A DNA stretch of 64,000 bases. Origin: Cliona cf. orientalis (taxonomy: Eukaryota > Porifera > Demospongiae > Clionaida > Clionaidae). The translations under genes and the position numbers were made by a program. The stretch lies in contig OZ005706.1 in NCBI GenBank assembly GCA_963930775.1, forward strand, positions 6,254,428-6,318,427, given 5' to 3'. A model generated the notes under the pieces. The model saw nothing but the letters and a program-made list of their open reading frames with translations, did not search any database and was not told the origin of the DNA. Within the stretch, counting starts at the first letter, position 1; each line of letters opens with the position of its first letter. Positions 1-64,000 of the stretch are shown here, piece by piece.

Positions 1-123
1 AAACATTTTCACACATTTCACGTCCACTTATTATGACTCCCCCCTTTGCAAACAGAATTGTGTCCATGCCCATATAATTTATTTTCATAACAACAGAACT
101 GTATAATTATGTATACACAGCAC

Positions 124-393
124 CTTTAAAATATTTGTTTTGTACATTCTCGAGCACTTCATACTCCTCTTTCCAGTACAGGGCTAAGCACACCAGCTCC
201 CATGATGGAGCTGGATGCCCATCGAGAAAATACTGCATAATTGCTGACCGGCGCTGGTAGAGGTCAGGGTACAACTGCTCTATCTCCTTCACCTTTGAGG
301 ATGGGATTTGAAGATACAGTGGCAGCCCTCCACTGCTCCAGTCCTTTACATGAGCTAGTAGACTGCATAGGTTGGTTGCAGTTAGGGAGGGCT
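124..393 (-). CDS. Gene 0 exon 5: death-fold domain C
   Basis: 270 nt, phase 1 at both ends. Donor AAAG|GTGCTG lies close to the window edge. Loop form DWSSGGLPLYLQIP. The next exons (linker and GTPase) are outside the window. Confidence 0.75.
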
Positions 394-2059
394 CTAATGG
401 AAGGGAGAGAGACATACAACAGAAACACAGAAATAGAGTGATGTCATACTACTTTTGATACATGACTGTACTGCCATAGACCTATCAAACAGTACAAGTA
501 CAAGCATAGATTGGTTAGCATCTTGACATGCTAGTTGATAAACATCACAAACTTATAAAAAGCAGCCTCAACTAGTTGTATGGTGTACATGTGCTGGTTT
601 CTTTGGTAGCCATGGATGGAATAGCTAGACTAAGTTACTGGAAAAATAAGCTGAATTCTTATGTGTCATTGTGCTATACAGAGTATGTATGTGGCTAAAT
701 TTACAACCTTGTTGCATTGGAGATGATGCACCAGACGAGTGTACATACATGCACATGAAGAATACATGGACAACATATTGCTTCATACAAACACACATAG
801 GTAGAGTGGTTTTCTCATTATTATCTCATTACGGTGGTGGTTAGTGTGGGGGCTCACTTCAGCTAACCCCAATCTCTAAGGTACAGTCATCATGCAAATA
901 CCACCCCCGGCCCTCTCCATCTCCATGAGGTCAAGTTGTTTGAGTAGCAAGTGTTGACTTCACCATAACTACATTAGCCATGTGCATAAAGTAGTTAGCT
1001 AGACATGTAGAAGTCATTTATTTCTGTAGCACTTCATTATTCATTAATCATTTCACACACTAAATAGCTGTTGGTCAGACTTTGTCTACAGTCTACACAT
1101 GATACTATCAATTTTATTATTGATCAACACATTCAGCTGTGCCATGCATGGGATATGTACTGCATGGACAAACAATGTGTTTACTGGCTAAATTTTAAAA
1201 TTAACTTCATCAGTGTTTACCTAGGCACAAAATTAACACTAAATGAGTGAGCATGGAAATTCATGAGCTCTGTGTATTATCAACAACATACCTAATTTTC
1301 TCTTCAAATATTTCTTCACTTCCTCAAGAGCCTTCCCTTGCTCACAGTAGAAACACCGTCCAGCAACCCACTCCCAGGTCGGAGAACAATGTTCCATCAT
1401 AAAGTCAGTGATGTTCTGCTCCCTCAAGACATATGATCCATCTAGAACATCCACCAGCTCGTCATCACTCAGTGATGCCAGTGCAGAGTGTAGGTTAGCA
1501 CTGGTCAGGGTGGCATCTGTGGATATGTAGTACATCACATTCCACTATTCACAACAACATGTACAGTATATTCCCCTACATGTAAAGCCATTAAGAGTAC
1601 ACTAAAGGTCATTCCAGTAGCCATAGTTATTAGTGTACACTACACAGGCTATTGAAAGTCACAGCTACTATACAAGGAGTACATAATGAATGGTGAACCT
1701 CAAATTATTATACAACAGGTCAAAAAATAGACTAATGTGTACAACAGGTTAAAAAAGTCATCGCTAGCAGTGCCAAAGTACTTTAATATCAGATAATGTT
1801 CAAACTGAAGGGAAAAACATACAATACAGTCCTGATTTTTTTCGGAGGGGATCTCACAGATGACTTACTTTGTATGTGTGTATATGCGCCGCTGCCATGC
1901 GCATACTAAAGCTGTGATAAAAAAAAACGGTATCTTCTCGCTTGTGTATATAATATTATTTGTGCTGTATATATAATACATGTATTACATGTATTACATT
2001 ATTATGGAATTCTGGGGGGGGGGGGGGGACTCAAGCTGGGGAGGGGAAATCCCAGTGCG

Positions 2060-2105
<46 letters not shown>

Positions 2106-5100
2106 TATACAACCCTGCTGGTGCAAACGCCTTATTAAGAGTATAGAGATCAACTGCAATTCAAGGACCATAGATCAGTAGGCCACAAAATGGGGTGGCC
2201 TCTAATACTACATATGCAAATCAACTCTGCCCTTATGTTAGATTGGATTCATTAAAATTCCAGGAATTGAATTTCTTACCTTGACAAGATCATATGTTGT
2301 AACAGATACATTTCCAAGAAAAGCACACTACATGTACCTCCACGTGGCCTTGTCTTCTTGTAGCTAACAGTATAAAGATTGTTTAAAGAGTGCCACTTTA
2401 ATTTGGCACCTTCGAATTTGTTGTGATAAGAACGCTTCCAGGTAAGGCCACTAGCACACACTATGACAAAAATGCCTCTGTATACACATGTAGCTACCTG
2501 TACGACACGACACGTACTCTTACATTGGATTGGATTTGCTGAAAATATTATTTCACTATGTTACGTTAGATGGATTCATAAAAGTTCCAGAAATCATGTT
2601 AAATTGCATCATAATAATAATTATTACAATATTGTTAACTACGGTAATATTCTTAGCAAGAGATCGAAAGTCATTGATGTTGCTATATAGTGCAGTAGAG
2701 CAGCTCTGTGCTGTGCTATCCTGCTGAGAAATGGGTGGGGCCATGTGTCCTATAAGACGGCCATGCCATAATGTGTACTACCAGCATCACAAGTACATAC
2801 CACAAGGATGTTAGCAGCCCTCAGTGTTAGCTATACCAAAATTAAAGATCACATGAACTATATTGTTGTCACACTTGCACCACTCTATCAAAAATATCTA
2901 GCTACATCCCCGTAAGCATCAACACAAAGAAAGATACCAGAATATTATTTTCAATACTATGCAAAATGACGGGGCTCAGGCTTCAAAAAGGGTTAATATT
3001 ACTATAGCCAATTAGGGAAGTCTGGCGGCATGCTCCTCTAGGAAAATTTCAATTCTTAGAGAGTGTGTCTGGGACCTTCTGATAGTGGTCAATATAATGT
3101 CGTTTAGGGTATATAGAAGTGGCCTTGGAAATGAGTATGTATATGAGGGGGGCAAGGCCATTTGTCCATGTCAGGGGTTCCCAAAGCTATGAAAATATCA
3201 TAGTCAAATTGGCTACTAGATCATTTCTTTTACAGCCAAATTTCATACTCAATAGCCACAGTATATAGAGTGAGTATATACATGTTATGTTGCACTAAAG
3301 AGAGAGACACACACACACTAGCTGCATAATAGAGTTCAATCAGTGCCTGCAGTTCAACAAGCAGCATTCCTTTCACCAAGCGACCATTACCTACTAGCTA
3401 CACTCCTCCCACTTTCGCCAATTTGGCGATCAATGTGACTAGATAATCGCCAGAAGTCATTGGATAATCATAAATGACCATTTGGCGACTGTCTGGGGAA
3501 CCACTACATGTGGCCGGGTGAGCACACAACCTCTATGGGTATGGGGGCATGCTGTCCCAGACACTCTGAGATTCTGGTGCATTCTCTGGCACTAATCTGA
3601 CCTTGTTACAATAGTGTAGTATTGTTATTACTACTACCGTAAATCGTGAATATTTCGATGTTAAAATATTTTCAGACAGCATGGCTTGTGCGAAAATTAA
3701 ACGCACGAAATACATGCGCAATATTAACGGCAATGCGGTACAGGGTCATTTGTCCGAAAATTATTTAACACGAAAAATTATCGCATGAAATATTTTAGAC
3801 ACAAAATATTCACGATTTACGGTACCGTACTCGCTCTAATTATCCGAACGGCCAAAAATAATTATTACTATCGCCGTTCGGTGCTAAATAGAAAGTAAAT
3901 AAATTCGGGCAATGGTTTGTTCGAGTGTAAATAGAATGGATCCAGTGCAAATGGAGAAAGCACTATTATAGCGACGAAGAAACAGCAGTCGATGTTTATC
4001 GTCAGCTCTAGAGTTCTCAGTATCGCTGTGCTCTCAGGAGCGATCGCAAAATGATCGCCGTCCGTGTCTGTGTTACCTTTCCGCTCTTATATGCTGTCCA
4101 AGATGTGGTAGCCACACTAAGTTCGATGAACGTGGAAGAGTTGTCTCGAGCTCCTGCCATACCGTACCGCGTGGCCGTTCGGTTGATTTAGAGCGGGTGA
4201 GAAAATTTGAAATTCAAGACGTTCGACGAATTAGGAAGGAAATAAATTACTTAAACTTGCCGTTCGGGCTATTAGAATGTTCGAATAATTAGAGCGAGTA
4301 CAGTATGTAATAATTACGATAATCTATTTTGTGTAATTACTTCTGTAGTTTAACCATGTCACATCAAAGACAACCAGGCTATCTATAAGGTCGTAAGTAC
4401 TGCATTAATTTTGATTGGCTAGGCCTATCAATCACACCTAGTAATGCCACGAATTGTTCGAGCTCAGTTTCTGTCAAATCATAAATAATTATTGACATGT
4501 GGGGTTATGGTCTGGAGGGACCTTGTCGTAAAATTGACCTTCTCATTCACACAACATTATTGTTCCTGTATGCATAATGATTCTCTATTACTGCTTTGAT
4601 TTACACTTGCAGCATGGATGAAACAGAAGCTTATAGCTAACAGTACTGAATGTTACCAAAGTTGAATGGTAGCTACCGCCCACTCATTTTACCTTGTACT
4701 GGCTCCAACAAGTGATGCATCTCTTGGGAAATGGCTCCAAATTTCTCCAAAATATAATTATTAAGCTGGTATGCAATCCATCGGTAGGAAGCGAAGGGAC
4801 ATCTCTTCATCCAAAAATGTATTGCCTCCATCAAACAATCGTCTTCATTACTGCAACGTTGACGTATCTCTTCACATTTAGAGGGTGAGATCTCCAGTAT
4901 CACCTCAGCCAGCCAGTCCCATTCTTTGTTGGTCTTCTTTAGTAGTTTGAAGACAGTGTCGGCAGTTAGTCGGACACCTGCAGGGGAGAGGGTGAGGGAT
5001 GTAAACACAATAATCAACAATTCAGTTAATATCGTTACTATTCTTATAGATACAAAACTTATAAATAACATACCGTATAGCCGGAAATAATATTGGCGGG

Positions 5101-6857
5101 AATTAAATTTGGCGATTGAGCCCAAATTGCTATTGCAAGAATATTGGCGGATTTTAATTTGGCAGTTGTAATATAGACCGCCATTTAATTCCCCGCCAAA
5201 TTTTCTGGCTATACGGCAAATAAAATAATTTCAATTTTGAAAAGTATGTGTTTTTCTGGAAAAGGTCGTCAATCACTCAATATAATAAATGTCATGAGAA
5301 TTCGTAAAAATTAAAGCTAATTTCTGGCATTAAAATTAATTGGATCATGCATTGTATTCAATTAACTACAGCATTTTTTCTGTATGCACATTAATTAATA
5401 AGTATCAGGCACTCTCATTAATTTTTTGTGTTGAGCATTGCAAGAGCAGGAAGAGGCTGGAGAATGAGACTACACTAAACCAGATACACATACTAGAGTC
5501 AGCAGCACATGCACTCATCTATTCCAGTATGCATAGCATCATGCAGGTGAGGGGAGATGGCTACTACTGTCAAGATAATGACTTTCATTCCTAGTCTACC
5601 TAATTGACAATGATCATTTCCTTATTAGGGCATCAATGATTAGCCTAGTGGATTCATTATGCATACACAGAATAGCTCAGTGCAGTTGAACATGTGTATA
5701 GTGGTCACTGTGTAAGGCAGCCACTTCCTTATTACAGCCACCTGGATCATTAACCCAAATTAGGGATTAGTCCTACTTTCGCTGAGAATTGTACCCAAAA
5801 ATAATAATAACTAGAGCTCTGTAGAGCACATACCCCGCGCGCCCTATAGCCACTATAGCGTAATAATTATAGCAACACTATGAGGCACACATGTAGTGGT
5901 TTAATTCATGACGTGACAACCCTTTCCAACACAGTGCTTGAGCATGCGCAGTCGCATCCGCATACTATTATGCTAAAAGAGTGGGTGTGGTCGATAAACC
6001 ACAGGCATGCTGAACAGAAAATGCACGATTTGTAGCACTAGTAAGCCTTTTTGAGAAATTCGAAGCGCGTACGAACCATTTTTTCACCGATATCTATCGA
6101 TTGGTTGTGCTTATAGCACACACAGACGCCTAGAACTCGAGATCTGGCGATTTTCGTGCCGACGACGACAACGACAACGACAACAACAACAACAACAACA
6201 GACGTACAAACCGATTTCTTTACCCCTAGCACATGCGCGCGGGGTAATAATACATGTATTAGAATCCTAATTTGAAATATAGTATTTTCTAAACTTGTAA
6301 TCGCAAGTATTAAATTTGTAGCCCTAGGAGGGGTCACTAAATGGCCTTGACTGCTCTGACCATGCACGCCTAAACCTTCATTTTGATCAGCCTTCTCCAC
6401 TGTTCGTAAGAAATATTGATGAAGCTGCCAACAAACCATGTATGCACAAAGGCTCAGCCACGCCCCCTGGTCTGTCCCACTGCTGAACCCCCCAAACAGT
6501 TCCTTGACTATCTGATGCACCAACACATCTCTGAATACATTGCCTATTGCTGCTTGCATCAGTGCAACATACACTGTGACATGATATTATACATTTGTAG
6601 CGAGACATCCACGCCAACGCCCCCATCCCCCCCCCCCCCCGGCCGGGCCAACAGTTTTTAGTAGTAACAACCAGAAATCTGTAAGTCCCTGAGTCTTTAT
6701 ACTAGTTAAGAATACACAGTGCAGTCGAGCTACAGCCTTTCATAACATATAAATAGTCTGGTAGCCACATACATGCCAGGTGGGCCGCTCTACCTTTTCG
6801 AGGAGTGCCTTGGCTTTTCTCGAGGCTAGCCGATGGAAGAGGACTTCTCGCTGCCAT
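124..6857 (-). CDS. Gene 0: death-domain GTPase, 5' exons only
   Basis: This is the 5' part of a fourth member of the family; the GTPase body lies left of the window. Exons on the minus strand are 6794-6857 (start ATG), 6361-6573, 4693-4977, 1292-1516 and 124-393, with lengths 64, 213, 285, 225 and 270 nt. Every junction is GT/AG and every exon after the first starts and ends in phase 1, so the visible frame is fully open. The start is chosen because the same ATG-Ala-Ala-Arg-Ser context is kept in U1, U2 and U3. The product has an unrecognised N-terminal helical segment followed by three death-fold domains. The family is expected to act in cytoplasmic signalling through homotypic death-domain contacts; this is inference. 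An optional exon may lie at 2338-2460. Confidence 0.75.
394..1291. other. Intron between death domains B and C (gene 0)
   Basis: About 900 bp, very similar in all four units (17703-18617, 32059-32970, 56204-57105). I see no gene in it. The near identity shows that the units are young or homogenised. Confidence 0.5.
1292..1516 (-). CDS. Gene 0 exon 4: death-fold domain B
   Basis: 225 nt, phase 1 at both ends. Loop form LVDVLDGSYVLREQNI, then SPTWEWVAGRCFYCEQG. Confidence 0.7.
1826..2117. mobile_element. CAGGGTTAC element, decayed (U1)
   Basis: The right end is intact (ATACAACCCTG); the left end is mutated. It contains a 45-base C run at 2060-2104. Confidence 0.5.
2060..2104. repeat. C homopolymer, 45 bases
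   Basis: Longest of many C or G runs (others at 33568-33596, 17056-17076, 41757-41782, 57761-57781, 61122-61144). They mostly lie just inside transposon ends. Lengths are prone to sequencing error. Confidence 0.9.
2338..2460 (-). CDS. Candidate cassette exon (U1)
   Basis: 123 nt bounded by ATAG| and |GTACAT, phase 1 at both ends like the death-domain exons beside it, encoding LTWKRSYHNKFEGAKLKWHS and a Lys/Arg-rich end. Equivalents are 19507-19629 (U2), 34032-34154 (U3) and 58062-58190 (U4). The first three keep 123 nt; U4 has 129 nt and a TAG in place of the Trp codon. The protein is not recognised. It could be an optional exon or a conserved intron sequence. Confidence 0.3.
3637..3822. mobile_element. 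Palindromic MITE, TA-flanked
   Basis: 186 bp, ends CCGTAAATCGTGAATATTT / AAATATTCACGATTTACGG, flanked by TA. Only in U1. It shares its right TA with the next element. Confidence 0.8.
3825..4303. mobile_element. MITE with CCGTACTCGCTC ends
   Basis: 479 bp, ends CCGTACTCGCTCTAATTATC / GAATAATTAGAGCGAGTACAG, TA-flanked, only in U1. A truncated relative with a similar left half is at about 53166-53350. Confidence 0.8.
4693..4977 (-). CDS. Gene 0 exon 3: death-fold domain A
   Basis: 285 nt, phase 1 at both ends. Long loop form QLNNYILEKFGAI. A transposon sits in the intron just upstream at 5073-5216. Confidence 0.7.
5073..5216. mobile_element. Palindromic MITE with CCGTATAGCC ends
   Basis: 144 bp, ends CCGTATAGCCGGAAATAATA / TTTTCTGGCTATACGG, with internal ATTGGCGGG repeats. 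TA-like flank. Absent from U2, U3 and U4. Confidence 0.8.
5436..5546 (+). other. Conserved plus-strand exon-like ORF
   Basis: On the strand opposite the GTPase genes, a stretch encoding KRLENETTLNQIHILESAAH and onward to SMHSIMQ ends at a good donor, CAG|GTGAGG. It recurs at about 22202-22312, 36867-36967 and 60343-60446 with very few changes; none of the minus-strand frames is open. The following about 350 bp are equally conserved. It could be an exon of a nested gene or a noncoding RNA. I do not recognise it. Confidence 0.25.
6361..6573 (-). CDS. Gene 0 exon 2: unrecognised helical segment
   Basis: 213 nt, the same as in genes 1 and 2. Just past the chosen donor the genomic frame differs from U2 and U3 by one base, which supports ending the exon at CATG|GTCAGA. 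Confidence 0.6.
6794..6857 (-). CDS. Gene 0 exon 1 (start)
   Basis: 64 nt encoding MAARSPLPSASLEKSQG. The 8-bp target of the transposon found in gene 3 is present here once and empty. Confidence 0.65.
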
Positions 6858-7267
6858 TAGTTTGGAGAAAAGTTGGTTCGAATTCAGCTTTCGGCGTTCT
6901 CAAGACGATGTTGTAGACAGGCTGAGTCTGTGGGGCCGAATCTGTCGTCGTGGGTAGGATTTGGTCCACACCCACGTACGCAGGCCCATTCCCTAGCCTT
7001 GTACCCCATACCCGGCTGAGGCCCATTCCTATGACGGAAATTAGTCGCCCCCCCCCCCCGAGACTTTTGATGGAAATCATACAGATTACAGATGCTTTCT
7101 AGCTACTCCAGCATCTCAATATTATTTCACTTTGAGTTGGGGCCTGAGAAAGAGGCAGAAAATTATGCACACACAATGTCATACTGATGATAGTACCATA
7201 AATTATAAATCTTATATTTAATACACTCAATAGCAATAATAATATTATTAGAAGCTAGCTATAGCTA
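6858..7267. other. Spacer between GRAMD1-like stop and gene 0 start
   Basis: About 410 bp on which transcription of gene 0 must start, since both genes read leftward. It contains a block conserved in all units (GAATTCGAACCAACTTTTCTCC; GGAATGGGCCTG repeats) and a G/C homopolymer. No clear TATA box. Equivalents: 37889-39526 (expanded by insertions) and 62292-62717. Confidence 0.4.
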
Positions 7268-10200
7268 CTATAGCTCTTGTTTGGGTGGTGGTTGGCTAGT
7301 GAGAGGCAGTCCCTTATCTTCACTGACACCAACCATAGCAGGGTCAGCATCACTGCCACTTCGCTGATGGCTAGATGATTTCTTGTCTTGAGTTTGTGAA
7401 GATGAGCTTCTTTGTCTCTCCTGGTCTTGATAGATTTTAATCTGTGAAAGCAGCTTCTCCTTGGCTACTTTCACTGTTGCTTCAATCTGCAATGGTAGAA
7501 TAAAAGCCATGGAATCATTTTGTTAATACTGGCACCAAGCATGCACTATGCATTGCACTGACAGGGGCTGATCCAGAGGGAATAAATAGGGTTGCTATAG
7601 CTCCCCCCCCCCCCCCCCCCAACAATGCTCAAGCAAGCTACCAACTAATTTACATGTACTTTACATGTAAATCTTAGGCCCCATCAACAGGGAATAAATC
7701 GTACAACAATGCTAACTTGATAGTTCTTTAATATCGTATGCATGGAGAGAAGAGGGAGCCAGGTTAAGAGCCTAGGGGGGCTAACCTGATCTAGTGCTTG
7801 AATAAAGCTGTAGAGTGTGTCTTGCCAGTGGTGCAGCTCTTGGTCTCGACTCTTCAACTGTTCTTGGACTAAACTAATCCACTCATCGTGTGAAGATGGA
7901 GGGGAGGACTTGTCAACAACTCTAAAGGCAGGAGGACAGAGAGAGGAAATAAGATACCGAAGAAATTAAATATATAGTACTGAGTGGAAATACGATACCA
8001 ATCATAATAATTATTTGTAGTACTATAGCGGCATACCCAGACTGAGTTAAAAAAGTGGAGATTTGTACAAAAATTTTTAATGGTATATTGTAATTTGGGG
8101 ATTGACATCCACTGCAGACAGATGGCTGCACGTATTCACTACAGCATTCAAAATCATTGCTACATGCGTTTAATTGCAATTGAGTCCAGTACATACATGT
8201 ACGTGTATAATATTATATACCTGTACTGTTGTTGACTGTTGTCTGTGTGAGTTGGAATTGGTGATCTGTAACTCATAAGGTGATGGTAGAGAACCATGTT
8301 GGATAGAATCAGAATACCAAGTCTGGGTGAAAAAACAATAGCATAATACGTTATACATGAAGTGCTTTATTATTATAGAGAATAATTATAAAAATGAGAG
8401 TACACATTGAATGCAAGGGTCTCCCCTTTAGTAGAACTCACAGTAATGTCAATGCCAGGTTAACTCGGGGAAAAGAAGCACCTTTGCCTTTCCTCTCACC
8501 ATTTTCAAACACTGCAGCATCACAAGATAAAATTAATAATGTACATGATTGTACATCAAATGACCACCTACCACTGTCTTCAGTTGAGTTCATGTCGAAT
8601 GACCTGAGAGACCTGGTGGAGGAGATGCTTGTTCTGGAGAGGCCAGCTGCAGCTGGTGCTGGTCCAGTCATGGCCACTGCAGCTGCTCCTGTGCTCCCAT
8701 CTTCCCCAACACCCTGACCAGCTGCTGCCTGGATCCCCACCGCACCGGATGACTGACTCTGAACTGCCCCCGATGGACGGCGCTTGCTCTTCAGGCGAAG
8801 GGCGTGGCGTGAAGCTCTCCGGTGAGCCTTCTTACGCTTGGCAGGGAGAGACTCAATGTGCTCCTTCAGGACTTGATCTACCGTGGTAAACCACTGCATC
8901 ACCTCAACAGGCAGGCACTCCTATACCTATCCCAGTCAAGAAACATAGCTGGCCTTGAGAACCAAGGCAAGGAATAGTACATGTTTCAGACATGTAAGAT
9001 AAAATTAAACCACATGGTACAATGAAATTAAACTGTATATATTATATAGCTAGCCTCGATATCTGTAGCTTAAGTTCATTAGGGAAGGGACGTTACCAAT
9101 TTAGTGACTTCCTTGTAAAGGATAACATGGCATTGTACATGAATGTGTACACAACACTGCCATGACCTGCATGCACTATACTATATTATTATAATAGTTA
9201 TCACTGACATATTATTATGCGTATACGTACATGTACCACAGTGACTACGCTGAAACTGAGTAGCATAATAATGTACATTGTCATAGTACACATGGATCAG
9301 TATGCATAGTAATAAGCTTAAGGCACCTGCACATGTGCATGACTCACCTAAGTGTGCATGTGTAATAGTTTCTTATACCATCACCAGCGTTTCTCTCTAT
9401 CAAGTCTGAAATAGCTAATTAGGGGAGAGTAGAGAAAATCTCAACTGATGTAGTTGTATAATCGTATATGTTAGAGTCTCTTGCCATAAACTGGAGTACC
9501 TGGCCCATGCAGGTCAGCACACTATAAATTGTTCCAAGGGTGTCTGGATTAGAGGGATCCACTGTTACGTATGTACACGCATGTATGGATAAGCTATTAG
9601 TATTATTATTATGTTAGTGACTGACTCTTGACTAGTCCCCAGCATGTCTTCTTGAACTTGATGTTGGCCATGATGCGTAGCCTGGTCTGGTTGTGGGTTA
9701 TCCGGGTGATGCAGTAGCGACAGGCAACAAAGAACATATCACTGTAAGGAATATTGTGGTTCACAACCTGAAAATGTAAAATAAATCCATGACATTGTAC
9801 ATATTACATCAGTTGTGATTGTGTAGCATTAACATGTACATGCAATTGTGTATATATACATAATAATAATATGCCTCTATGGACACAGGAATGATTTCAT
9901 AATACATGTATAATGCTTTATTTCTTCTCTAGAGTATAAATAGCTAGAGCAACCCTTCTCAGTGCTGCTGATTCTTTCTATCAAGGACTGCTGTGGTTAA
10001 CCCTATGGCCATGGCCGGGGAGCTGTGCTGTCATACATAATTATACTTCAGTATCCACGATGAGCTTGTGTGTAGCTGAGGTCCCTCAGACGAGTACCGT
10101 CAGACTGGCTATGCCACTCTCCAATCTCTAGATCTGACATATACATTCATGTACATGTAAAATAGGCACTGCATGGAGTGCTACCTCTTTATACTCTTGC

Positions 10201-10873
10201 AAATAGAGTTCTCTGGCCAACTTGTAGTTAGAAGTTTCTCATAAAGCCCTAGTCAGTGCATGAAGATCAGTTTAAACATGGTCTCCACATCACATGATCA
10301 TGAGTACACGTCATTGCATGGTGATAGTCCATCCACATGGTCTCCACGTGCACATCACAAGAGTACACGCCATTTATGGTCATCTAACATGCTCAAAACA
10401 ACCGCATGGCACTATTAATTTTTAGTAAAATACATAGTACAATATCATAAAACTTCAAAAGTAGCTAGGTATCAAATCATAACTGCAGGCAGCGTGTTGA
10501 TCAGCTAGACCTCATCAGTGTAGTGCAGTACTAGGTGGACCTGCTATCTCAATAGAAAACCTAAGCCATCAAGGGGTACTTAAATAAGCTAGGAGTTCTA
10601 AAACACTTGTGGGTTTCATAAAAACTCCCAATACTTCCGTATCATACCAAATTAGGCATTGTTTGGGGCTCAATGGAACTGCCTATATATAATCCACTCA
10701 TAAGTTTATACATGTGCACACACATTATTATTGTACTTCTAATTGATTGTGCCTACCAGTTTCTTCAAAAAGGTCTAGATAGTCTCGTACTCTGAACTGG
10801 CGATGCTGTCCGAATGGATGCCCTCTCTGGGTGTTCCACACTGTATCACAGCTACTCCAGGGGACTGATTCTC
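7268..10873 (-). pseudogene. GRAMD1-like pseudogene (U1)
   Basis: The 3' exons are intact (8568-8877, 8221-8322, 7786-7921, 7268-7486, ending PPPKQEL). The VASt part is broken. The exon 9348-9405 is 58 nt against 54 in U3, a frameshift. The exon near 10060-10130 lacks 83 nt. The exon near 10230-10390 has a scrambled internal repeat. The exon near 10753-10873 is fused to a copy of the Ala-rich exon (about 10890-11000). The GRAM exon is missing. ATTAAA, a variant poly(A) signal, follows the stop near 7218. Confidence 0.7.
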
Positions 10874-11589
10874 AACTACAGTGTAAGAGAGAGATGCTTG
10901 CTCTGGAGAGGCCAACAGTCAAGTTGAACACCCAGACCAGCTGCTGCACCGCACCGAATGACTAACTTTGAACTGCCCCTGATGGACGACACTTGCTCTT
11001 CAGGCTATTATTATGCACATACAGTTTGGCCATAGAGCTACTTAGCTAACGTCAGGGTTTGCCTCCAGTGACAATAATGAAGCATGGAAATACGATAAAT
11101 GAGTGGACATCAGAAGCATACCAACTTTAATTAAAGTCTAGGATAAATTAAAAGTGGCCTTACTATGTATCATGTCCGATTTTATGCTTCCCCTACCCAA
11201 ACTGTGACTAGCTATAGATATAGAACACGTCCACACAGTACAATAATTATCACAATGTCATAATTGTTGTTATTTTTTGAAAGAAATAAGCATAAACTGC
11301 ATCACAATAAAATCACCACATAATAGTTACATAAAATATAGAGCTTTGAAATATGCATCACATAATGTACTATCATAAAAATTCAATACAAAAAGGATAT
11401 TATTATTATTATTATGTAATGTAATTATTTATTATTGTGAGAGTGTATACAAAAATTTAATTCGCATGGTATAAACATTAAATTACCAATTTTACACTTT
11501 GCAAACATACCGGTACTATATTATACAGATAAAGCATCTTGTGATCAAACAGTGCGTTTTACCCACCATGCTGAGACTTCTACTCATTG

Positions 11590-12420
11590 AGCTTTCGTTG
11601 AATTAATTTTTTTGAGTGAATTACTTAATTTTTCGATGTTGTGAAGTTCATGAACATCAGTAACATTAATTTTAGTGTTCTCCAAGTTTGTGACCCACTC
11701 CTTCAAGCTAATTAATGAACATGTCTTGGCAGGCTGAATCAGCTTCATGTTGCGAGTCTCTCCTGGTTGTGTTGATGATTCTCACAGTGCAATAGGGTGA
11801 CAATGGCACTCTCACTTGAAAGCCGCTCGTTCCAATAGTAATTTCTACTCTTCTGTTATTGTGTCCAAACTGATGAAGCTTTGTGGTGGAGTAAAGGTTG
11901 TGGTGTAACACTGATGCTTGCTGATGTTCCTTTGTGAGGCATTAGACACATGAATGCGTAGTGTCTTTCATATCATTCTAGCTGTGTTAGTGTCTTTGAG
12001 ATCTTAATTGGATATTGACAGTCACAGAGCCACTTTGTTCAATCGAGATTTCTTACTCTTCAGCCATTGAAGTAAGGGCTGGCACAAAAATACGAATTCA
12101 ACACTCAATGATTAGCAGCTTTGATAATCATAGAATCACTGTAACTGAATAGATCTGGCTTGTAGCTAGTGCTTTGAGTCCATGAATTCATTCTGCTGGG
12201 TTTTCTTGAGGTGCAATAACATAATCTAATTTTAGGATTGATATCATTGACTTCACTAGGCTTCATAGTATCTGCAGTAGGCATAGATCCAGGTTTAGGT
12301 ATGTGGGACTCTGAAAGGACAGTTAGTGGTGAATCTTGCTGTTTTAGCTTGGAGGTGAAATCTGTTACTCTTTGCAGGTGGGCTGAATCTTCATTGAGCT
12401 TAAGTTCTTTAGTCACACAT
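11590..12420 (-). pseudogene. Relic of a COR/death-domain exon (U1)
   Basis: About 240 bp past the end of gene 1. Fragments match the last exon: YKPDLF near 12130-12180 corresponds to HYKPGLFIHDDL, a GSMPTADT-type linker follows, and RRDSQHEADSACQDMF near 11710-11770 corresponds to RMESHHQANSACRKMF of the C-terminal death domain. Frames are broken. It is an old duplicate, present behind genes 1, 2 and 3. Confidence 0.6.
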
Positions 12421-12659
12421 TATTATGGTAGCTGACAAGTGACACTCCTTGTTCACTTGGTTTGTAGGTAGAGAAGTGGATGTAACGCAATTATGCTGGA
12501 GTTCGGTGTAACTATTCTATGCTCGAGAAGTGTATAAAAATTAAAATAGTACTATATACATCTTAGGGAACCATAAAAAATTAATATTATAACTAAACAA
12601 TGTCATAAACATTTTACAAGAACAGAACAAACACACACTGTCATACAAAATAAAAGAAC

Positions 12660-15395
12660 TCAAATAGCGCATTTTCCCCGCCTACGTCTTGTAGTCGGCG
12701 AGTTGTCATGAAATTGACTCTCTTGGGTGCCACAAATGATGTTATTGAGTTCGTGGGCAACTCTAGGCAAACCAGCTTCATCAAGAGCATCGATGAGAGT
12801 TCTCCAAGTTATTGGTTGACGACCAACCCCTTCAAGCCACTTCATGAACATCTTTCGACAAGCTGAATTTGCTTGATGGTGAGATTCCATCCTAATTGTT
12901 TCAATGAGATGACTCTTAAGGTCCAGCTGATCGGCAACAGATTCCCACTTAAAAGCAATTTGTTCGATCACGTCGATTCTTTGGTTGTTGAGCTTCAAAC
13001 ATCCAAGCTGACGAAGGGTGGGTACAGAATCAATATGAAGATCTGCATTAGGAGATGTCTCCACTTCTGTTGGATTGATGCTTGCTGATGCTCCTTGTTG
13101 GGGCACTAAACGTATAGTTGGCGATGATCCGTGGTAGCTACGCTTGGGTGTAGACTCTGATACTCTTTGTTGACTGCGCTTTGGAGTACTACTCTCTCCT
13201 AGATCGATAGACTTGGAAGGACTCTGTTCGGATGTAGAATCAAGAGTCGTCGGTGCAGATCTTGAATCAGATGACACTGCTTGCTGGTTCAGTGTGAGAG
13301 CAACTGACGGTGGGAGTGGTTTGCTCTCCGTGGGTCTAGGTGAGGCTGTGTCTTTATCTTCCTTCAACCATATTCTTTGATTTGTGACTACCTTACCACA
13401 TCCGTCTCTGCTACAGATCCATAGAGTCTTTTCAGCCCCAATGGTTGCTGCATGGAACACAGGGTGATCACATGGACAGCCAAAACAAAGAGAAGGCTCA
13501 TGGTAGTCGTAGTTGAGAGCTATTGTTGCTTTATGTATTGCATTGATGATACCATTTCGAATAGTTCCACAAAATGTTGTAAATGTTTCCAACTGGGAAG
13601 CAGTATCAGCACTGATCTGTACATGCACTTCAATATATTCGAAGGAATCGATCACCACAATGGATCCAGGATAACCTGAAACTTTGAATTGGACACAATT
13701 GCGATAAAGACAGCTAGGCGTTAACCCATCTGCCTCCAACTTGAGACTCCAAGGATGTGGATGGATGTTGTCTTCAGAGAGTAGGGCAACCACAGACGCA
13801 CAAAATACTCCAAGAAGTGGGCCACCATGTTTAGGAAATGTAAGCACGAGAGGAGAAGCAGCGGATGAGTTAAAAGGAACTCGGTGCACATCTATCTCCT
13901 CCTTTTTCAACCTTCTAAGTAAGGCAGGCACAAAGACTTCTGTCTCATTGAAAGCAGCAAAGATGAGAAGCTTCTTGAATAGGACGATCAGATCATCGTG
14001 GATAAACAGACCTGGCTTGTAGTGCTTTTGAAACTCTTTCTGTGCAAGGAATTCAGCAGAGACAAGAGCGTGGTCACAAAATCTCTGCCACTTCTCATCT
14101 GGCATCTCATCAGTCGCTAATGTACCATCTTGCAGCTCATGTACGGCTACAACCAGCTCCGTTACCTTGTCAAGAAGAACCTGAGCACTAGCAAAGACAA
14201 CTCCAGGAAGGATGTCGGGATAGTAGAAGATAAGGTTGAGCTGATCGAGGTATTTAAGTGCATCATCCAAGGCAGACTCATCTTCAAAGTGGAGACTCTC
14301 AGCAGCTCGAAAGCACTCATCTCCGCTCAACACATCTCTATCCAAAGCTTTAGCCAGATCTTCAAGCACACCTTCCAAAGCATGCCACTGCAGGGGAATT
14401 TCAACAGCTTCTGCTGCACATTCAGATGACACTTTAAGTCGGATGCTCTCAGCAGTGCTTTTCTCCTCCTTCCCAGGATTTTTAGCATTCAGAGCATAAA
14501 TCAGCTCTTTCGGTGGTGCAGGTCGATAGTACAGCACTTCTTTTTTGAATTCTGGAAGAAGCAATGTAGCCAGTCGCTCATTTTTATCCTTCCTGGTTTC
14601 AGTGGTACACATATGCTCCTCGTCTTTGTGTGTACCAACAATCATGATTTTAGGTGGTTTGCTCTCGTCTGTAGCTTTCTGAGAGCGAATCACACGAAGA
14701 CAGTGCTCAAGCATTTGCTCATAGGTCTCAGAGCTCTGATAAGGCTTGCAGATTGCCTTACCATCAACATGATACTTGATCATTGGACGAGCTCCAAGCT
14801 CCTCGTTGAGCTTAAAGACAAAGATATAGAGAGAAGTACCTCTGAGAAAGACGGGGAGGATCTCAAGAAACTGTGGCTGACCACCACAGTCAGAAACCTG
14901 CACCCTTTTGATCTCAACAACACCACCCTTTGCCAAGCAATCTTCCATACGAGAAAGGAGGTCGTTGTAGGTTTCAAGGGATGGAAGAACAGGAGTGACC
15001 TCACCTTTTGATCGCACTGCAACAGCTAGGCTGGAAGCACTACTGGCACCTGAAGCTATTTGCTGTGTGGAAGAATGGCCTTCTACAGCTATTCCCTTTC
15101 TATCGTGTGGAGCAAGACTACGCGGGTGTTGGATTTGAGGTGCTGCATGAAATTCAACCGGAATCTGTGAAAGATCCACATCCTCATCGATGTCAGCAGA
15201 GCAGGCTTGGGCGATCACAAGATCTTGCTCTTTTCGATTGAGTTTCTTCCATTGCGATGGAGTCATCTCGACACGATAGACTTTCACCGGACGTACAGCG
15301 AGTGGTGTGCTGGAATACTCATCAGGAGGGTCGATATCTAAGATGACATGCATAGTGCATGTCTTCCCAGAACCAGCACACCCAAACAAGACAAC
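12660..15395 (-). CDS. Gene 1 exon 7: GTPase, COR-like and C-terminal death domain
   Basis: Single 2736-nt last exon, acceptor TATAG|GTTGTC, ending CAI-TGA. It begins VVLFGCAGSGKTCTM (Walker A). About 160 residues later comes DCGGQPQFLE (G3), followed by IFVFKLN and IMIVGTHKD (G4-like). A COR-like helical region with KYLDQLNLIFYYPD follows. Near 13450-13500 a cluster FGCPCDHPVFH and LWICSRDGC resembles a zinc knuckle (inferred). A Ser/Thr/Pro/Gln-rich linker leads to a death domain with LRQLGCLKLNNQ, WESVADQL, SACRKMFMKWLEG and PITWRTLIDALDEAGL. Confidence 0.9.
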   Translation of the reverse strand, partial: VVLFGCAGSGKTCTMHVILDIDPPDEYSSTPLAVRPVKVYRVEMTPSQWKKLNRKEQDLVIAQACSADIDEDVDLSQIPVEFHAAPQIQHPRSLAPHDRKGIAVEGHSSTQQIASGASSASSLAVAVRSKGEVTPVLPSLETYNDLLSRMEDCLAKGGVVEIKRVQVSDCGGQPQFLEILPVFLRGTSLYIFVFKLNEELGARPMIKYHVDGKAICKPYQSSETYEQMLEHCLRVIRSQKATDESKPPKIMIVGTHKDEEHMCTTETRKDKNERLATLLLPEFKKEVLYYRPAPPKELIYALNAKNPGKEEKSTAESIRLKVSSECAAEAVEIPLQWHALEGVLEDLAKALDRDVLSGDECFRAAESLHFEDESALDDALKYLDQLNLIFYYPDILPGVVFASAQVLLDKVTELVVAVHELQDGTLATDEMPDEKWQRFCDHALVSAEFLAQKEFQKHYKPGLFIHDDLIVLFKKLLIFAAFNETEVFVPALLRRLKKEEIDVHRVPFNSSAASPLVLTFPKHGGPLLGVFCASVVALLSEDNIHPHPWSLKLEADGLTPSCLYRNCVQFKVSGYPGSIVVIDSFEYIEVHVQISADTASQLETFTTFCGTIRNGIINAIHKATIALNYDYHEPSLCFGCPCDHPVFHAATIGAEKTLWICSRDGCGKVVTNQRIWLKEDKDTASPRPTESKPLPPSVALTLNQQAVSSDSRSAPTTLDSTSEQSPSKSIDLGESSTPKRSQQRVSESTPKRSYHGSSPTIRLVPQQGASASINPTEVETSPNADLHIDSVPTLRQLGCLKLNNQRIDVIEQIAFKWESVADQLDLKSHLIETIRMESHHQANSACRKMFMKWLEGVGRQPITWRTLIDALDEAGLPRVAHELNNIICGTQESQFHDNSPTTRRRRGKCAI

Positions 15396-18300
15396 CTATA
15401 ATTTAAAGTAATTGGATAGTTTCTTCACAACTTCTATTTGATAGTAGCTTATTTAGCAATAATATAACAAAGAGAGAGCCAATGCATGGGGAAAATTCGC
15501 ACTATTACTAGTAGCATGTAACCTTGGAGTGTCCTATGAGTTGAGTGATTATGTTTGTATATGCAGACAAAATTAATTCTGAGTTAATAATTCAATTAGA
15601 CCAACTGGCTGTGATGGGAGTGACCATAACTGATAATTGAGTATGCTTATGATAGTACCGTGAAAAATTTCCAGTGTTGGAAGAGCACCCCATGCATCAA
15701 ACAGAACATTATAATATATTATTTGTTCTGCTACCAATGATAAAGAATCAACCGATTTGCTTGTCTGGCTGAACTTATTGCACATTGTTATGTTATTGTA
15801 AATGTACATGATAGTTGGATTTGAAACTACTACAAGAAGATTTTAAAAGTTGCCATAGTATGTATACACAAATGCTTGGTGCTTGTGTCCAGCTATCTAG
15901 TAGTCTTTCTAAAACTGTGCATGTGGCCACAGCCAACAAAGCCATGTATGCACTGTCAGAAGCATGTGTTACAAAAGCTTAATATACCCATACTCCGCGA
16001 GGAGAAAACAATCTCTAATGTGTGTTATGTGTATATGTGAGCCTTTGTTGCCATTTTGTTTCAATGTACAGTGGAGCCTCTCAAATAAAGGATATCTATC
16101 TTTCTATAGCTAATCCAGACACTCACTATGCCACCACATCGTTTGTATTAAAAGGAACCCACTGGAGCCTCTTTATGATGATTAATTGTAGGGGTAGACA
16201 CCTCAGTGCATACAATTACAGTAATCGTGTCTTTATGTATACTGCAATAGGATTTTATGGTTATGATTTATTGTGTCATTTGCTGACCATCAGTGCCTTT
16301 CTCACTCTCTGCTGAGCTCTTGACTGGTTCTCACAGCCAGCACTTCAATTCAAGGTATGTACCTTCAAGTTGAAGGTAAAGGATATGCAAAAAAATTGAA
16401 GCAATAGTCCGATCTGGTCATCAGTGAACAGCAACTCCAAGCATATACCGTAGTGTCCCAGGTAAGCGCTCATGGGCGCTTAAACATAAATCGCAATTAT
16501 GGCCCACATGGGACTTATCCAAGATATAAATTCCACGTATTTGTATAGAAGGTACTATATTGATCCCTTAAAATGCTATACATGGGCTCTTACCCAGGAG
16601 TTGGCACTTTACGGTAGTAGTCACCACACTTCTAAATTATCATTATGCTCATGTATGCACACCGACAGCACACAATTTAGGCATAGAGCATGCACAGTAG
16701 CCAGCACACAAGTCTGGATAAGTTCCTTCTACATACACGTACACAAACACATATATACACCAGCGCCAAAACACAGCTTGTAATTATTTTTTGATATACA
16801 CAACAAAACAAATCACACAACATAATTATTATCAAGGCATAATGGCTACATACACAATAATATTATGCCGATAACCTCAGCCATAGCATACCTTTGTGAT
16901 GCTTGTCTTTCCCTTTCCTCTCTTCATTGCCATCTTCAACTGCCTCCTCGTCTCACTAGTACCTAGTGATAAAACAATAGTTACTGAAAATTATATCAAG
17001 CCCAGCTATCTCAGTGTTAACTCAATTGAAGAGAGAGTGTAGACTCCAGATCAACCACCCCCCCCCCCCCCCCCCCACACACACAAAAGATTATTGGGCT
17101 CTGAATTATACACTATAGGAAAGCTCCCATGGGGATAAAGCTTCAGTAGTTTATTTCTCTACAAAATCAATGAAATAGTGTACAATATACATGTATGTAG
17201 ACACAAGAGGAAACCCCCATAGATTATTGTCAATCTAAAGCACAGGGTTATCATAGCTGTACAGCTAAATTATTATAATAGCTGATTTCATTGAATTCTT
17301 TAGTACACATTTTCACACATTTCATGTCCACATATGACTTCCCTTTTTGCAAACTGGATTGTGTCCATGCCCATACAATTTATTTTCACAACAACAGAAT
17401 TGTATAATTATGCATACACAGTATACCTTTAAAATATTTATTTTGTACATTCTCAAGCACTCCATACTCATACGTCATGTACAGGGCATAGCACACCAGC
17501 TCCCATGATGGAGCTGGATGCCCATCGAGAAAATACTGCATGACTGCTGACTGGCGCTGGGGGAGGTCAGGGTACAACTGCTCCATCTCCTTCACCTTTG
17601 AGTCTGGGATTTGAAGATACCCTGGCAGCCCCAGTGGTCCATTGCTCCAGTCCTTCACATGAGCTAGTAGACTGCATAGGTTGGTTGCAGTTAGGGAGGG
17701 CTCTAATGGAAGGGAGAGAGACATACAACAGAAACACAGAAATAGAGTGATGTCATACTACTTTTGATACATGACTGTACTGCCATAGGCCTATCAAACA
17801 GTACACGTACAAGCATAGATTGGTTAGAATCTTGACATGCTAGCTGATAAACATCACAAACTTATTAAAAGCAGCATCAACTAGTTGTATGGCATACATT
17901 TGCTGGTTTCTTTGGTAGCCATGGGTGGAATAGTATAGTTACTGAAAAAATAAGCTGAATTCTTACGTGTCATTGTGCTATACAGAGTATAAGCATGTGG
18001 CTAATTTTACAACCTTGTTGCATTGGAGATGATGCACCAGACGAGTGTACATACATGCACATGAAGAATACATGGACAACATATTGCTTGATACAAACAC
18101 ACATAGGTAGAGTGATTTTCTCATTATTATCTCATTACTGTGGTGGTTAGTGTGGGGGCTCACTTCAGCTAATCCCAATCTCTAAGGTACAGTCATCATG
18201 CAAATACCACCCCCGGCCCTCTCCATCTCCATGAAGTCAAGTTGTTTGAGTAGCAAGCGTTGACTTCACCATAACTACATTAGCCATGTGCATAAAGTAG

Positions 18301-21300
18301 TTAGCTAGACATGTAGAAGTCATGTACAGAATTCATTTCAGTAGCACTTCATTATTCATTAATCATTTCACACACTTAATAGCTGTTGGTCAGACTTTGT
18401 CTACAGTCTACACATGATACTAATATCAATTTTATTATTGATCAACACATTCAGCTGTGCCATGCATGGGATATGTACTGCATGGACAAACAATGTGTTT
18501 ACTGGCTAAATTTTAAAATGGATAAATTAACTTCATCAGTGTTTACCTAAGCACAAAATTAACACTAAATGAGTGAGCATGGAAATTCATGAGCTCTGTG
18601 TATTATCAACAACATACCTAATTTTCTCTTCAAATATTTCTTCACTTCCTCAAGAGCCTTCCCTTGCTCACGGTAGAAACACTGTCCAGCAACCGACTCC
18701 CAGGTCGGAGAATAATCTTTTAACATAAAGTCAGTGATCCCCTGCTCCCTCGAGATACCAGAATCTAATGATCCTCCAAGAACCCACCTCAGGTTGTCAT
18801 CACTCAGTGATGCCAGTGCAGAGTGTAGGTTAGCACTGGTCAGGGTGGCATCTGTAGATATGTAGTACATCACATTCCACTATTCAAAACAACATGTACA
18901 GTATATTCCCCTACATGTAAAGCCATTAAGAGTACACTAAAGGTCATTCCAGTAGCCATAGTTATTAGTGTACACTACACAGGCTATTGAAAGTCACAGC
19001 TACTATACAAGGAGTACATAATGAATGGTGAACCTCAAATTATTATATAATACAACTGATCAAAAAATAGACTAATGTGTACAACAGGTTAAAAAAGTCA
19101 TCGCTAGCAGTGCCAAAGTACTTTGATATCAGATAATATTGAAACTAATGCACTTTAAAGGGAAAAAACATATCCCTGTCAGGGTTACATACAGGATTTT
19201 TTTTCTGGGGGGGGGGGGGGGGGGGGGACTCAAGCTGGGGAGGAGAAATCCCAGTGCGCCCCCCCCCTCTGTATGCAACCCTACCGGTGCAAACGTCTTA
19301 TTAAGAGTATAGAGATCAACTGCAATTCAAGGACCATAGATCAGTAGGCCACAAAATGGGGTGGCCTCTAATACTACATACGCAAATTAAACAATTCAAC
19401 TCTGCCCTTAGGTTAGATTGGATTCATTAAAATTCCAGGAATCGAATTTCTTACGTTGACAAGATCATATGTTGTAACAGATACATTTCCAAGAAAAGCA
19501 CACTACCTCCACGTGGCCTTGTCTTCTTGTAGCTGACAGTGTAAAGATGGTTTAAAGAGTGCCACTTTAATCTGGCACCTTCGAATTTGTTGTGATAAGA
19601 ACGCTTCCAGGTAAGGCCACTAGCACACACTAGGACAAAAATGCCTCTGTATACACATGTAGCTACCTGTATGACACTCTTACATTGGATTGGATTTGCT
19701 GAAAATGTTATTTCACTATATTACGTTAGATTGCAATTGGATTAATAAAAGTTCCAGAATCACGTTAAAAGGCATCATAATAATAATATTATAATATTGT
19801 AAACTACGGTAATATTCTATAGCAAGAGATCGAAAGTCATTGATGTTGCTATATAGTGCAGTAGCTAGAGCAGCTCTGCGCTGCGCTATCCTGCCGAAAA
19901 ATGGGCGGGGCCATGTGTCCTATAAGACGGCCATGCCATAATGTGTACTACAGCATCACAAGTACATACCACAAGGATGTTAGCAGCCCTCAGTATTAGC
20001 TATGGTCTATGGTACCAAAATAAAAGATTGTATGAACTTAATGTTGCTGCCACACTTCCACCACTCTATCAAAACTTTCTAGCTACATCCCCGCAAGTAT
20101 CAACACAAAGAAAGATACCAGAATGTTATGATCAATACTTTGCAAAATGAAGGGGCTCAGGCTTCAAAAAGGGTTAATAATTATTATTATAGCCAATTAG
20201 GGATGTCTGGGGGAATGCTCCTCGAGGAAAATTTCAATTCTTAGAGAGTGTGTTTGGGGACTTCTGATAGTGGTCAATATAATGTCATTTAGGGTATACA
20301 GAAGTGGCCTTGGAAATGAGTATGTGTATCGTAGTCAAATTGGCTACTAGATCATTTCTTTTATAACCAAATTTCATACTCAATAGCCACAGTATATACA
20401 TCAGGGTTTCATTTAGGATTTTCGTCAAGGGGGGGGCAAACACGACAATTCCAGAGTTAAGGGGGGGCAAAGACTATAGTATGTTTTTCCATCTGTGAAG
20501 AATGATGTTGTGCTCATTAACTTCATTATATTAGGGGGGTCTGGGGGTATATGCTCCCCCAGGAAAATTTTTTAATGTTTCAACCTCTGAGACTGTTTCT
20601 GGTGGCTTCTGAGCACTCAGATGGGGAAAGTCTGTCAGTAATATCCACTGGTTCCCCTCTATTTCAAATCAAATGTTGCGAGGATGTGGGATATGTCTCC
20701 TACCGCGCGTAGCGCGAAGCTTTAGCTAATTTATGGTTTAAAAATGAGCAAAACTGCTGCTTTGGACACTCACCGTTTAAATCTTTTACTTGTGCATGTA
20801 TTGCATATGTATGGATGGTGGCTACTCTCAAGGGGGGGCAGCCAGCTTCCAAGGGGGGGCGAATGACCCCTCCCGCCCCCCCCTAAATGAAACCCTGTAC
20901 ATGTTATGTTGCACTAATGAGAGACACACACACACTAGCTGCATAATAGAGTTCAATCAGTGCCTGCAGCTCAACAAGCAGCATTCCTTTCACCAAGCGA
21001 CCATTACCTACTAGCTACACTCCTCCCACTTTCACCAATTTGGCGATCAACGTGACTAGATAATCGCCAGAAGTCATTGGATAATCATTTTGGCGACCGT
21101 CTGGGGAACCTACAATGTCATGTGGATTAGCACACAACCTCTATGGGTATGGGGGCATGCTGTCCCAGACGCTCTGAGATTCTGATGCATTCTTTGGCAC
21201 TAATCTGACCCTGTTACAATAGTGTAGTATTGTTATTACTACTATGTAATAATTGTGATAATTCTTTAGCCTATTTTGTGTAATTACTTCCATAGTTTAA

Positions 21301-23577
21301 AAATAGTTTAAAAATCCCACATCAAAGACAACCAGGCTATCTATATAAGGCCGTAAGTACTGCATTAATTTTGATCGGCTAAGCCTATCAATCACACCTA
21401 GTAATGCCACGAATTGTTCAAGCTCAGTTTCTGTCAAATCATAAATAATTGTTGACACGTGGGGTTATGCTTTGGAGAGACCTTGTCGCAAAATTGACCT
21501 TCTCATTCGCACAACATTATTGTTCCTGTATGCATAATGATTCTCTATTACTGCTTTAATTTACACTTGCAGCATGGATGAAACAGAAGCTTATAGCTAA
21601 CAGTGACTGCTGAATGTTACCAAAGTTGAATGGTAGCTACCGCCCACTCATTTTACCTTGTATTGGCTCCAACAAGTGATGCATCTCTTGGGAAATGGCT
21701 CCTAAACCCTCACGGTCAAGCCAGAATGCAATCCATCGGTAGGAAGCGAAGGAACATCTCTTCATCCAAAAACGTATTGCCTCCATCAAACAATCGTCTC
21801 CATTACTGCAACGTTGACGTATCTCCTCACATTTAGAGTATGAGATCGACAGTATCAACTGAGCCAGCCACTTCCATTCTTTGTTGGTCTTCTTTAGTAG
21901 TTTGAAGACAGTGTCGGCAGTTAGTCGGACACCTGCAGGGGAGAGGGAGAGGGAGGGTAAACAAAATAATCAACAATTCATCCTTATAGATACAAAAATA
22001 ATTTCAATTTTTGTGAAAAGTGTGTGTTTTTTCTGGTAAACGTCGGCAATTGTTCCAATAATTATAAATGTTATGAGAATTTCATAAAATGCTAATTTCT
22101 TGGATCATGCATTGTATTCTATTAACTACGGCATCTTTTTCTGTATGTATATTATTTAACACGTATCAGGCACTCTCATTATTTTCTTTGTGTTAAACAT
22201 ACATTGCAAGAGCAGGAAGAGGCTGGAGAATGAGACTACACTAAACCAGATACACATACTAGAGTCAGCAGCACATGCACTCATCTATTCCAGTATGCAT
22301 AGCATCATGCAGGTGAGGGGAGATGGCTACTCCTGTCAAGATAATGACTTTCATTCCTAGTCTACCTAATTGACAATCATAATTTCCTTATTAGGGCATC
22401 AATGATTAGCCTAGTGGATTCATTATGCATACACAGAATACCTCAGTGCAGTTGAACATGTGTATAGTGGTCACTGTGTAAGGCAGCCACTTCCTTATTA
22501 CAGCCACCTGGATCATTAACCCAAATTAGGGATTTACCCTACTTTCGCTGAGAATTGTACCCAAAATAATACTATTAGAATCCTAGTTTGAATTGCTAAA
22601 ATTAGTACCTGCTAAATGCAATATTTCCTAAATCACCTAAACTATGACATTGTATTAAATTTGTAGCCCTAAGGAGGGGACACTAAAATGGCCTTGACCG
22701 TTCTGACCATGCACGCCTAAATCTTCATTTTGATCAGCCTTCTCCACTGTTTGTAAGAAATATTGATGAAGCTGCCAACAAACCATGCACGCACAAAGGC
22801 TCAGCCACGCCCCCTGGTCTGTCCCACTGCTGAACCCCCCAAACAGTTCCTTGACTATCTGATGCACCAACGCATCTCTGAATACATTGCCTATTGCTGC
22901 TGGCATCAGTGTAACATACACTGTGATATGATATAATACATTTGTAGCTAGATAGAGACATCCACCCCCACATCCACCCCCTCCCCCCTAGTCTCGTGCC
23001 CAGCCCTCTTCATGCATACGCGAGAAAGGGTCTGGTCAAAAGGGTCGTACTTACGCGTCCGGCTGGAATGTAATAATTGGCAATTCAGGTGTGCGTACAA
23101 TAGAAACTAACCGCCACTTCCGTACCGTGTGCAATACCGGGCCCTTGCAATACTGAGCGCACGCGCGTACGTACGGCTCATGCATAATTACATTCCACTA
23201 ATGTCATGTGACCGTGGTTCTGCAACCTGATTGGGCCGCAATATACGTACCTCGAGGACAAGGAAGTGCGACCCTTTTGACCAGACCCTTTCTCGCGCGT
23301 GCATGAAGGGGGCTAGGCACACGAGACTACCACCCCCCCCCCCCCCCCCCCCAAGCCGGGCCAACAGTTTTTAGTAGTAACAACCAGAAATCCGCGAGTC
23401 CCTGAGGCTTACTAGTTATAGAAATTAAGAATACACGGTGCAGTCGAGCTACAGCCTTTCATGACATAAATAGTCTCGGGTAGCCACGTACATGCCAGGT
23501 GAGCTCTACGTACCTTTTCGAGGAGTGCCTTGGCTTTTCTTGAGGCTAGCCGAGGGAAGAGCACTTCTCGCTGCCAT
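12660..23577 (-). CDS. Gene 1: multi-death-domain ROC/COR-like GTPase
   Basis: This gene is intact and predicted to encode 1289 aa. Exons are 23514-23577, 22708-22920, 21657-21932, 18618-18851, 17427-17702, 16892-16962 and 12660-15395. Phases are 1,1,1,1,1,0 and the sum is 3870 nt with no internal stop. Layout: residues 1-21 basic N-terminus; 22-92 unrecognised helical segment; about 93-184, 185-262 and 263-354 three death-fold domains; 355-378 Lys/Arg-rich linker; P-loop GCAGSGKT at 383-390; DCGGQ (G3) near 547; VGTHKD (G4) near 631-636; COR-like region; a CxC/His/WIC cluster; a Ser/Thr-rich linker; C-terminal death domain about 1175-1270. The motifs identify a P-loop GTPase. The domain order suggests a ROCO-related receptor or scaffold of cell-death or innate signalling (inferred). 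The gap between G1 and G3 is about 160 residues, which is unusually long. No LRR or kinase domain is visible. Confidence 0.85.
15396..16891. other. Intron before the GTPase exon (gene 1)
   Basis: About 1.5 kb with no supported gene. It contains a plus-strand ORF of 97 codons near 16022-16315 that recurs at 30404-30700 but is inverted in gene 3, so it is not constrained as protein. AT-rich otherwise. Confidence 0.5.
16892..16962 (-). CDS. Gene 1 exon 6: basic linker
   Basis: 71-nt exon that changes the phase from 1 to 0. It encodes a Lys/Arg-rich linker (RRQLKMAMKRGKGKTSITK) that runs straight into VVLFGCAGSGKT of the last exon. The same exon is at 31267-31337 (gene 2) and 54915-54985 (gene 3). 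Confidence 0.75.
17427..17702 (-). CDS. Gene 1 exon 5: death-fold domain C
   Basis: 92 codons, phase 1 at both ends. It starts PSLTATNLCSLLAHVKDW, followed by a variable Gly/Pro loop, LQIPDSKVKEMEQLYPDL, and PAPSWELVCYALY, a classical death-domain pattern with an acidic helix and a Ser-Trp-..-Val signature. It has two more loop residues than U1, U3 and U4. Confidence 0.75.
18618..18851 (-). CDS. Gene 1 exon 4: death-fold domain B
   Basis: 78 codons, phase 1 at both ends. It starts ATLTSANLHSALASLSDD and ends KKYLKRKLG. SPTWESVAGQCFY matches the conserved Trp-bearing helix of death domains. The loop after SDD is the longest of the four copies (LRWVLGGSLDSGISREQGI). Confidence 0.7.
19180..19283. 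mobile_element. CAGGGTTAC element, internally deleted (U2)
   Basis: Only the ends and the G/C tracts remain, 104 bp. Confidence 0.6.
19507..19629 (-). CDS. Candidate cassette exon (U2, gene 1)
   Basis: 123 nt, acceptor CCTAG|TG, donor GGAG|GTAGTG, phase 1 at both ends, open. It would add 41 residues between death domains A and B of gene 1. Confidence 0.3.
20402..20897. mobile_element. CAGGG-TIR nonautonomous DNA element
   Basis: 496 bp with inverted ends CAGGGTTTCATTTAGGATTT / CCTAAATGAAACCCTG and a 5-bp target duplication tacat. It is absent from U1, U3 and U4 at the same place, so the empty site is seen directly. No coding capacity. Confidence 0.85.
21657..21932 (-). CDS. Gene 1 exon 3: death-fold domain A
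   Basis: 92 codons, phase 1 at both ends, acceptor CCTGCAG|GT. Key pattern: TADTVFKLLKKTNKEW, then a Cys-rich helix (CEEIRQRC), then FWMKRC.FASYRWIAF, typical of the last helices of a death domain (basic helix, Pro/Ser loop, W..IA). The U2 copy has WLDREGLGAI where U1 and U4 have a three-residue-longer loop. Confidence 0.7.
22708..22920 (-). CDS. Gene 1 exon 2: unrecognised helical segment
   Basis: Encodes 71 residues, including IGNVFRDALVHQIVKELFGG and a Trp/Cys-rich stretch (ACMVCWQLHQYF). Acceptor CACAG|TG; donor CATG|GTCAGA, phase 1. I chose this donor because it is kept in all units and fits the next exon; the frame beyond it differs between units by a one-base indel. Predicted mostly helical. 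It could be a diverged death-superfamily fold, but I do not recognise it. Confidence 0.6.
22989..23329. mobile_element. MITE with TAGTCTCGTG ends
   Basis: 341 bp with inverted ends of about 60 bp, starting TAGTCTCGTGCCCAGCCC and ending in the matching CACACGAGACTA. GC-richer than its surroundings. Only in U2, in the intron between exons 1 and 2 of gene 1. The flanks are C-rich, so the target duplication cannot be read. Confidence 0.8.
23514..23577 (-). CDS. Gene 1 exon 1 (start)
   Basis: Encodes the first 21 residues, starting MAARSALPSAS, rich in Ala, Ser, Lys and Arg. It ends at donor AAAAG|GTACG in phase 1. No signal peptide is visible. Confidence 0.7.
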
Positions 23578-23968
23578 TAGTTCGGACCGGGCCTGGAGAA
23601 AAGTTGATTCGAATTCAGCTTCGTTCTCGAGTCGATGTGGTAGACAGCGCCTGAGTCTGTTTTGCCGATCGAGTCTGTCTTCGTGGGTAGGATTTGGGCC
23701 ACACCCAAGTATGCAGGCCCATTCCCTAGCCTCGTACCCCATACCCGGCTGAGGCCCATTCCTATGACGGAAATTAGTCGCCCCGGCCCCCAAGAGGCTA
23801 GATGGATATGGAAATCATCCAGATTTCCTGTCAATAATATTATAATGACAGATGCAAAGTGTATTTTTTTTATTAATTACAGTCAAGTTTTTCTAGCTAC
23901 TCCAGCATCTCAATCTTGCACTTTGAGCTGAGAAAGAGGCAGAAAATCATGCACACACAATGTCATAC

Positions 23969-24274
23969 GTAATAGATATCGCATGGTAGGCAGTGTATTA
24001 TGGATTATAAAGCCCACGACCCCGAGGGCGCAGCCCGAGGGGGAGGGGCTTTATAATCCATAATACGCATGCCTACCATGTGACATCTGATATATATCCT
24101 GATTGGTCAGTTTCTTAGTGTTTGTGTTTAGATGGTAGGAAATCATTGGCTGGCATATTTTTAGTGCAGTGCACTATAGTGTTCACAGGGGATTATAATT
24201 GCCTGAGGGAGGTCAATATTTTAGTTATAACACCCCTGTTACCTAGGATACAAGGGTGAATCAGGATATATTGA
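23969..24274. mobile_element. U2-only insertion with hairpin
   Basis: About 306 bp inserted between sequences contiguous in U1. The left part is a strong hairpin: GGTAGGCAGTGTATTATGGA pairs with the matching arm at about 24045-24083. AATCAGGATATAT near the right end is inverted against ATATATCCTGATT near 24105. It lies upstream of the gene 1 start. Confidence 0.6.
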
Positions 24275-24329
24275 TGATATATAGCACCATAAAATAATAA
24301 TTACACATCTTGTATTATGCTCAATAGCA

Positions 24330-25260
24330 TATGGCCATGGCTGGGGAGCTGTGCTGTCATACATAATTATACCTCAGTATCCACGATGAGCTTGTGTGTA
24401 GCTGAGGTCCCTCAGACGAGTACCGTCAGACTGGCCGTGCCACTCTCCAATCTCTAGATCCGACATGTACATGTAAGATAGGCACTGCATGGAGTGCCAC
24501 CTCTTTATACTCTTGCTAATAGAGTTCTCCGGCCAACTTGTAGCTAGAAGTTTCTCATAAAGCCCGAGTCAGTGAAGATCAGTTTAAACATGGTCTCCAT
24601 GTCACACGAGTAGCTACACCTCATTGATGATGGTCCGTCCAACATGCTCAGAGCAGCCACATGGCACTGTTGTAGGAAAATACATAGTACAATGTCATAA
24701 AACTTCAAAAAATAGGTATCAAATCGTAACTGCAGGCAGTGTGTTTCAGCTAGACCTCATCAGTGCAGTGCAGCACTAGGTGGGCCTGCCACCTCAGCAG
24801 ATGATCTAAGCCATCAAGGGTACTTAAATAAGCTAATAGTTCTTAAACACGTGTGGGTTTCATAAAAACTCCCAATACTTCCTTGTTCTCACCAAATTAG
24901 GCATTGTGCACATGGAGGCTCAATAGAATTGCCTATATAATATAATCCACTCACAAGTTTATGCATGTGTATATGTACATACGTTATTATTGTACTCCTA
25001 ATAATATTGATTTATATGCCTACCAGTTTCTTCAAAGAGGTCTAGACAGTCTTGTACTCTGAACTGGCAATGCTGTCCAAATGGATACCCTCTCTGGGTG
25101 TTCCACACTGTATCACAGCTACTCCAGGGGACTGATTCTCAACTACAGTGTAAGAGAGAGATGCTTCCTCTGGAGAGGCCAACAGTCAAGTTGAACACCC
25201 AGACCAGCTGCTGCACTGCACTGAATGCCTAACTTTGAACTGCCCCTGATGGACGACACT
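24330..25260 (-). pseudogene. GRAMD1-like relic (U2)
   Basis: Only the VASt-region remnants remain: near 24369-24460 (with the same 83-nt deletion as U1), near 24540-24655 and near 25020-25145, the last fused to a decayed copy of the Ala-rich exon. All 3' exons are deleted. Confidence 0.75.
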
Positions 25261-25555
25261 TGCTCTTCAGGCTATTATTATGCCATACAGTTTGGCCATA
25301 GAGCTACTTAGCTAACGTCAGGATTTGCCTCCAGTGATAATAATGAAGCATGGAAATATGATAAATAAGTGGAATTCAGAAGCATACCAACTTTAATTAA
25401 AGTCTAGGATAAATTAAAAGTGGCCTTACTATGTATCATGACCGATTTTAAGCTTCCCCCACCCAAACTAGGACTAGATATAGAACATGTCCACACTGTA
25501 CAATAATTATCACAATGTCATAATTGTTACTTTTTGAAAGAAATAAGGATAAACT

Positions 25556-26012
25556 GGGGCTAGACGGTGTCAGGGGTACCCCCTCTGGCACCTGCAGCTG
25601 AAAACTGCACATGGTCCTGGGCATATATGGCTTAGGGGTCGCCCAGGTTCCTCCCTCGAATACCCCCTATCCTGGACAAAGCCTGGTAATCCACCATAGG
25701 CTGACTTCGGTCCCCTGTGGCTGTGACACAGAAGCCTAACTGGCTGCAGTAATGTATGCAGTGTACCCTGACCAACGTTCCAGCCTAGAGCTCGGAAGGT
25801 CGATGGGAGGATGGGGTTAAAATTTTTTTTATTATTTTACCATCTCTAGATCTATGGCCCTAGTACTAGGCCCTGGCAACCTCGTTTGTGCACATGGCAC
25901 AACAATTCTGACCAATTGTGAGTCTTCTGAACTTGTAGGAGAGCGCATCTTTTATGCCCTCCAGGTTAGGACACGGACTATATAAGAAAATTGTCGCTCT
26001 GAAAAATATTTT
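25556..26012. mobile_element. Dispersed repeat R (U2)
   Basis: A GC-rich repeat of about 457 bp starting GGGGCTAGACGGTGTCAGGG, absent from U1. It is flanked by two imperfect copies of a host sequence of about 35 bp (ATTGTTA...GAAAGAAATA...GCATAAACTG) that is single in U1. Not recognised. A related copy is at 47105-48218. Confidence 0.6.
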
Positions 26013-26389
26013 TCGTTGTATATATATAATAATTGTTATTTTTGAAAGAAATATATAGGCATAAACTGCATCACAATAAAATTATATCACCACAATGTCA
26101 TAATAGTTACATAAAATATAGAGCTTTGAAATGTGCATCACATATGTACTATCATAAAAATTCAATACAAAAAGGATATTATTATTATTATACAATGTAG
26201 CTAATTTATAAATGTTATTATTGTGAGGGTGTATACAAAATTTAATTTGCATGGTATAAACATTAAAATTAATTACCAATTTTACACTCTGCAAACATAG
26301 TATTACTAGCTATATTATACAGATGAAGCATCTTGTGATCAAACAGTGCATTTTACCCACCATGCTCAGACTTTTACTCATTGAGCTTT

Positions 26390-26890
26390 CGTTGAATTAA
26401 TTTTTTTTGAATGTTACTTAATTTTCCGATGTTGTGAAGTTCACGAACATCAGTAACATTAATTTTAGCGTTCTCCAAGTTTATGACCCACTCCCTCAAG
26501 CTAATTAATGAACATGTCTTGGCAGGCTGAATCAGCTTCATGTTGCGAGTCTCTCCTGATTGTGTTGATGATTCTCACAGTGCAATAGAGTGACAACGGT
26601 ACTCTCATTTGAAAGCTTCTTGTTCCAATAATAACTTCTACTCTTCTGTTGTTGCGTCCAAGCTGATGAAGCTTTGTGGTGGAGTAAAGGTTGTGGTGCC
26701 ACACTGATGCTTGCTGATGTTCCTTTGCGAGGCATTAGATACATGAATGCGTAGTGTCTTTCATATCAATCTCAGCAGTGTTAGTGTCTTTGAGATCTTA
26801 ATAATTATTGGATATTGACAGTCACAGAGCCACTTTGTTCAATCAAGGTGGGCTGAATCTTCATTGAGCTTAAGTTCTTCAGTCACACAT
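26390..26890 (-). pseudogene. Relic of a COR/death-domain exon (U2)
   Basis: Same relic behind gene 2, with about 340 bp of the middle deleted (join near 26848). The death-domain remnant ADSACQDMF is recognisable near 26510-26560. Confidence 0.55.
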
Positions 26891-27109
26891 TATTACAAGT
26901 GACACTCCTTGTTCACTTGGATTGTAGGTAGAGAAGTGGATGTAATGCGATTATGCTGGAGTTCAGCGTAAATACTCTATGCTCGAGAAATGTAATATTG
27001 TATTATCTTTGTGGAAACATAAAAAAACTAAAGCAAACTTATATTATAGCTAAATATAAACATTTTACAAGAACAGAACAAACACACACTGTCATACAAA
27101 ATAAAAAAC

Positions 27110-29803
27110 TCAAATAGCGCATTTCCCCCGCCTGCGTCTTGTAGTCGGCGAGCTGTCGTGAAATTGACCCTCTTGTGTGCCATGGATGATGTTACTGAGT
27201 TCGTGGGCAACTCTAGGCAAACCAGCTTCATCAAGAGCGTCGATGAGAGTTCTCCAAGTTATTGGTTGACGACCAACCCCTTCAAGCCACTTGATGAACA
27301 TCTTTCGACAAGCTGAATTTACTTGATGGTGAGATTCCATCCTAATCGTTTCAATGAGATGATTCTCAAAGTCCAGCTGATCGGCAACAGATTCCCACTT
27401 AAAAGCAATTTGTTCGATCACATCGATTCTTTGGTTGTTGAGCTTCAAACATCCAAGCTGGCGAAGGGTGGGTTTGGAATCAATATGCACACTTGCATTA
27501 GGAGATGTCTCCAATTGTGGTGAGGGATTGATACTTGCTGATGCTCCTTCTTGGGGCACTAAATGTATAGTTGGCGATGAAGATTCGTGGTAACTATGCT
27601 TGGGGGCAGACTCCAACACTCTTCCTCCACTGCTCTTTGGTGTAGTGCTATCTCTTAGATGTTTGGAATCGACAGACTTGGAGGGACTCCGGTCGGAAGT
27701 AGAATCAAGCGTTCTCAGCTCGGATGTGGAATCAGATGACATTGCTTGCTGCTTCACATGCTCTCTGTGATCTTTGCTATCCTTTTCAAGCCAAGCTGTT
27801 TGCTGTGGTGTTAATGCATCAAACTTCTCTTTGTTTTTGCTGCAGATCCAGAGAGAATTTTCACCCAGCCTAGCCAAGTGAAAGCCAGGCCTAGTACCAC
27901 AAGGGCAGCCAATCGTCAGCTCTGGCTTATCGTAGTTGTAATGAAGAGCTAAGGTTGCTCTACGTACACTTTCAATCACGGCATTCTTGATCAAGTTTGC
28001 ATTATCATCAGCATTATCGCCTAAGGCTGCTTCACTTATGTGCACTTCAGTTTGCTCAAAAGAATCGATAAGTGTAATAGAACCGGGGCGTTTGGGGATG
28101 TTAAATTGGACACAATTGCGATAGAGGCACACAGGAGTGACTTCGTCATTATGCATTTCTAATATCCATGGGGAAGGATGAATATTTTCAGGTGAGAGAA
28201 GATCAACCATCATGGCACAGAATACTCCAAGAAGAGGGCCACCATATTTAGGAAATGTAAGCACAAGAGGAGTACTGCTATACCTACATCGATGTTCCTC
28301 TAACTCCTCTCTAGTCAACCTTCGAAGTAAGGCTGGCACAAATACTTCTGTCTTGTTGAAGACAGCAAAGATCAGCAGCCTTTTGAATAGCAGCATCAGA
28401 TCATCATGGATAAACAGACCTGGCTTGTAGTGCTTTTGAAATTCTTCTTGTGCAAGGAATTCAGGGGAGACAAGAGCATGGTCACAAAATCTCTGCCATT
28501 TCTCATCTGCCATTTTGCCTGTTGCTGGTATACCATCTTGCAGCTCATGTACAGCTACAACCAGCTCAGTCACCTTGTCAAGAAGAACCTGAGCACTGGC
28601 AAAGACAACTCCAGGAAGGATGTCGGGATAGTAGAAGATAAGGTTGAGCTGATCGAGGTATTTAAGTGCATCATCCAAGGCAGACTCATCTTCAAAGTGG
28701 AGACTCTCAGCAGCTCGAAAGCACTCATCTCTGCTTAGCACATCTCTATCCAAAGCTTTAGCTAGATCTTCAAGCACACCTTCCAAAGCATGCCACTGCA
28801 GGGGAATTTCAACAGCTTCTGCCGCACATTCAGATGACACTTGAAGTCGAATGCTGTCAGCAGTGTTTTTCTCCGCCTTCCCAGGATTCTTAGCATTCAG
28901 AGCATATATCAGCTCTTTTGGTGGTGCAGGTCGATAGTACAGCACTTCTTTCTTGAATTCTGGGAGAAGCAATGTAGCCAGTCGCTCATTCTTATCCTTC
29001 CTGGTTTCAGTGGTACACATATGCTCTTCATCCTTGTGTGTACCAACAATCATGATTTTAGGTGGTTTGCTCTCGTCCGTAGCTTTCTGAGAGCGAATCA
29101 CACGAAGACAGTGCTCGAGCATTTGCTCGTAGGTCTCAGAGCTCTGATAAGGCTTGCAGATTGCCTTACCATCAACATGGTACTTGACCATTGGACGAGC
29201 ACCAAGCTCCTCATTGAGCTTAAAGACAAAGATATAGAGAGAAGTACCTCTGAGAAAGACGGGGAGAATCTCAAGAAACTGTGGTTGGCCACCACAGTCA
29301 GAAACCTGCACCCTTTTGATCTCAACAACACCACCCTTCGCCAAGCAATCTTCCATACAAGAAAGGAGGTCATTGTAGGTTTCGAGGGATGGAAGAACGG
29401 GAGTGACCTCACCTTTTGATCGCACTGCAACAGCTAGGCTAGAAGCACTACTGGCACCTGAAGCTATTTGCTGTGTGGAAGAATGGCCTTCTAAAGCTAT
29501 TCCCTTCCTGTCGTGCAGAGCAAGACTACGTGGGTGTTGGATTTGAGGAGGTGCCTGAAATTCAACTGGAATCTGTGAAAGATCTACATCCTCATCGATG
29601 TCAGCAGAGCAGGCTTGGGCAATCACAAGATCTTGCTCTTTTCGATTGAGCTTCTTCCATTGCGATGGAGTCATCTCGACACGATAGACTTTCACCGGAC
29701 GTACAGCGAGTGGTGTGCTGGAATACTCATCAGGAGGGTCGATATCTAAGATGACATGCATAGTGCATGTCTTCCCAGAACCAGCGCACCCAAACAAGAC
29801 AAC
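27110..29803 (-). CDS. Gene 2 exon 7: GTPase, COR-like and C-terminal death domain
   Basis: 2694-nt last exon. The first about 460 residues match gene 1 almost exactly (P-loop, DCGGQ, THKD). A diverged block follows with RRLTREELEEHRCRYSS, a unique ligand-region sequence and a Cys cluster TIGCPCGTRPGFH plus LWICSKNKEKF. The end returns to near identity with gene 1 through the C-terminal death domain. The spacing of the Cys/His residues is conserved although the surroundings are not, which supports a structural role. Confidence 0.9.
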   Translation of the reverse strand, partial: VVLFGCAGSGKTCTMHVILDIDPPDEYSSTPLAVRPVKVYRVEMTPSQWKKLNRKEQDLVIAQACSADIDEDVDLSQIPVEFQAPPQIQHPRSLALHDRKGIALEGHSSTQQIASGASSASSLAVAVRSKGEVTPVLPSLETYNDLLSCMEDCLAKGGVVEIKRVQVSDCGGQPQFLEILPVFLRGTSLYIFVFKLNEELGARPMVKYHVDGKAICKPYQSSETYEQMLEHCLRVIRSQKATDESKPPKIMIVGTHKDEEHMCTTETRKDKNERLATLLLPEFKKEVLYYRPAPPKELIYALNAKNPGKAEKNTADSIRLQVSSECAAEAVEIPLQWHALEGVLEDLAKALDRDVLSRDECFRAAESLHFEDESALDDALKYLDQLNLIFYYPDILPGVVFASAQVLLDKVTELVVAVHELQDGIPATGKMADEKWQRFCDHALVSPEFLAQEEFQKHYKPGLFIHDDLMLLFKRLLIFAVFNKTEVFVPALLRRLTREELEEHRCRYSSTPLVLTFPKYGGPLLGVFCAMMVDLLSPENIHPSPWILEMHNDEVTPVCLYRNCVQFNIPKRPGSITLIDSFEQTEVHISEAALGDNADDNANLIKNAVIESVRRATLALHYNYDKPELTIGCPCGTRPGFHLARLGENSLWICSKNKEKFDALTPQQTAWLEKDSKDHREHVKQQAMSSDSTSELRTLDSTSDRSPSKSVDSKHLRDSTTPKSSGGRVLESAPKHSYHESSSPTIHLVPQEGASASINPSPQLETSPNASVHIDSKPTLRQLGCLKLNNQRIDVIEQIAFKWESVADQLDFENHLIETIRMESHHQVNSACRKMFIKWLEGVGRQPITWRTLIDALDEAGLPRVAHELSNIIHGTQEGQFHDSSPTTRRRRGKCAI

Positions 29804-32800
29804 CTATAATTTAAAATAATTGGATAGTTTCTTCACAACCTCTATTTGACAGTAGCTTATTTAGCAACATAACGAAGATAGCCAATGCATGGGGAATATT
29901 CACACTATTACTAGTAGCATGTAACCTTGGAGTGTCCTATGAGTTGAGTGAATATGTTTGTAATACTATATGCAAACAAAATTAATTCTGAGTTAATAAT
30001 TCAATTAGGCCAACTGGCTGTGATGGGAGGGACCACAACTTATAATTGAATATGCTTATTTCCAGTGTTGGAAGAGCAACCCATGCATCAAACAGAACAT
30101 TATAATATATTATTTGTTCTGCTACCAATGATAAAGAAGAATCAACAGATTTGCTTGTCTGGCTGAACTTATTGCACATTGTTATCTTATTGTACATGTA
30201 CATGATAGTTGGATTTGAAACTACTACAAGAAGATTTTAAAAGTTGCCATAGTATGTATACACAAATGCTTGGTGCTTGTGTCCAGCTATCTAGTAGTAG
30301 TCTTTCTAATACTGTGCACGTGACCACAGCCAACAAAGCCATGTATGCACTGTCAGAAGCATGTGTTACAAAAGCTTAATATACCCATACTCCGGGAGGA
30401 GAAATGTGTGTTATGTTATATGTGAGCCTTTGTTACCATTTTGCTTCAATGTACAGTGGAGCCTCTCAAATAAAGGATATCTATCTTTCTATAGCTAATC
30501 CAGATACTCGCTATGCCACCACACCGTTTGTATTAAAAGGAACCCACTGGAGCCTCTTTATGATGATTAATTGTAGGGGTAGACACCTCAGTGCATACAA
30601 TTACAGTAATCGTGTCTTTATGTATACTGCAATAGGATTTTATGGTTATGATTTATTGTGTCATTTGCTGACCATCAGTGCCTTTCTCACTCTCTGCTGA
30701 GCTCTTGACTGGTTCTCACAGCCAGCACTTCAATTCAAGGTATGTACCTTCAAGTTGAAGGTAAAGGATATGCAAAAAATTGAAGCAATAGTCCGATCTG
30801 GTCATCAGTGAACAGCAACTCCAAGCATATACCGTAGTGTCCCAGGTAAGCGCTCGTGGGCGCTTAAACATAAATCGCAATTATGGCCCACATGGGACTT
30901 ACCCAAGATATAAATTACACGTATTTGTATAGAAGGTACTATATTGATCCCTTGAAATGCTATACATGGGCTCTTACCCAGGAGTGGGCACTTTACGGTA
31001 GCAGTCACCACACTTCTAAATTATCATTATGCTCATGTATGCACACCAACAGCACATAATTTAGGCATAGAGCATGCGCAGTAGCCAGCACACAAGTCTG
31101 GATAAGTTCCTTCTACATACACGTACACAAACACATATGTACACCAGCGCCAAAACACAGCTTTTAATTATTCTTTGATATACACAACAAAACAAATCAT
31201 TATTATCAAGACATAATGGCTTACATACACAATAATATTATGCCGATAACCTCAGCCATAGCATACCTTTGTGATGCTTGTCTTTCCCTTTCCTCTCTTC
31301 ATTGCCATCTTCAACTGCCTCCTCGTCTCACTAGTACCTATAGTGATAAAACAACAGTTACTGAAAAATTAATTATATCAAGCCCAGCTATCTCAGTGTT
31401 AACTCGATTGAAGGGTGTAGACTCCAGGGATCGATCATGGTCACAAGATTATTGGGCTCTACATTAAGCACTATAGGAAAGCACCCATGGGGATAATTTT
31501 TAAAATTTTATTTCTCTACAAAATCAACGAAATAACAATTTTGAAAACGTATTTGGGGCTCTATTTCATACGCCAAGTTTATATTGGCATAATTAAAAAT
31601 ATCAATGAAGCCTGACCAAATTATTGTCAATCTAATAGCAGCTGATTTCAATACTTACTTTTACTTTTATTATAATTATAGTGTAAATATTTTCACGGAT
31701 TTAGTGCCCACTTGTGACTTTGTAAATTGAATTATGTTTATGCCCATATAATTTCACAACACTGAACTTCATTATGCATACACAGTACCTTTAAAGTACT
31801 TGTTTTGTACATTCTCAAGCACTTCATACTCCTCTTTCCAGTACAGGGCCCAGCACACCAGCTCCCATGAGGGAGCTGGGTGCCAATCGAGAAAATACTG
31901 CATAAGTGCTGACTGGCACTGGTAGAGGTCAGGGTACAACTGCTCCATCTCCTTCACCTTTGAGGATGGGATTTGAAGACGCAATGGCAGCCCCAAAGTG
32001 CTCCAGTCCTTCACATCAGCTAGTAGACTGCACAGGTTGGTTGCAGTTAGGGAGGGCTCTAATGGAAGGGAGAGAGACATACAACAGAAACACAGAAATA
32101 GAGTGATGTCATACTACTTTTGATACATGACTGTACTGCCATAGGCCTATCAAACAGTACAAGTACAAGCATAGATTGGTTAGCATCTTGACATGCTAGT
32201 TGATAAACATCACAAACTTATTAAAAGCAGCCTCAACTAGTTGTATGGTGTACATGTGCTGGTTTCTTTGGTAGCCATGGGTGGAATAGTATAGTCAGTA
32301 CTGGAAAAATAAGCTGAATTCTTACGTGTCATTGTGCTATACAGAGTAAGCATGTGGCTAAATTTACAACCTTGTTGCATTGGAGATAATGCACCAGACG
32401 AGTGTACATACATGCACATGAAGAATACATGGACAACATATTGCTTCATACAAACACACATAGGTAGAGTGGTTTTCTCATTATTATCTCATTACTGTGG
32501 TGGTTAGTGTGGGGGCTCACTTCAGCTAACCCCAATCTCTAAGGTACAGTCATCATGCAAATACCACCCCCGGCCCTCTCCATCTCCATGAGGTCAAGTT
32601 GTTTGAGTAGCAAGTGTTGACTTCACCATAACTACATTAGCCATGTGCATAAAGTAGTTAGCTAGACATGTAGAAGTCATATACAGAATTTATTTCAGTA
32701 TAGCACTTCATTATTCATTAATCATTTCACACACTTAATAGCTATTGGTCAGACTTTGTCTACAGTCTACACATGATACTATCAATTTTAATTTATTATT

Positions 32801-35800
32801 GATCACTACATTCAGCTGTGCCATGCATGGGATATGTACTGCATGGACAAACAACGTGTTTACTGGCTAAAATTTAAAATTAACTTCATCAGTGTTTACC
32901 TAAGCACAAAATAAACACTAATTGAGTAATTATGGAAATTCATGAGCTCTGTGTACTATCAAAGACATACCTAATTTTCTCTTTAAATATTTCTTTACTT
33001 CCTCAAGAGCGTTCCCTTGCTCATAGCTGAAACACCGTCCAGCAATCCACTCCCAAGTCGGAGAATAATGTACCGTTATAAAATCAGTGATGTTCAGCTC
33101 CCTCGAGACACCATATGATCCATCAAGAACATTCCACAGTTCACCATCACTCAGTGATGCCAGTGCAGAGTGTAGGTTAGCACTGGTCAGGGTGGCATCT
33201 GTGGATATGTAGTACATCATATTCCACTTCATAACAACATGTACAGTATATTCCCCTACATGTAAAGCCATTAAGAGTACACTAAAGGTCATTCCAGTAG
33301 CCATAGTTATTAGTGTACATTACACAGGCTATTGAAAGTCACAGCTACCAGTAACACAAGGAAAACTCCATAATGAATGGTGAACCTTGATAAATGTTTA
33401 TACATACATGTACACTATTGGTCAAAAAATAGACTAATGTGTACAACAGGTTAAAAAAAGTCATTGCTAGCAGTGCCAATTTTAATATCAGATAATATTC
33501 AAACTGATGCATGGACTCTAAAGGGAAAAACATACTCCTATCAGGGTTACATACAGGATTTTTTTCTGGGGGGGGGGGGGGGGGGGGGGGGGGGGGAGGG
33601 ATCTCTACTTTGTATGCATGTGTATGCGCCACTGCTATGCGTATACTAATGCTGTGATAACAAACGATATCTTCTTGCTTGTGTATGTAATATTAATTTT
33701 GTGCTGTATACATAATTCTATAGTATTATAGAATTTTTGGGGGGCCAGAGGACTCAAGCTGGGGAAGGGAAATCCCAGTGCGCCCCCCCCCCCCCCTGTG
33801 TGCAACCCTGCCTGTGCAAACGTCTTATTAAGAGTATAGAGGTCAACTGAAATTCAAGGACCATAGATCAGTAGGCCACAAAATGGGGTGGCCTCTAATA
33901 CTACGTACACAAATTAAATAATTCAACTCTGCCCTTATGTTAGATTGGATTCATTAAAATTCAAGGAATCAAATTTCTTACGTTGATAAGATCATGTTGT
34001 AACAGGTTCATTTCCAAGAAAAGCGCACTACCTCCGTGTGGCCTTGCCTTCTTGTAGCTGACAGTGTGAAGATTGTTTAAAGAGTGCCACTTCAATCTGG
34101 CACCTTTGAGTTTGTAGTGATAAGAACGCTTCCAGGTAAGGCCACTAGCACACACTAGGACAAAAATGCCTCTGTATACACATGTAGCTACCTGTAGGAC
34201 ACTCTTACATTGGATTGGATTTGCTGAAAATATTATTTCACTATGTTACGTTAATAGATTCATAAAAAGTTCCAGAAATCACGTAAATTGCATCATAATA
34301 ATATTACCGTATCCTCCCGAAAATAAGCCCCCCCTTTTTCAGCAGGAGACATGACCTAGACTGGGGAGGGGGCTTATTTTCGAATATGCACTTTCCCTCG
34401 AATATAAGCCCCCCCTTAGCCACCATCGTTGGTCACGTACCGCGGGAAATATCCAGACTTTGCTGGGGTTTTTTTTTCTACAAATGAGCGGCAGCAAGAT
34501 GACCTGTCAAGCAGACGGCAACACGAGGATCGGCAGACTTGTTGTTCTGTGTGTGTAGGTCTTTAGATGAAAATAAAAACATCTTGACCGGCTCATAAGT
34601 GTCTTCGCCAAGCTAGAAGTACCATCATAACAGAATGACTTTAAAATAGGCTTTTCTAAAAGCCACCACCATCATCTTTGTACTTGTAGTCAATTGAAGG
34701 GCGAGGTTACGTACGTACGTGCTCGCGCGTGTGTATATGTGCAGTCCACTTGGTGGGAGGGGGGCTTATAATCGAGGCAAAACATACCTGTGCAAGAACT
34801 TGAAGGTCAAAGAGGGGAGGGGGCTTATTTTCGAAGGGGGCTTACTTTTGGGAGGATACGGTATTATAATATTGTTAACTACGGCATTATTCTTAGCAAG
34901 AGATTGAAAGTCATTGATTTTGCTATAATGCAGTAGAGCAGCTCTGTGCTGCGCTATCCTGAGAGAAATGGGTGGGGCCATGTGTCCTGTAAGACGGCCA
35001 TGCCATAATGTGCACTACCAGCATCACAAGTACATACCCCAAGGATGTTAGCAGCCCTCAGTGTTAGCTATGATTTACGGTACCAAAATAAAAGATCACA
35101 TGAACTTAATGTTGCTGCCACACTTCTACCACTCTATCAAAAATTTCTAGCTACATCCCCGTAAGTATCAACACAAAGAAAGATACCACAATGATATTAG
35201 CAAAATGAAGGGCTCAGGCTTTTAATATTATTATAGCCATTTAGGAAAGTCTGGGGGCATGCTCCTCCAGGAAAATTTCAATTCTTAGAGAGTGTGTTTG
35301 GGGCCTTCTGATACAAAAATGTAGTGGTCAATATAATGTCGTTTAGGGTATACAGAAGTGGCCTTGGAAATGAGTATGTACTTTAGGGGGGCAAGGCCAT
35401 TTGTTCATGTCAGGGGTTCCCGAAGCTATAGATGAAACTATCCTAGTCAAATTAGCTATTAGATTATTTACTTTTACAGCCAAATTTTATACTCAATAGC
35501 CACAGTATATACATATTATATTACACCAATGAGAGAATAGAGACACACACGCTAGCTGCATAATAGAGTTCAATCAGTGCCTGCAGTTCAACAAGCAGCA
35601 TTCCTTTTGCCAAGCAACCATTACCTACTAGCTACACTCCTCCCACTTTTGCCAATTTGGCAATCAACGTGGCTAGAGAATCGCCAAAAGTCACAGGAAA
35701 AGCATAAATTAATGGCAATTTTGGCCACCATTTAGGGAACCACTACATATGGCCGGATGAGCACAGAACCTCTATGGGTATGGGGGTATGCTGTCCCAGA

Positions 35801-37888
35801 CGTTCTGAGATTATGGTGCATTCTCTGGCACTAATCTCACCTTGTTACGATAGTGTAGTATTGTTATTACTACTATGTAATAATCATGATAATCCTTTAG
35901 CTTATTTTGTGTAATTATTTCTGTCGTTTAAAAATCTCACATCAAAGACAACCAGGCTATCTATAAGGCCGTAAGTACTGCATTAACTTTGATTGGCTAA
36001 GCCTATCAGTCACACTAGTAATGCCACAAATTGTTCAAACTCAGTTTTTGTCAAAATTTAATCATAAACTGACACGTGGGGTTATGCTCTGGAGAGACCT
36101 TAATTGTCATAATATGAATTGACCTTCTCATTCGCACAAAATACATTAAATTTTATTCCTCCTGTATACATGCATAACGATTCTATATTACTGCTTTGAT
36201 TTATACTTGCAGCATGGATAAAACTGAAGCTTATAGCTAACAGTTAGTGCTGAATGTCACCAAAGTTGAATGGTAGCTACTACCCACTCATTTTACCTTG
36301 TATTGGCTCCAACGAGTGATACATCTCTCCGGAAATGGCTCTGAAACCCGAAGAATTAAGATAGTATGCAATCCATCGGTAGGAAGCGAAGGGACATCTC
36401 TTCATCCAAGAACGTATTGCCTCCATCAAACAATTGTCTTCATTACTGCAACATTGACGTATCTCCTCACGTTTAAAGGATGGGATCTCCAGTATCACCC
36501 AAGCCAGCCAGTCCCATTCTTTGTTGGTCTTCTTTAGTAGTTCGAAGATAGTGTCAGCAGTTAGTCGGACACCTGCAGGGGAGAGGGAGAGGGAGGGTAA
36601 ACAAAATAATCAATAATTCAGTTAATAATATCATTACTATTCTTATAGATACAAAATTAATAATTTGAAAAGCTCATGTTTATTCTGGTAAAGGTTGGCA
36701 ATCATTCCATATACAAACATTATGAGAATTTCGTAAAATGCCAATTTCTTGCATGGAATTGGATTATCCACTGTCTTCAATTAACTATAGTATCTTTTCC
36801 GTATGCATATTAATTAACATGTATCAGGCACTCTCATTAATTTATTCTGTGTTGAACATTGCCAGAGCAGGAAGAGGCTGGAGAACGAGACTACACTAAA
36901 CCAGATACACATACTAGAGTCAGCAGCACATGCACTCATCTATTCCAGTATGCATAGCACCATGCAGGTGAGGGGAGATGGCTACTCCTGTCAAGATAAT
37001 GACTTTCATTCCTAGTCTACCTAATTGACAATGATGATTTCCTTATTAGGGCATCAATGATTAGCCTAGTGGATTCATTATGCATACACAGAATAGCTCA
37101 GTGCAGTTGAACATGTGTACAGTGGTCACTGTGTAAGGCAGCCACTTCCTTATTACAGCCACCTGGATCATTAACCCAAATTAGGGATTTGTCCTACTTT
37201 CACTGAGAATTGTACCCAAAAATAATAATATTAGAATCCTAGTTTGAAAAATTGTTAAAAATTAGTACCTGCTAAATGCAATATTTCTTAAATCACCTAA
37301 AATTTTACAACCGCAAGTATTAAATTTGTAGCCCTAAGGAGGGGTCACTAAAATGGCCTTGACCGCTCTGACCATGCACGCCTAAACCTTCATTTTGATT
37401 AGCCTTCTCCACTGTTTGTAAGAAATATTGATGAAGCTGCCAACAAACCATGCACGCACAAAGGCTCAGCCACGCCCCCTGGTCTGTCCCACTGCTGAAC
37501 CCCCCAAACAGTTCCTTGACTATCTGATGCACCAACACATCTCTGAATACATTGCCTATTGCTGCTTGCATCAGTGTAACATACACTGTGACATGATATT
37601 ATACATTTGTAGCTAGATAGAGACATCCATGCCCACGCCCACACCCCCCCCCCCCCCCTCGGCCGGGCCAACAGTTTTTAGCAGTAACAACCAGAAATCC
37701 GTGAGTCCCTGAGGCTTTGTACTAGTTATAGAAATTAAGAATACACGGTGCAGTCGAGCTACAGCCTATCATGACATATAAATAGTCTGGTAGCCACATA
37801 GCTACATGCCAGTAGGTGCTCTACCTTTTCGAGGAGTGCCTTGGCTTTTCTTGAGGCTAGCCGAGGGAAGAGCACTTCTCGCTGCCAT
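27110..37888 (-). CDS. Gene 2: multi-death-domain ROC/COR-like GTPase
   Basis: Intact, predicted 1271 aa. Exons are 37825-37888, 37373-37585, 36297-36572, 32971-33198, 31789-32058, 31267-31337 and 27110-29803; lengths sum to 3816 nt and all junctions are in phase. The domain order is as in gene 1: three death-fold domains, basic linker, P-loop, DCGGQ, THKD, COR-like region, CxC cluster and C-terminal death domain. From about 28420 down to 27740 the protein differs strongly from genes 1 and 3, although both flanks are nearly identical. The diverged part covers the second half of the COR-like region, the Cys/His cluster and the linker. The open frame through seven exons argues for a working gene. 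Role inferred as death-domain signalling. Confidence 0.85.
31267..31337 (-). CDS. Gene 2 exon 6: basic linker
   Basis: 71 nt with acceptor TATAG|GTACTAG. It encodes the same Lys-rich linker as gene 1 and leads into the P-loop exon in phase 0. Confidence 0.75.
31789..32058 (-). CDS. Gene 2 exon 5: death-fold domain C
   Basis: 270 nt, phase 1 at both ends. Loop form DWSTLGLPLRLQIP, then PAPSWELVCWALYWKEEYE. Confidence 0.75.
32971..33198 (-). CDS. Gene 2 exon 4: death-fold domain B
   Basis: 228 nt, phase 1 at both ends. Loop form LWNVLDGSYGVSRELNI, then SPTWEWIAGRCFSYEQG. Confidence 0.7.
33542..33810. mobile_element. CAGGGTTAC element shared by the units (U3)
   Basis: Ends CAGGGTTACATACAGGATTT / TGTGTGCAACCCTG, with long G and C tracts just inside. 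Equivalents: about 1826-2117 (U1, left end decayed), 19180-19283 (U2, centre deleted) and 57642-57838 (U4). It was in place before the unit duplications. Confidence 0.65.
34032..34154 (-). CDS. Candidate cassette exon (U3, gene 2)
   Basis: 123 nt, same borders and phase as in U2, open. It has several replacements (HYKLKGARLKWHS). Confidence 0.3.
34307..34861. mobile_element. MITE with CCGTATCCTCCC ends
   Basis: 555 bp, ends CCGTATCCTCCCGAAAATAA / TTACTTTTGGGAGGATACGG, flanked by TA; several internal copies of AATAAGCCCCC. Only in U3, in an intron of gene 2. Confidence 0.85.
36297..36572 (-). CDS. Gene 2 exon 3: death-fold domain A
   Basis: 276 nt, phase 1 at both ends. It carries the short loop form YLNSSGFRAI, and cysteines in an RQCCSNEDNC stretch. 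Confidence 0.7.
37373..37585 (-). CDS. Gene 2 exon 2: unrecognised helical segment
   Basis: 213 nt, same length as genes 0 and 1. It encodes VYVTLMQAAIGNVFRDV and onward to NQNEGLGVHG. Gene 3 has an 8-nt deletion here. Confidence 0.6.
37825..37888 (-). CDS. Gene 2 exon 1 (start)
   Basis: Same 64-nt first exon as gene 1, encoding MAARSALPSASLKKSQG and ending in phase 1 at AAAAG|GTAG. Confidence 0.7.
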
Positions 37889-37972
37889 TAGTCCGGGTCG
37901 CGATCGGGGCTGAAGGAAAGTTGATTTGAATTCAGCTTCGTTCTCGAGTCGATGTGGTCATGTGTGGTAGAC

Positions 37973-39177
37973 TAGGGACACACGTGAGTGCAGGAATTTC
38001 CTCGCTCAGCGCACAAGTCAATAATTGGTTAGGATGCGGTACGCGGTAAGCTTACAGGATCGCGGATTTAGCGTTGCACCACACCCCCCAAGGCACAGAG
38101 CTAGAGGACGAGCGCTGGGTACCGGGTGGGGCTAGCCTCGTGCTTGGCACGTGCCAAGGCACGAGGCTCTAGCTAGGGTGGGGCAAGGTTACCTCAATAC
38201 GCAATACGAGCCAGACGATCTAGGAGGTTCGACAGGGTCAAAAGGTCAGCAATAACCATCCGTTAACGAGCATTCTTGTACTTTGACCCCGAATTTAGAC
38301 AGTCCTGATTTATCATGGTGACAGGCGCTGCTTTCTCTAAGGCGGATGACAGACATTTTAGAAGTAATCGGCGGCTTTCTATGCCATCATTCTCGCTACA
38401 GCAGCTTGCCTTACTGTTCAAGGTCACAAAGGTCAGCCATATGGTAGCCTAGAAAATCGTTCACGAAGGGTACAGGGCTCGAACTAGTATTAGACACGAC
38501 GAAAAACATGATAGAGATACTTTCGTAGAAAGATAGCTGGGGTACAGCGGAGAAATTAATATTCCCATACAAACATATGGGAGCACGTGATTAGCTAATT
38601 GTGACCTTTTGACCCTGTCGAACCTCCTCTGGACGGTGCTAAAATCCTTGCGTTCTGTAGATCTATTTGACCGTCTCTGGCGAGGCGCTAGTTAAGACTA
38701 GGAATCTGAAAGTTTAGTATTGGATAGGTACCGGCTTTAGACACCTCCTATGTTTGTGAAGGAGCTGACAAAGGGACTACAGGATATGTGCAAAAAAGTC
38801 CACGGACGCAACATTACGCCCACACAGTAAGTCCAATTTTTAGCTAGGTTGTCAGTTTGACATGTTCAAAGAGTGGGCCGATTGTCAGCCAATCTGTGAG
38901 TAGTAATGAAGTTGGGGTCAGAACTGTGACAGTGGAGTGCGAGCTTTAAGGGAGGCGCACAATATTATTTTTCAAATGGGGTACATACACTTGGGCAAGA
39001 CGAAGCATTGCACGGCTTTGTGACACTCGGTAGCAGGTTAGCAATCTGATCAACAGTTGATAAACTGCAAAGGCTGGCCTGTGATGCTCTAGAGGCAGAG
39101 AGCGAGATTTTCGAAATTCGGGAAACCATGCAAGTGTCACCAGGACCCGAGTGGGAACCTCGCTTCGCTCGGAACTA
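37973..39177. mobile_element. 1.2-kb U3-only insertion, upstream of gene 2
   Basis: Breaks a block that is continuous in U1 and U2 about 80 bp upstream of the gene 2 start. GC-richer. It contains a near-perfect palindrome at about 38130-38166 and a nested element at 38222-38628. No convincing ORF. Its outer ends are not clear. Confidence 0.6.
38222..38628. mobile_element. Element with 27-bp perfect TIRs
   Basis: 407 bp, ends AGGAGGTTCGACAGGGTCAA and onward, 27 bp perfectly inverted at the right end. Target duplication unclear. No ORF. Confidence 0.75.
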
Positions 39178-39526
39178 AGACAGCCTGAGTCTGTGGGGCC
39201 GAAGTCTGGTAGGATTTTGGTCCACACCCAAGTATGCAGGCCCATTCCCTAGCCTTGTACCCCATACCCGGCTGAGGCCCATTCCTATGACGGAAATTTA
39301 GTCGCTCCCCCCGCCCCCCCCCCCCCCCCCACAAGACTATAGATGGAAATCATACAGATTACAGATGCACAATTCAAGTTTTCTAGCTACTCCAGCATCT
39401 CAATATTTCACTTGAGTTGGGGCCTGAGAAAGAGGCAGAAAATTATGTACACACAATGTCATACTGATGATAGTACCATAAATTATTACAAATATTGTAT
39501 TAAGCTCAACAGAAACTAGCTAGCTA

Positions 39527-42500
39527 CTATAGGTCTTGTTTGGGTGGTGGTTGGCTAGTGAGAGGCAGTCCCTTATCTTCACTGACACCAACCATAGCAG
39601 GGTCAGCATCACTGCCACTTCGCTGATGGCTAGATGATTTCTTGTCTTGAGTTTGTGAAGATGAGCTTCTTTGTCTCTCCTGGTCTTGGTAGATTTCAAT
39701 CTGTGACAGCAGCTTCTCCTTGGCTACTTTCACTGTCGCTTCAATCTGTGAGGGTAGAATAAAGCCACGGAATCACTTAAAGTTAATACTGGCACCAGGC
39801 ACTATGCATTTGCAATGACAGGGGCTGATCCAGGGGAGTGAATAGTCTCGCGTGCTGGTGATGCAATACATCCAGCGCTGCGGAAGTAGGAGGGTGTGGT
39901 TTACGAGACTAGGGAGTGAATAGGGTTGCTATAGCTACCCGCACCCCCCCCCCTCAATGCTCAAGCAAGCTGTCATCTAATTATGTAAATCTTAGGCCCC
40001 GTCAACTGGGAATAAATAAATCGTACAACAATGCTAATTATATTACTTGACAGTTTTTTTAATGTCGTATGCATGGAGAGAAGAGGGAGCCAGGTTAGGA
40101 GGTTACTAGGGCCCAGGGGCTAACCTGATCTAGTGCTTGAATAAAGCTGTAGAGTGTGTCTTGCCAGTGGTGCAGCTCTTGGTCTCGACTCTTCAACTGT
40201 TCTTGGACTAAACTAATCCACTCGTCGTGTGAAGATGGAGGGGAGGACTTGTCAACAACTCTAAAGGCAGGAGGACAGAGAGAGGAAATAAGATACCGAA
40301 GAAATTAAATATATAGTACTGAGTGGAAATACGATACCAATCATAATATTTGTAGTACTATAGCGACATACCCAGACTGAGTTAAAAAAGTGGAGATTTG
40401 TACAAAAATTTTTAATGGTATATTGTAATTTGGGGATTGACATCCACTGCAGACAGATGGCTGCACGTATTCACTACAGCATTCAAAATCATTGCTACAT
40501 GCGTTTAATTGCAATTGAGTCCAGTACATACATGTACGTGTATAATATTATATACCTGTACTGTTGTTGACTGTTGTCTGTGTGAGTTGGAATTGGTGAT
40601 CTGTAACTCATAAGGTGATGGTAGAGAACCATGTTGGATAGAATCAGAATACCAAGTCTGGGTGAAAAAACAATAGCATAATACGTTATACATGAAGTGC
40701 TTTATTATTATAGAGAATAATTATAAAAATGAGAATACACATTGAATGCAAGGGCATTTAAATGTACAACAATAAAGGTCTCCCCTTTAGTAGAACTCAC
40801 AGTAATGTCAATGCCAGGTTAACTCGGGGAAAGGAAGCACCTTTGCCTTTCCTCTCACCATTTTCAAACACTGCAGTATCACAATACAAACAATGTACAT
40901 GATTGTACATGCACATCAAACAATCACCTACCACTGTCTTCAGTTGAGTTGATGTCGAATGACCTGAGAGACCTGGTGGAGGATATGCTTGCTCTGGAGA
41001 GGCCAGCTGCAGCTGGTGCTGGTCCAGTCATGGCCACTGCAGCTGCTCCTGTGCTCCCATCTTCCCCAACACCCTGACCAGCTGCTGCCTGGATCCCCGC
41101 CGCACCGGATGACTGACTCTGAACTGCCCCCGATGGACGACGCTTGCTCTTCAGGCGAAGGGCGTGGCGTGAAGCTCTCCGGTGAGCCTTCTTACGCTTG
41201 GCAGGGAGGGACTCAATGTGCTCCTTCAGGACTTGATCTACCGTGATAGTATACCGTAAAGGTCAAAAGTTCGATCATAATTCCTAGGGTAACCAGCCCA
41301 TCACCTCAAAAACCAGCACACCTACGTAGTACCTACAGGTATCCCAACCAAGCAAAAGTCACTTCCTTGTATCCGATAACATGATATTGTACATGTATAT
41401 GAACATGTAGTGCGTACCACAAGAATTGATACATATACCACTACATTGAAAGCATAATAATAAGATACATGCATATATACATACATGTACACATACGAGT
41501 ATATGCCTATTGAATAAGGCACCTGCACATGTGCCTGACTCACCTAAATGTGTGTAATAGTTTCTTATACCATCGCCAGCATTTCTCTCTATCAAGTCTG
41601 AAATAATTATTAGGGGAAATCTCAACGGATGTAGTCGTGTAATCATGTACATGTATGTAAGAGTCTCCTGGTAAATCTAGAGTATCTGGCCCAGCAGATT
41701 AGCTAGTATATCTCATACATGTACATAGCACATGAAAGTTAAATTTCCACCACCCCCCTCCCCCCCCCCCCCCCCCCCCCCCAAAATTATCGGGTAAGGC
41801 ATTCAGAATTAATTATATGTACATGTAGCTATGTACGAAAGAGCAAATTATTGGTATATTATGTTAGTGACTGACTCTTGACTAGTCCCCAGCATGTCTT
41901 CTTGAACTTGATGTTGGCCATGATGCGTAGCCTGGTCTGGTTGTGGGTTACCCGGGTGATGCAGTAGCGACAGGCAACAAAAAACGTATCACTGTAAGGA
42001 ATATTGTGGTTCACAACCTGAAAATGTAAAATAGAAGCAACATTTGATATCAGTTGTGATTGTGTAGCATCCATTATAATCTATATGCAATTGTGTACAT
42101 GTACATCAATATGCCTCTACACAGGGATGACTTTACTATACATGTACATACATATCTAATGCTCTATTTCTTTTCTAGAGTTCAAATACATGTACATGTA
42201 GTTAGAGCAACCCTTCTCAGTGCTGCTGGTTCTTTCTATCAAGGACTGTTGTGGTTAACCCTATGGCCATGGCCATGGAGTTCCACTGTCATACAATGTA
42301 CATGTACATGTACAGTGTACCTCAGTATCCACGATGTGCTTGAGTCCAGGCTGACCCATCTTGGAGTAGATTTGGTGGTCGGTGGTGTGGGAGAACTTTG
42401 GACCAAAGGAGTAGTTGAGGGCCAGTGTGTAGCTGAGGTCCCTCAGTCGAGTACCATCAGACTGGCTGTGCCACTCTCCAATCTCTAGATCTGTTAAGTA

Positions 42501-44780
42501 TACAGTGTATATCCGTTCTATTATTCAATAGCTTCGTCCCCAGGCCCATTCCCAGCTCACTTTGTTATACACGAATACATTGAAAGACTGGAAATGGGCC
42601 TGGAAATGTAAAATATTATACCGTGTTTATGCTAATTGAACGCAAGCTAAAAAAAATTACAATTTTAAATTTTGCGTGATTTTCTGGTAAAGGTTGTCAC
42701 ACACTCCATTAAGATATACTATGGAAAATCCTAGAACGCAAATTTTCTTGCGCTAATTAGATCATGCGTTTTATTCACAGTAATTATAACATTGCATATA
42801 CATGTACTGTCTTTCGTAAGCACCTTTAGGCTCACAAACTTGGAAAGCTTCACAAAGGCATGCGTAGTTATTCTACCCAAAACTATAAGAAAGTAAGACT
42901 ATGGGCTTGATTTAAGCCACTCCCCTTCTGCCCCACCCACTCTTAATTACTCACTAGTAGCGTTCTCCAACTTGTAGAAGTTCCTCATGAAGTCCGAATC
43001 AGTGAAGATCAGTTTAAACATGGTCTCCATGTCACAGGAGTAGACGTCATTGATGATCGTCCGTCCAACATGCTCAGAACAGCCACATGGTACCTCACCT
43101 ACATGTACATGTAGGAATTAACATAACGTTACATGTACATATTTAGCACATACAGGTAGGTATAATATTATGTTACTGGAGATCAATTTGAGCTTCTTAG
43201 AACACAAACTGACAGTTTTATCATTACACAATCGAAAAAAAAGTGGTCAAAAAGTGATAAGAATGATATCAATACACATTAATTTTGCTAACTGACTGCC
43301 ACCGCTGCTACATGTACATGTACACATGCACATAATTACATGTATACTCTACAATATTGATCATACATGTGCCTACCCGTTTCTTCGAAGAGAGAGACAG
43401 TTTCGTACTCTGAACTGGCTACACTGTCCCCTCCAATGGATGCCCTCTCTGGGTGCTCCACACTCTGTGAAGCAGCTACTCCAGGCGACTGATTCTCAAC
43501 TACAGTGCAGTGCAAGAGAGAGAATAGTACATACATGTACATGTAGCTTATTCACTGATAGTATCATTAGTCACTAAGACTACAATACATGCATGTATAT
43601 CATACAGTAACATGCATGTATTTTATAGCTGGAAAATTTTGCCCAATTCAAGAATATTTCACTGATTTCGCCATCTAGCTATACACAATACTTGTGGTTT
43701 TCAAATCAGCTTTATTCACCATGTTACTCAATGAGATTCCTCTCTACATGCACACATCTACACATGTAGCTCGCTGACTGACTGACCTTTGGTAGCGTCT
43801 GAGTTGGTCGTTTCAGTCTCTGGCTTGGCCTCTCTGTGGTTGATGGTCGCAGGAACACTAGAAAATGGCTTCACATCAACATCTATGAATTGATAGTGGA
43901 GTTATATGTAGCATACATACATGTACATGTAGACACCGGTATTAGAAAAACATTACAATAATATTATATAATATTCTAGATGTACACGATGTTGCTGAAA
44001 TGTGTGATTTTTGCACTACAAAGCAAATTGGAATCAAACTACCAAAATTAATATTGGGGATAGCAAACTTTCATGGTATAATAATTATTAGGCAAGCAGC
44101 CAAAATGTGGTAATGGTCGTCAGTAAAGAAAACACAATGTGATTTCCATACCAACCTGCGTCAGGTGGCATGGTTGTTTGGGGCAGCAGTCCTATCTCAA
44201 GGTGAGTGGGCATGGACATCTTGACCCTCGGCACAGCACCACCGCTGTCTTTCTGTGCGTGTGTCGCCTGCTTGTCCTGCGGTCCCCAAAGGTCCTCCTC
44301 TGTCCCGACCTCTGTGGACTCACCGTGAGCCTTACGAGCAGCCTTCACTAACTCAAGGGGATTCAGATCCTATAGATAAGGAAAGGTTGTGAAATTAAAA
44401 AGAAATTAAGGGGCATCTTGTGTAAATAGGAAGAGCAAGAGAGCTAGGAAAAGAGAGGACAGGGCAGAGAAGGAGGGAGGGAGGGAGAGAAAGAGAGAGA
44501 GAAAGAGGGAGAAAGAGAGAGGGAGAAAGAAAGAGAGGGAGTGAGAGAGAAAGAAAAGGAGGGAGGGAGAGAGAGAGAGAGGAAGAGAGGGAGCGACTCC
44601 TACATGATCAAGCAGGCTGTTTTGCCAGCACTTAAAGATGACGTTGTAAGTGATGTCTCTATTGACGAGAGAAGAGAAGCCATACTTATCAGCAGAGGTG
44701 GAGATCTGGATGGCGTTGGGAATCACTAGAGCTGTCTTCTCCTTCGTAATGGCCTCCACACTCTGGAACGGAATGGTCAG
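39527..44780 (-). CDS. GRAMD1/Aster-like sterol transfer protein (5' end not found)
   Basis: Twelve exons: 44604-44780, 44156-44369, 43787-43882, 43377-43499, 42955-43098, 42321-42490, 41876-42017, 41544-41597, 40928-41237, 40556-40657, 40125-40260 and 39527-39745. They join in phase over 1887 nt with no stop. The first exon holds the second half of a GRAM domain (TKEKTALVIPNAIQIST). Exons 5-8 form the VASt domain (PCGCSEHVGRTIINDVYSC; IGEWHSQSDGTRLRDLSYTL; FGPKFSHTTDHQIYSKMGQ; CITRVTHNQTRLRI; CWGLVK; LIERNAGDGIRNYY). Then come a basic stretch, a short hydrophobic segment (LGILILSNMVLYHHLM), a helical tail (HDEWISLVQEQLKSRD) and the end PPPKQDL. GRAMD1 proteins sit in the ER and move cholesterol from the plasma membrane at contact sites. 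The first GRAM exon and the start were not found; upstream DNA has been replaced by repeats and a foreign RING exon, so the gene may be truncated. Confidence 0.7.
39843..39911. mobile_element. Minimal TAGTCTCG element
   Basis: 69 bp, TAGTCTCGCGTG ... TTACGAGACTA, between exact 9-bp repeats gggagtgaa (39834-39842 and 39912-39920). Absent from U1 and U4. A 9-bp duplication fits Mutator-type elements. Confidence 0.75.
42621..42780. mobile_element. MITE-like element in GRAMD1-like intron
   Basis: 160 bp between TA dinucleotides, with an inner core (TTTTCTGGTAAAGGTTGTCA and a following GATCATGC) that recurs in introns of every unit near 5240-5350, 22010-22115, 36665-36780, 60140-60245 and 53110-53160. 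Its ends are weakly inverted. Confidence 0.5.
44445..44595. repeat. GA-rich microsatellite
   Basis: Purine tract (GAGA, GGGA, GAAA) directly beside the donor of the GRAM exon. It creates spurious Ser/Leu/Phe-rich and Arg/Glu-rich ORFs. Confidence 0.9.
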
Positions 44781-44784
44781 CTGT

Positions 44785-44852
44785 GGAGGTGTGTGTATGT
44801 GTGTGTGAGTGGGTGTGTGAGTGGGTGGGTGTGTGTGGGTGCATGTACATGT
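44785..44852. repeat. TG/GTGGG microsatellite
   Basis: Simple repeat just upstream of the GRAM exon acceptor, so on the coding strand it forms a CA-rich tract before the acceptor. Confidence 0.85.
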
Positions 44853-45099
44853 ATGCATGTGTGAGTGAGAGAGGGCATGTACAGGTACATGTACAATGTG
44901 TATATTAACTTGCCCGAGCATGGAATAATTGGCTCATCTGAGTGCACTACAATAATACTGGTATACTATAAAATTCTACATACCATGGAGACTGGAGTCC
45001 CAGATGATCTGTTCGACAATATCCAGGTAGAGAATAATCATCTTGCAAAGCAGGGACAGGTACTCAGAGGGTATTTCTATTAAGAGCACAAGATGGCAT

Positions 45100-45801
45100 A
45101 CTAAAACACTATAAATGTAATCGGCCGGTTTTCCGGCGAATCGGGCTGGATCATACCGTCATTGACTCCTGCGTGGATATCATGACAATGGTTGGTAGAG
45201 GTAGCTCAAAATATGGGGCGACTCGGGGGGGGGGGGGGGATCGAGCCTGACTCGGCAGAGCAGCCGCGTGATTAGCTGAGCCTCACTGTCGGTGATCAGA
45301 TATCTTCTCTGTAACAGTCTGACTGACGTCGACAGTATGCATAGCGTCAATGAGCCTTGAAAGATCTTCGTGAAGGTAATGTCGAGTTTTAATGATGTCA
45401 TACACGATGAAATTATAACCTAGCCCCACCCCTCCCAGCTTTGAGAGAGAGAGGGAGGGGCTAGGACCAGCAGGGAATGGGAGGGGCAGGTACTGATAAA
45501 TAAGGGTTTGATATAAGAGTATTATTGGCTCCAGCTTATATCCTTCTAACCATATAAGCTAGCTTAAAACAAGCTTATGTCACTATCACATATAAGCAGA
45601 CTTACAACAGCAGAATAACAAACATATACTACCATACATATACTAGCTTATACTGCCAGTTTTTTTACAGTGCTAGGATAAATTAAAAGTGGTCTTAATT
45701 ACTATGTATCATGTCCGATTCTAAGCTTCCCCCACCCAAACTCTGACTAGATATAGAACACGTCCACACTGTAACAACAATTATCACAATATCACAAGGT
45801 G

Positions 45802-45836
<35 letters not shown>

Positions 45837-46090
45837 CCCTCTCATCATGACATATCGTAGGACGGGTTTTAGTTACATAGTTTAATGTTGCGTTCTAGTC
45901 AAGTCAGGCCAAATTGTGAATCCAATAATTGCAATCGATGCATGACCCCGTACCATACGTGTATGTTTATGTTTGAGAATCTATTAATTGCGAAACATAG
46001 AAAAACTCGCAATTTGCAATTAATAGATACTTGCAATTAAAACTCGACCAGGTCCTACGGTATAATGTAACTCATTTTTTCCACCCCTCC
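45100..46090. other. Region upstream of the GRAM exon (U3)
   Basis: The missing first exon of the GRAMD1-like gene would be expected here or further right. I found no sequence resembling the first GRAM strands. The stretch 45690-45790 still matches the other units; beyond it the U3-only segment begins. Confidence 0.4.
45804..45836. repeat. CT microsatellite
   Basis: Uninterrupted TC dinucleotides at the left end of the U3-only segment that carries the RING exon. Confidence 0.9.
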
Positions 46091-46100
46091 CCCTCACTAG

Positions 46101-46274
46101 GCTAAGCTGAACTGCCCGTGTTGCTCCACTAGAAAGGACACGGTTCTCACCAAGTGCTTCCATGTCTTCTGCTCCGAGTGCATCAGGAGTCGCTATGACT
46201 CTCGCTTGAGAAAGTGTCCGAAGTGTGGTGCAGCCTTTGGAGCTAATGACTTTCACAAAATATACCTTTCATAG
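46101..46274 (+). CDS. Orphan terminal RING exon of BRE1/RNF20
   Basis: 58 codons after acceptor CTCACTAG|GC and before a TAG, followed by AATAAA near 46287. It encodes [47 protein letters not shown]: the C3HC4 RING and the fixed C-terminus of BRE1/RNF20/RNF40, the E3 ligase that ubiquitinates histone H2B. All eight metal ligands are present. No other BRE1 exon was seen upstream on the plus strand, where the minus-strand GRAMD1-like gene lies. It is therefore probably a stranded exon brought in with a copied segment, although a very long first-side intron cannot be excluded. U1 and U2 lack it. Confidence 0.75.
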
Positions 46275-46289
46275 CACTCTCTTTATTAA

Positions 46290-46760
46290 TAAAAAAATTG
46301 TAATGTTTGTGGGACGGTCCTGCATAGAATAATTATCACCAATTCTAATTTTGTTGGACGGCATCCTACATAAAGTACAATTTTTGTGGGACGGTACCTT
46401 ACATAATTATTTTGTCGAATGTTATCCTACATAGACTCTGAGTATCATCAATTCTAGTTTTGTGGGACGGCATCCCACATAAAGTACAAATTTTGGGGGA
46501 CAGCATCCTACATATTTTGTTGGATGTTATCCTGCATAGAGTATCATCAAAAAAATGTTGTAATTTTGTGGGACGGCATCCTACATATCTAATCGGATGT
46601 TATCCTGCATAGAGTATCATCAATTCTAATTTGTGGGACGGCATCCTACATAAAGTACAATTTTTGTGGGACGGCATCTTACATATTTTGTTGGATGTTG
46701 TCCTGCATATATAGAATAATTTCTAATTTAGTGGGACGGCGTCCTATATACATAGAATCT
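46290..46760. repeat. Minisatellite, GTGGGACGGCATCCTACAT core
   Basis: About ten imperfect copies of a GTGGGACGGCATCCTACAT-like core, spaced about 35-60 bp and arranged in a higher-order pattern with TTTTGTTGGATGTTATCCTG. Follows the RING exon. Noncoding. Confidence 0.85.
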
Positions 46761-47104
46761 TTATGACATTGTGGTGTTAGATGACATTGTATTTTTTGTG
46801 CATGTAAGTTTAATATAGTATCTTTGAAGAAGCTTGGTATGTATACTATTGTATAGTCTAACATGTTCAGGACCATGGTATCTGCTTTCATCTGCTCAAG
46901 AGCTACATTTTGGTTTTTGTTCCAGCTCCATAGCTCTTTCCATTGCTGAGATAACATGCTTTGGCGCGCCGCGCTGTAGAGTTAATGATATTCATAGCTT
47001 TTAATTAATACGTCACGGTCCGTACATTCCAACGTGAAACCCATACGCGTTTTGTTACCCCCTGTCCCAGCTCAATAAATAGCGATTTCCGGGAGGGACT
47101 ATCG

Positions 47105-48218
47105 GGGCTAGACGGTGTCAGGGGTACCCCCTCTGGCACCTGCAGCTGAAAACTGCACATGGTCCTGGGCATATATGGCTTAGGGGTCGCCCAGGTTCCT
47201 CCCTCGAATATCCCCCATCCTGGACAAAGCCTGGTAATCCACCATAGGCTGACTTCGGTCCCCTGTGGCTGTGACACAGAAGCCTAACTGGCTGCAGTAA
47301 TGTCTGCAGTGTACCCTGACCAACGTTCCAGCCTAGAGCTCGGAAGGTCGATGGGAGGATGGGGTTAGAATTTTTTTATTATTATTTTCACCATCTCTAT
47401 GGCCCCTAGTATATAGGCATGTCAGAACCCCAAGAAATTGCCTATAAAAAACCTGCACACATGTAAATATTTATACGAAGTTTCAGTGATCATAATTACT
47501 CACTACAATGTGCTACGAACACCAAACTTGCACCACAGGCTTCTGAATCAGCAAAGATAGCACTACACTACGTATACAGTATCCAAAGTGTTGGGTTGTA
47601 ACCACTTCCGGCATTGCAGGGCTTCAGGAAAACTCCATAAATACCACATACTCAACTACTGTGGCACACAAAATTTAATATTGCTAATGGATAACTTCAA
47701 CTTGCTCCATGTTGCTCACTTCTCCAGAGCATTTTATGCTTCTAGGGGTAACTCAAGGTGCTGATTTCAAATTTTTTAGTAGTTTTAACCATTTTTGAAG
47801 TGTTCGATTGAAAAGAGCTCAATAAGCATTTCACTTTGTGCCAGTAAAATAACATGTGTGCATACGAGAAAATGTGTTGAAAATATGAAAAATGAAATTT
47901 TTGGTTCAAACTAGATGAAGGTACTTTGTGGCCATTTTATATTCTCTTTCGCCAAATTTTAAGGACAGAATCTGATAATAGATATCAAAATGGCAAAAAT
48001 CTAGGTTCTATCATAATAATATTACTACTGATTGAAATTTTTGTTTTCTAATTTCTAAATTCTCTATTCCAGGCCCTGGCAACCTTGTTTGTGCACACGG
48101 CACAACAATTCTGACCAATCGTGAGTCTTCTGAACTTGTAGGAGAGCACATCTTTTATGCCCTCCGGGTTAGGACACGGACTATATAAGAAAATTGTCGC
48201 TCTAGCTGAAAAATATTT
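47105..48218. mobile_element. Dispersed repeat R with internal insertion (U3)
   Basis: Same repeat as at 25556-26012, with about 660 bp inserted at about 47409-48070. It shares the right junction with the U2 copy, so the insertion predates their separation. The left flank has been replaced by the RING-exon segment. Confidence 0.6.
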
Positions 48219-48559
48219 TTCGTTGTATATATATAATAATTGTTATTTTTTGAAAGAAATAGGCATAAACTGCATCACAATAAAATTATATCACCACAAT
48301 GTCATAATAGTTACATAAAATATAGAGCTTTGAAATGTGCATCACATATGTACTATCATAAAAATTCAATACAAAAACGATATTATTATTATTATAAAAT
48401 GTAGTTGTTATTGTGAGGGTGTATACAAAATTTAATTTGCATGGTATAAACATTAAAATTAATTACCAATTTTACACTCTGCAAACATACTATATTATAC
48501 AGATGAAGCATCTTGTGATCAAACAGTGCGTTTTACCCACCATGCTGAGACTTCTACTC

Positions 48560-49450
48560 ATTGAGCTTTCGTTGAATTAATTTTTTTTAATTTTTCGATG
48601 TTGTGAAGTTCATGAACATCAGTAACATTAATTTTAGTGTTCTCCAAGTTTACGACTCACTCCCTCAAGCTAATTAATAAACATGTCTTGGCAGGCTGAA
48701 TCAGCTTCATGTTGCGAGTCTCTCCTGATTGTGTTGATGATCTCGATCGATCACAGTGCAATAGGGTGACAATGGCACTCTCACTTGAAAGCCACTCGTT
48801 CCAATAGTAACTTCTACTCTTCTGTTGTTGCGTCCAACCTGATGAAACTTTGTGGTGTAACACTGATGCTTTCTATAAATGTTCCTTCGCGAGGCATTAG
48901 ACACATGAATGTGTGTGTCTAGTATCTGTAGTGGATCAGAGTAAACGTTACACTGATGCTTGCTGATATTCCTTTGTGAGGCATTAGACTCATGAATGCG
49001 TAGTGTTTTTCATATCAATCTCAGCAGTGTTAGTATCTTTGAGATCTTAATTGGATATTGAGAGTCACAGAGCCACTTTGTTCAATCGAGACTTCTTTCT
49101 CTTCAGCCTTTGAAGTAAGGGTTGGCACAAAAATACGAATTCAACACTCAAAGATTAGCAGCTTTGATAATCATAGAATCACTGTGACTGAATAGATCTG
49201 GCTTGTAGCTTACTAGTGCTTTTTAGTCCATGAATTCATTCTGCTGGGTTTTCTTAGGGTGCAATAAAATAATCTAATTTCAGGATTGATATCATTGAAT
49301 ACCTTCACTAGGCTTCATAGTATCTGCAGCAGGCATAGATCCAGGTTAATTTGGGTATGTGGGATTATAAAAGGACAGTTGGTGGTGAATCTTGCTGTTT
49401 AAGCTTGGAGGTGAAATCTGATACAGTGCTCCTTGCAGGTGGGCTGATCC
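48560..49450 (-). pseudogene. Relic of a COR/death-domain exon (U3)
   Basis: Full-length relic behind gene 3. It also contains a short internal duplication near 48880-48990 that repeats the ATT-CCT-TTG-TGA-GGC-ATT region. Confidence 0.55.
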
Positions 49451-49709
49451 TCATCGAGCTGAAGTTCTTTAGTCACACATTATTATATGGTAGCTTGACA
49501 AGTGACACTCCTTGTTCACTTGGATTGTAGTGGATGTAATGCAATTATAATGGAATTCAGGGTAAATACTCTATGCTCGCGAGAAATGCATAATTGTACT
49601 AGTATCTTTGTGGAACCATTAAAAAACTAAAACAAAATTGTATTATAGCTAAACATAAACATTTTACAAGAACAGAACAAACACACACTGTCATACAAAA
49701 TGAAAGAAC

Positions 49710-50378
49710 TCAAATAGCGCATTTCCCCCGCCTACGTCTTGTAGTCGGCGGACTGTCATGAAATGGACTCCCTTGAGTGCCATCAATGATGTTATTGAGT
49801 TCGTGGGCAACTCTAGGCAAACCAGCTTCATCAAGAGCGTCGATGAGAGTTCTCCAAGTTATTGGCTTACGACCAACCCCTTCAAGCCACTTGATGAACA
49901 TCTTTCGACAGGCTGAATCTACTTCATAGTGGGACTGTTTCTTAATCGTATCAATATGATGATTCTCAAAGTGCAGCTGATCGGCAACAGATTCCCACCT
50001 AGAAGCAATTCGCTCGATCACATTGATTCTTTGGTTGTTGAGCTTCAAACATCCAAGCTGGCGAAGCTTGGGTTTGGAATCAATATGTAGACCTGCATTA
50101 GGAGATGTCTCCAATTGTGGTGAGGGATTGATACTTGCTGATGCTCCTTGTTGGGGCACTAAACGTATAGTTGGCGATGATTCATGGTAGCTACGCTTGG
50201 GTGTAGACTCTGATACTCTTTGTTGACTGCTCTTTGGAGTAGTACTCTCTCCTAGATCGATAGACTTGGAGGGACTCTGTTCGGATGTAGAATCAAGAGT
50301 CGTCAGCACAGATGGGGAATCAGATGACACTGCTTGCTGGTTCAGTGCGACAGTGACAGATAATGGTGGTGGGATGGT
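49710..50378 (-). pseudogene. Gene 3 C-terminal death domain, cut off by TAG
   Basis: An open frame, in phase with the GTPase part, continues from the TAG to the CAI-TGA end. It carries the Ser/Thr-rich linker and a death domain with LRQLGCLKLNNQRINVIE, SACRKMFIKWLEG and PITWRTLIDALDEAGL. Without readthrough or removal of the stop by splicing it would not be made with the GTPase. Confidence 0.75.
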
Positions 50379-52673
50379 CTAGTTTTCTGTCGATATAGTT
50401 GGTGATGAACTATGCTGACGTGCAGCTGTGGGTAATGCTCGAACATTTTTGGTAGTAGTATCCTCAAGATCTTGGGTATTGACAGGCACACAGCCACCCT
50501 GCTCAGGTCTGGAATCAAGACTCTTCAGTGCAGGCGTGGAATCAGATGATGTTGCTTGCTGGTTCAGTGTGAGAGCGACTGACGGCGAAAGTGGTTTATT
50601 TTCAATTGGTGTACATGGAACTGTGTCTTTTTCTTCCTTCAACCATATCCTTTGATTTGCAGCTACATCACCACAGTCCTGACTGCAGATCCATTGAGCA
50701 TTGTCAGCATCAATGGTTGCTGTATGGAACACAGGGTGACCACATGGACATCCAAAACAAACACAAGGCTCGTGGTAGTCGTAGTTGAGAGCCACTGTTG
50801 CTTTACGTACAGCTTGGATAACACTACTTCGAATCATCCCACAAAACCTTGCAAAGTTTTTCAATTTGGATGCAGTATCAGCATTGATATGTACATGTAC
50901 TTCAATGTATTCAAAGGAATCGATTACCACAATATACCCAGGAAATCGGGGACTCTGGATTGTGAATTGGACACAGTTGCGATAAAGACAGCTGGGTGTT
51001 ATCCCATCTGCCTCCATCTTGAGATTCCAAGGACATGGATGGACGTTGTCTTCAGAGAGTAGAGCAACCACAGATGCACAAAACACTCCAAGAAGTGGGC
51101 CACCATGTTTAGGAAAAGTAAGCACGAGAGGAGAAGCAGCGGATGAGTTACAAGGAACTCGGTGCACATCTATCTCCTCCTTTTTCAACCTTCTAAGTAA
51201 GGCTGGCACAAAGACTTCTGTGTCATTGAAAGCAGCAAAGATGAGAAGCTTCTTGAATAGGACGATCAGATCATCATGGATAAACAGACCTGGCTTGTAG
51301 TGCTTTTGAAACTCTTTTTGTGCAAGGAATTCAGCAGAGACAAGAGCATGGTCACAAAATCTCTGCCACTTCTCGTCTGCCATTTTGCCTGTCGCTGATG
51401 TACCATCTTGCAGCTCATGTACAGCTACAACCAGCTCAGTCACCTTGTCAAGAAGAACCTGAGCACTGGCAAAGACAACTCCAGGAAGGATGTCGGGATA
51501 GTAGAAGATAAGGTTGAGTTGATCGAGGTATTTAAGTGCATCATCCAAGGCAGACTCATCTTCAAAGTGGAGACTCTCAGCAGCTCGAAAGCACTCATCT
51601 CTGCTTAGCACATCTCTATCCAAAGCTTTAGCTAGATCTTCAAGCACGCCTTCCAAAGCATGCCACTGCAGGGGAATTTCAACAGCTTCAGCTGCACATT
51701 CAGAGGATACTTTAAGTCGAATGCTCTCAGCAGTGCTTTTCTCCTCCTTCCCAGGATTTTTAGCATTCAGAGCATATATCAGTTCTTTTGGTGGTGCAGG
51801 TCGATAATACACCACTTCTTTCTTGAATTCTGGGAGAAGCAATGTAGCCAGTCGCTCATTTTTATCCTTCCTGGTTTCAGTGGTACACATATGCTCCTCG
51901 TCTTTGTGTGTACCAACAATCATGATTTTAGGTGGTTTTCTCTCGTCTGTGGCTTTCTGAGAGCGAATCACACGAAGACAGTGTTCGAGCATTTGCTCGT
52001 AGGTCTCAGAGCTCTGATAAGGCTTGCAGATTGCCTTACCATCAACATGGTACTTGATCATTGGACGAGCTCCAAGCTCCTGATTGAGCTTAAAGACAAA
52101 GATATACAGAGAAGTACCTCTGAGAAAGACGGGGAGGACCTCAAGAAACTGTGGTTGGCCACCACAGTCAGAAACCTGCACCCTTTTGATCTCAACAACA
52201 CCACCCTTTGCCAAGCAATCTTCCATACGAGAAAGGAGGTCATTGTAGGTTTCGAGGGATGGAAGAACGGGAGTGACCTCACCTTTTGATCGCACTGCTA
52301 CAGCTAGGCTGGAAGCACTATTGGCACCTGAAGCTATTTGCTGTGTGGAAGAATGGCCTTCTACAGCTATTCCCTTCCTATCATGTGGAGCAAGACTACG
52401 CGGGTGTTGGATTTGAGGTGCTGCATGAAATTCAATCGGAATCTGTGAAAGATCTACATCCTCATCGATGTCAGCAGAGCAGGCTTGGGCGATCACAAGA
52501 TCTTGCTGTTTTCGATTGAGCTTCTTCCATTGCGATGGAGTCATCTCGACACGATAGACTTTCACCGGACGTACAGCGAGTGGTGTGCTGGAATACTCAT
52601 CAGGAGGGTCGATATCTAAGATGACATGCATAGTGCATGTCTTCCCAGAACCAGCACACCCAAACAAGACAAC
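50379..52673 (-). CDS. Gene 3 last exon, GTPase and COR-like part up to an in-frame TAG
   Basis: Starts VVLFGCAGSGKT and is nearly identical to gene 1 through DCGGQ, THKD, the COR-like region and the CxC/WIC cluster (CFGCPCGHPVFH, WICSQDCG). The linker has been duplicated: a diverged first copy (LNQQATSSDSTPAL onwards) ends at TAG 50379-50381, and a second copy (LNQQAVSSDSPSVL) follows in the same frame. Confidence 0.8.
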   Translation of the reverse strand, partial: VVLFGCAGSGKTCTMHVILDIDPPDEYSSTPLAVRPVKVYRVEMTPSQWKKLNRKQQDLVIAQACSADIDEDVDLSQIPIEFHAAPQIQHPRSLAPHDRKGIAVEGHSSTQQIASGANSASSLAVAVRSKGEVTPVLPSLETYNDLLSRMEDCLAKGGVVEIKRVQVSDCGGQPQFLEVLPVFLRGTSLYIFVFKLNQELGARPMIKYHVDGKAICKPYQSSETYEQMLEHCLRVIRSQKATDERKPPKIMIVGTHKDEEHMCTTETRKDKNERLATLLLPEFKKEVVYYRPAPPKELIYALNAKNPGKEEKSTAESIRLKVSSECAAEAVEIPLQWHALEGVLEDLAKALDRDVLSRDECFRAAESLHFEDESALDDALKYLDQLNLIFYYPDILPGVVFASAQVLLDKVTELVVAVHELQDGTSATGKMADEKWQRFCDHALVSAEFLAQKEFQKHYKPGLFIHDDLIVLFKKLLIFAAFNDTEVFVPALLRRLKKEEIDVHRVPCNSSAASPLVLTFPKHGGPLLGVFCASVVALLSEDNVHPCPWNLKMEADGITPSCLYRNCVQFTIQSPRFPGYIVVIDSFEYIEVHVHINADTASKLKNFARFCGMIRSSVIQAVRKATVALNYDYHEPCVCFGCPCGHPVFHTATIDADNAQWICSQDCGDVAANQRIWLKEEKDTVPCTPIENKPLSPSVALTLNQQATSSDSTPALKSLDSRPEQGGCVPVNTQDLEDTTTKNVRALPTAARQHSSSPTISTEN

Positions 52674-53165
52674 CTATAATTTAAAGTAGTTTCTTTACAA
52701 CCTCTATTTGACAGTAGCTTATTAAGCAAAATAACAAAGATAGCCAACGTATGTATGGGTAATACTTGCACTACATGTAACCTTAGAGTGTCCTATGAGT
52801 CTGGTGATTTATGTTTGTACATGTAAACAGAATTAATTGAGCCAATACTTCAATTAGACCAACTGGCTGTGATGGGAGTGACCATAACCGATAATTGAGT
52901 ATCCTTATGTTACCATGAAAAATTTCCAGTGTTGAAAAGAGCATCCCATGCATACTATACATCAAACAGAACATCGGAATAATTATTTGCTCTGCTGTCA
53001 AAGGTAAAGAATCAACCGATTTTGCTTGTTTGGCTGAGCTTATTGTATGTACCTACATAAAAATAATACCGTACTTAATCTAATACTATGTATGGAAAAG
53101 AAATACTTTAAATTTTGAAAAATGCACGTTTTTCTGGTGGAGGTCATCAATCACTCCATATATAT

Positions 53166-53350
53166 CGTACTCACTCTAATCATCCAAACGGCCAAAAATA
53201 TCGCCATTTGGTTTTAAATAGAGAGTAGATAAATTCGGGCAATAGCTTGTTCGAGTGTAAATAGAATTAATGGATCCGGAGAAAGCACTATTATAGCAAT
53301 GAAGAAATAGCAGTCCAACTATAGGCTTATCGTCATCAGCTCTAAAGCTC
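53166..53350. mobile_element. Truncated copy of the CCGTACTCGCTC MITE
   Basis: Starts CGTACTCACTCTAATCATCC and follows the left half of the element at 3825-4303, then stops without a right inverted end. Confidence 0.6.
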
Positions 53351-53519
53351 CCGATATTATACCAAATTAAGGATATCTTTCTATAGCTAATCAGGACACT
53401 CGCTATGCCACCACATGATGAAAAGATCTGTTTTAAAATGTACACCCAGTTAAAATGAAGGTTCATTCTATGATCAGTGATGATCCAATAGGAGCTATCA
53501 CCAGACTGCTAGCTAAATA

Positions 53520-53735
53520 TCCATATCCTTTGTATTGAAAGGAACCCACTGTTGTCTCATCCATCCATCAAGAGCTCAGCAGGGAGTGAGGAAGGCAGTG
53601 GTGGTCAGCAAATGATACCAGAACATTGAAATTTTTAATGCAATTCACCATAAAATTAAATACGATTACTGTAATTGTATGCACTGAGGTGTCTACTCCT
53701 ACAATCAAGTATGTTCATCATAAACAGGCTCCACC
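53520..53735. repeat. Inverted block in the last intron of gene 3
   Basis: Matches U1 16130-16320 and U2 30525-30710 but in reverse orientation: the sequence complementary to GCTCTTGACTGG...GTAATCG...CTACAATTAATC is read here on the plus strand. A local inversion of about 190 bp. Confidence 0.65.
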
Positions 53736-54431
53736 GTAATCCATGCATGCCAATGTTATGATAATGACAACCACAGACACTAATCACATGCATAGAATTG
53801 CCAAGGGTTAATCACATGCATAGCATTATAATTGTATGTGTATTCGCCTGTATGGTGTATCTTGGGTAACAACAATAGTTAGGAAGCCCACCAATTCACA
53901 AGTGAATAGCTCCATTCACACACATAGCTTATTAGACTGGTTCTCACAGCCAGCACTTCAATTCAAGGTACGTACCTTCAAGTCAAAGCTAAAGGATGTA
54001 CATAAAGTTGAGGCAATAGTCCGATCTGGTTATCAGTGAACATGCAGCAAATCCAAGCATATACTGTAGTGTCCCGGGTAAGTGCTCATGGGTGCTTAAA
54101 CATAAATCGCAATTTTGGCTCACATGGGACTTACCCAAGATAAAATATATAAATTCCACATGTTTGTAAAGAAGCTGCTACATCGATTCCTTAGTAATGC
54201 TGTACAGGAGTGGGCGTTTGCCCGGAACTCTACAGTAGTAGTCACCACACTTGTAAGTTACCATTATGCTCAACAACAGCGCACAATTTAGGCATAGAGC
54301 ATGCGCAGTAGCCAGTACATACCGTCTGGACAAGTTCCTTCTACATACATACATTTACACACACATACACCAGCGGCAAAACACAGCTTTACTTTTTAAT
54401 AATATATTATCACAACAAAATAAATCATATA

Positions 54432-54833
54432 CTGTAGAAACTGGTTGTTAAGCGCTGTTCGCTGTTAAGTGCATACTTTTTATTAAGCGCATAGTTTTGT
54501 GCGAGCTTTACCGCTCTTTGTTAGGCGCACATGCCCAGCAAGCCACCTGAACGACGAGCGATCGGTGACACGAGCCCAGAAAGAAGGCTAGAAGTACATG
54601 TAGGCTGGAGAAGAAAACGTCGAGAATTACGCTCTCTGGTCGCTTCTTGGCCATCGCTGTAGGCCTTTCTACCCTCGACACATTCTCTACGCACGCCCCA
54701 CCTACCGTGTTTTAGCACTTTTAATTAAGCGCATGCTTCCTATTAATAAGCGCATACTTTTTATTAAGCGCATATTTTCTTGCTGCCACGTGCACGTGTT
54801 ATAAGCGCATGCGCTTAACAACCAGTTCTACGG
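54432..54833. mobile_element. MITE with CTGTAGAAACTGG ends
   Basis: 402 bp, ends CTGTAGAAACTGGTTGTTAA / TTAACAACCAGTTCTACGG, TA-flanked; internal repeats of TTAAGCGCATA. Only in the intron between the linker and last exon of gene 3. Confidence 0.85.
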
Positions 54834-55245
54834 TAACATAATTAATATCACAGTATAGTGGCTCACATGCGCTATAACATTAATATTATGCCAATAATCT
54901 CAGCCATAGCATACCTTTGTGATGCTTGTCTTTCCCTTTCCTCTTTTCATTGCCATCTTCAACTGCCTCCTCGTCTCACTAGTACCTAGTGATAAAACAA
55001 TAGTTACTGAAAATTATATCAAGCCCAGCTGCTATCTCAGTGTTCTTTAACTGAAGAGTGTAGACTCCAGGTATTGATTATGGTCACAAGATTATTGGGC
55101 TTTACATTATATACTAGAGGAAAGCACCCATAAAGATAATTTTATTTTCTACAAAATGAAACGAAGTATGTGGACACAGATTTGGGCTCCAAGTTAATAT
55201 TGGCATATTATGATAAAATCAATGAAGCCTGACTAAATTATCATG

Positions 55246-55765
55246 CAGGGTTCTATCTAGAAATTTTGGTTTGGGGTGGAAGGAGGCGTGGCACTTTCAC
55301 GCACAGTCCCCTCCTCCAAACCATCAAGTATTAGTAAATTACTGTTAGACACTGTTTAGGAGGTTTCTGTTTGATTTAGAAGACTGAAGGACTCCATAAT
55401 ATAGAATCCCGAGCGAAGCGAGGGTTCTATGAGAGCCCTGAGGTCTTCTAGATCACATAGAAACTGACTAAACAGTGTCTAACAAGTTTAGATCATATAG
55501 ATTTGTATTGCTAGAGCCAGAGCTCAAAACTTGGTAGGTGACTATGAAAATCTTGTAGGTGACTATGAGATATAGATACCTGTCAGTAGCCAATCAAATT
55601 GCAGCATTTGTACATGTTGCAGCTATGATCTAGTGCGTTTTAGGTATAATATGTATACTCCTTGACATAATTCAGAAGAATGTTATTGCTACTCTTTGGG
55701 GGAGAAGCTGGGTGCTTTGGGGGGGAAGCTTCCCCCCTGCCCCCCCCCCTATGGATAGAATCCTG
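55246..55765. mobile_element. CAGGG-TIR nonautonomous DNA element
   Basis: 520 bp with ends CAGGGTTCTATCTAGAAATT / TATGGATAGAATCCTG and a 5-bp target duplication tcatg (55241-55245 and 55766-55770). Present only in U4, between genes' exon 5 and linker exon (intron of gene 3). Confidence 0.8.
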
Positions 55766-55933
55766 TCATGCAAAGGGTTATCATAGTTATATACAAAAAT
55801 ATTAGCAGCTCATTTCAATGCATACATTTATTATAATAGTGTAAATATTTTCAAGCATTTTGTGCCCACTTGTGACTTTTTAAATTGAATTGATAATCTT
55901 ACAATACTGAACCTCATTATGTATACACAGTAC

Positions 55934-56203
55934 CTTTAAAGTATTTGTTTTGTACATTCTCGAGCACTTCATACTCCCCTATCCAGTACAGGGCATAGCA
56001 CACCAGCTCCCATGAGGGAGCTGGATGCTCATCGAGAAAATACTGGATAAGTGCTGGCTGGCGTTGGGAGAGGTCAGGGTACAACGGCTCCATCTTCTTC
56101 GCCTTTGAGTCTGGGATTCGAAGATACTGTGGCAGCCCCCAAGTGCCCCAGTCCTTCACATCAGCTAGTAGACTGCATAGGTTGGTTGCAGTTAGGGAGG
56201 GCT
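55934..56203 (-). CDS. Gene 3 exon 5: death-fold domain C
   Basis: 270 nt, open, phase 1 at both ends. Loop form DWGTWGLPQYLRIP, with several other replacements (KAKKMEPLYPDLSQRQPAL). Confidence 0.6.
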
Positions 56204-57105
56204 CTAATGGAAGGGAGAGAGACATACAACAGAAACACAGAAATAGAGTGATGTCATACTACTTTTGATACATGACTGTACTGCCATAGGCCTATCAAAC
56301 AGTACAAGTACAAGCACAGATTGGTTAGCATCTTGACATGCTAGTTGATAAATATCACAAACTTATCAAAAGCAGCCTCAACTAGTTGTATGGTGTACAT
56401 GTGCTGGTTTCTTTGGTAGCCATGGGTGGAATAGTATAGTTACTGGAAAAATAAGCTGAATTCTTACGTGTCATTGTGCTATACAGAGTAAGCATGTGGC
56501 TAAATTTACAACCTTGTTGCATTGGAGATGATGCACCAGACGAGTGTACATACATGCACATGAAGAATACATGGACAACATATTGCTTCATACAAACACA
56601 CATAGGTAGAGTGGTTTTCTCATTATTATCTCATTACTGTGGTGGTTAGTGTGGGGGCCCACTTCAGCTAACCCCAATCTCTAAGGAACAGTCATCATGC
56701 AAATACCACCCCCGGCCCTCTCCATCTCCATGAGGTCAAGTTGTTTGAGTACCAAGTGTTGACTTCACCATAACTACATTAGCCATGTGCATAAAGTAGT
56801 TAGCTAGACATGTAGAAGTCATGTACAGAATTCATTTCAGTAGCACTTCATTATTCATTAATCATTTCACACACTTAATAGCTGTTGGTCAGACTTTGTC
56901 TACAGTCTACACATGATACTATCAATTTTATTATTGATCACTACATTCAGCTGTGCCATGCATGGGATATGTACTGCATGGACAAACAATGTGTTTACTG
57001 GCTAAATTTTAAAATTAACTTCATCAGTGTTTACCTAAGCACAAAATTAACACTAAATGAGTGAGCATGGAAATTCATGAGCTCTGTGTATTATCAACAA
57101 CATAC

Positions 57106-57327
57106 CTAATTTTCTCTTCAAATATTTCTTCACTTCCTCAAGAGCCTTCCCTTTCTCACGGTAGAAACACCGTCCAGCAACCCACTCCCAGGTCGGAGAA
57201 TAATGTTCCATCATAAAGTCAGTGATCCTCTGCTCCCTCGAGCCAGATCCTCCAAGAACCCAGCCCAGCTCGTCATCACTCAGTGATGCCAGTGCAGAGT
57301 GTAGGTTAGCACTGGTCAGGGTGGCAT
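57106..57327 (-). CDS. Gene 3 exon 4: death-fold domain B
   Basis: 222 nt, the shortest of the four copies. Loop form LGWVLGGSGSREQRI. Open, phase 1 at both ends. Confidence 0.6.
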
Positions 57328-57641
57328 CTGTGGATATGTAGTACATCACATTCCACTATTCAAAACAACATGTACAGTATATTCCCCTTCATGTAAAGCC
57401 ATTAAGAGTACACTAAAGGTCATTCCAGTAGCCATAGTTATTAGTGTACACTACACAGGCTATTGAAAGTCACAGCTACTATACAAGGAGTACATAATGA
57501 ATGGTGAACCTCAAATTATTATACAACAGGTCAAAAATAGACTAATGTCTACAACAAGTCATCGCTAGCAGTGCCAAAGTACATTGATATCAGATAATAT
57601 TCAAACTAATGCACTTTAAAGGGAAAAAAACATATCCCTGT

Positions 57642-57838
57642 CAGGGTTACATACAGGATTTTTTTTCTGGGGGGAGGGGGGGGGGAACAAACGGTATCTT
57701 CTTGCTTGTGTATGTAATATTATTTGTGCTGTATACATGTATTACATTGTTATGGAATTCTGGGGGGGGGGGGGGGGGGGGAACTCAAGCTGGGAAGGGG
57801 AAATCCCAGTGCACCCCCCCCCCCTGTATGCAACCCTG
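57642..57838. mobile_element. CAGGGTTAC element shared by the units (U4)
   Basis: Same element as at 33542-33810, 197 bp, in the intron between death domains A and B of gene 3. Confidence 0.6.
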
Positions 57839-58061
57839 CCGATGCAAACGTCTTATTAAGAGTATAGAGATCAACTGCAATTCAAGGACCATAGATCAGC
57901 AGGCCACAAAATGGGGTGGCCTCTAATACTACGTACGCAAATTAAAAAATTCAACTCTACCCTTATGTTAGATTTGATTCATTAAAGTTCCAGGAATCAA
58001 ATATCTTACGTTGATAAGATCATATATTATAACAGATACATTTCCAAGAAAAGTGCACTAC

Positions 58062-58190
58062 CTCCGAGTGGCCTTGTCTTCTTGTAGCTGATAATGTAAA
58101 GATTGTTTAAAGAGTGCCACTTTAATTTAGCACCTTCGAATTTGTATTTGTTGTGATAAGAACGCTTCTAGGTAAGGCCACTAGCACACA
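58062..58190 (-). pseudogene. Candidate cassette exon with stop (U4, gene 3)
   Basis: 129 nt, with a 6-nt insertion and a TAG where the other units have the Trp codon of LTWKR. It is noncoding if the exon is real. Confidence 0.3.
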
Positions 58191-59756
58191 CTAGGACAAA
58201 AATGCCTCTGTATACACATGTAGCTACCTGTACAACACTCTTACATTGGATTGGATTTGCTGAAAATATTATTAAAATTATTTTCACTATGTTACGTTAG
58301 ATAGATTCATAAAAGTACCAGAAATCACATTAAATTGCATATTATAATATTGTTAACTACGGTAATATTCTTAGCAAGAGATAGAAAGTCATTGATGTTG
58401 CTATATTATAGTGCAATAGAGCAGCTCTGTGCTGCGCTATCCTGCTGAGAAATGGGCGGAGCCATGTGTCTTATAAGACGGCCATGCCATAATGTGTACT
58501 ACCAACATCACAAGTATATACCACAAGGATGTTAGCAGCCCTCAGTGTTAACTATGGTTTATGGTACCAAAATACATGTTATTATGAACTTAATGTTGCT
58601 GCCACACTTCCACCACTCTTTCAAAAATTTCTAGCTACATCCCCGTAAGCATCAACACAAAGAAAGATACCAGAATGTTATTTTTAATACTTTGCAAAAT
58701 GACGGGGCTCAGGCTTCAACAAGGGTTAATATTATACTATAGCCAATTAGGGAAGTCTGGAGGCATGCTCCTCTAGGAAAATTTCAATTCTTAGAGAGTG
58801 TGTCTGGGGCCTTCTGATAGTGGTCAATATAATGTCGTTTAGGGTATATAGAAGTGGCCTTGGAAATGAGTATGTATATGAGGGGGGCAAGGCCATTTGT
58901 CCATGTCAGGGGTTCCCAAAGCTATGAAAATATCTAGCCCAAATTGGCTACTGGATCATTTCTTTTACAGCCAAATTTCATACTCTATATAGCCACAGTA
59001 TATACATGTTATGTTGCACTAATGAGTGAGAGACACACACACACACTAGCTGCATAATAGAGTTCAATCAGTGTCTGCAGTTCAGCAAGCAGCATTCCTT
59101 TCACCAAGTGACCAGTACCTACTAGCTACACTCCTCCCACTTTCACCAATTTGGCGATCAATGTGACTAGACAATCGCCAGAAGTCATTGCATAATCATA
59201 AATGGCTATTAATTTTTGGCAACCGTCTGGGGAACCACTATATGTGGCCGGGTTAGCACACAACCTCTATGGGTATGGGGACATGCTGTCCCAGATGCTC
59301 TGAGATTCTGGTGCATTCTCTGGCACTAATCTGACCTTGTTACAATAGTGTAGTATTGTTATTACTACTATGTAATAATTACGATAATCTATTTTGTATA
59401 ATTACTTCCATAGTTAAAAAATCTCACATCAAAGACAACTAGGCTATCTATAAGGCCGTAAGTATTGCATTATTTTTGATTGAATAAGCCTATCAATCAC
59501 ACCTAGTAATGCCACGAATTGTTCAAGCTCAGTTTCTGTCAAATCATAAACTGACACGTGGGGTTATGCTCTGGAGGGACCTTGTCGTAAAATTGACCTT
59601 CTCATTCACACAATATTTATTGTTCTTGTATGCATAATGATTCTCTATTACTGCTTTGATTTACACTTGCAGCATGGATGAAACAGAAGCTTATAGCTAA
59701 CAGTGACTGCTGAATGTTACCAAAGTTGAATGGTAGCTACCGCCCACTCATTTTAC

Positions 59757-60041
59757 CTTGTATTGGCTCCAACAAGTGATGCATCTCTTGGGAAATGGAT
59801 CCAAATTTCTCATAAATATTATTATTAAGCCGGTATGCAATCCATCGGTAGGAAGCGAAGGGAAATCTCTTCATCCAAAAACGTATTGCCTCCATCAAAC
59901 AATCGTCTTCATTACTGCAACGTTGATGTATCTCCGCACGTTTAGAGGGTGAGATCACCAGTATCTCCCGAGCCAGCCAGTCCCATTCTTTGTTGGTCTT
60001 CTTTAGTAGTTTGAAGACAGTGTCAACAGTTAGTCGGACAC
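59757..60041 (-). CDS. Gene 3 exon 3: death-fold domain A
   Basis: 285 nt, phase 1 at both ends, open. Long loop form RLNNNIYEKFGSI. Acceptor CCAGCAG|GT. Confidence 0.6.
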
Positions 60042-60856
60042 CTGCTGGGGAGAGGGGATAAAACAAAATAATTCAGTTAATAATATCCTTATAGATACAA
60101 AAGTTATAAATAACATACGATAAAATAATTTCAATTTTGAAAAGCACATAATATTATTTTTCTGGTAAAGGTCGTGAATTGCTCCATCCATAAACATTAT
60201 GTAAATTTGTAAAATGCTGATTTCTTGCGTTAAATTGGATCATGCATTATATTCAATTAACTACAGCATTTTTCTGTATGCATATTAATTAATATGTACT
60301 GGGCACTCATTAATTTTTTTTGTGTGCAATATTACAACAACAGCAATAAGAGGCTGGAGAATAAGACTACACTAAACCAGATACACATACTAGAGTCAGC
60401 AGCACATGCACTCATCTATTCCAGTATGCATAGCATCATGCAGGTGAGGGGAGATGGCTACTCCTGTCAAGATAATGACTTTCATTCCTAGTCTACCTAA
60501 TTGACAATGATGATTTCCTTATTAGGGCATCAATGATTAGCCTAGTGGATTCATTATGCATACACAGAATAGCTCAGTGCAGTTGAACATGTGTATAGTG
60601 GTCACTGTGTAAGGCAGCCACTTCCTTATTACAGCCACCTGGATCAGTAACCCAAATTAGGGATTTGTACTACTTTCACTAACCCAATAATATTAGAATC
60701 CTAGTTTAAAAAATTGCTAAAATTAGTATATACTTGCTAAATGCAATATTTCCTAAATCACCTAAAATTTTGTAACTGCCAAGTAGCTACATTTGTACAT
60801 GTATTAAATTTGTAGCCCCAAGGAGGGGTCACTAAAATGGCCTTGACCGCTCTGAC

Positions 60857-61061
60857 CATGCACGCCTAAACCTTCATTTTGATCAGCCTTCTCCACTGAA
60901 ATATTGATGAAGCTGCCAACAAACCATGCATGCACAAAGGCTCAGCCACGCCCCCTGGTCTGTCCCACTGCTGAACCCCCCAAACAGTTCCTTGACTATC
61001 TGATGCACCAACACATCTCTGAATACATTGCCTATTGCTGCTTGCATCAGTGCAACATACA
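60857..61061 (-). pseudogene. Gene 3 exon 2 with 8-nt deletion
   Basis: 205 nt against 213 in the other three genes. The missing bases follow the QLHQYF codons and correspond to TTACAAAC. The frame then reads to a TGA within five codons. Confidence 0.75.
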
Positions 61062-61297
61062 CTGTGACATGATATTATACATTTGTAGCTAGATAGAGAC
61101 ATCCACGCCAACGCCCCCATTCCCCCCCCCCCCCCCCCCCCCCCGGCCGGGCCAACAGTTTTTAGTAGTAGCAACCAGAAATCTGTAAGACCCTGAGTCT
61201 TTATACTAGTTAAGAATACACAGTGCAGTCGAGCTACAGCCTTTCATAACTTATAAATAGTCTGGTAGCCACATACATGCCAGGTGGGCCGCTCTAC

Positions 61298-61349
61298 CTT
61301 TTCGATGAGTGCCTTGGCTTTTCTCGGGGCTAGCCGATGGAAGAGGACT
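61298..61349 (-). pseudogene. Gene 3 exon 1 remnant, split by a transposon
   Basis: The donor side of exon 1 (SPLPSASPEKSQG) is kept, but the first four codons and the ATG (62289-62291) lie beyond a 922-bp inverted-repeat element. An ORF from an ATG at 61511 inside the element reads in the exon frame into this remnant. Confidence 0.7.
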
Positions 61350-62271
61350 ATGGAGTGGTATTAGTGTCAAAAATAAAATTTGATATGCATAGTAACATGC
61401 TCTGCAAAGCGATTGGCAAAATGTGGAATCGTTCTGCAAGTTGCGCTGACTCAGCAAATCGATCTGCATTTTGATCTGCAAGTTATGCTGACTCAGCAAA
61501 TTGATCTGCACTTTTGATTTGCATTTTGATCTGCAGGTTGGTTCTGTAAATTGATCTGCAGGTTGATTTTAATTACAACAATTATCTGCCCATAGTATGG
61601 CAGCTATCAGGTTGACAAATTCAATATCAGGTCATGGTGACAATATACCAATACTGTAACACCGTAACTGTGTAGTGTGTAGTATACACATAATATGCAA
61701 TTAAGAGCAAGTCCTAGATGATTGAATACTCAACCGAAAGTAGCTATTATATATAGCTATTATACCATAATAATTATATGGAGTGCTAATGGCATTTAGC
61801 TGTACTTTCTTCACTTACTAGTTGGACAATGTCATGTCCAACCAATGTCAGTGTGGGCTAAATTAGAGTATGCATGTCTAGTTAAAAATACTAGACTAAG
61901 TCTTAATTATACTGGGACTGCATTCACTGCATAATTATCTGCTAATAATAATGACTGTATGAACAGCTTAACCCTCAGAGCGAATTGACTTGCAAATTGA
62001 AACGCAGAACAAGCACATACGTTTTGAGCAAGAATAGGAGCCTGGGCATGCACTCATGTCAGACTAGAATAAATTGCAGATCGAAATGCAAATCAAAGTG
62101 CAGATCGATTTGCTGAGTCAGCGCAACTTGCAGATCAAAATGCAGATCGATTTGCTGAGTCAGCACAACTTGCAGATCGAATTGCAGAACGATTCCACAT
62201 TTTGCCAATCGCTTTGCAGAGCGTGTTACAATGCATATCAAATTTTATTTTTGACACTAATACCACTCCAT
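61350..62271. mobile_element. 922-bp long-TIR element inserted in gene 3 exon 1
   Basis: Bounded by the 8-bp direct repeat agaggact (61342-61349 and 62272-62279); the empty site is present once in U1 at 6842-6849. The ends are inverted repeats of about 200 bp starting ATGGAGTGGTATTAGTGTC. They contain repeated motifs of the type GATCTGCA and CTGACTCAGCAAAT. The middle is AT-rich and has no transposase ORF. An 8-bp target duplication fits the hAT group; the family itself is not recognised. Confidence 0.85.
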
Positions 62272-62717
62272 AGAGGACTTCTCGCTGCCATTAGTCTGGG
62301 CCGATCGAGCCTGGAGAAAAGTTGGTTCGAATTCAGCTTTCGGCGTTCTCAAGACGATGTTGTAGACAGGCTGAGTCTGCATGTGGGGCCGAATCTGTCG
62401 TCGTGGGTAGGATTTGGTCCACACCCACGTATACGCAGGCCCATTCCCTAGCCTTGTACCCCATACCCGGCTGAGGCCCATTCCTATGACGGAAATTAGT
62501 CGCCCCCCCCCCCCCCCGAGACTTTTGATGGAAATCATACAGATTACAGATGCTTTCTAGCTACTCCAGCATCTCAATATTATTTCACTTTGAGCTGGGG
62601 CCTGAGAAAGAGGCAGAAAATTATGCACACACAATGTCATACTGATGATAGTACCATAAATTATAAATCTTATATTTAATACACTCAATAGTAATAATAA
62701 GAAGCTAGCTATAGCTA

Positions 62718-64000
62718 CTATAGGTCTTGTTTGGGTGGTGGTTGGCTAGTGAGAGGCAGTCCCTTATCTTCACTTACACCAACCATAGCAGGGTCAGCAT
62801 CACTGCCACTTCGCTGATGGCTAGATGATTTCTTATCTTGAGTTTGTGAAGATGAGCTTCTTTTTCTCTCCTGGTCTTGATAGATTTCAATCTGTGACAG
62901 CAGCTTCTCCTTGGCTACTTTCACTGTCGCTTCAATCTGCAATGGTAGAATAAAAGCCATGGAATCACTTAAAATTAATACTGGCACCAAGCACTATGCA
63001 TTGCACTGACAGGGACTGATCCAGAGGGAATAAATAGGGTTGCTATAGCTCCCCCCCCCCCCCCCCCCAACAATGCTCAAGCAAGCTACCAACTAATTTA
63101 CATGTACTTTACATGTAAATCTTAGGCCCCATCAACAGGGAATAAATCGTACAACAATGCTAACTTGATAGTTCTTTAATATCGTATGCATGGAGAGAAG
63201 AGGGAGCCAGGTTAAGAGCCTAGGGGGGCTAACCTGATCTAGTGCTTGAATAAAGCTGTAGAGCGTGTCTTGCCAGTGGTGCAGCTCTTGGTCTCGACTC
63301 TTCAACTGTTCTTGGACTAAACTAATCCACTCGTCGTGTGAAGATGGAGGGGAGGACTTGTCAACAACTCTAAAGGCAGGAGGACAGAGAGAGGAAATAA
63401 GATACCGAAGAAATTAAATATATAGTACTGAGCGTTTAATTGCAATTGAGTCCAGTACATACATGTACGTGTATAATATTATATACCTGTACTGTTGTTG
63501 ACTGTTGTCTGTGTGAGTTGGAATTGGTGATCTGTAACTCATAAGGTGATGGTAGAGAACCATGTTGGATAGAATCAGAATACCAAGTCTGGGTGAAAAA
63601 ACAATAGCATAATACGTTATACATGAAGTGCTTTATTATTATAGAGAATAATTATAAAAATGAGAGTACACATTGAATGCAAGGGTCTCCCCTTTAGTAG
63701 AACTCACAGTAATGTCAATGCCAGGTTAACTCGGGGAAAAGAAGCACCTTTGCCTTTCCTCTCACCATTTTCAAACACTGCAGCATCACAAGATAAAATT
63801 AATAATGTACATGATTGTACATCAAATGACCACCTACCACTGTCTTCAGTTGAGTTCATGTCGAATGACCTGAGAGACCTGGTGGAGGAGATGCTTGTTC
63901 TGGAGAGGCCAGCTGCAGCTGGTGCTGGTCCAGTCATGGCCACTGCAGCTGCTCCTGTGCTCCCATCTTCCCCAACACCCTGACCAGCTGCTGCCTGGAT
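62718..64000 (-). CDS. GRAMD1-like gene, 3' exons (U4, partial)
   Basis: Exons 62718-62936, 63234-63369, 63487-63588 and 63834 to the window edge, in phase and nearly identical to U1 and U3. They encode the Ala/Gly-rich and basic region, the short hydrophobic segment and the helical tail ending PPPKQDL. The GRAM and VASt exons, if present, lie to the right, so whether this copy works cannot be judged. Confidence 0.6.

Follow-up and report, generated by a model that had tools for sequence, protein, structure and literature searches.

Three variable N-terminal death-fold-like domains on a ROCO-type GTPase core in a large gene family of the sponge Cliona cf. orientalis

Introduction

In textbook accounts, death domains are homotypic adaptors, and leucine-rich repeats (LRRs) are the variable sensors of intracellular receptors. 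A gene of the demosponge Cliona cf. orientalis raises the question of whether death folds can themselves be the variable part of a receptor. The gene lies in a 64,000-nucleotide stretch of DNA, here called the window (GenBank assembly GCA_963930775.1, contig OZ005706.1, positions 6,254,428 to 6,318,427, forward strand). A preliminary description had proposed a possibly undescribed architecture for its product, with three N-terminal death folds, a GTPase, a COR-like region, a Cys cluster, a C-terminal death domain, and no LRR, encoded by seven joined exons. GTPase switch genes form a tandem family in the window, and the gene analyzed here is a member of a large family with tandemly duplicated copies.

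Results

Six exons on the minus strand splice into a single open frame of 1,219 codons, with the stop counted as its end (Table 1; the exon names e1, e2, e4, e5, e6, and e7 are our own numbering, and e4 is the third in order). Order, phases, and splice sites agree with the earlier proposal that the exons belong together, but six exons were found rather than seven. A candidate extra exon at 19440-19560 was rejected; it shares 85 to 96% DNA identity with 7 of 13 other copies, which is about the level of introns, and no frame-keeping exon is apparent.

Table 1. Exons and protein features of the gene (positions in the window)
Feature	Position	Strand	Content and conservation
Exon 1 (e1)	23514..23577	-	Start codon (ATG) and short N-terminus (MAARSALPSASLKKSQGTPRK-); 21 codons + 1 nt, donor GT
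Exon 2 (e2)	21657..21932	-	First death-fold-like domain; phase-1 exon
Exon 4 (e4)	18618..18851	-	Second death-fold-like domain, 78 aa
Exon 5 (e5)	17427..17702	-	Third death fold
Exon 6 (e6)	16892..16962	-	Linker (GTSETRRQLKMAMKRGKGKTSITK) leading into P-loop
Exon 7 (e7)	12660..15395	-	Single open frame, 911 aa + stop; ROC-COR, Cys/His cluster, linker, C-terminal death domain
P-loop GCAGSGKT (G1)	15360..15383	-	Three glycines and lysine invariant in 12/12
G3 motif DCGGQ	14877..14891	-	D and GGQP invariant in 12/12; Pfam Roc match 164-197
G4-like motif GTHKDE	14619..14636	-	GTH.D invariant in 12/12
COR-A region	14106..14396	-	Pfam PF16095, 0.0062, below cut-off; fold match
Cys/His cluster C-x-C...H...C	13395..13478	-	First Cys and the His invariant, other two Cys almost invariant, 12 rows
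C-terminal death domain	12738..12965	-	PF00531, 1.1e-8, over Pfam cut-off

The same exons recur together. Every one of the 15 C18 P-loop exons is preceded on its own strand by an e2-type exon, and 13 also by an e5-type exon. Within the stretch searched, e2, e4, e5, e6, and e7 occur in this order in 9 of 14 copies examined, and e1 is present in 6 of 14 (91 to 100% identity in five, 74% over 19 amino acids in one). Exon 6 was found in 12 of 14 copies and is identical in 10 of them and 96% identical in 2. The donor is GT in 30/30 copies of e2, e4, and e5, and the e7 acceptor is AG in 14/14. Genome-wide, among the matches listed, an e5-type exon lies no more than 5 kb upstream in the same orientation for 97 of 141 P-loop exons, and in the opposite orientation for none; when the e5 places were shifted 200 times, the mean was 2.2 and the maximum 15 pairings (true lengths for five contigs, 8 Mb assumed for the others). 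Exon 7 has no Met ahead of the P-loop and so cannot supply the start of the protein. The exon-6 motif continues directly into the P-loop exon, with no intervening intron, in 7 of 8 distant copies; the remaining one (L036) is less clear-cut. For 22 of the 141 P-loop exons, among the matches listed, an e5-type exon also lies no more than 10 kb downstream (median 8.8 kb); it is probably the exon of the next gene.

Exon 7 encodes ROC with its G motifs followed directly by COR, which supports membership of the ROCO GTPases. The names G3 and G4-like are those that we take to apply to two of these motifs. In this copy, ROC (Pfam Roc, 0.0091) and COR fall below the Pfam cut-offs but are clear by fold: all 12 Foldseek matches of the exon 7 model at E ≤ 0.001 are LRRK1, LRRK2, or Roco proteins (E 9e-11 to 8e-5). 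Across the family, Roc matches 12/12 members at E ≤ 1 (best 0.00089) and COR-A 8/12 (best 0.001), and dN/dS over the P-loop region (exon 7 codons 1 to 50) is 0.03. The Cys cluster was borne out by its conserved positions; it forms strands in the predicted model and is possibly a metal-binding ribbon. The C-terminal death domain is evident from Pfam, has RIPK1 and PIDD among its closest solved relatives (PIDD death domain, E 0.011), and falls into at least two classes in the family.

The predicted lack of LRRs also held, in that Pfam matched no LRR, kinase, or NACHT in exon 7 and no NACHT or LRR in 12 family members. A scan of the three minus-strand frames of 15396-23577 gave nothing at E ≤ 1, which is a weak negative, the scan being insensitive to split exons and having also missed the N-terminal death folds. 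TRADD-N matched neither exon 7 nor the upstream frames in the general Pfam scan, which differs from a search with a dedicated profile.

The three death folds proposed for the N-terminus were approached by two routes. Exon 5 encodes a six-helix death domain according to AlphaFold2 and a structural search, with FADD as the closest fold. Fold prediction decided this assignment because the sequence profile searches were empty: Pfam matched e5 in 0/12 members at E ≤ 10, and alignments of e2 and e5 found nothing among solved structures at E ≤ 10. Exons 2 and 4 each align with e5 in hhalign (E 2e-6 and 2.5e-6, respectively, both at 89% probability), and this profile homology suggests that they are death-fold-like. 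In Pfam, e2 is weak (Death, 0.13; Death_3, best 0.011, in 2/11 members), and e4 has no match.

Diversifying selection was assessed in C18 copies with our own codon models, from which the distant copies g6436 and g6458 were left out (e2, 10 of 11 copies found; e4 and e5, 10 of 12; exon 7, 12 of 14; e2 of g5280 lacked about its first ten codons). Model M2a was favored over M1a for e2 (2ΔlnL = 120.9; ω = 17.6 at 12% of sites), e4 (69.0; 11.1 at 14%), and e5 (49.1; 5.2 at 18%), all in 10 close copies. Ten null simulations each reached at most 2.4 for e2 and 6.2 for e5. The selected residues, numbered on the exon products, are 24, 25, 28, 70, 73, 74, 75, and 77 in e2; 21, 22, 28, 37, 44, 56, 60, and 62 in e4; and 21 to 23, 28, 29, 55, 72, and 76 to 78 in e5. 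The GTPase (exon 7 codons 1 to 300) gave 2ΔlnL = 0.1 in 12 copies, i.e., no diversifying selection. In two sets of six copies, no selected site lay inside the C-terminal death domain, and two positions were selected in the tail behind it (2ΔlnL = 12.5). On the reading favored here, the N-terminal death folds are the variable part, and the ROC-COR core and C-terminal death domain are the constant part.

Pairwise, dN exceeded dS in 40 of 45 pairs for e2, 35 of 45 for e4, and 0 of 66 for whole exon 7; for e5 the mean dN/dS was 0.71, with values above 1 in 8 of 45 pairs. These ratios come from tblastn blocks with a few intron-derived codons, which were trimmed for the site models. Within exon 7, dN exceeded dS in 15 of 66 pairs of C18 copies in the linker at codons 101 to 150. 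A mean ratio of 1.73 at codons 801 to 850, where no pair exceeded 1, reflects the loss of saturated pairs from the average of dS; it was discarded in favor of the C-terminal site tests. As a neutral yardstick, the tight intron flanks of e4 are usable (0.06 to 0.07 versus a dN of 0.12). Those of e2 (0.094 and 0.214, alignable pairs) are similar to or above its dN of 0.116, so that the case for e2 rests on the site model. For e5, upstream intron divergence is very low (0.013), and the downstream flank is poor as a yardstick.

Sites from e2, e5, and a second array on another chromosome (C3) were mapped to the e5 model. The selected sites of e2 and e5 lie mostly in the helix 1-2 loop and helix 2 and in the helix 5-6 loop; those of e5 occupy the helix 1-2 loop/helix 2, the end of helix 5 and the helix 5-6 loop, and one position in helix 4. 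The C3 array, whose e5-type exons are 39 to 47% identical to those of the window, gave 2ΔlnL = 130.1 with 11 sites in 19 exons (20 exon pairs were chosen; 19 death-fold exons were used, one partial match being omitted, and 17 of 19 fetched P-loop loci). Five C3 sites coincide with e5 sites (1.2 expected), as do 4 of 7 mapped e2 sites (0.76 expected); these counts are independent of patch borders and dependent on the alignment. The P-values of the patches serve as description only, since the patch borders were set after the sites had been seen. The C3 array also shows selection at three positions of helix 3 and, weakly, at three positions of its GTPase linker (2ΔlnL = 12.3).

In published death-fold assemblies, the type IIb face comprises helix 6 with the helix 5-6 loop and, on the opposite side, the helix 1-2 corner, and the type III contact involves the helix 1-2 loop (PMC7054835, PMC6168553). 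The loops that vary here are, in published filaments, part of the type II and III contact faces. The type IIa segment, formed by the last part of helix 4 and the helix 4-5 loop (FLDGHPAPSWE in e5), is among the most conserved stretches, with the exceptions of e5 residues 55 (selected) and 61 (G/E/W) and e4 site 44 (selected).

The genome holds 408 ROC/COR places among the matches listed, a count that includes broken copies and may count a gene twice where its pieces lie more than 2.5 kb apart. Distance matrices of different exons correlate poorly between copies, and exon 7 codons 540 to 680 occur as two types, 40 to 46% apart, among copies whose P-loop halves differ little. By these two observations the copies look mosaic, and exchange between them probably spreads variants.

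Discussion

What do the variable death folds do? Some features are directly supported: the architecture, the e5 and ROC-COR folds, recurrence, and the variability of the N-terminal versus the conservation of the C-terminal death domains. Strong differences between copies on one surface are the pattern expected of parts that recognize rapidly changing partners, as in immune receptors. We give a probability of about one in two to the reading that this is a ROCO-type GTPase family without LRRs that acts like an intracellular NLR-type receptor, with the three death folds as its variable part. The variable surfaces would engage a partner that changes rapidly, for example, a microbial factor, a non-self protein, or a guarded protein; by comparison with other Rocos, this might alter the nucleotide state or the dimer of ROC-COR; and the conserved C-terminal death domain would then recruit a common death-domain adaptor by homotypic contact. 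More tentatively, a large repertoire of intracellular receptors could use the death folds as its germline-diversified recognition surface, each protein carrying three "paratopes" one after another on a ROC-COR switch and a constant death domain as output at its C-terminus. Death folds are normally adaptors rather than ligand sensors, which counts against a receptor. Probable sequence exchange between copies can inflate site-model tests, and the strong divergence of exon 7 codons 540 to 680 means that the death folds may not be the sole variable part.

The surfaces might instead restrict each copy to itself or to a matched partner, insulating paralogues or serving self/non-self recognition between individuals. 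This is close to the homotypic assemblies suggested in the preliminary description, and the selected sites do fall at type IIb and III contact positions of known filaments; for RIP2, type II contacts specific to homo-assembly have been proposed (PMC6168553). If each copy matched itself by such a code, variation would be expected on both faces, yet the facing type IIa segment is highly conserved, and we regard this explanation as unlikely. One-sided variation is explained by recognition of a changing partner no less well than by homotypic nucleation.

It is likewise doubtful that the N-terminal death folds are ordinary adaptors whose variation evades microbial proteins able to bind or modify death domains. 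The same C18 and C3 selection data count in favor of this reading, and effectors that target death domains are known, for example, NleB with FADD, RIPK1, and TRADD (PDB titles). Such an adaptor face must still bind its own conserved partner, however, and in these proteins the interior of the C-terminal death domain lacks this pattern.

A locally higher mutation rate, or weaker constraint in duplicated genes that are partly dead, is improbable as a substitute for selection. Some copies are indeed broken (the exon 7 frame stops at residue 362 in g5320 and at residue 417 in g6232, and e4 to e6 are missing from g5320 and g6350), and third-position diversity is raised at the selected codons (0.20 to 0.32 versus 0.05 to 0.09), so that locally raised mutation may contribute. 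Relaxed constraint, however, predicts ω near 1 rather than 5 to 18; none of the 35 e2, e4, and e5 blocks contains a stop, the remainder of each death-fold exon is conserved, and the pattern is replicated in the C3 array. That the death-fold exons are separate genes or an annotation artifact is very improbable: their joining to the P-loop exon is read from genomic sequence, and 2 of 14 copies lack e4 to e6, yet phases, splice sites, exon order, the missing Met, the exon 6 fusions, and the excess of listed e5/P-loop pairings over shifted ones all argue against it.

If the death folds are indeed recognition surfaces, this would be an animal repertoire built on neither LRRs, immunoglobulins, nor lectins. 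Extreme diversifying selection on N-terminal death folds beside a conserved C-terminal death domain would change both textbook roles. The family provides concrete material for addressing a long-standing question, how animals lacking adaptive immunity distinguish many microbes or non-self cells, and since the selected residues are few and partly shared by two arrays, the hypothesis is directly testable.

The suggestion of an undescribed architecture is borne out only in part: elements of it are known from DAPK1-type Rocos, some ROCOs, NG3, and TRADD-N proteins. The open-access literature, as excerpted and with subscription papers and preprints outside the scope, yielded neither a ROCO family this large in one animal nor diversifying selection on ROCO N-terminal death folds. 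PIDD1 and FADD have related death domains (PIDD to the C-terminal domain, FADD to the e5 fold) and different full architectures. NLRs (NACHT-LRR) differ in that NACHT and LRR are unmatched here and ROC-COR is present by fold. DAPK1 has a kinase before ROC-COR, plus ankyrin repeats. DAPK1-type Rocos share ROC-COR followed by a C-terminal death domain without LRRs (PMC6337361); the sponge family differs in its three death-fold-like domains, its many copies, and the lack of a kinase match in exon 7 or, by an insensitive scan, in the upstream frames. The sea-anemone gene NG3 likewise combines Roc/COR with a death domain in a single protein, which also has a kinase and a TIR, neither of which was found here (PMC5094078). 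Amphimedon TRADD-N proteins, 357 in number, also carry multiple (one to three) N-terminal death-like domains, with a variable C-terminus (PMC8195603); here the death folds are the fast part, and the general Pfam scan matched no TRADD-N. Sponge NLRD proteins also place an N-terminal death domain on a nucleotide switch and are expanded in a sponge (PMC12909245); in the present family no NACHT or LRR is matched, the switch is a Ras-like ROC, and the death folds vary. A survey mentions N-terminal death domains on some ROCOs and reports diversifying selection at LRR sites of brown-algal LRR-ROCOs, which are proposed as candidate immune receptors and number 9 to 47 genes per alga, versus the 408 ROC/COR places among the matches listed here (PMC11378527). 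The sponge family shares the ROC-COR core with LRR-ROCOs (MFHAS1/MASL1, brown-algal, and bacterial) and, with the brown-algal ones, a diversified N-terminal region under positive selection, with death folds in place of the LRRs.

Linkage of the death-fold and P-loop exons

The feature gene was read from the window (C18:6254428-6318427 of the 216.8-Mb genome) as six exons, whose numbering skips e3: e1, three exons for N-terminal death-fold-like domains (e2, e4 and e5), the linker exon e6, and e7 (exon 7), which carries the P-loop, ROC-COR and C-terminal death domain. Intron phases are 1, 1, 1, 1 and 0, and the spliced frame is open up to the stop (1219 codons in total). By tblastn with each exon product, the exon series occurs four times inside the window, the leftmost truncated by the window edge.

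Coordinates of the feature gene and of pieces in and around the arrays
Feature	Position	Strand	Basis
e1	23577-23514	minus	sequence reading
e2	21932-21657	minus	sequence reading
e4	18851-18618	minus	sequence reading
e5	17702-17427	minus	sequence reading
e6	16962-16892	minus	sequence reading
e7	15395-12660	minus	sequence reading
60 bases upstream of exon 5	~17715-17775		
Death-domain-like pieces	11687-11779, 26486-26683, 48649-48807	minus	
VASt pieces	9624-9836, 41874-42074	minus	
Copy with P-loop at 52673	49713-52673	minus	
Stray e2-type exons	C19:2049804-2049920, C19:2115601-2115720, C18:5240406-5240675		

All 14 copies examined on contig C18 carry e7. Each of e4, e5 and e6 is found in 12 of them, e2 in 11 and e1 in six, and nine have e2, e4, e5, e6 and e7 in order. 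Where e2 is absent from the examined stretch (three copies), an e2-type exon lies farther upstream; two copies (g5320 and g6350) lack e4 to e6. The donor is GT in 30/30 exon copies and the exon 7 acceptor is AG in 14/14; no methionine precedes the P-loop within exon 7. The exon 6 motif is continuous with the P-loop exon, without an intron, in seven of eight distant relatives. Genome-wide, among the matches listed, an e5-type exon lies on the same strand within 5 kb upstream of 97 of the 141 P-loop exons, and on the opposite strand for none of them; 200 shifts of the e5-type places gave a mean of 2.2 and a maximum of 15. Three stray e2-type exons, one with a stop, have no P-loop exon close downstream among the P-loop matches listed.

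Diversifying selection on the N-terminal death folds

Mean pairwise dN/dS among close C18 copies was 1.62 for e2 (>1 in 40/45 pairs), 1.43 for e4 (35/45) and 0.71 for e5 (8/45). For whole exon 7 it was 0.32 (>1 in 0/66 pairs), falling to 0.03 in codons 1 to 50 and reaching 0.46 in linker codons 101 to 150 (15/66). Codon site models (M2a versus M1a, our own implementation) gave 2dlnL values of 120.9 for e2, 69.0 for e4 and 49.1 for e5, with 10 copies apiece; for exon 7 codons 1 to 300, with 12 copies, the value was 0.1. Ten null simulations each reached at most 2.4 (e2) and 6.2 (e5). Selected codons had first- and second-position diversity of 0.44 to 0.64 versus 0.06 to 0.08 elsewhere, and third-position diversity of 0.20 to 0.32 versus 0.05 to 0.09. 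Of the flanking introns, only those of e4 (0.06 to 0.07) make a fair yardstick; those of e2 have diverged at least as much as that exon's replacement sites. The 60 bases upstream of exon 5 and their counterparts in other copies differ by 1.3% (45 pairs), less than the exon's silent sites; with an in-frame methionine close by, this stretch is a possible alternative start.

Exon distance matrices correlated poorly (Spearman −0.21 to 0.40; the single exception, 0.66, joins two adjoining exon 7 segments), which low signal can also produce. At codons 540 to 680 of exon 7 there are two types, 40 to 46% apart, whereas codons 1 to 400 have diverged little (dN 0.004 to 0.028 and dS 0.05 to 0.22 by window); low signal does not account for these types. 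Together, the poor correlations and the two types make sequence exchange among gene copies likely, a caveat for the site models.

A second array, on contig C3, served as a replicate. Its 19 e5-type exons (39 to 47% identical to the window's) gave a 2dlnL of 130.1 with 11 selected sites, and its P-loop segment (17 of 19 loci, two left out owing to stops) gave 12.3 with three sites, every one in the linker. After mapping onto e5, the positions of e5 sites are shared by five C3 sites, against 1.2 expected, and by four of the seven e2 sites that were mapped, against 0.76 expected. On the e5 model, the helix 1-2 loop with helix 2, or the helix 5 end with the helix 5-6 loop, hold 9/10 e5, 8/11 C3 and 6/7 e2 sites; three C3 sites lie in helix 3. 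The C-terminal death domain departs from this pattern: two sets of six copies gave w of 0.62 and 0.22 and 2dlnL of 12.5 and 0.0, and the sole selected positions, 99 and 103 of 106, are both behind the domain.

A MyD88 filament study describes helix 6 and the helix 5-6 loop as the type IIb face, with the helix 1-2 and 3-4 loops in type III (PMC7054835). A RIP2 study places the usual IIb groove between the helix 1-2 corner and helix 6 with the loop before it, and proposes that in RIP2 the type II contacts serve homo-assembly specifically (PMC6168553). The opposite, IIa stretch of e5 (FLDGHPAPSWE) is conserved across alignments except at a few positions. Variation chiefly on one side is an argument, though not a strong one, that the partner is not the paralogue itself.

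Family size and neighboring pieces

Genome searches found at least 141 places with the P-loop end of the window protein (294 candidates), at least 150 with the G3-G4 stretch of a distant copy (419 candidates) and at least 150 with the COR-A profile (290 candidates), at least 147 of them above the Pfam cut-off. Merged at 2.5 kb, these make at least 408 distinct places on 18 contigs, a count that includes broken copies and possible double counts, with triple death folds checked in part of it. Since candidates outnumber scored matches, further places may exist. A survey of four brown algae gives 9, 22, 31 and 47 ROCO genes and describes this as exceeding other organisms reported to date (PMC11378527). 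At least 95 of the merged places lie at 2.6 to 9.6 Mb of contig C8 and belong mainly to another clade.

Downstream of three gene copies are pieces resembling the C-terminal death domain region (42 to 52% identity over 31 to 69 residues), each of which may be a relic or else serve as an alternative last exon. Two further pieces encode a VASt domain, of the StAR-like lipid-transfer type (PF16016, E = 6.3e−9); they share 83% identity and seem to mark a second gene coduplicated with the array. In the copy whose P-loop lies at 52673, exon 7 is split into two open frames (764 and 222 amino acids) and a linker segment is repeated; this copy is broken or differently spliced.

Evolutionary profile

The analysis shows the structure of this ROCO family and the selection on it; ligand recognition, switch and output are steps that we infer for the ROCO/death-fold protein. 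The main rivals of the recognition reading are that the variable death folds serve barcoded assembly or that they vary in escape from antagonists, and the present data do not decisively separate recognition from either. A putative ROCO switch, variable N-terminal death folds, a constant C-terminal death domain and large arrays, some of whose members are broken, together give these genes the evolutionary profile that intracellular recognition families have. NLRs and LRR-ROCOs are such families; here, death folds occupy the position of the LRRs.
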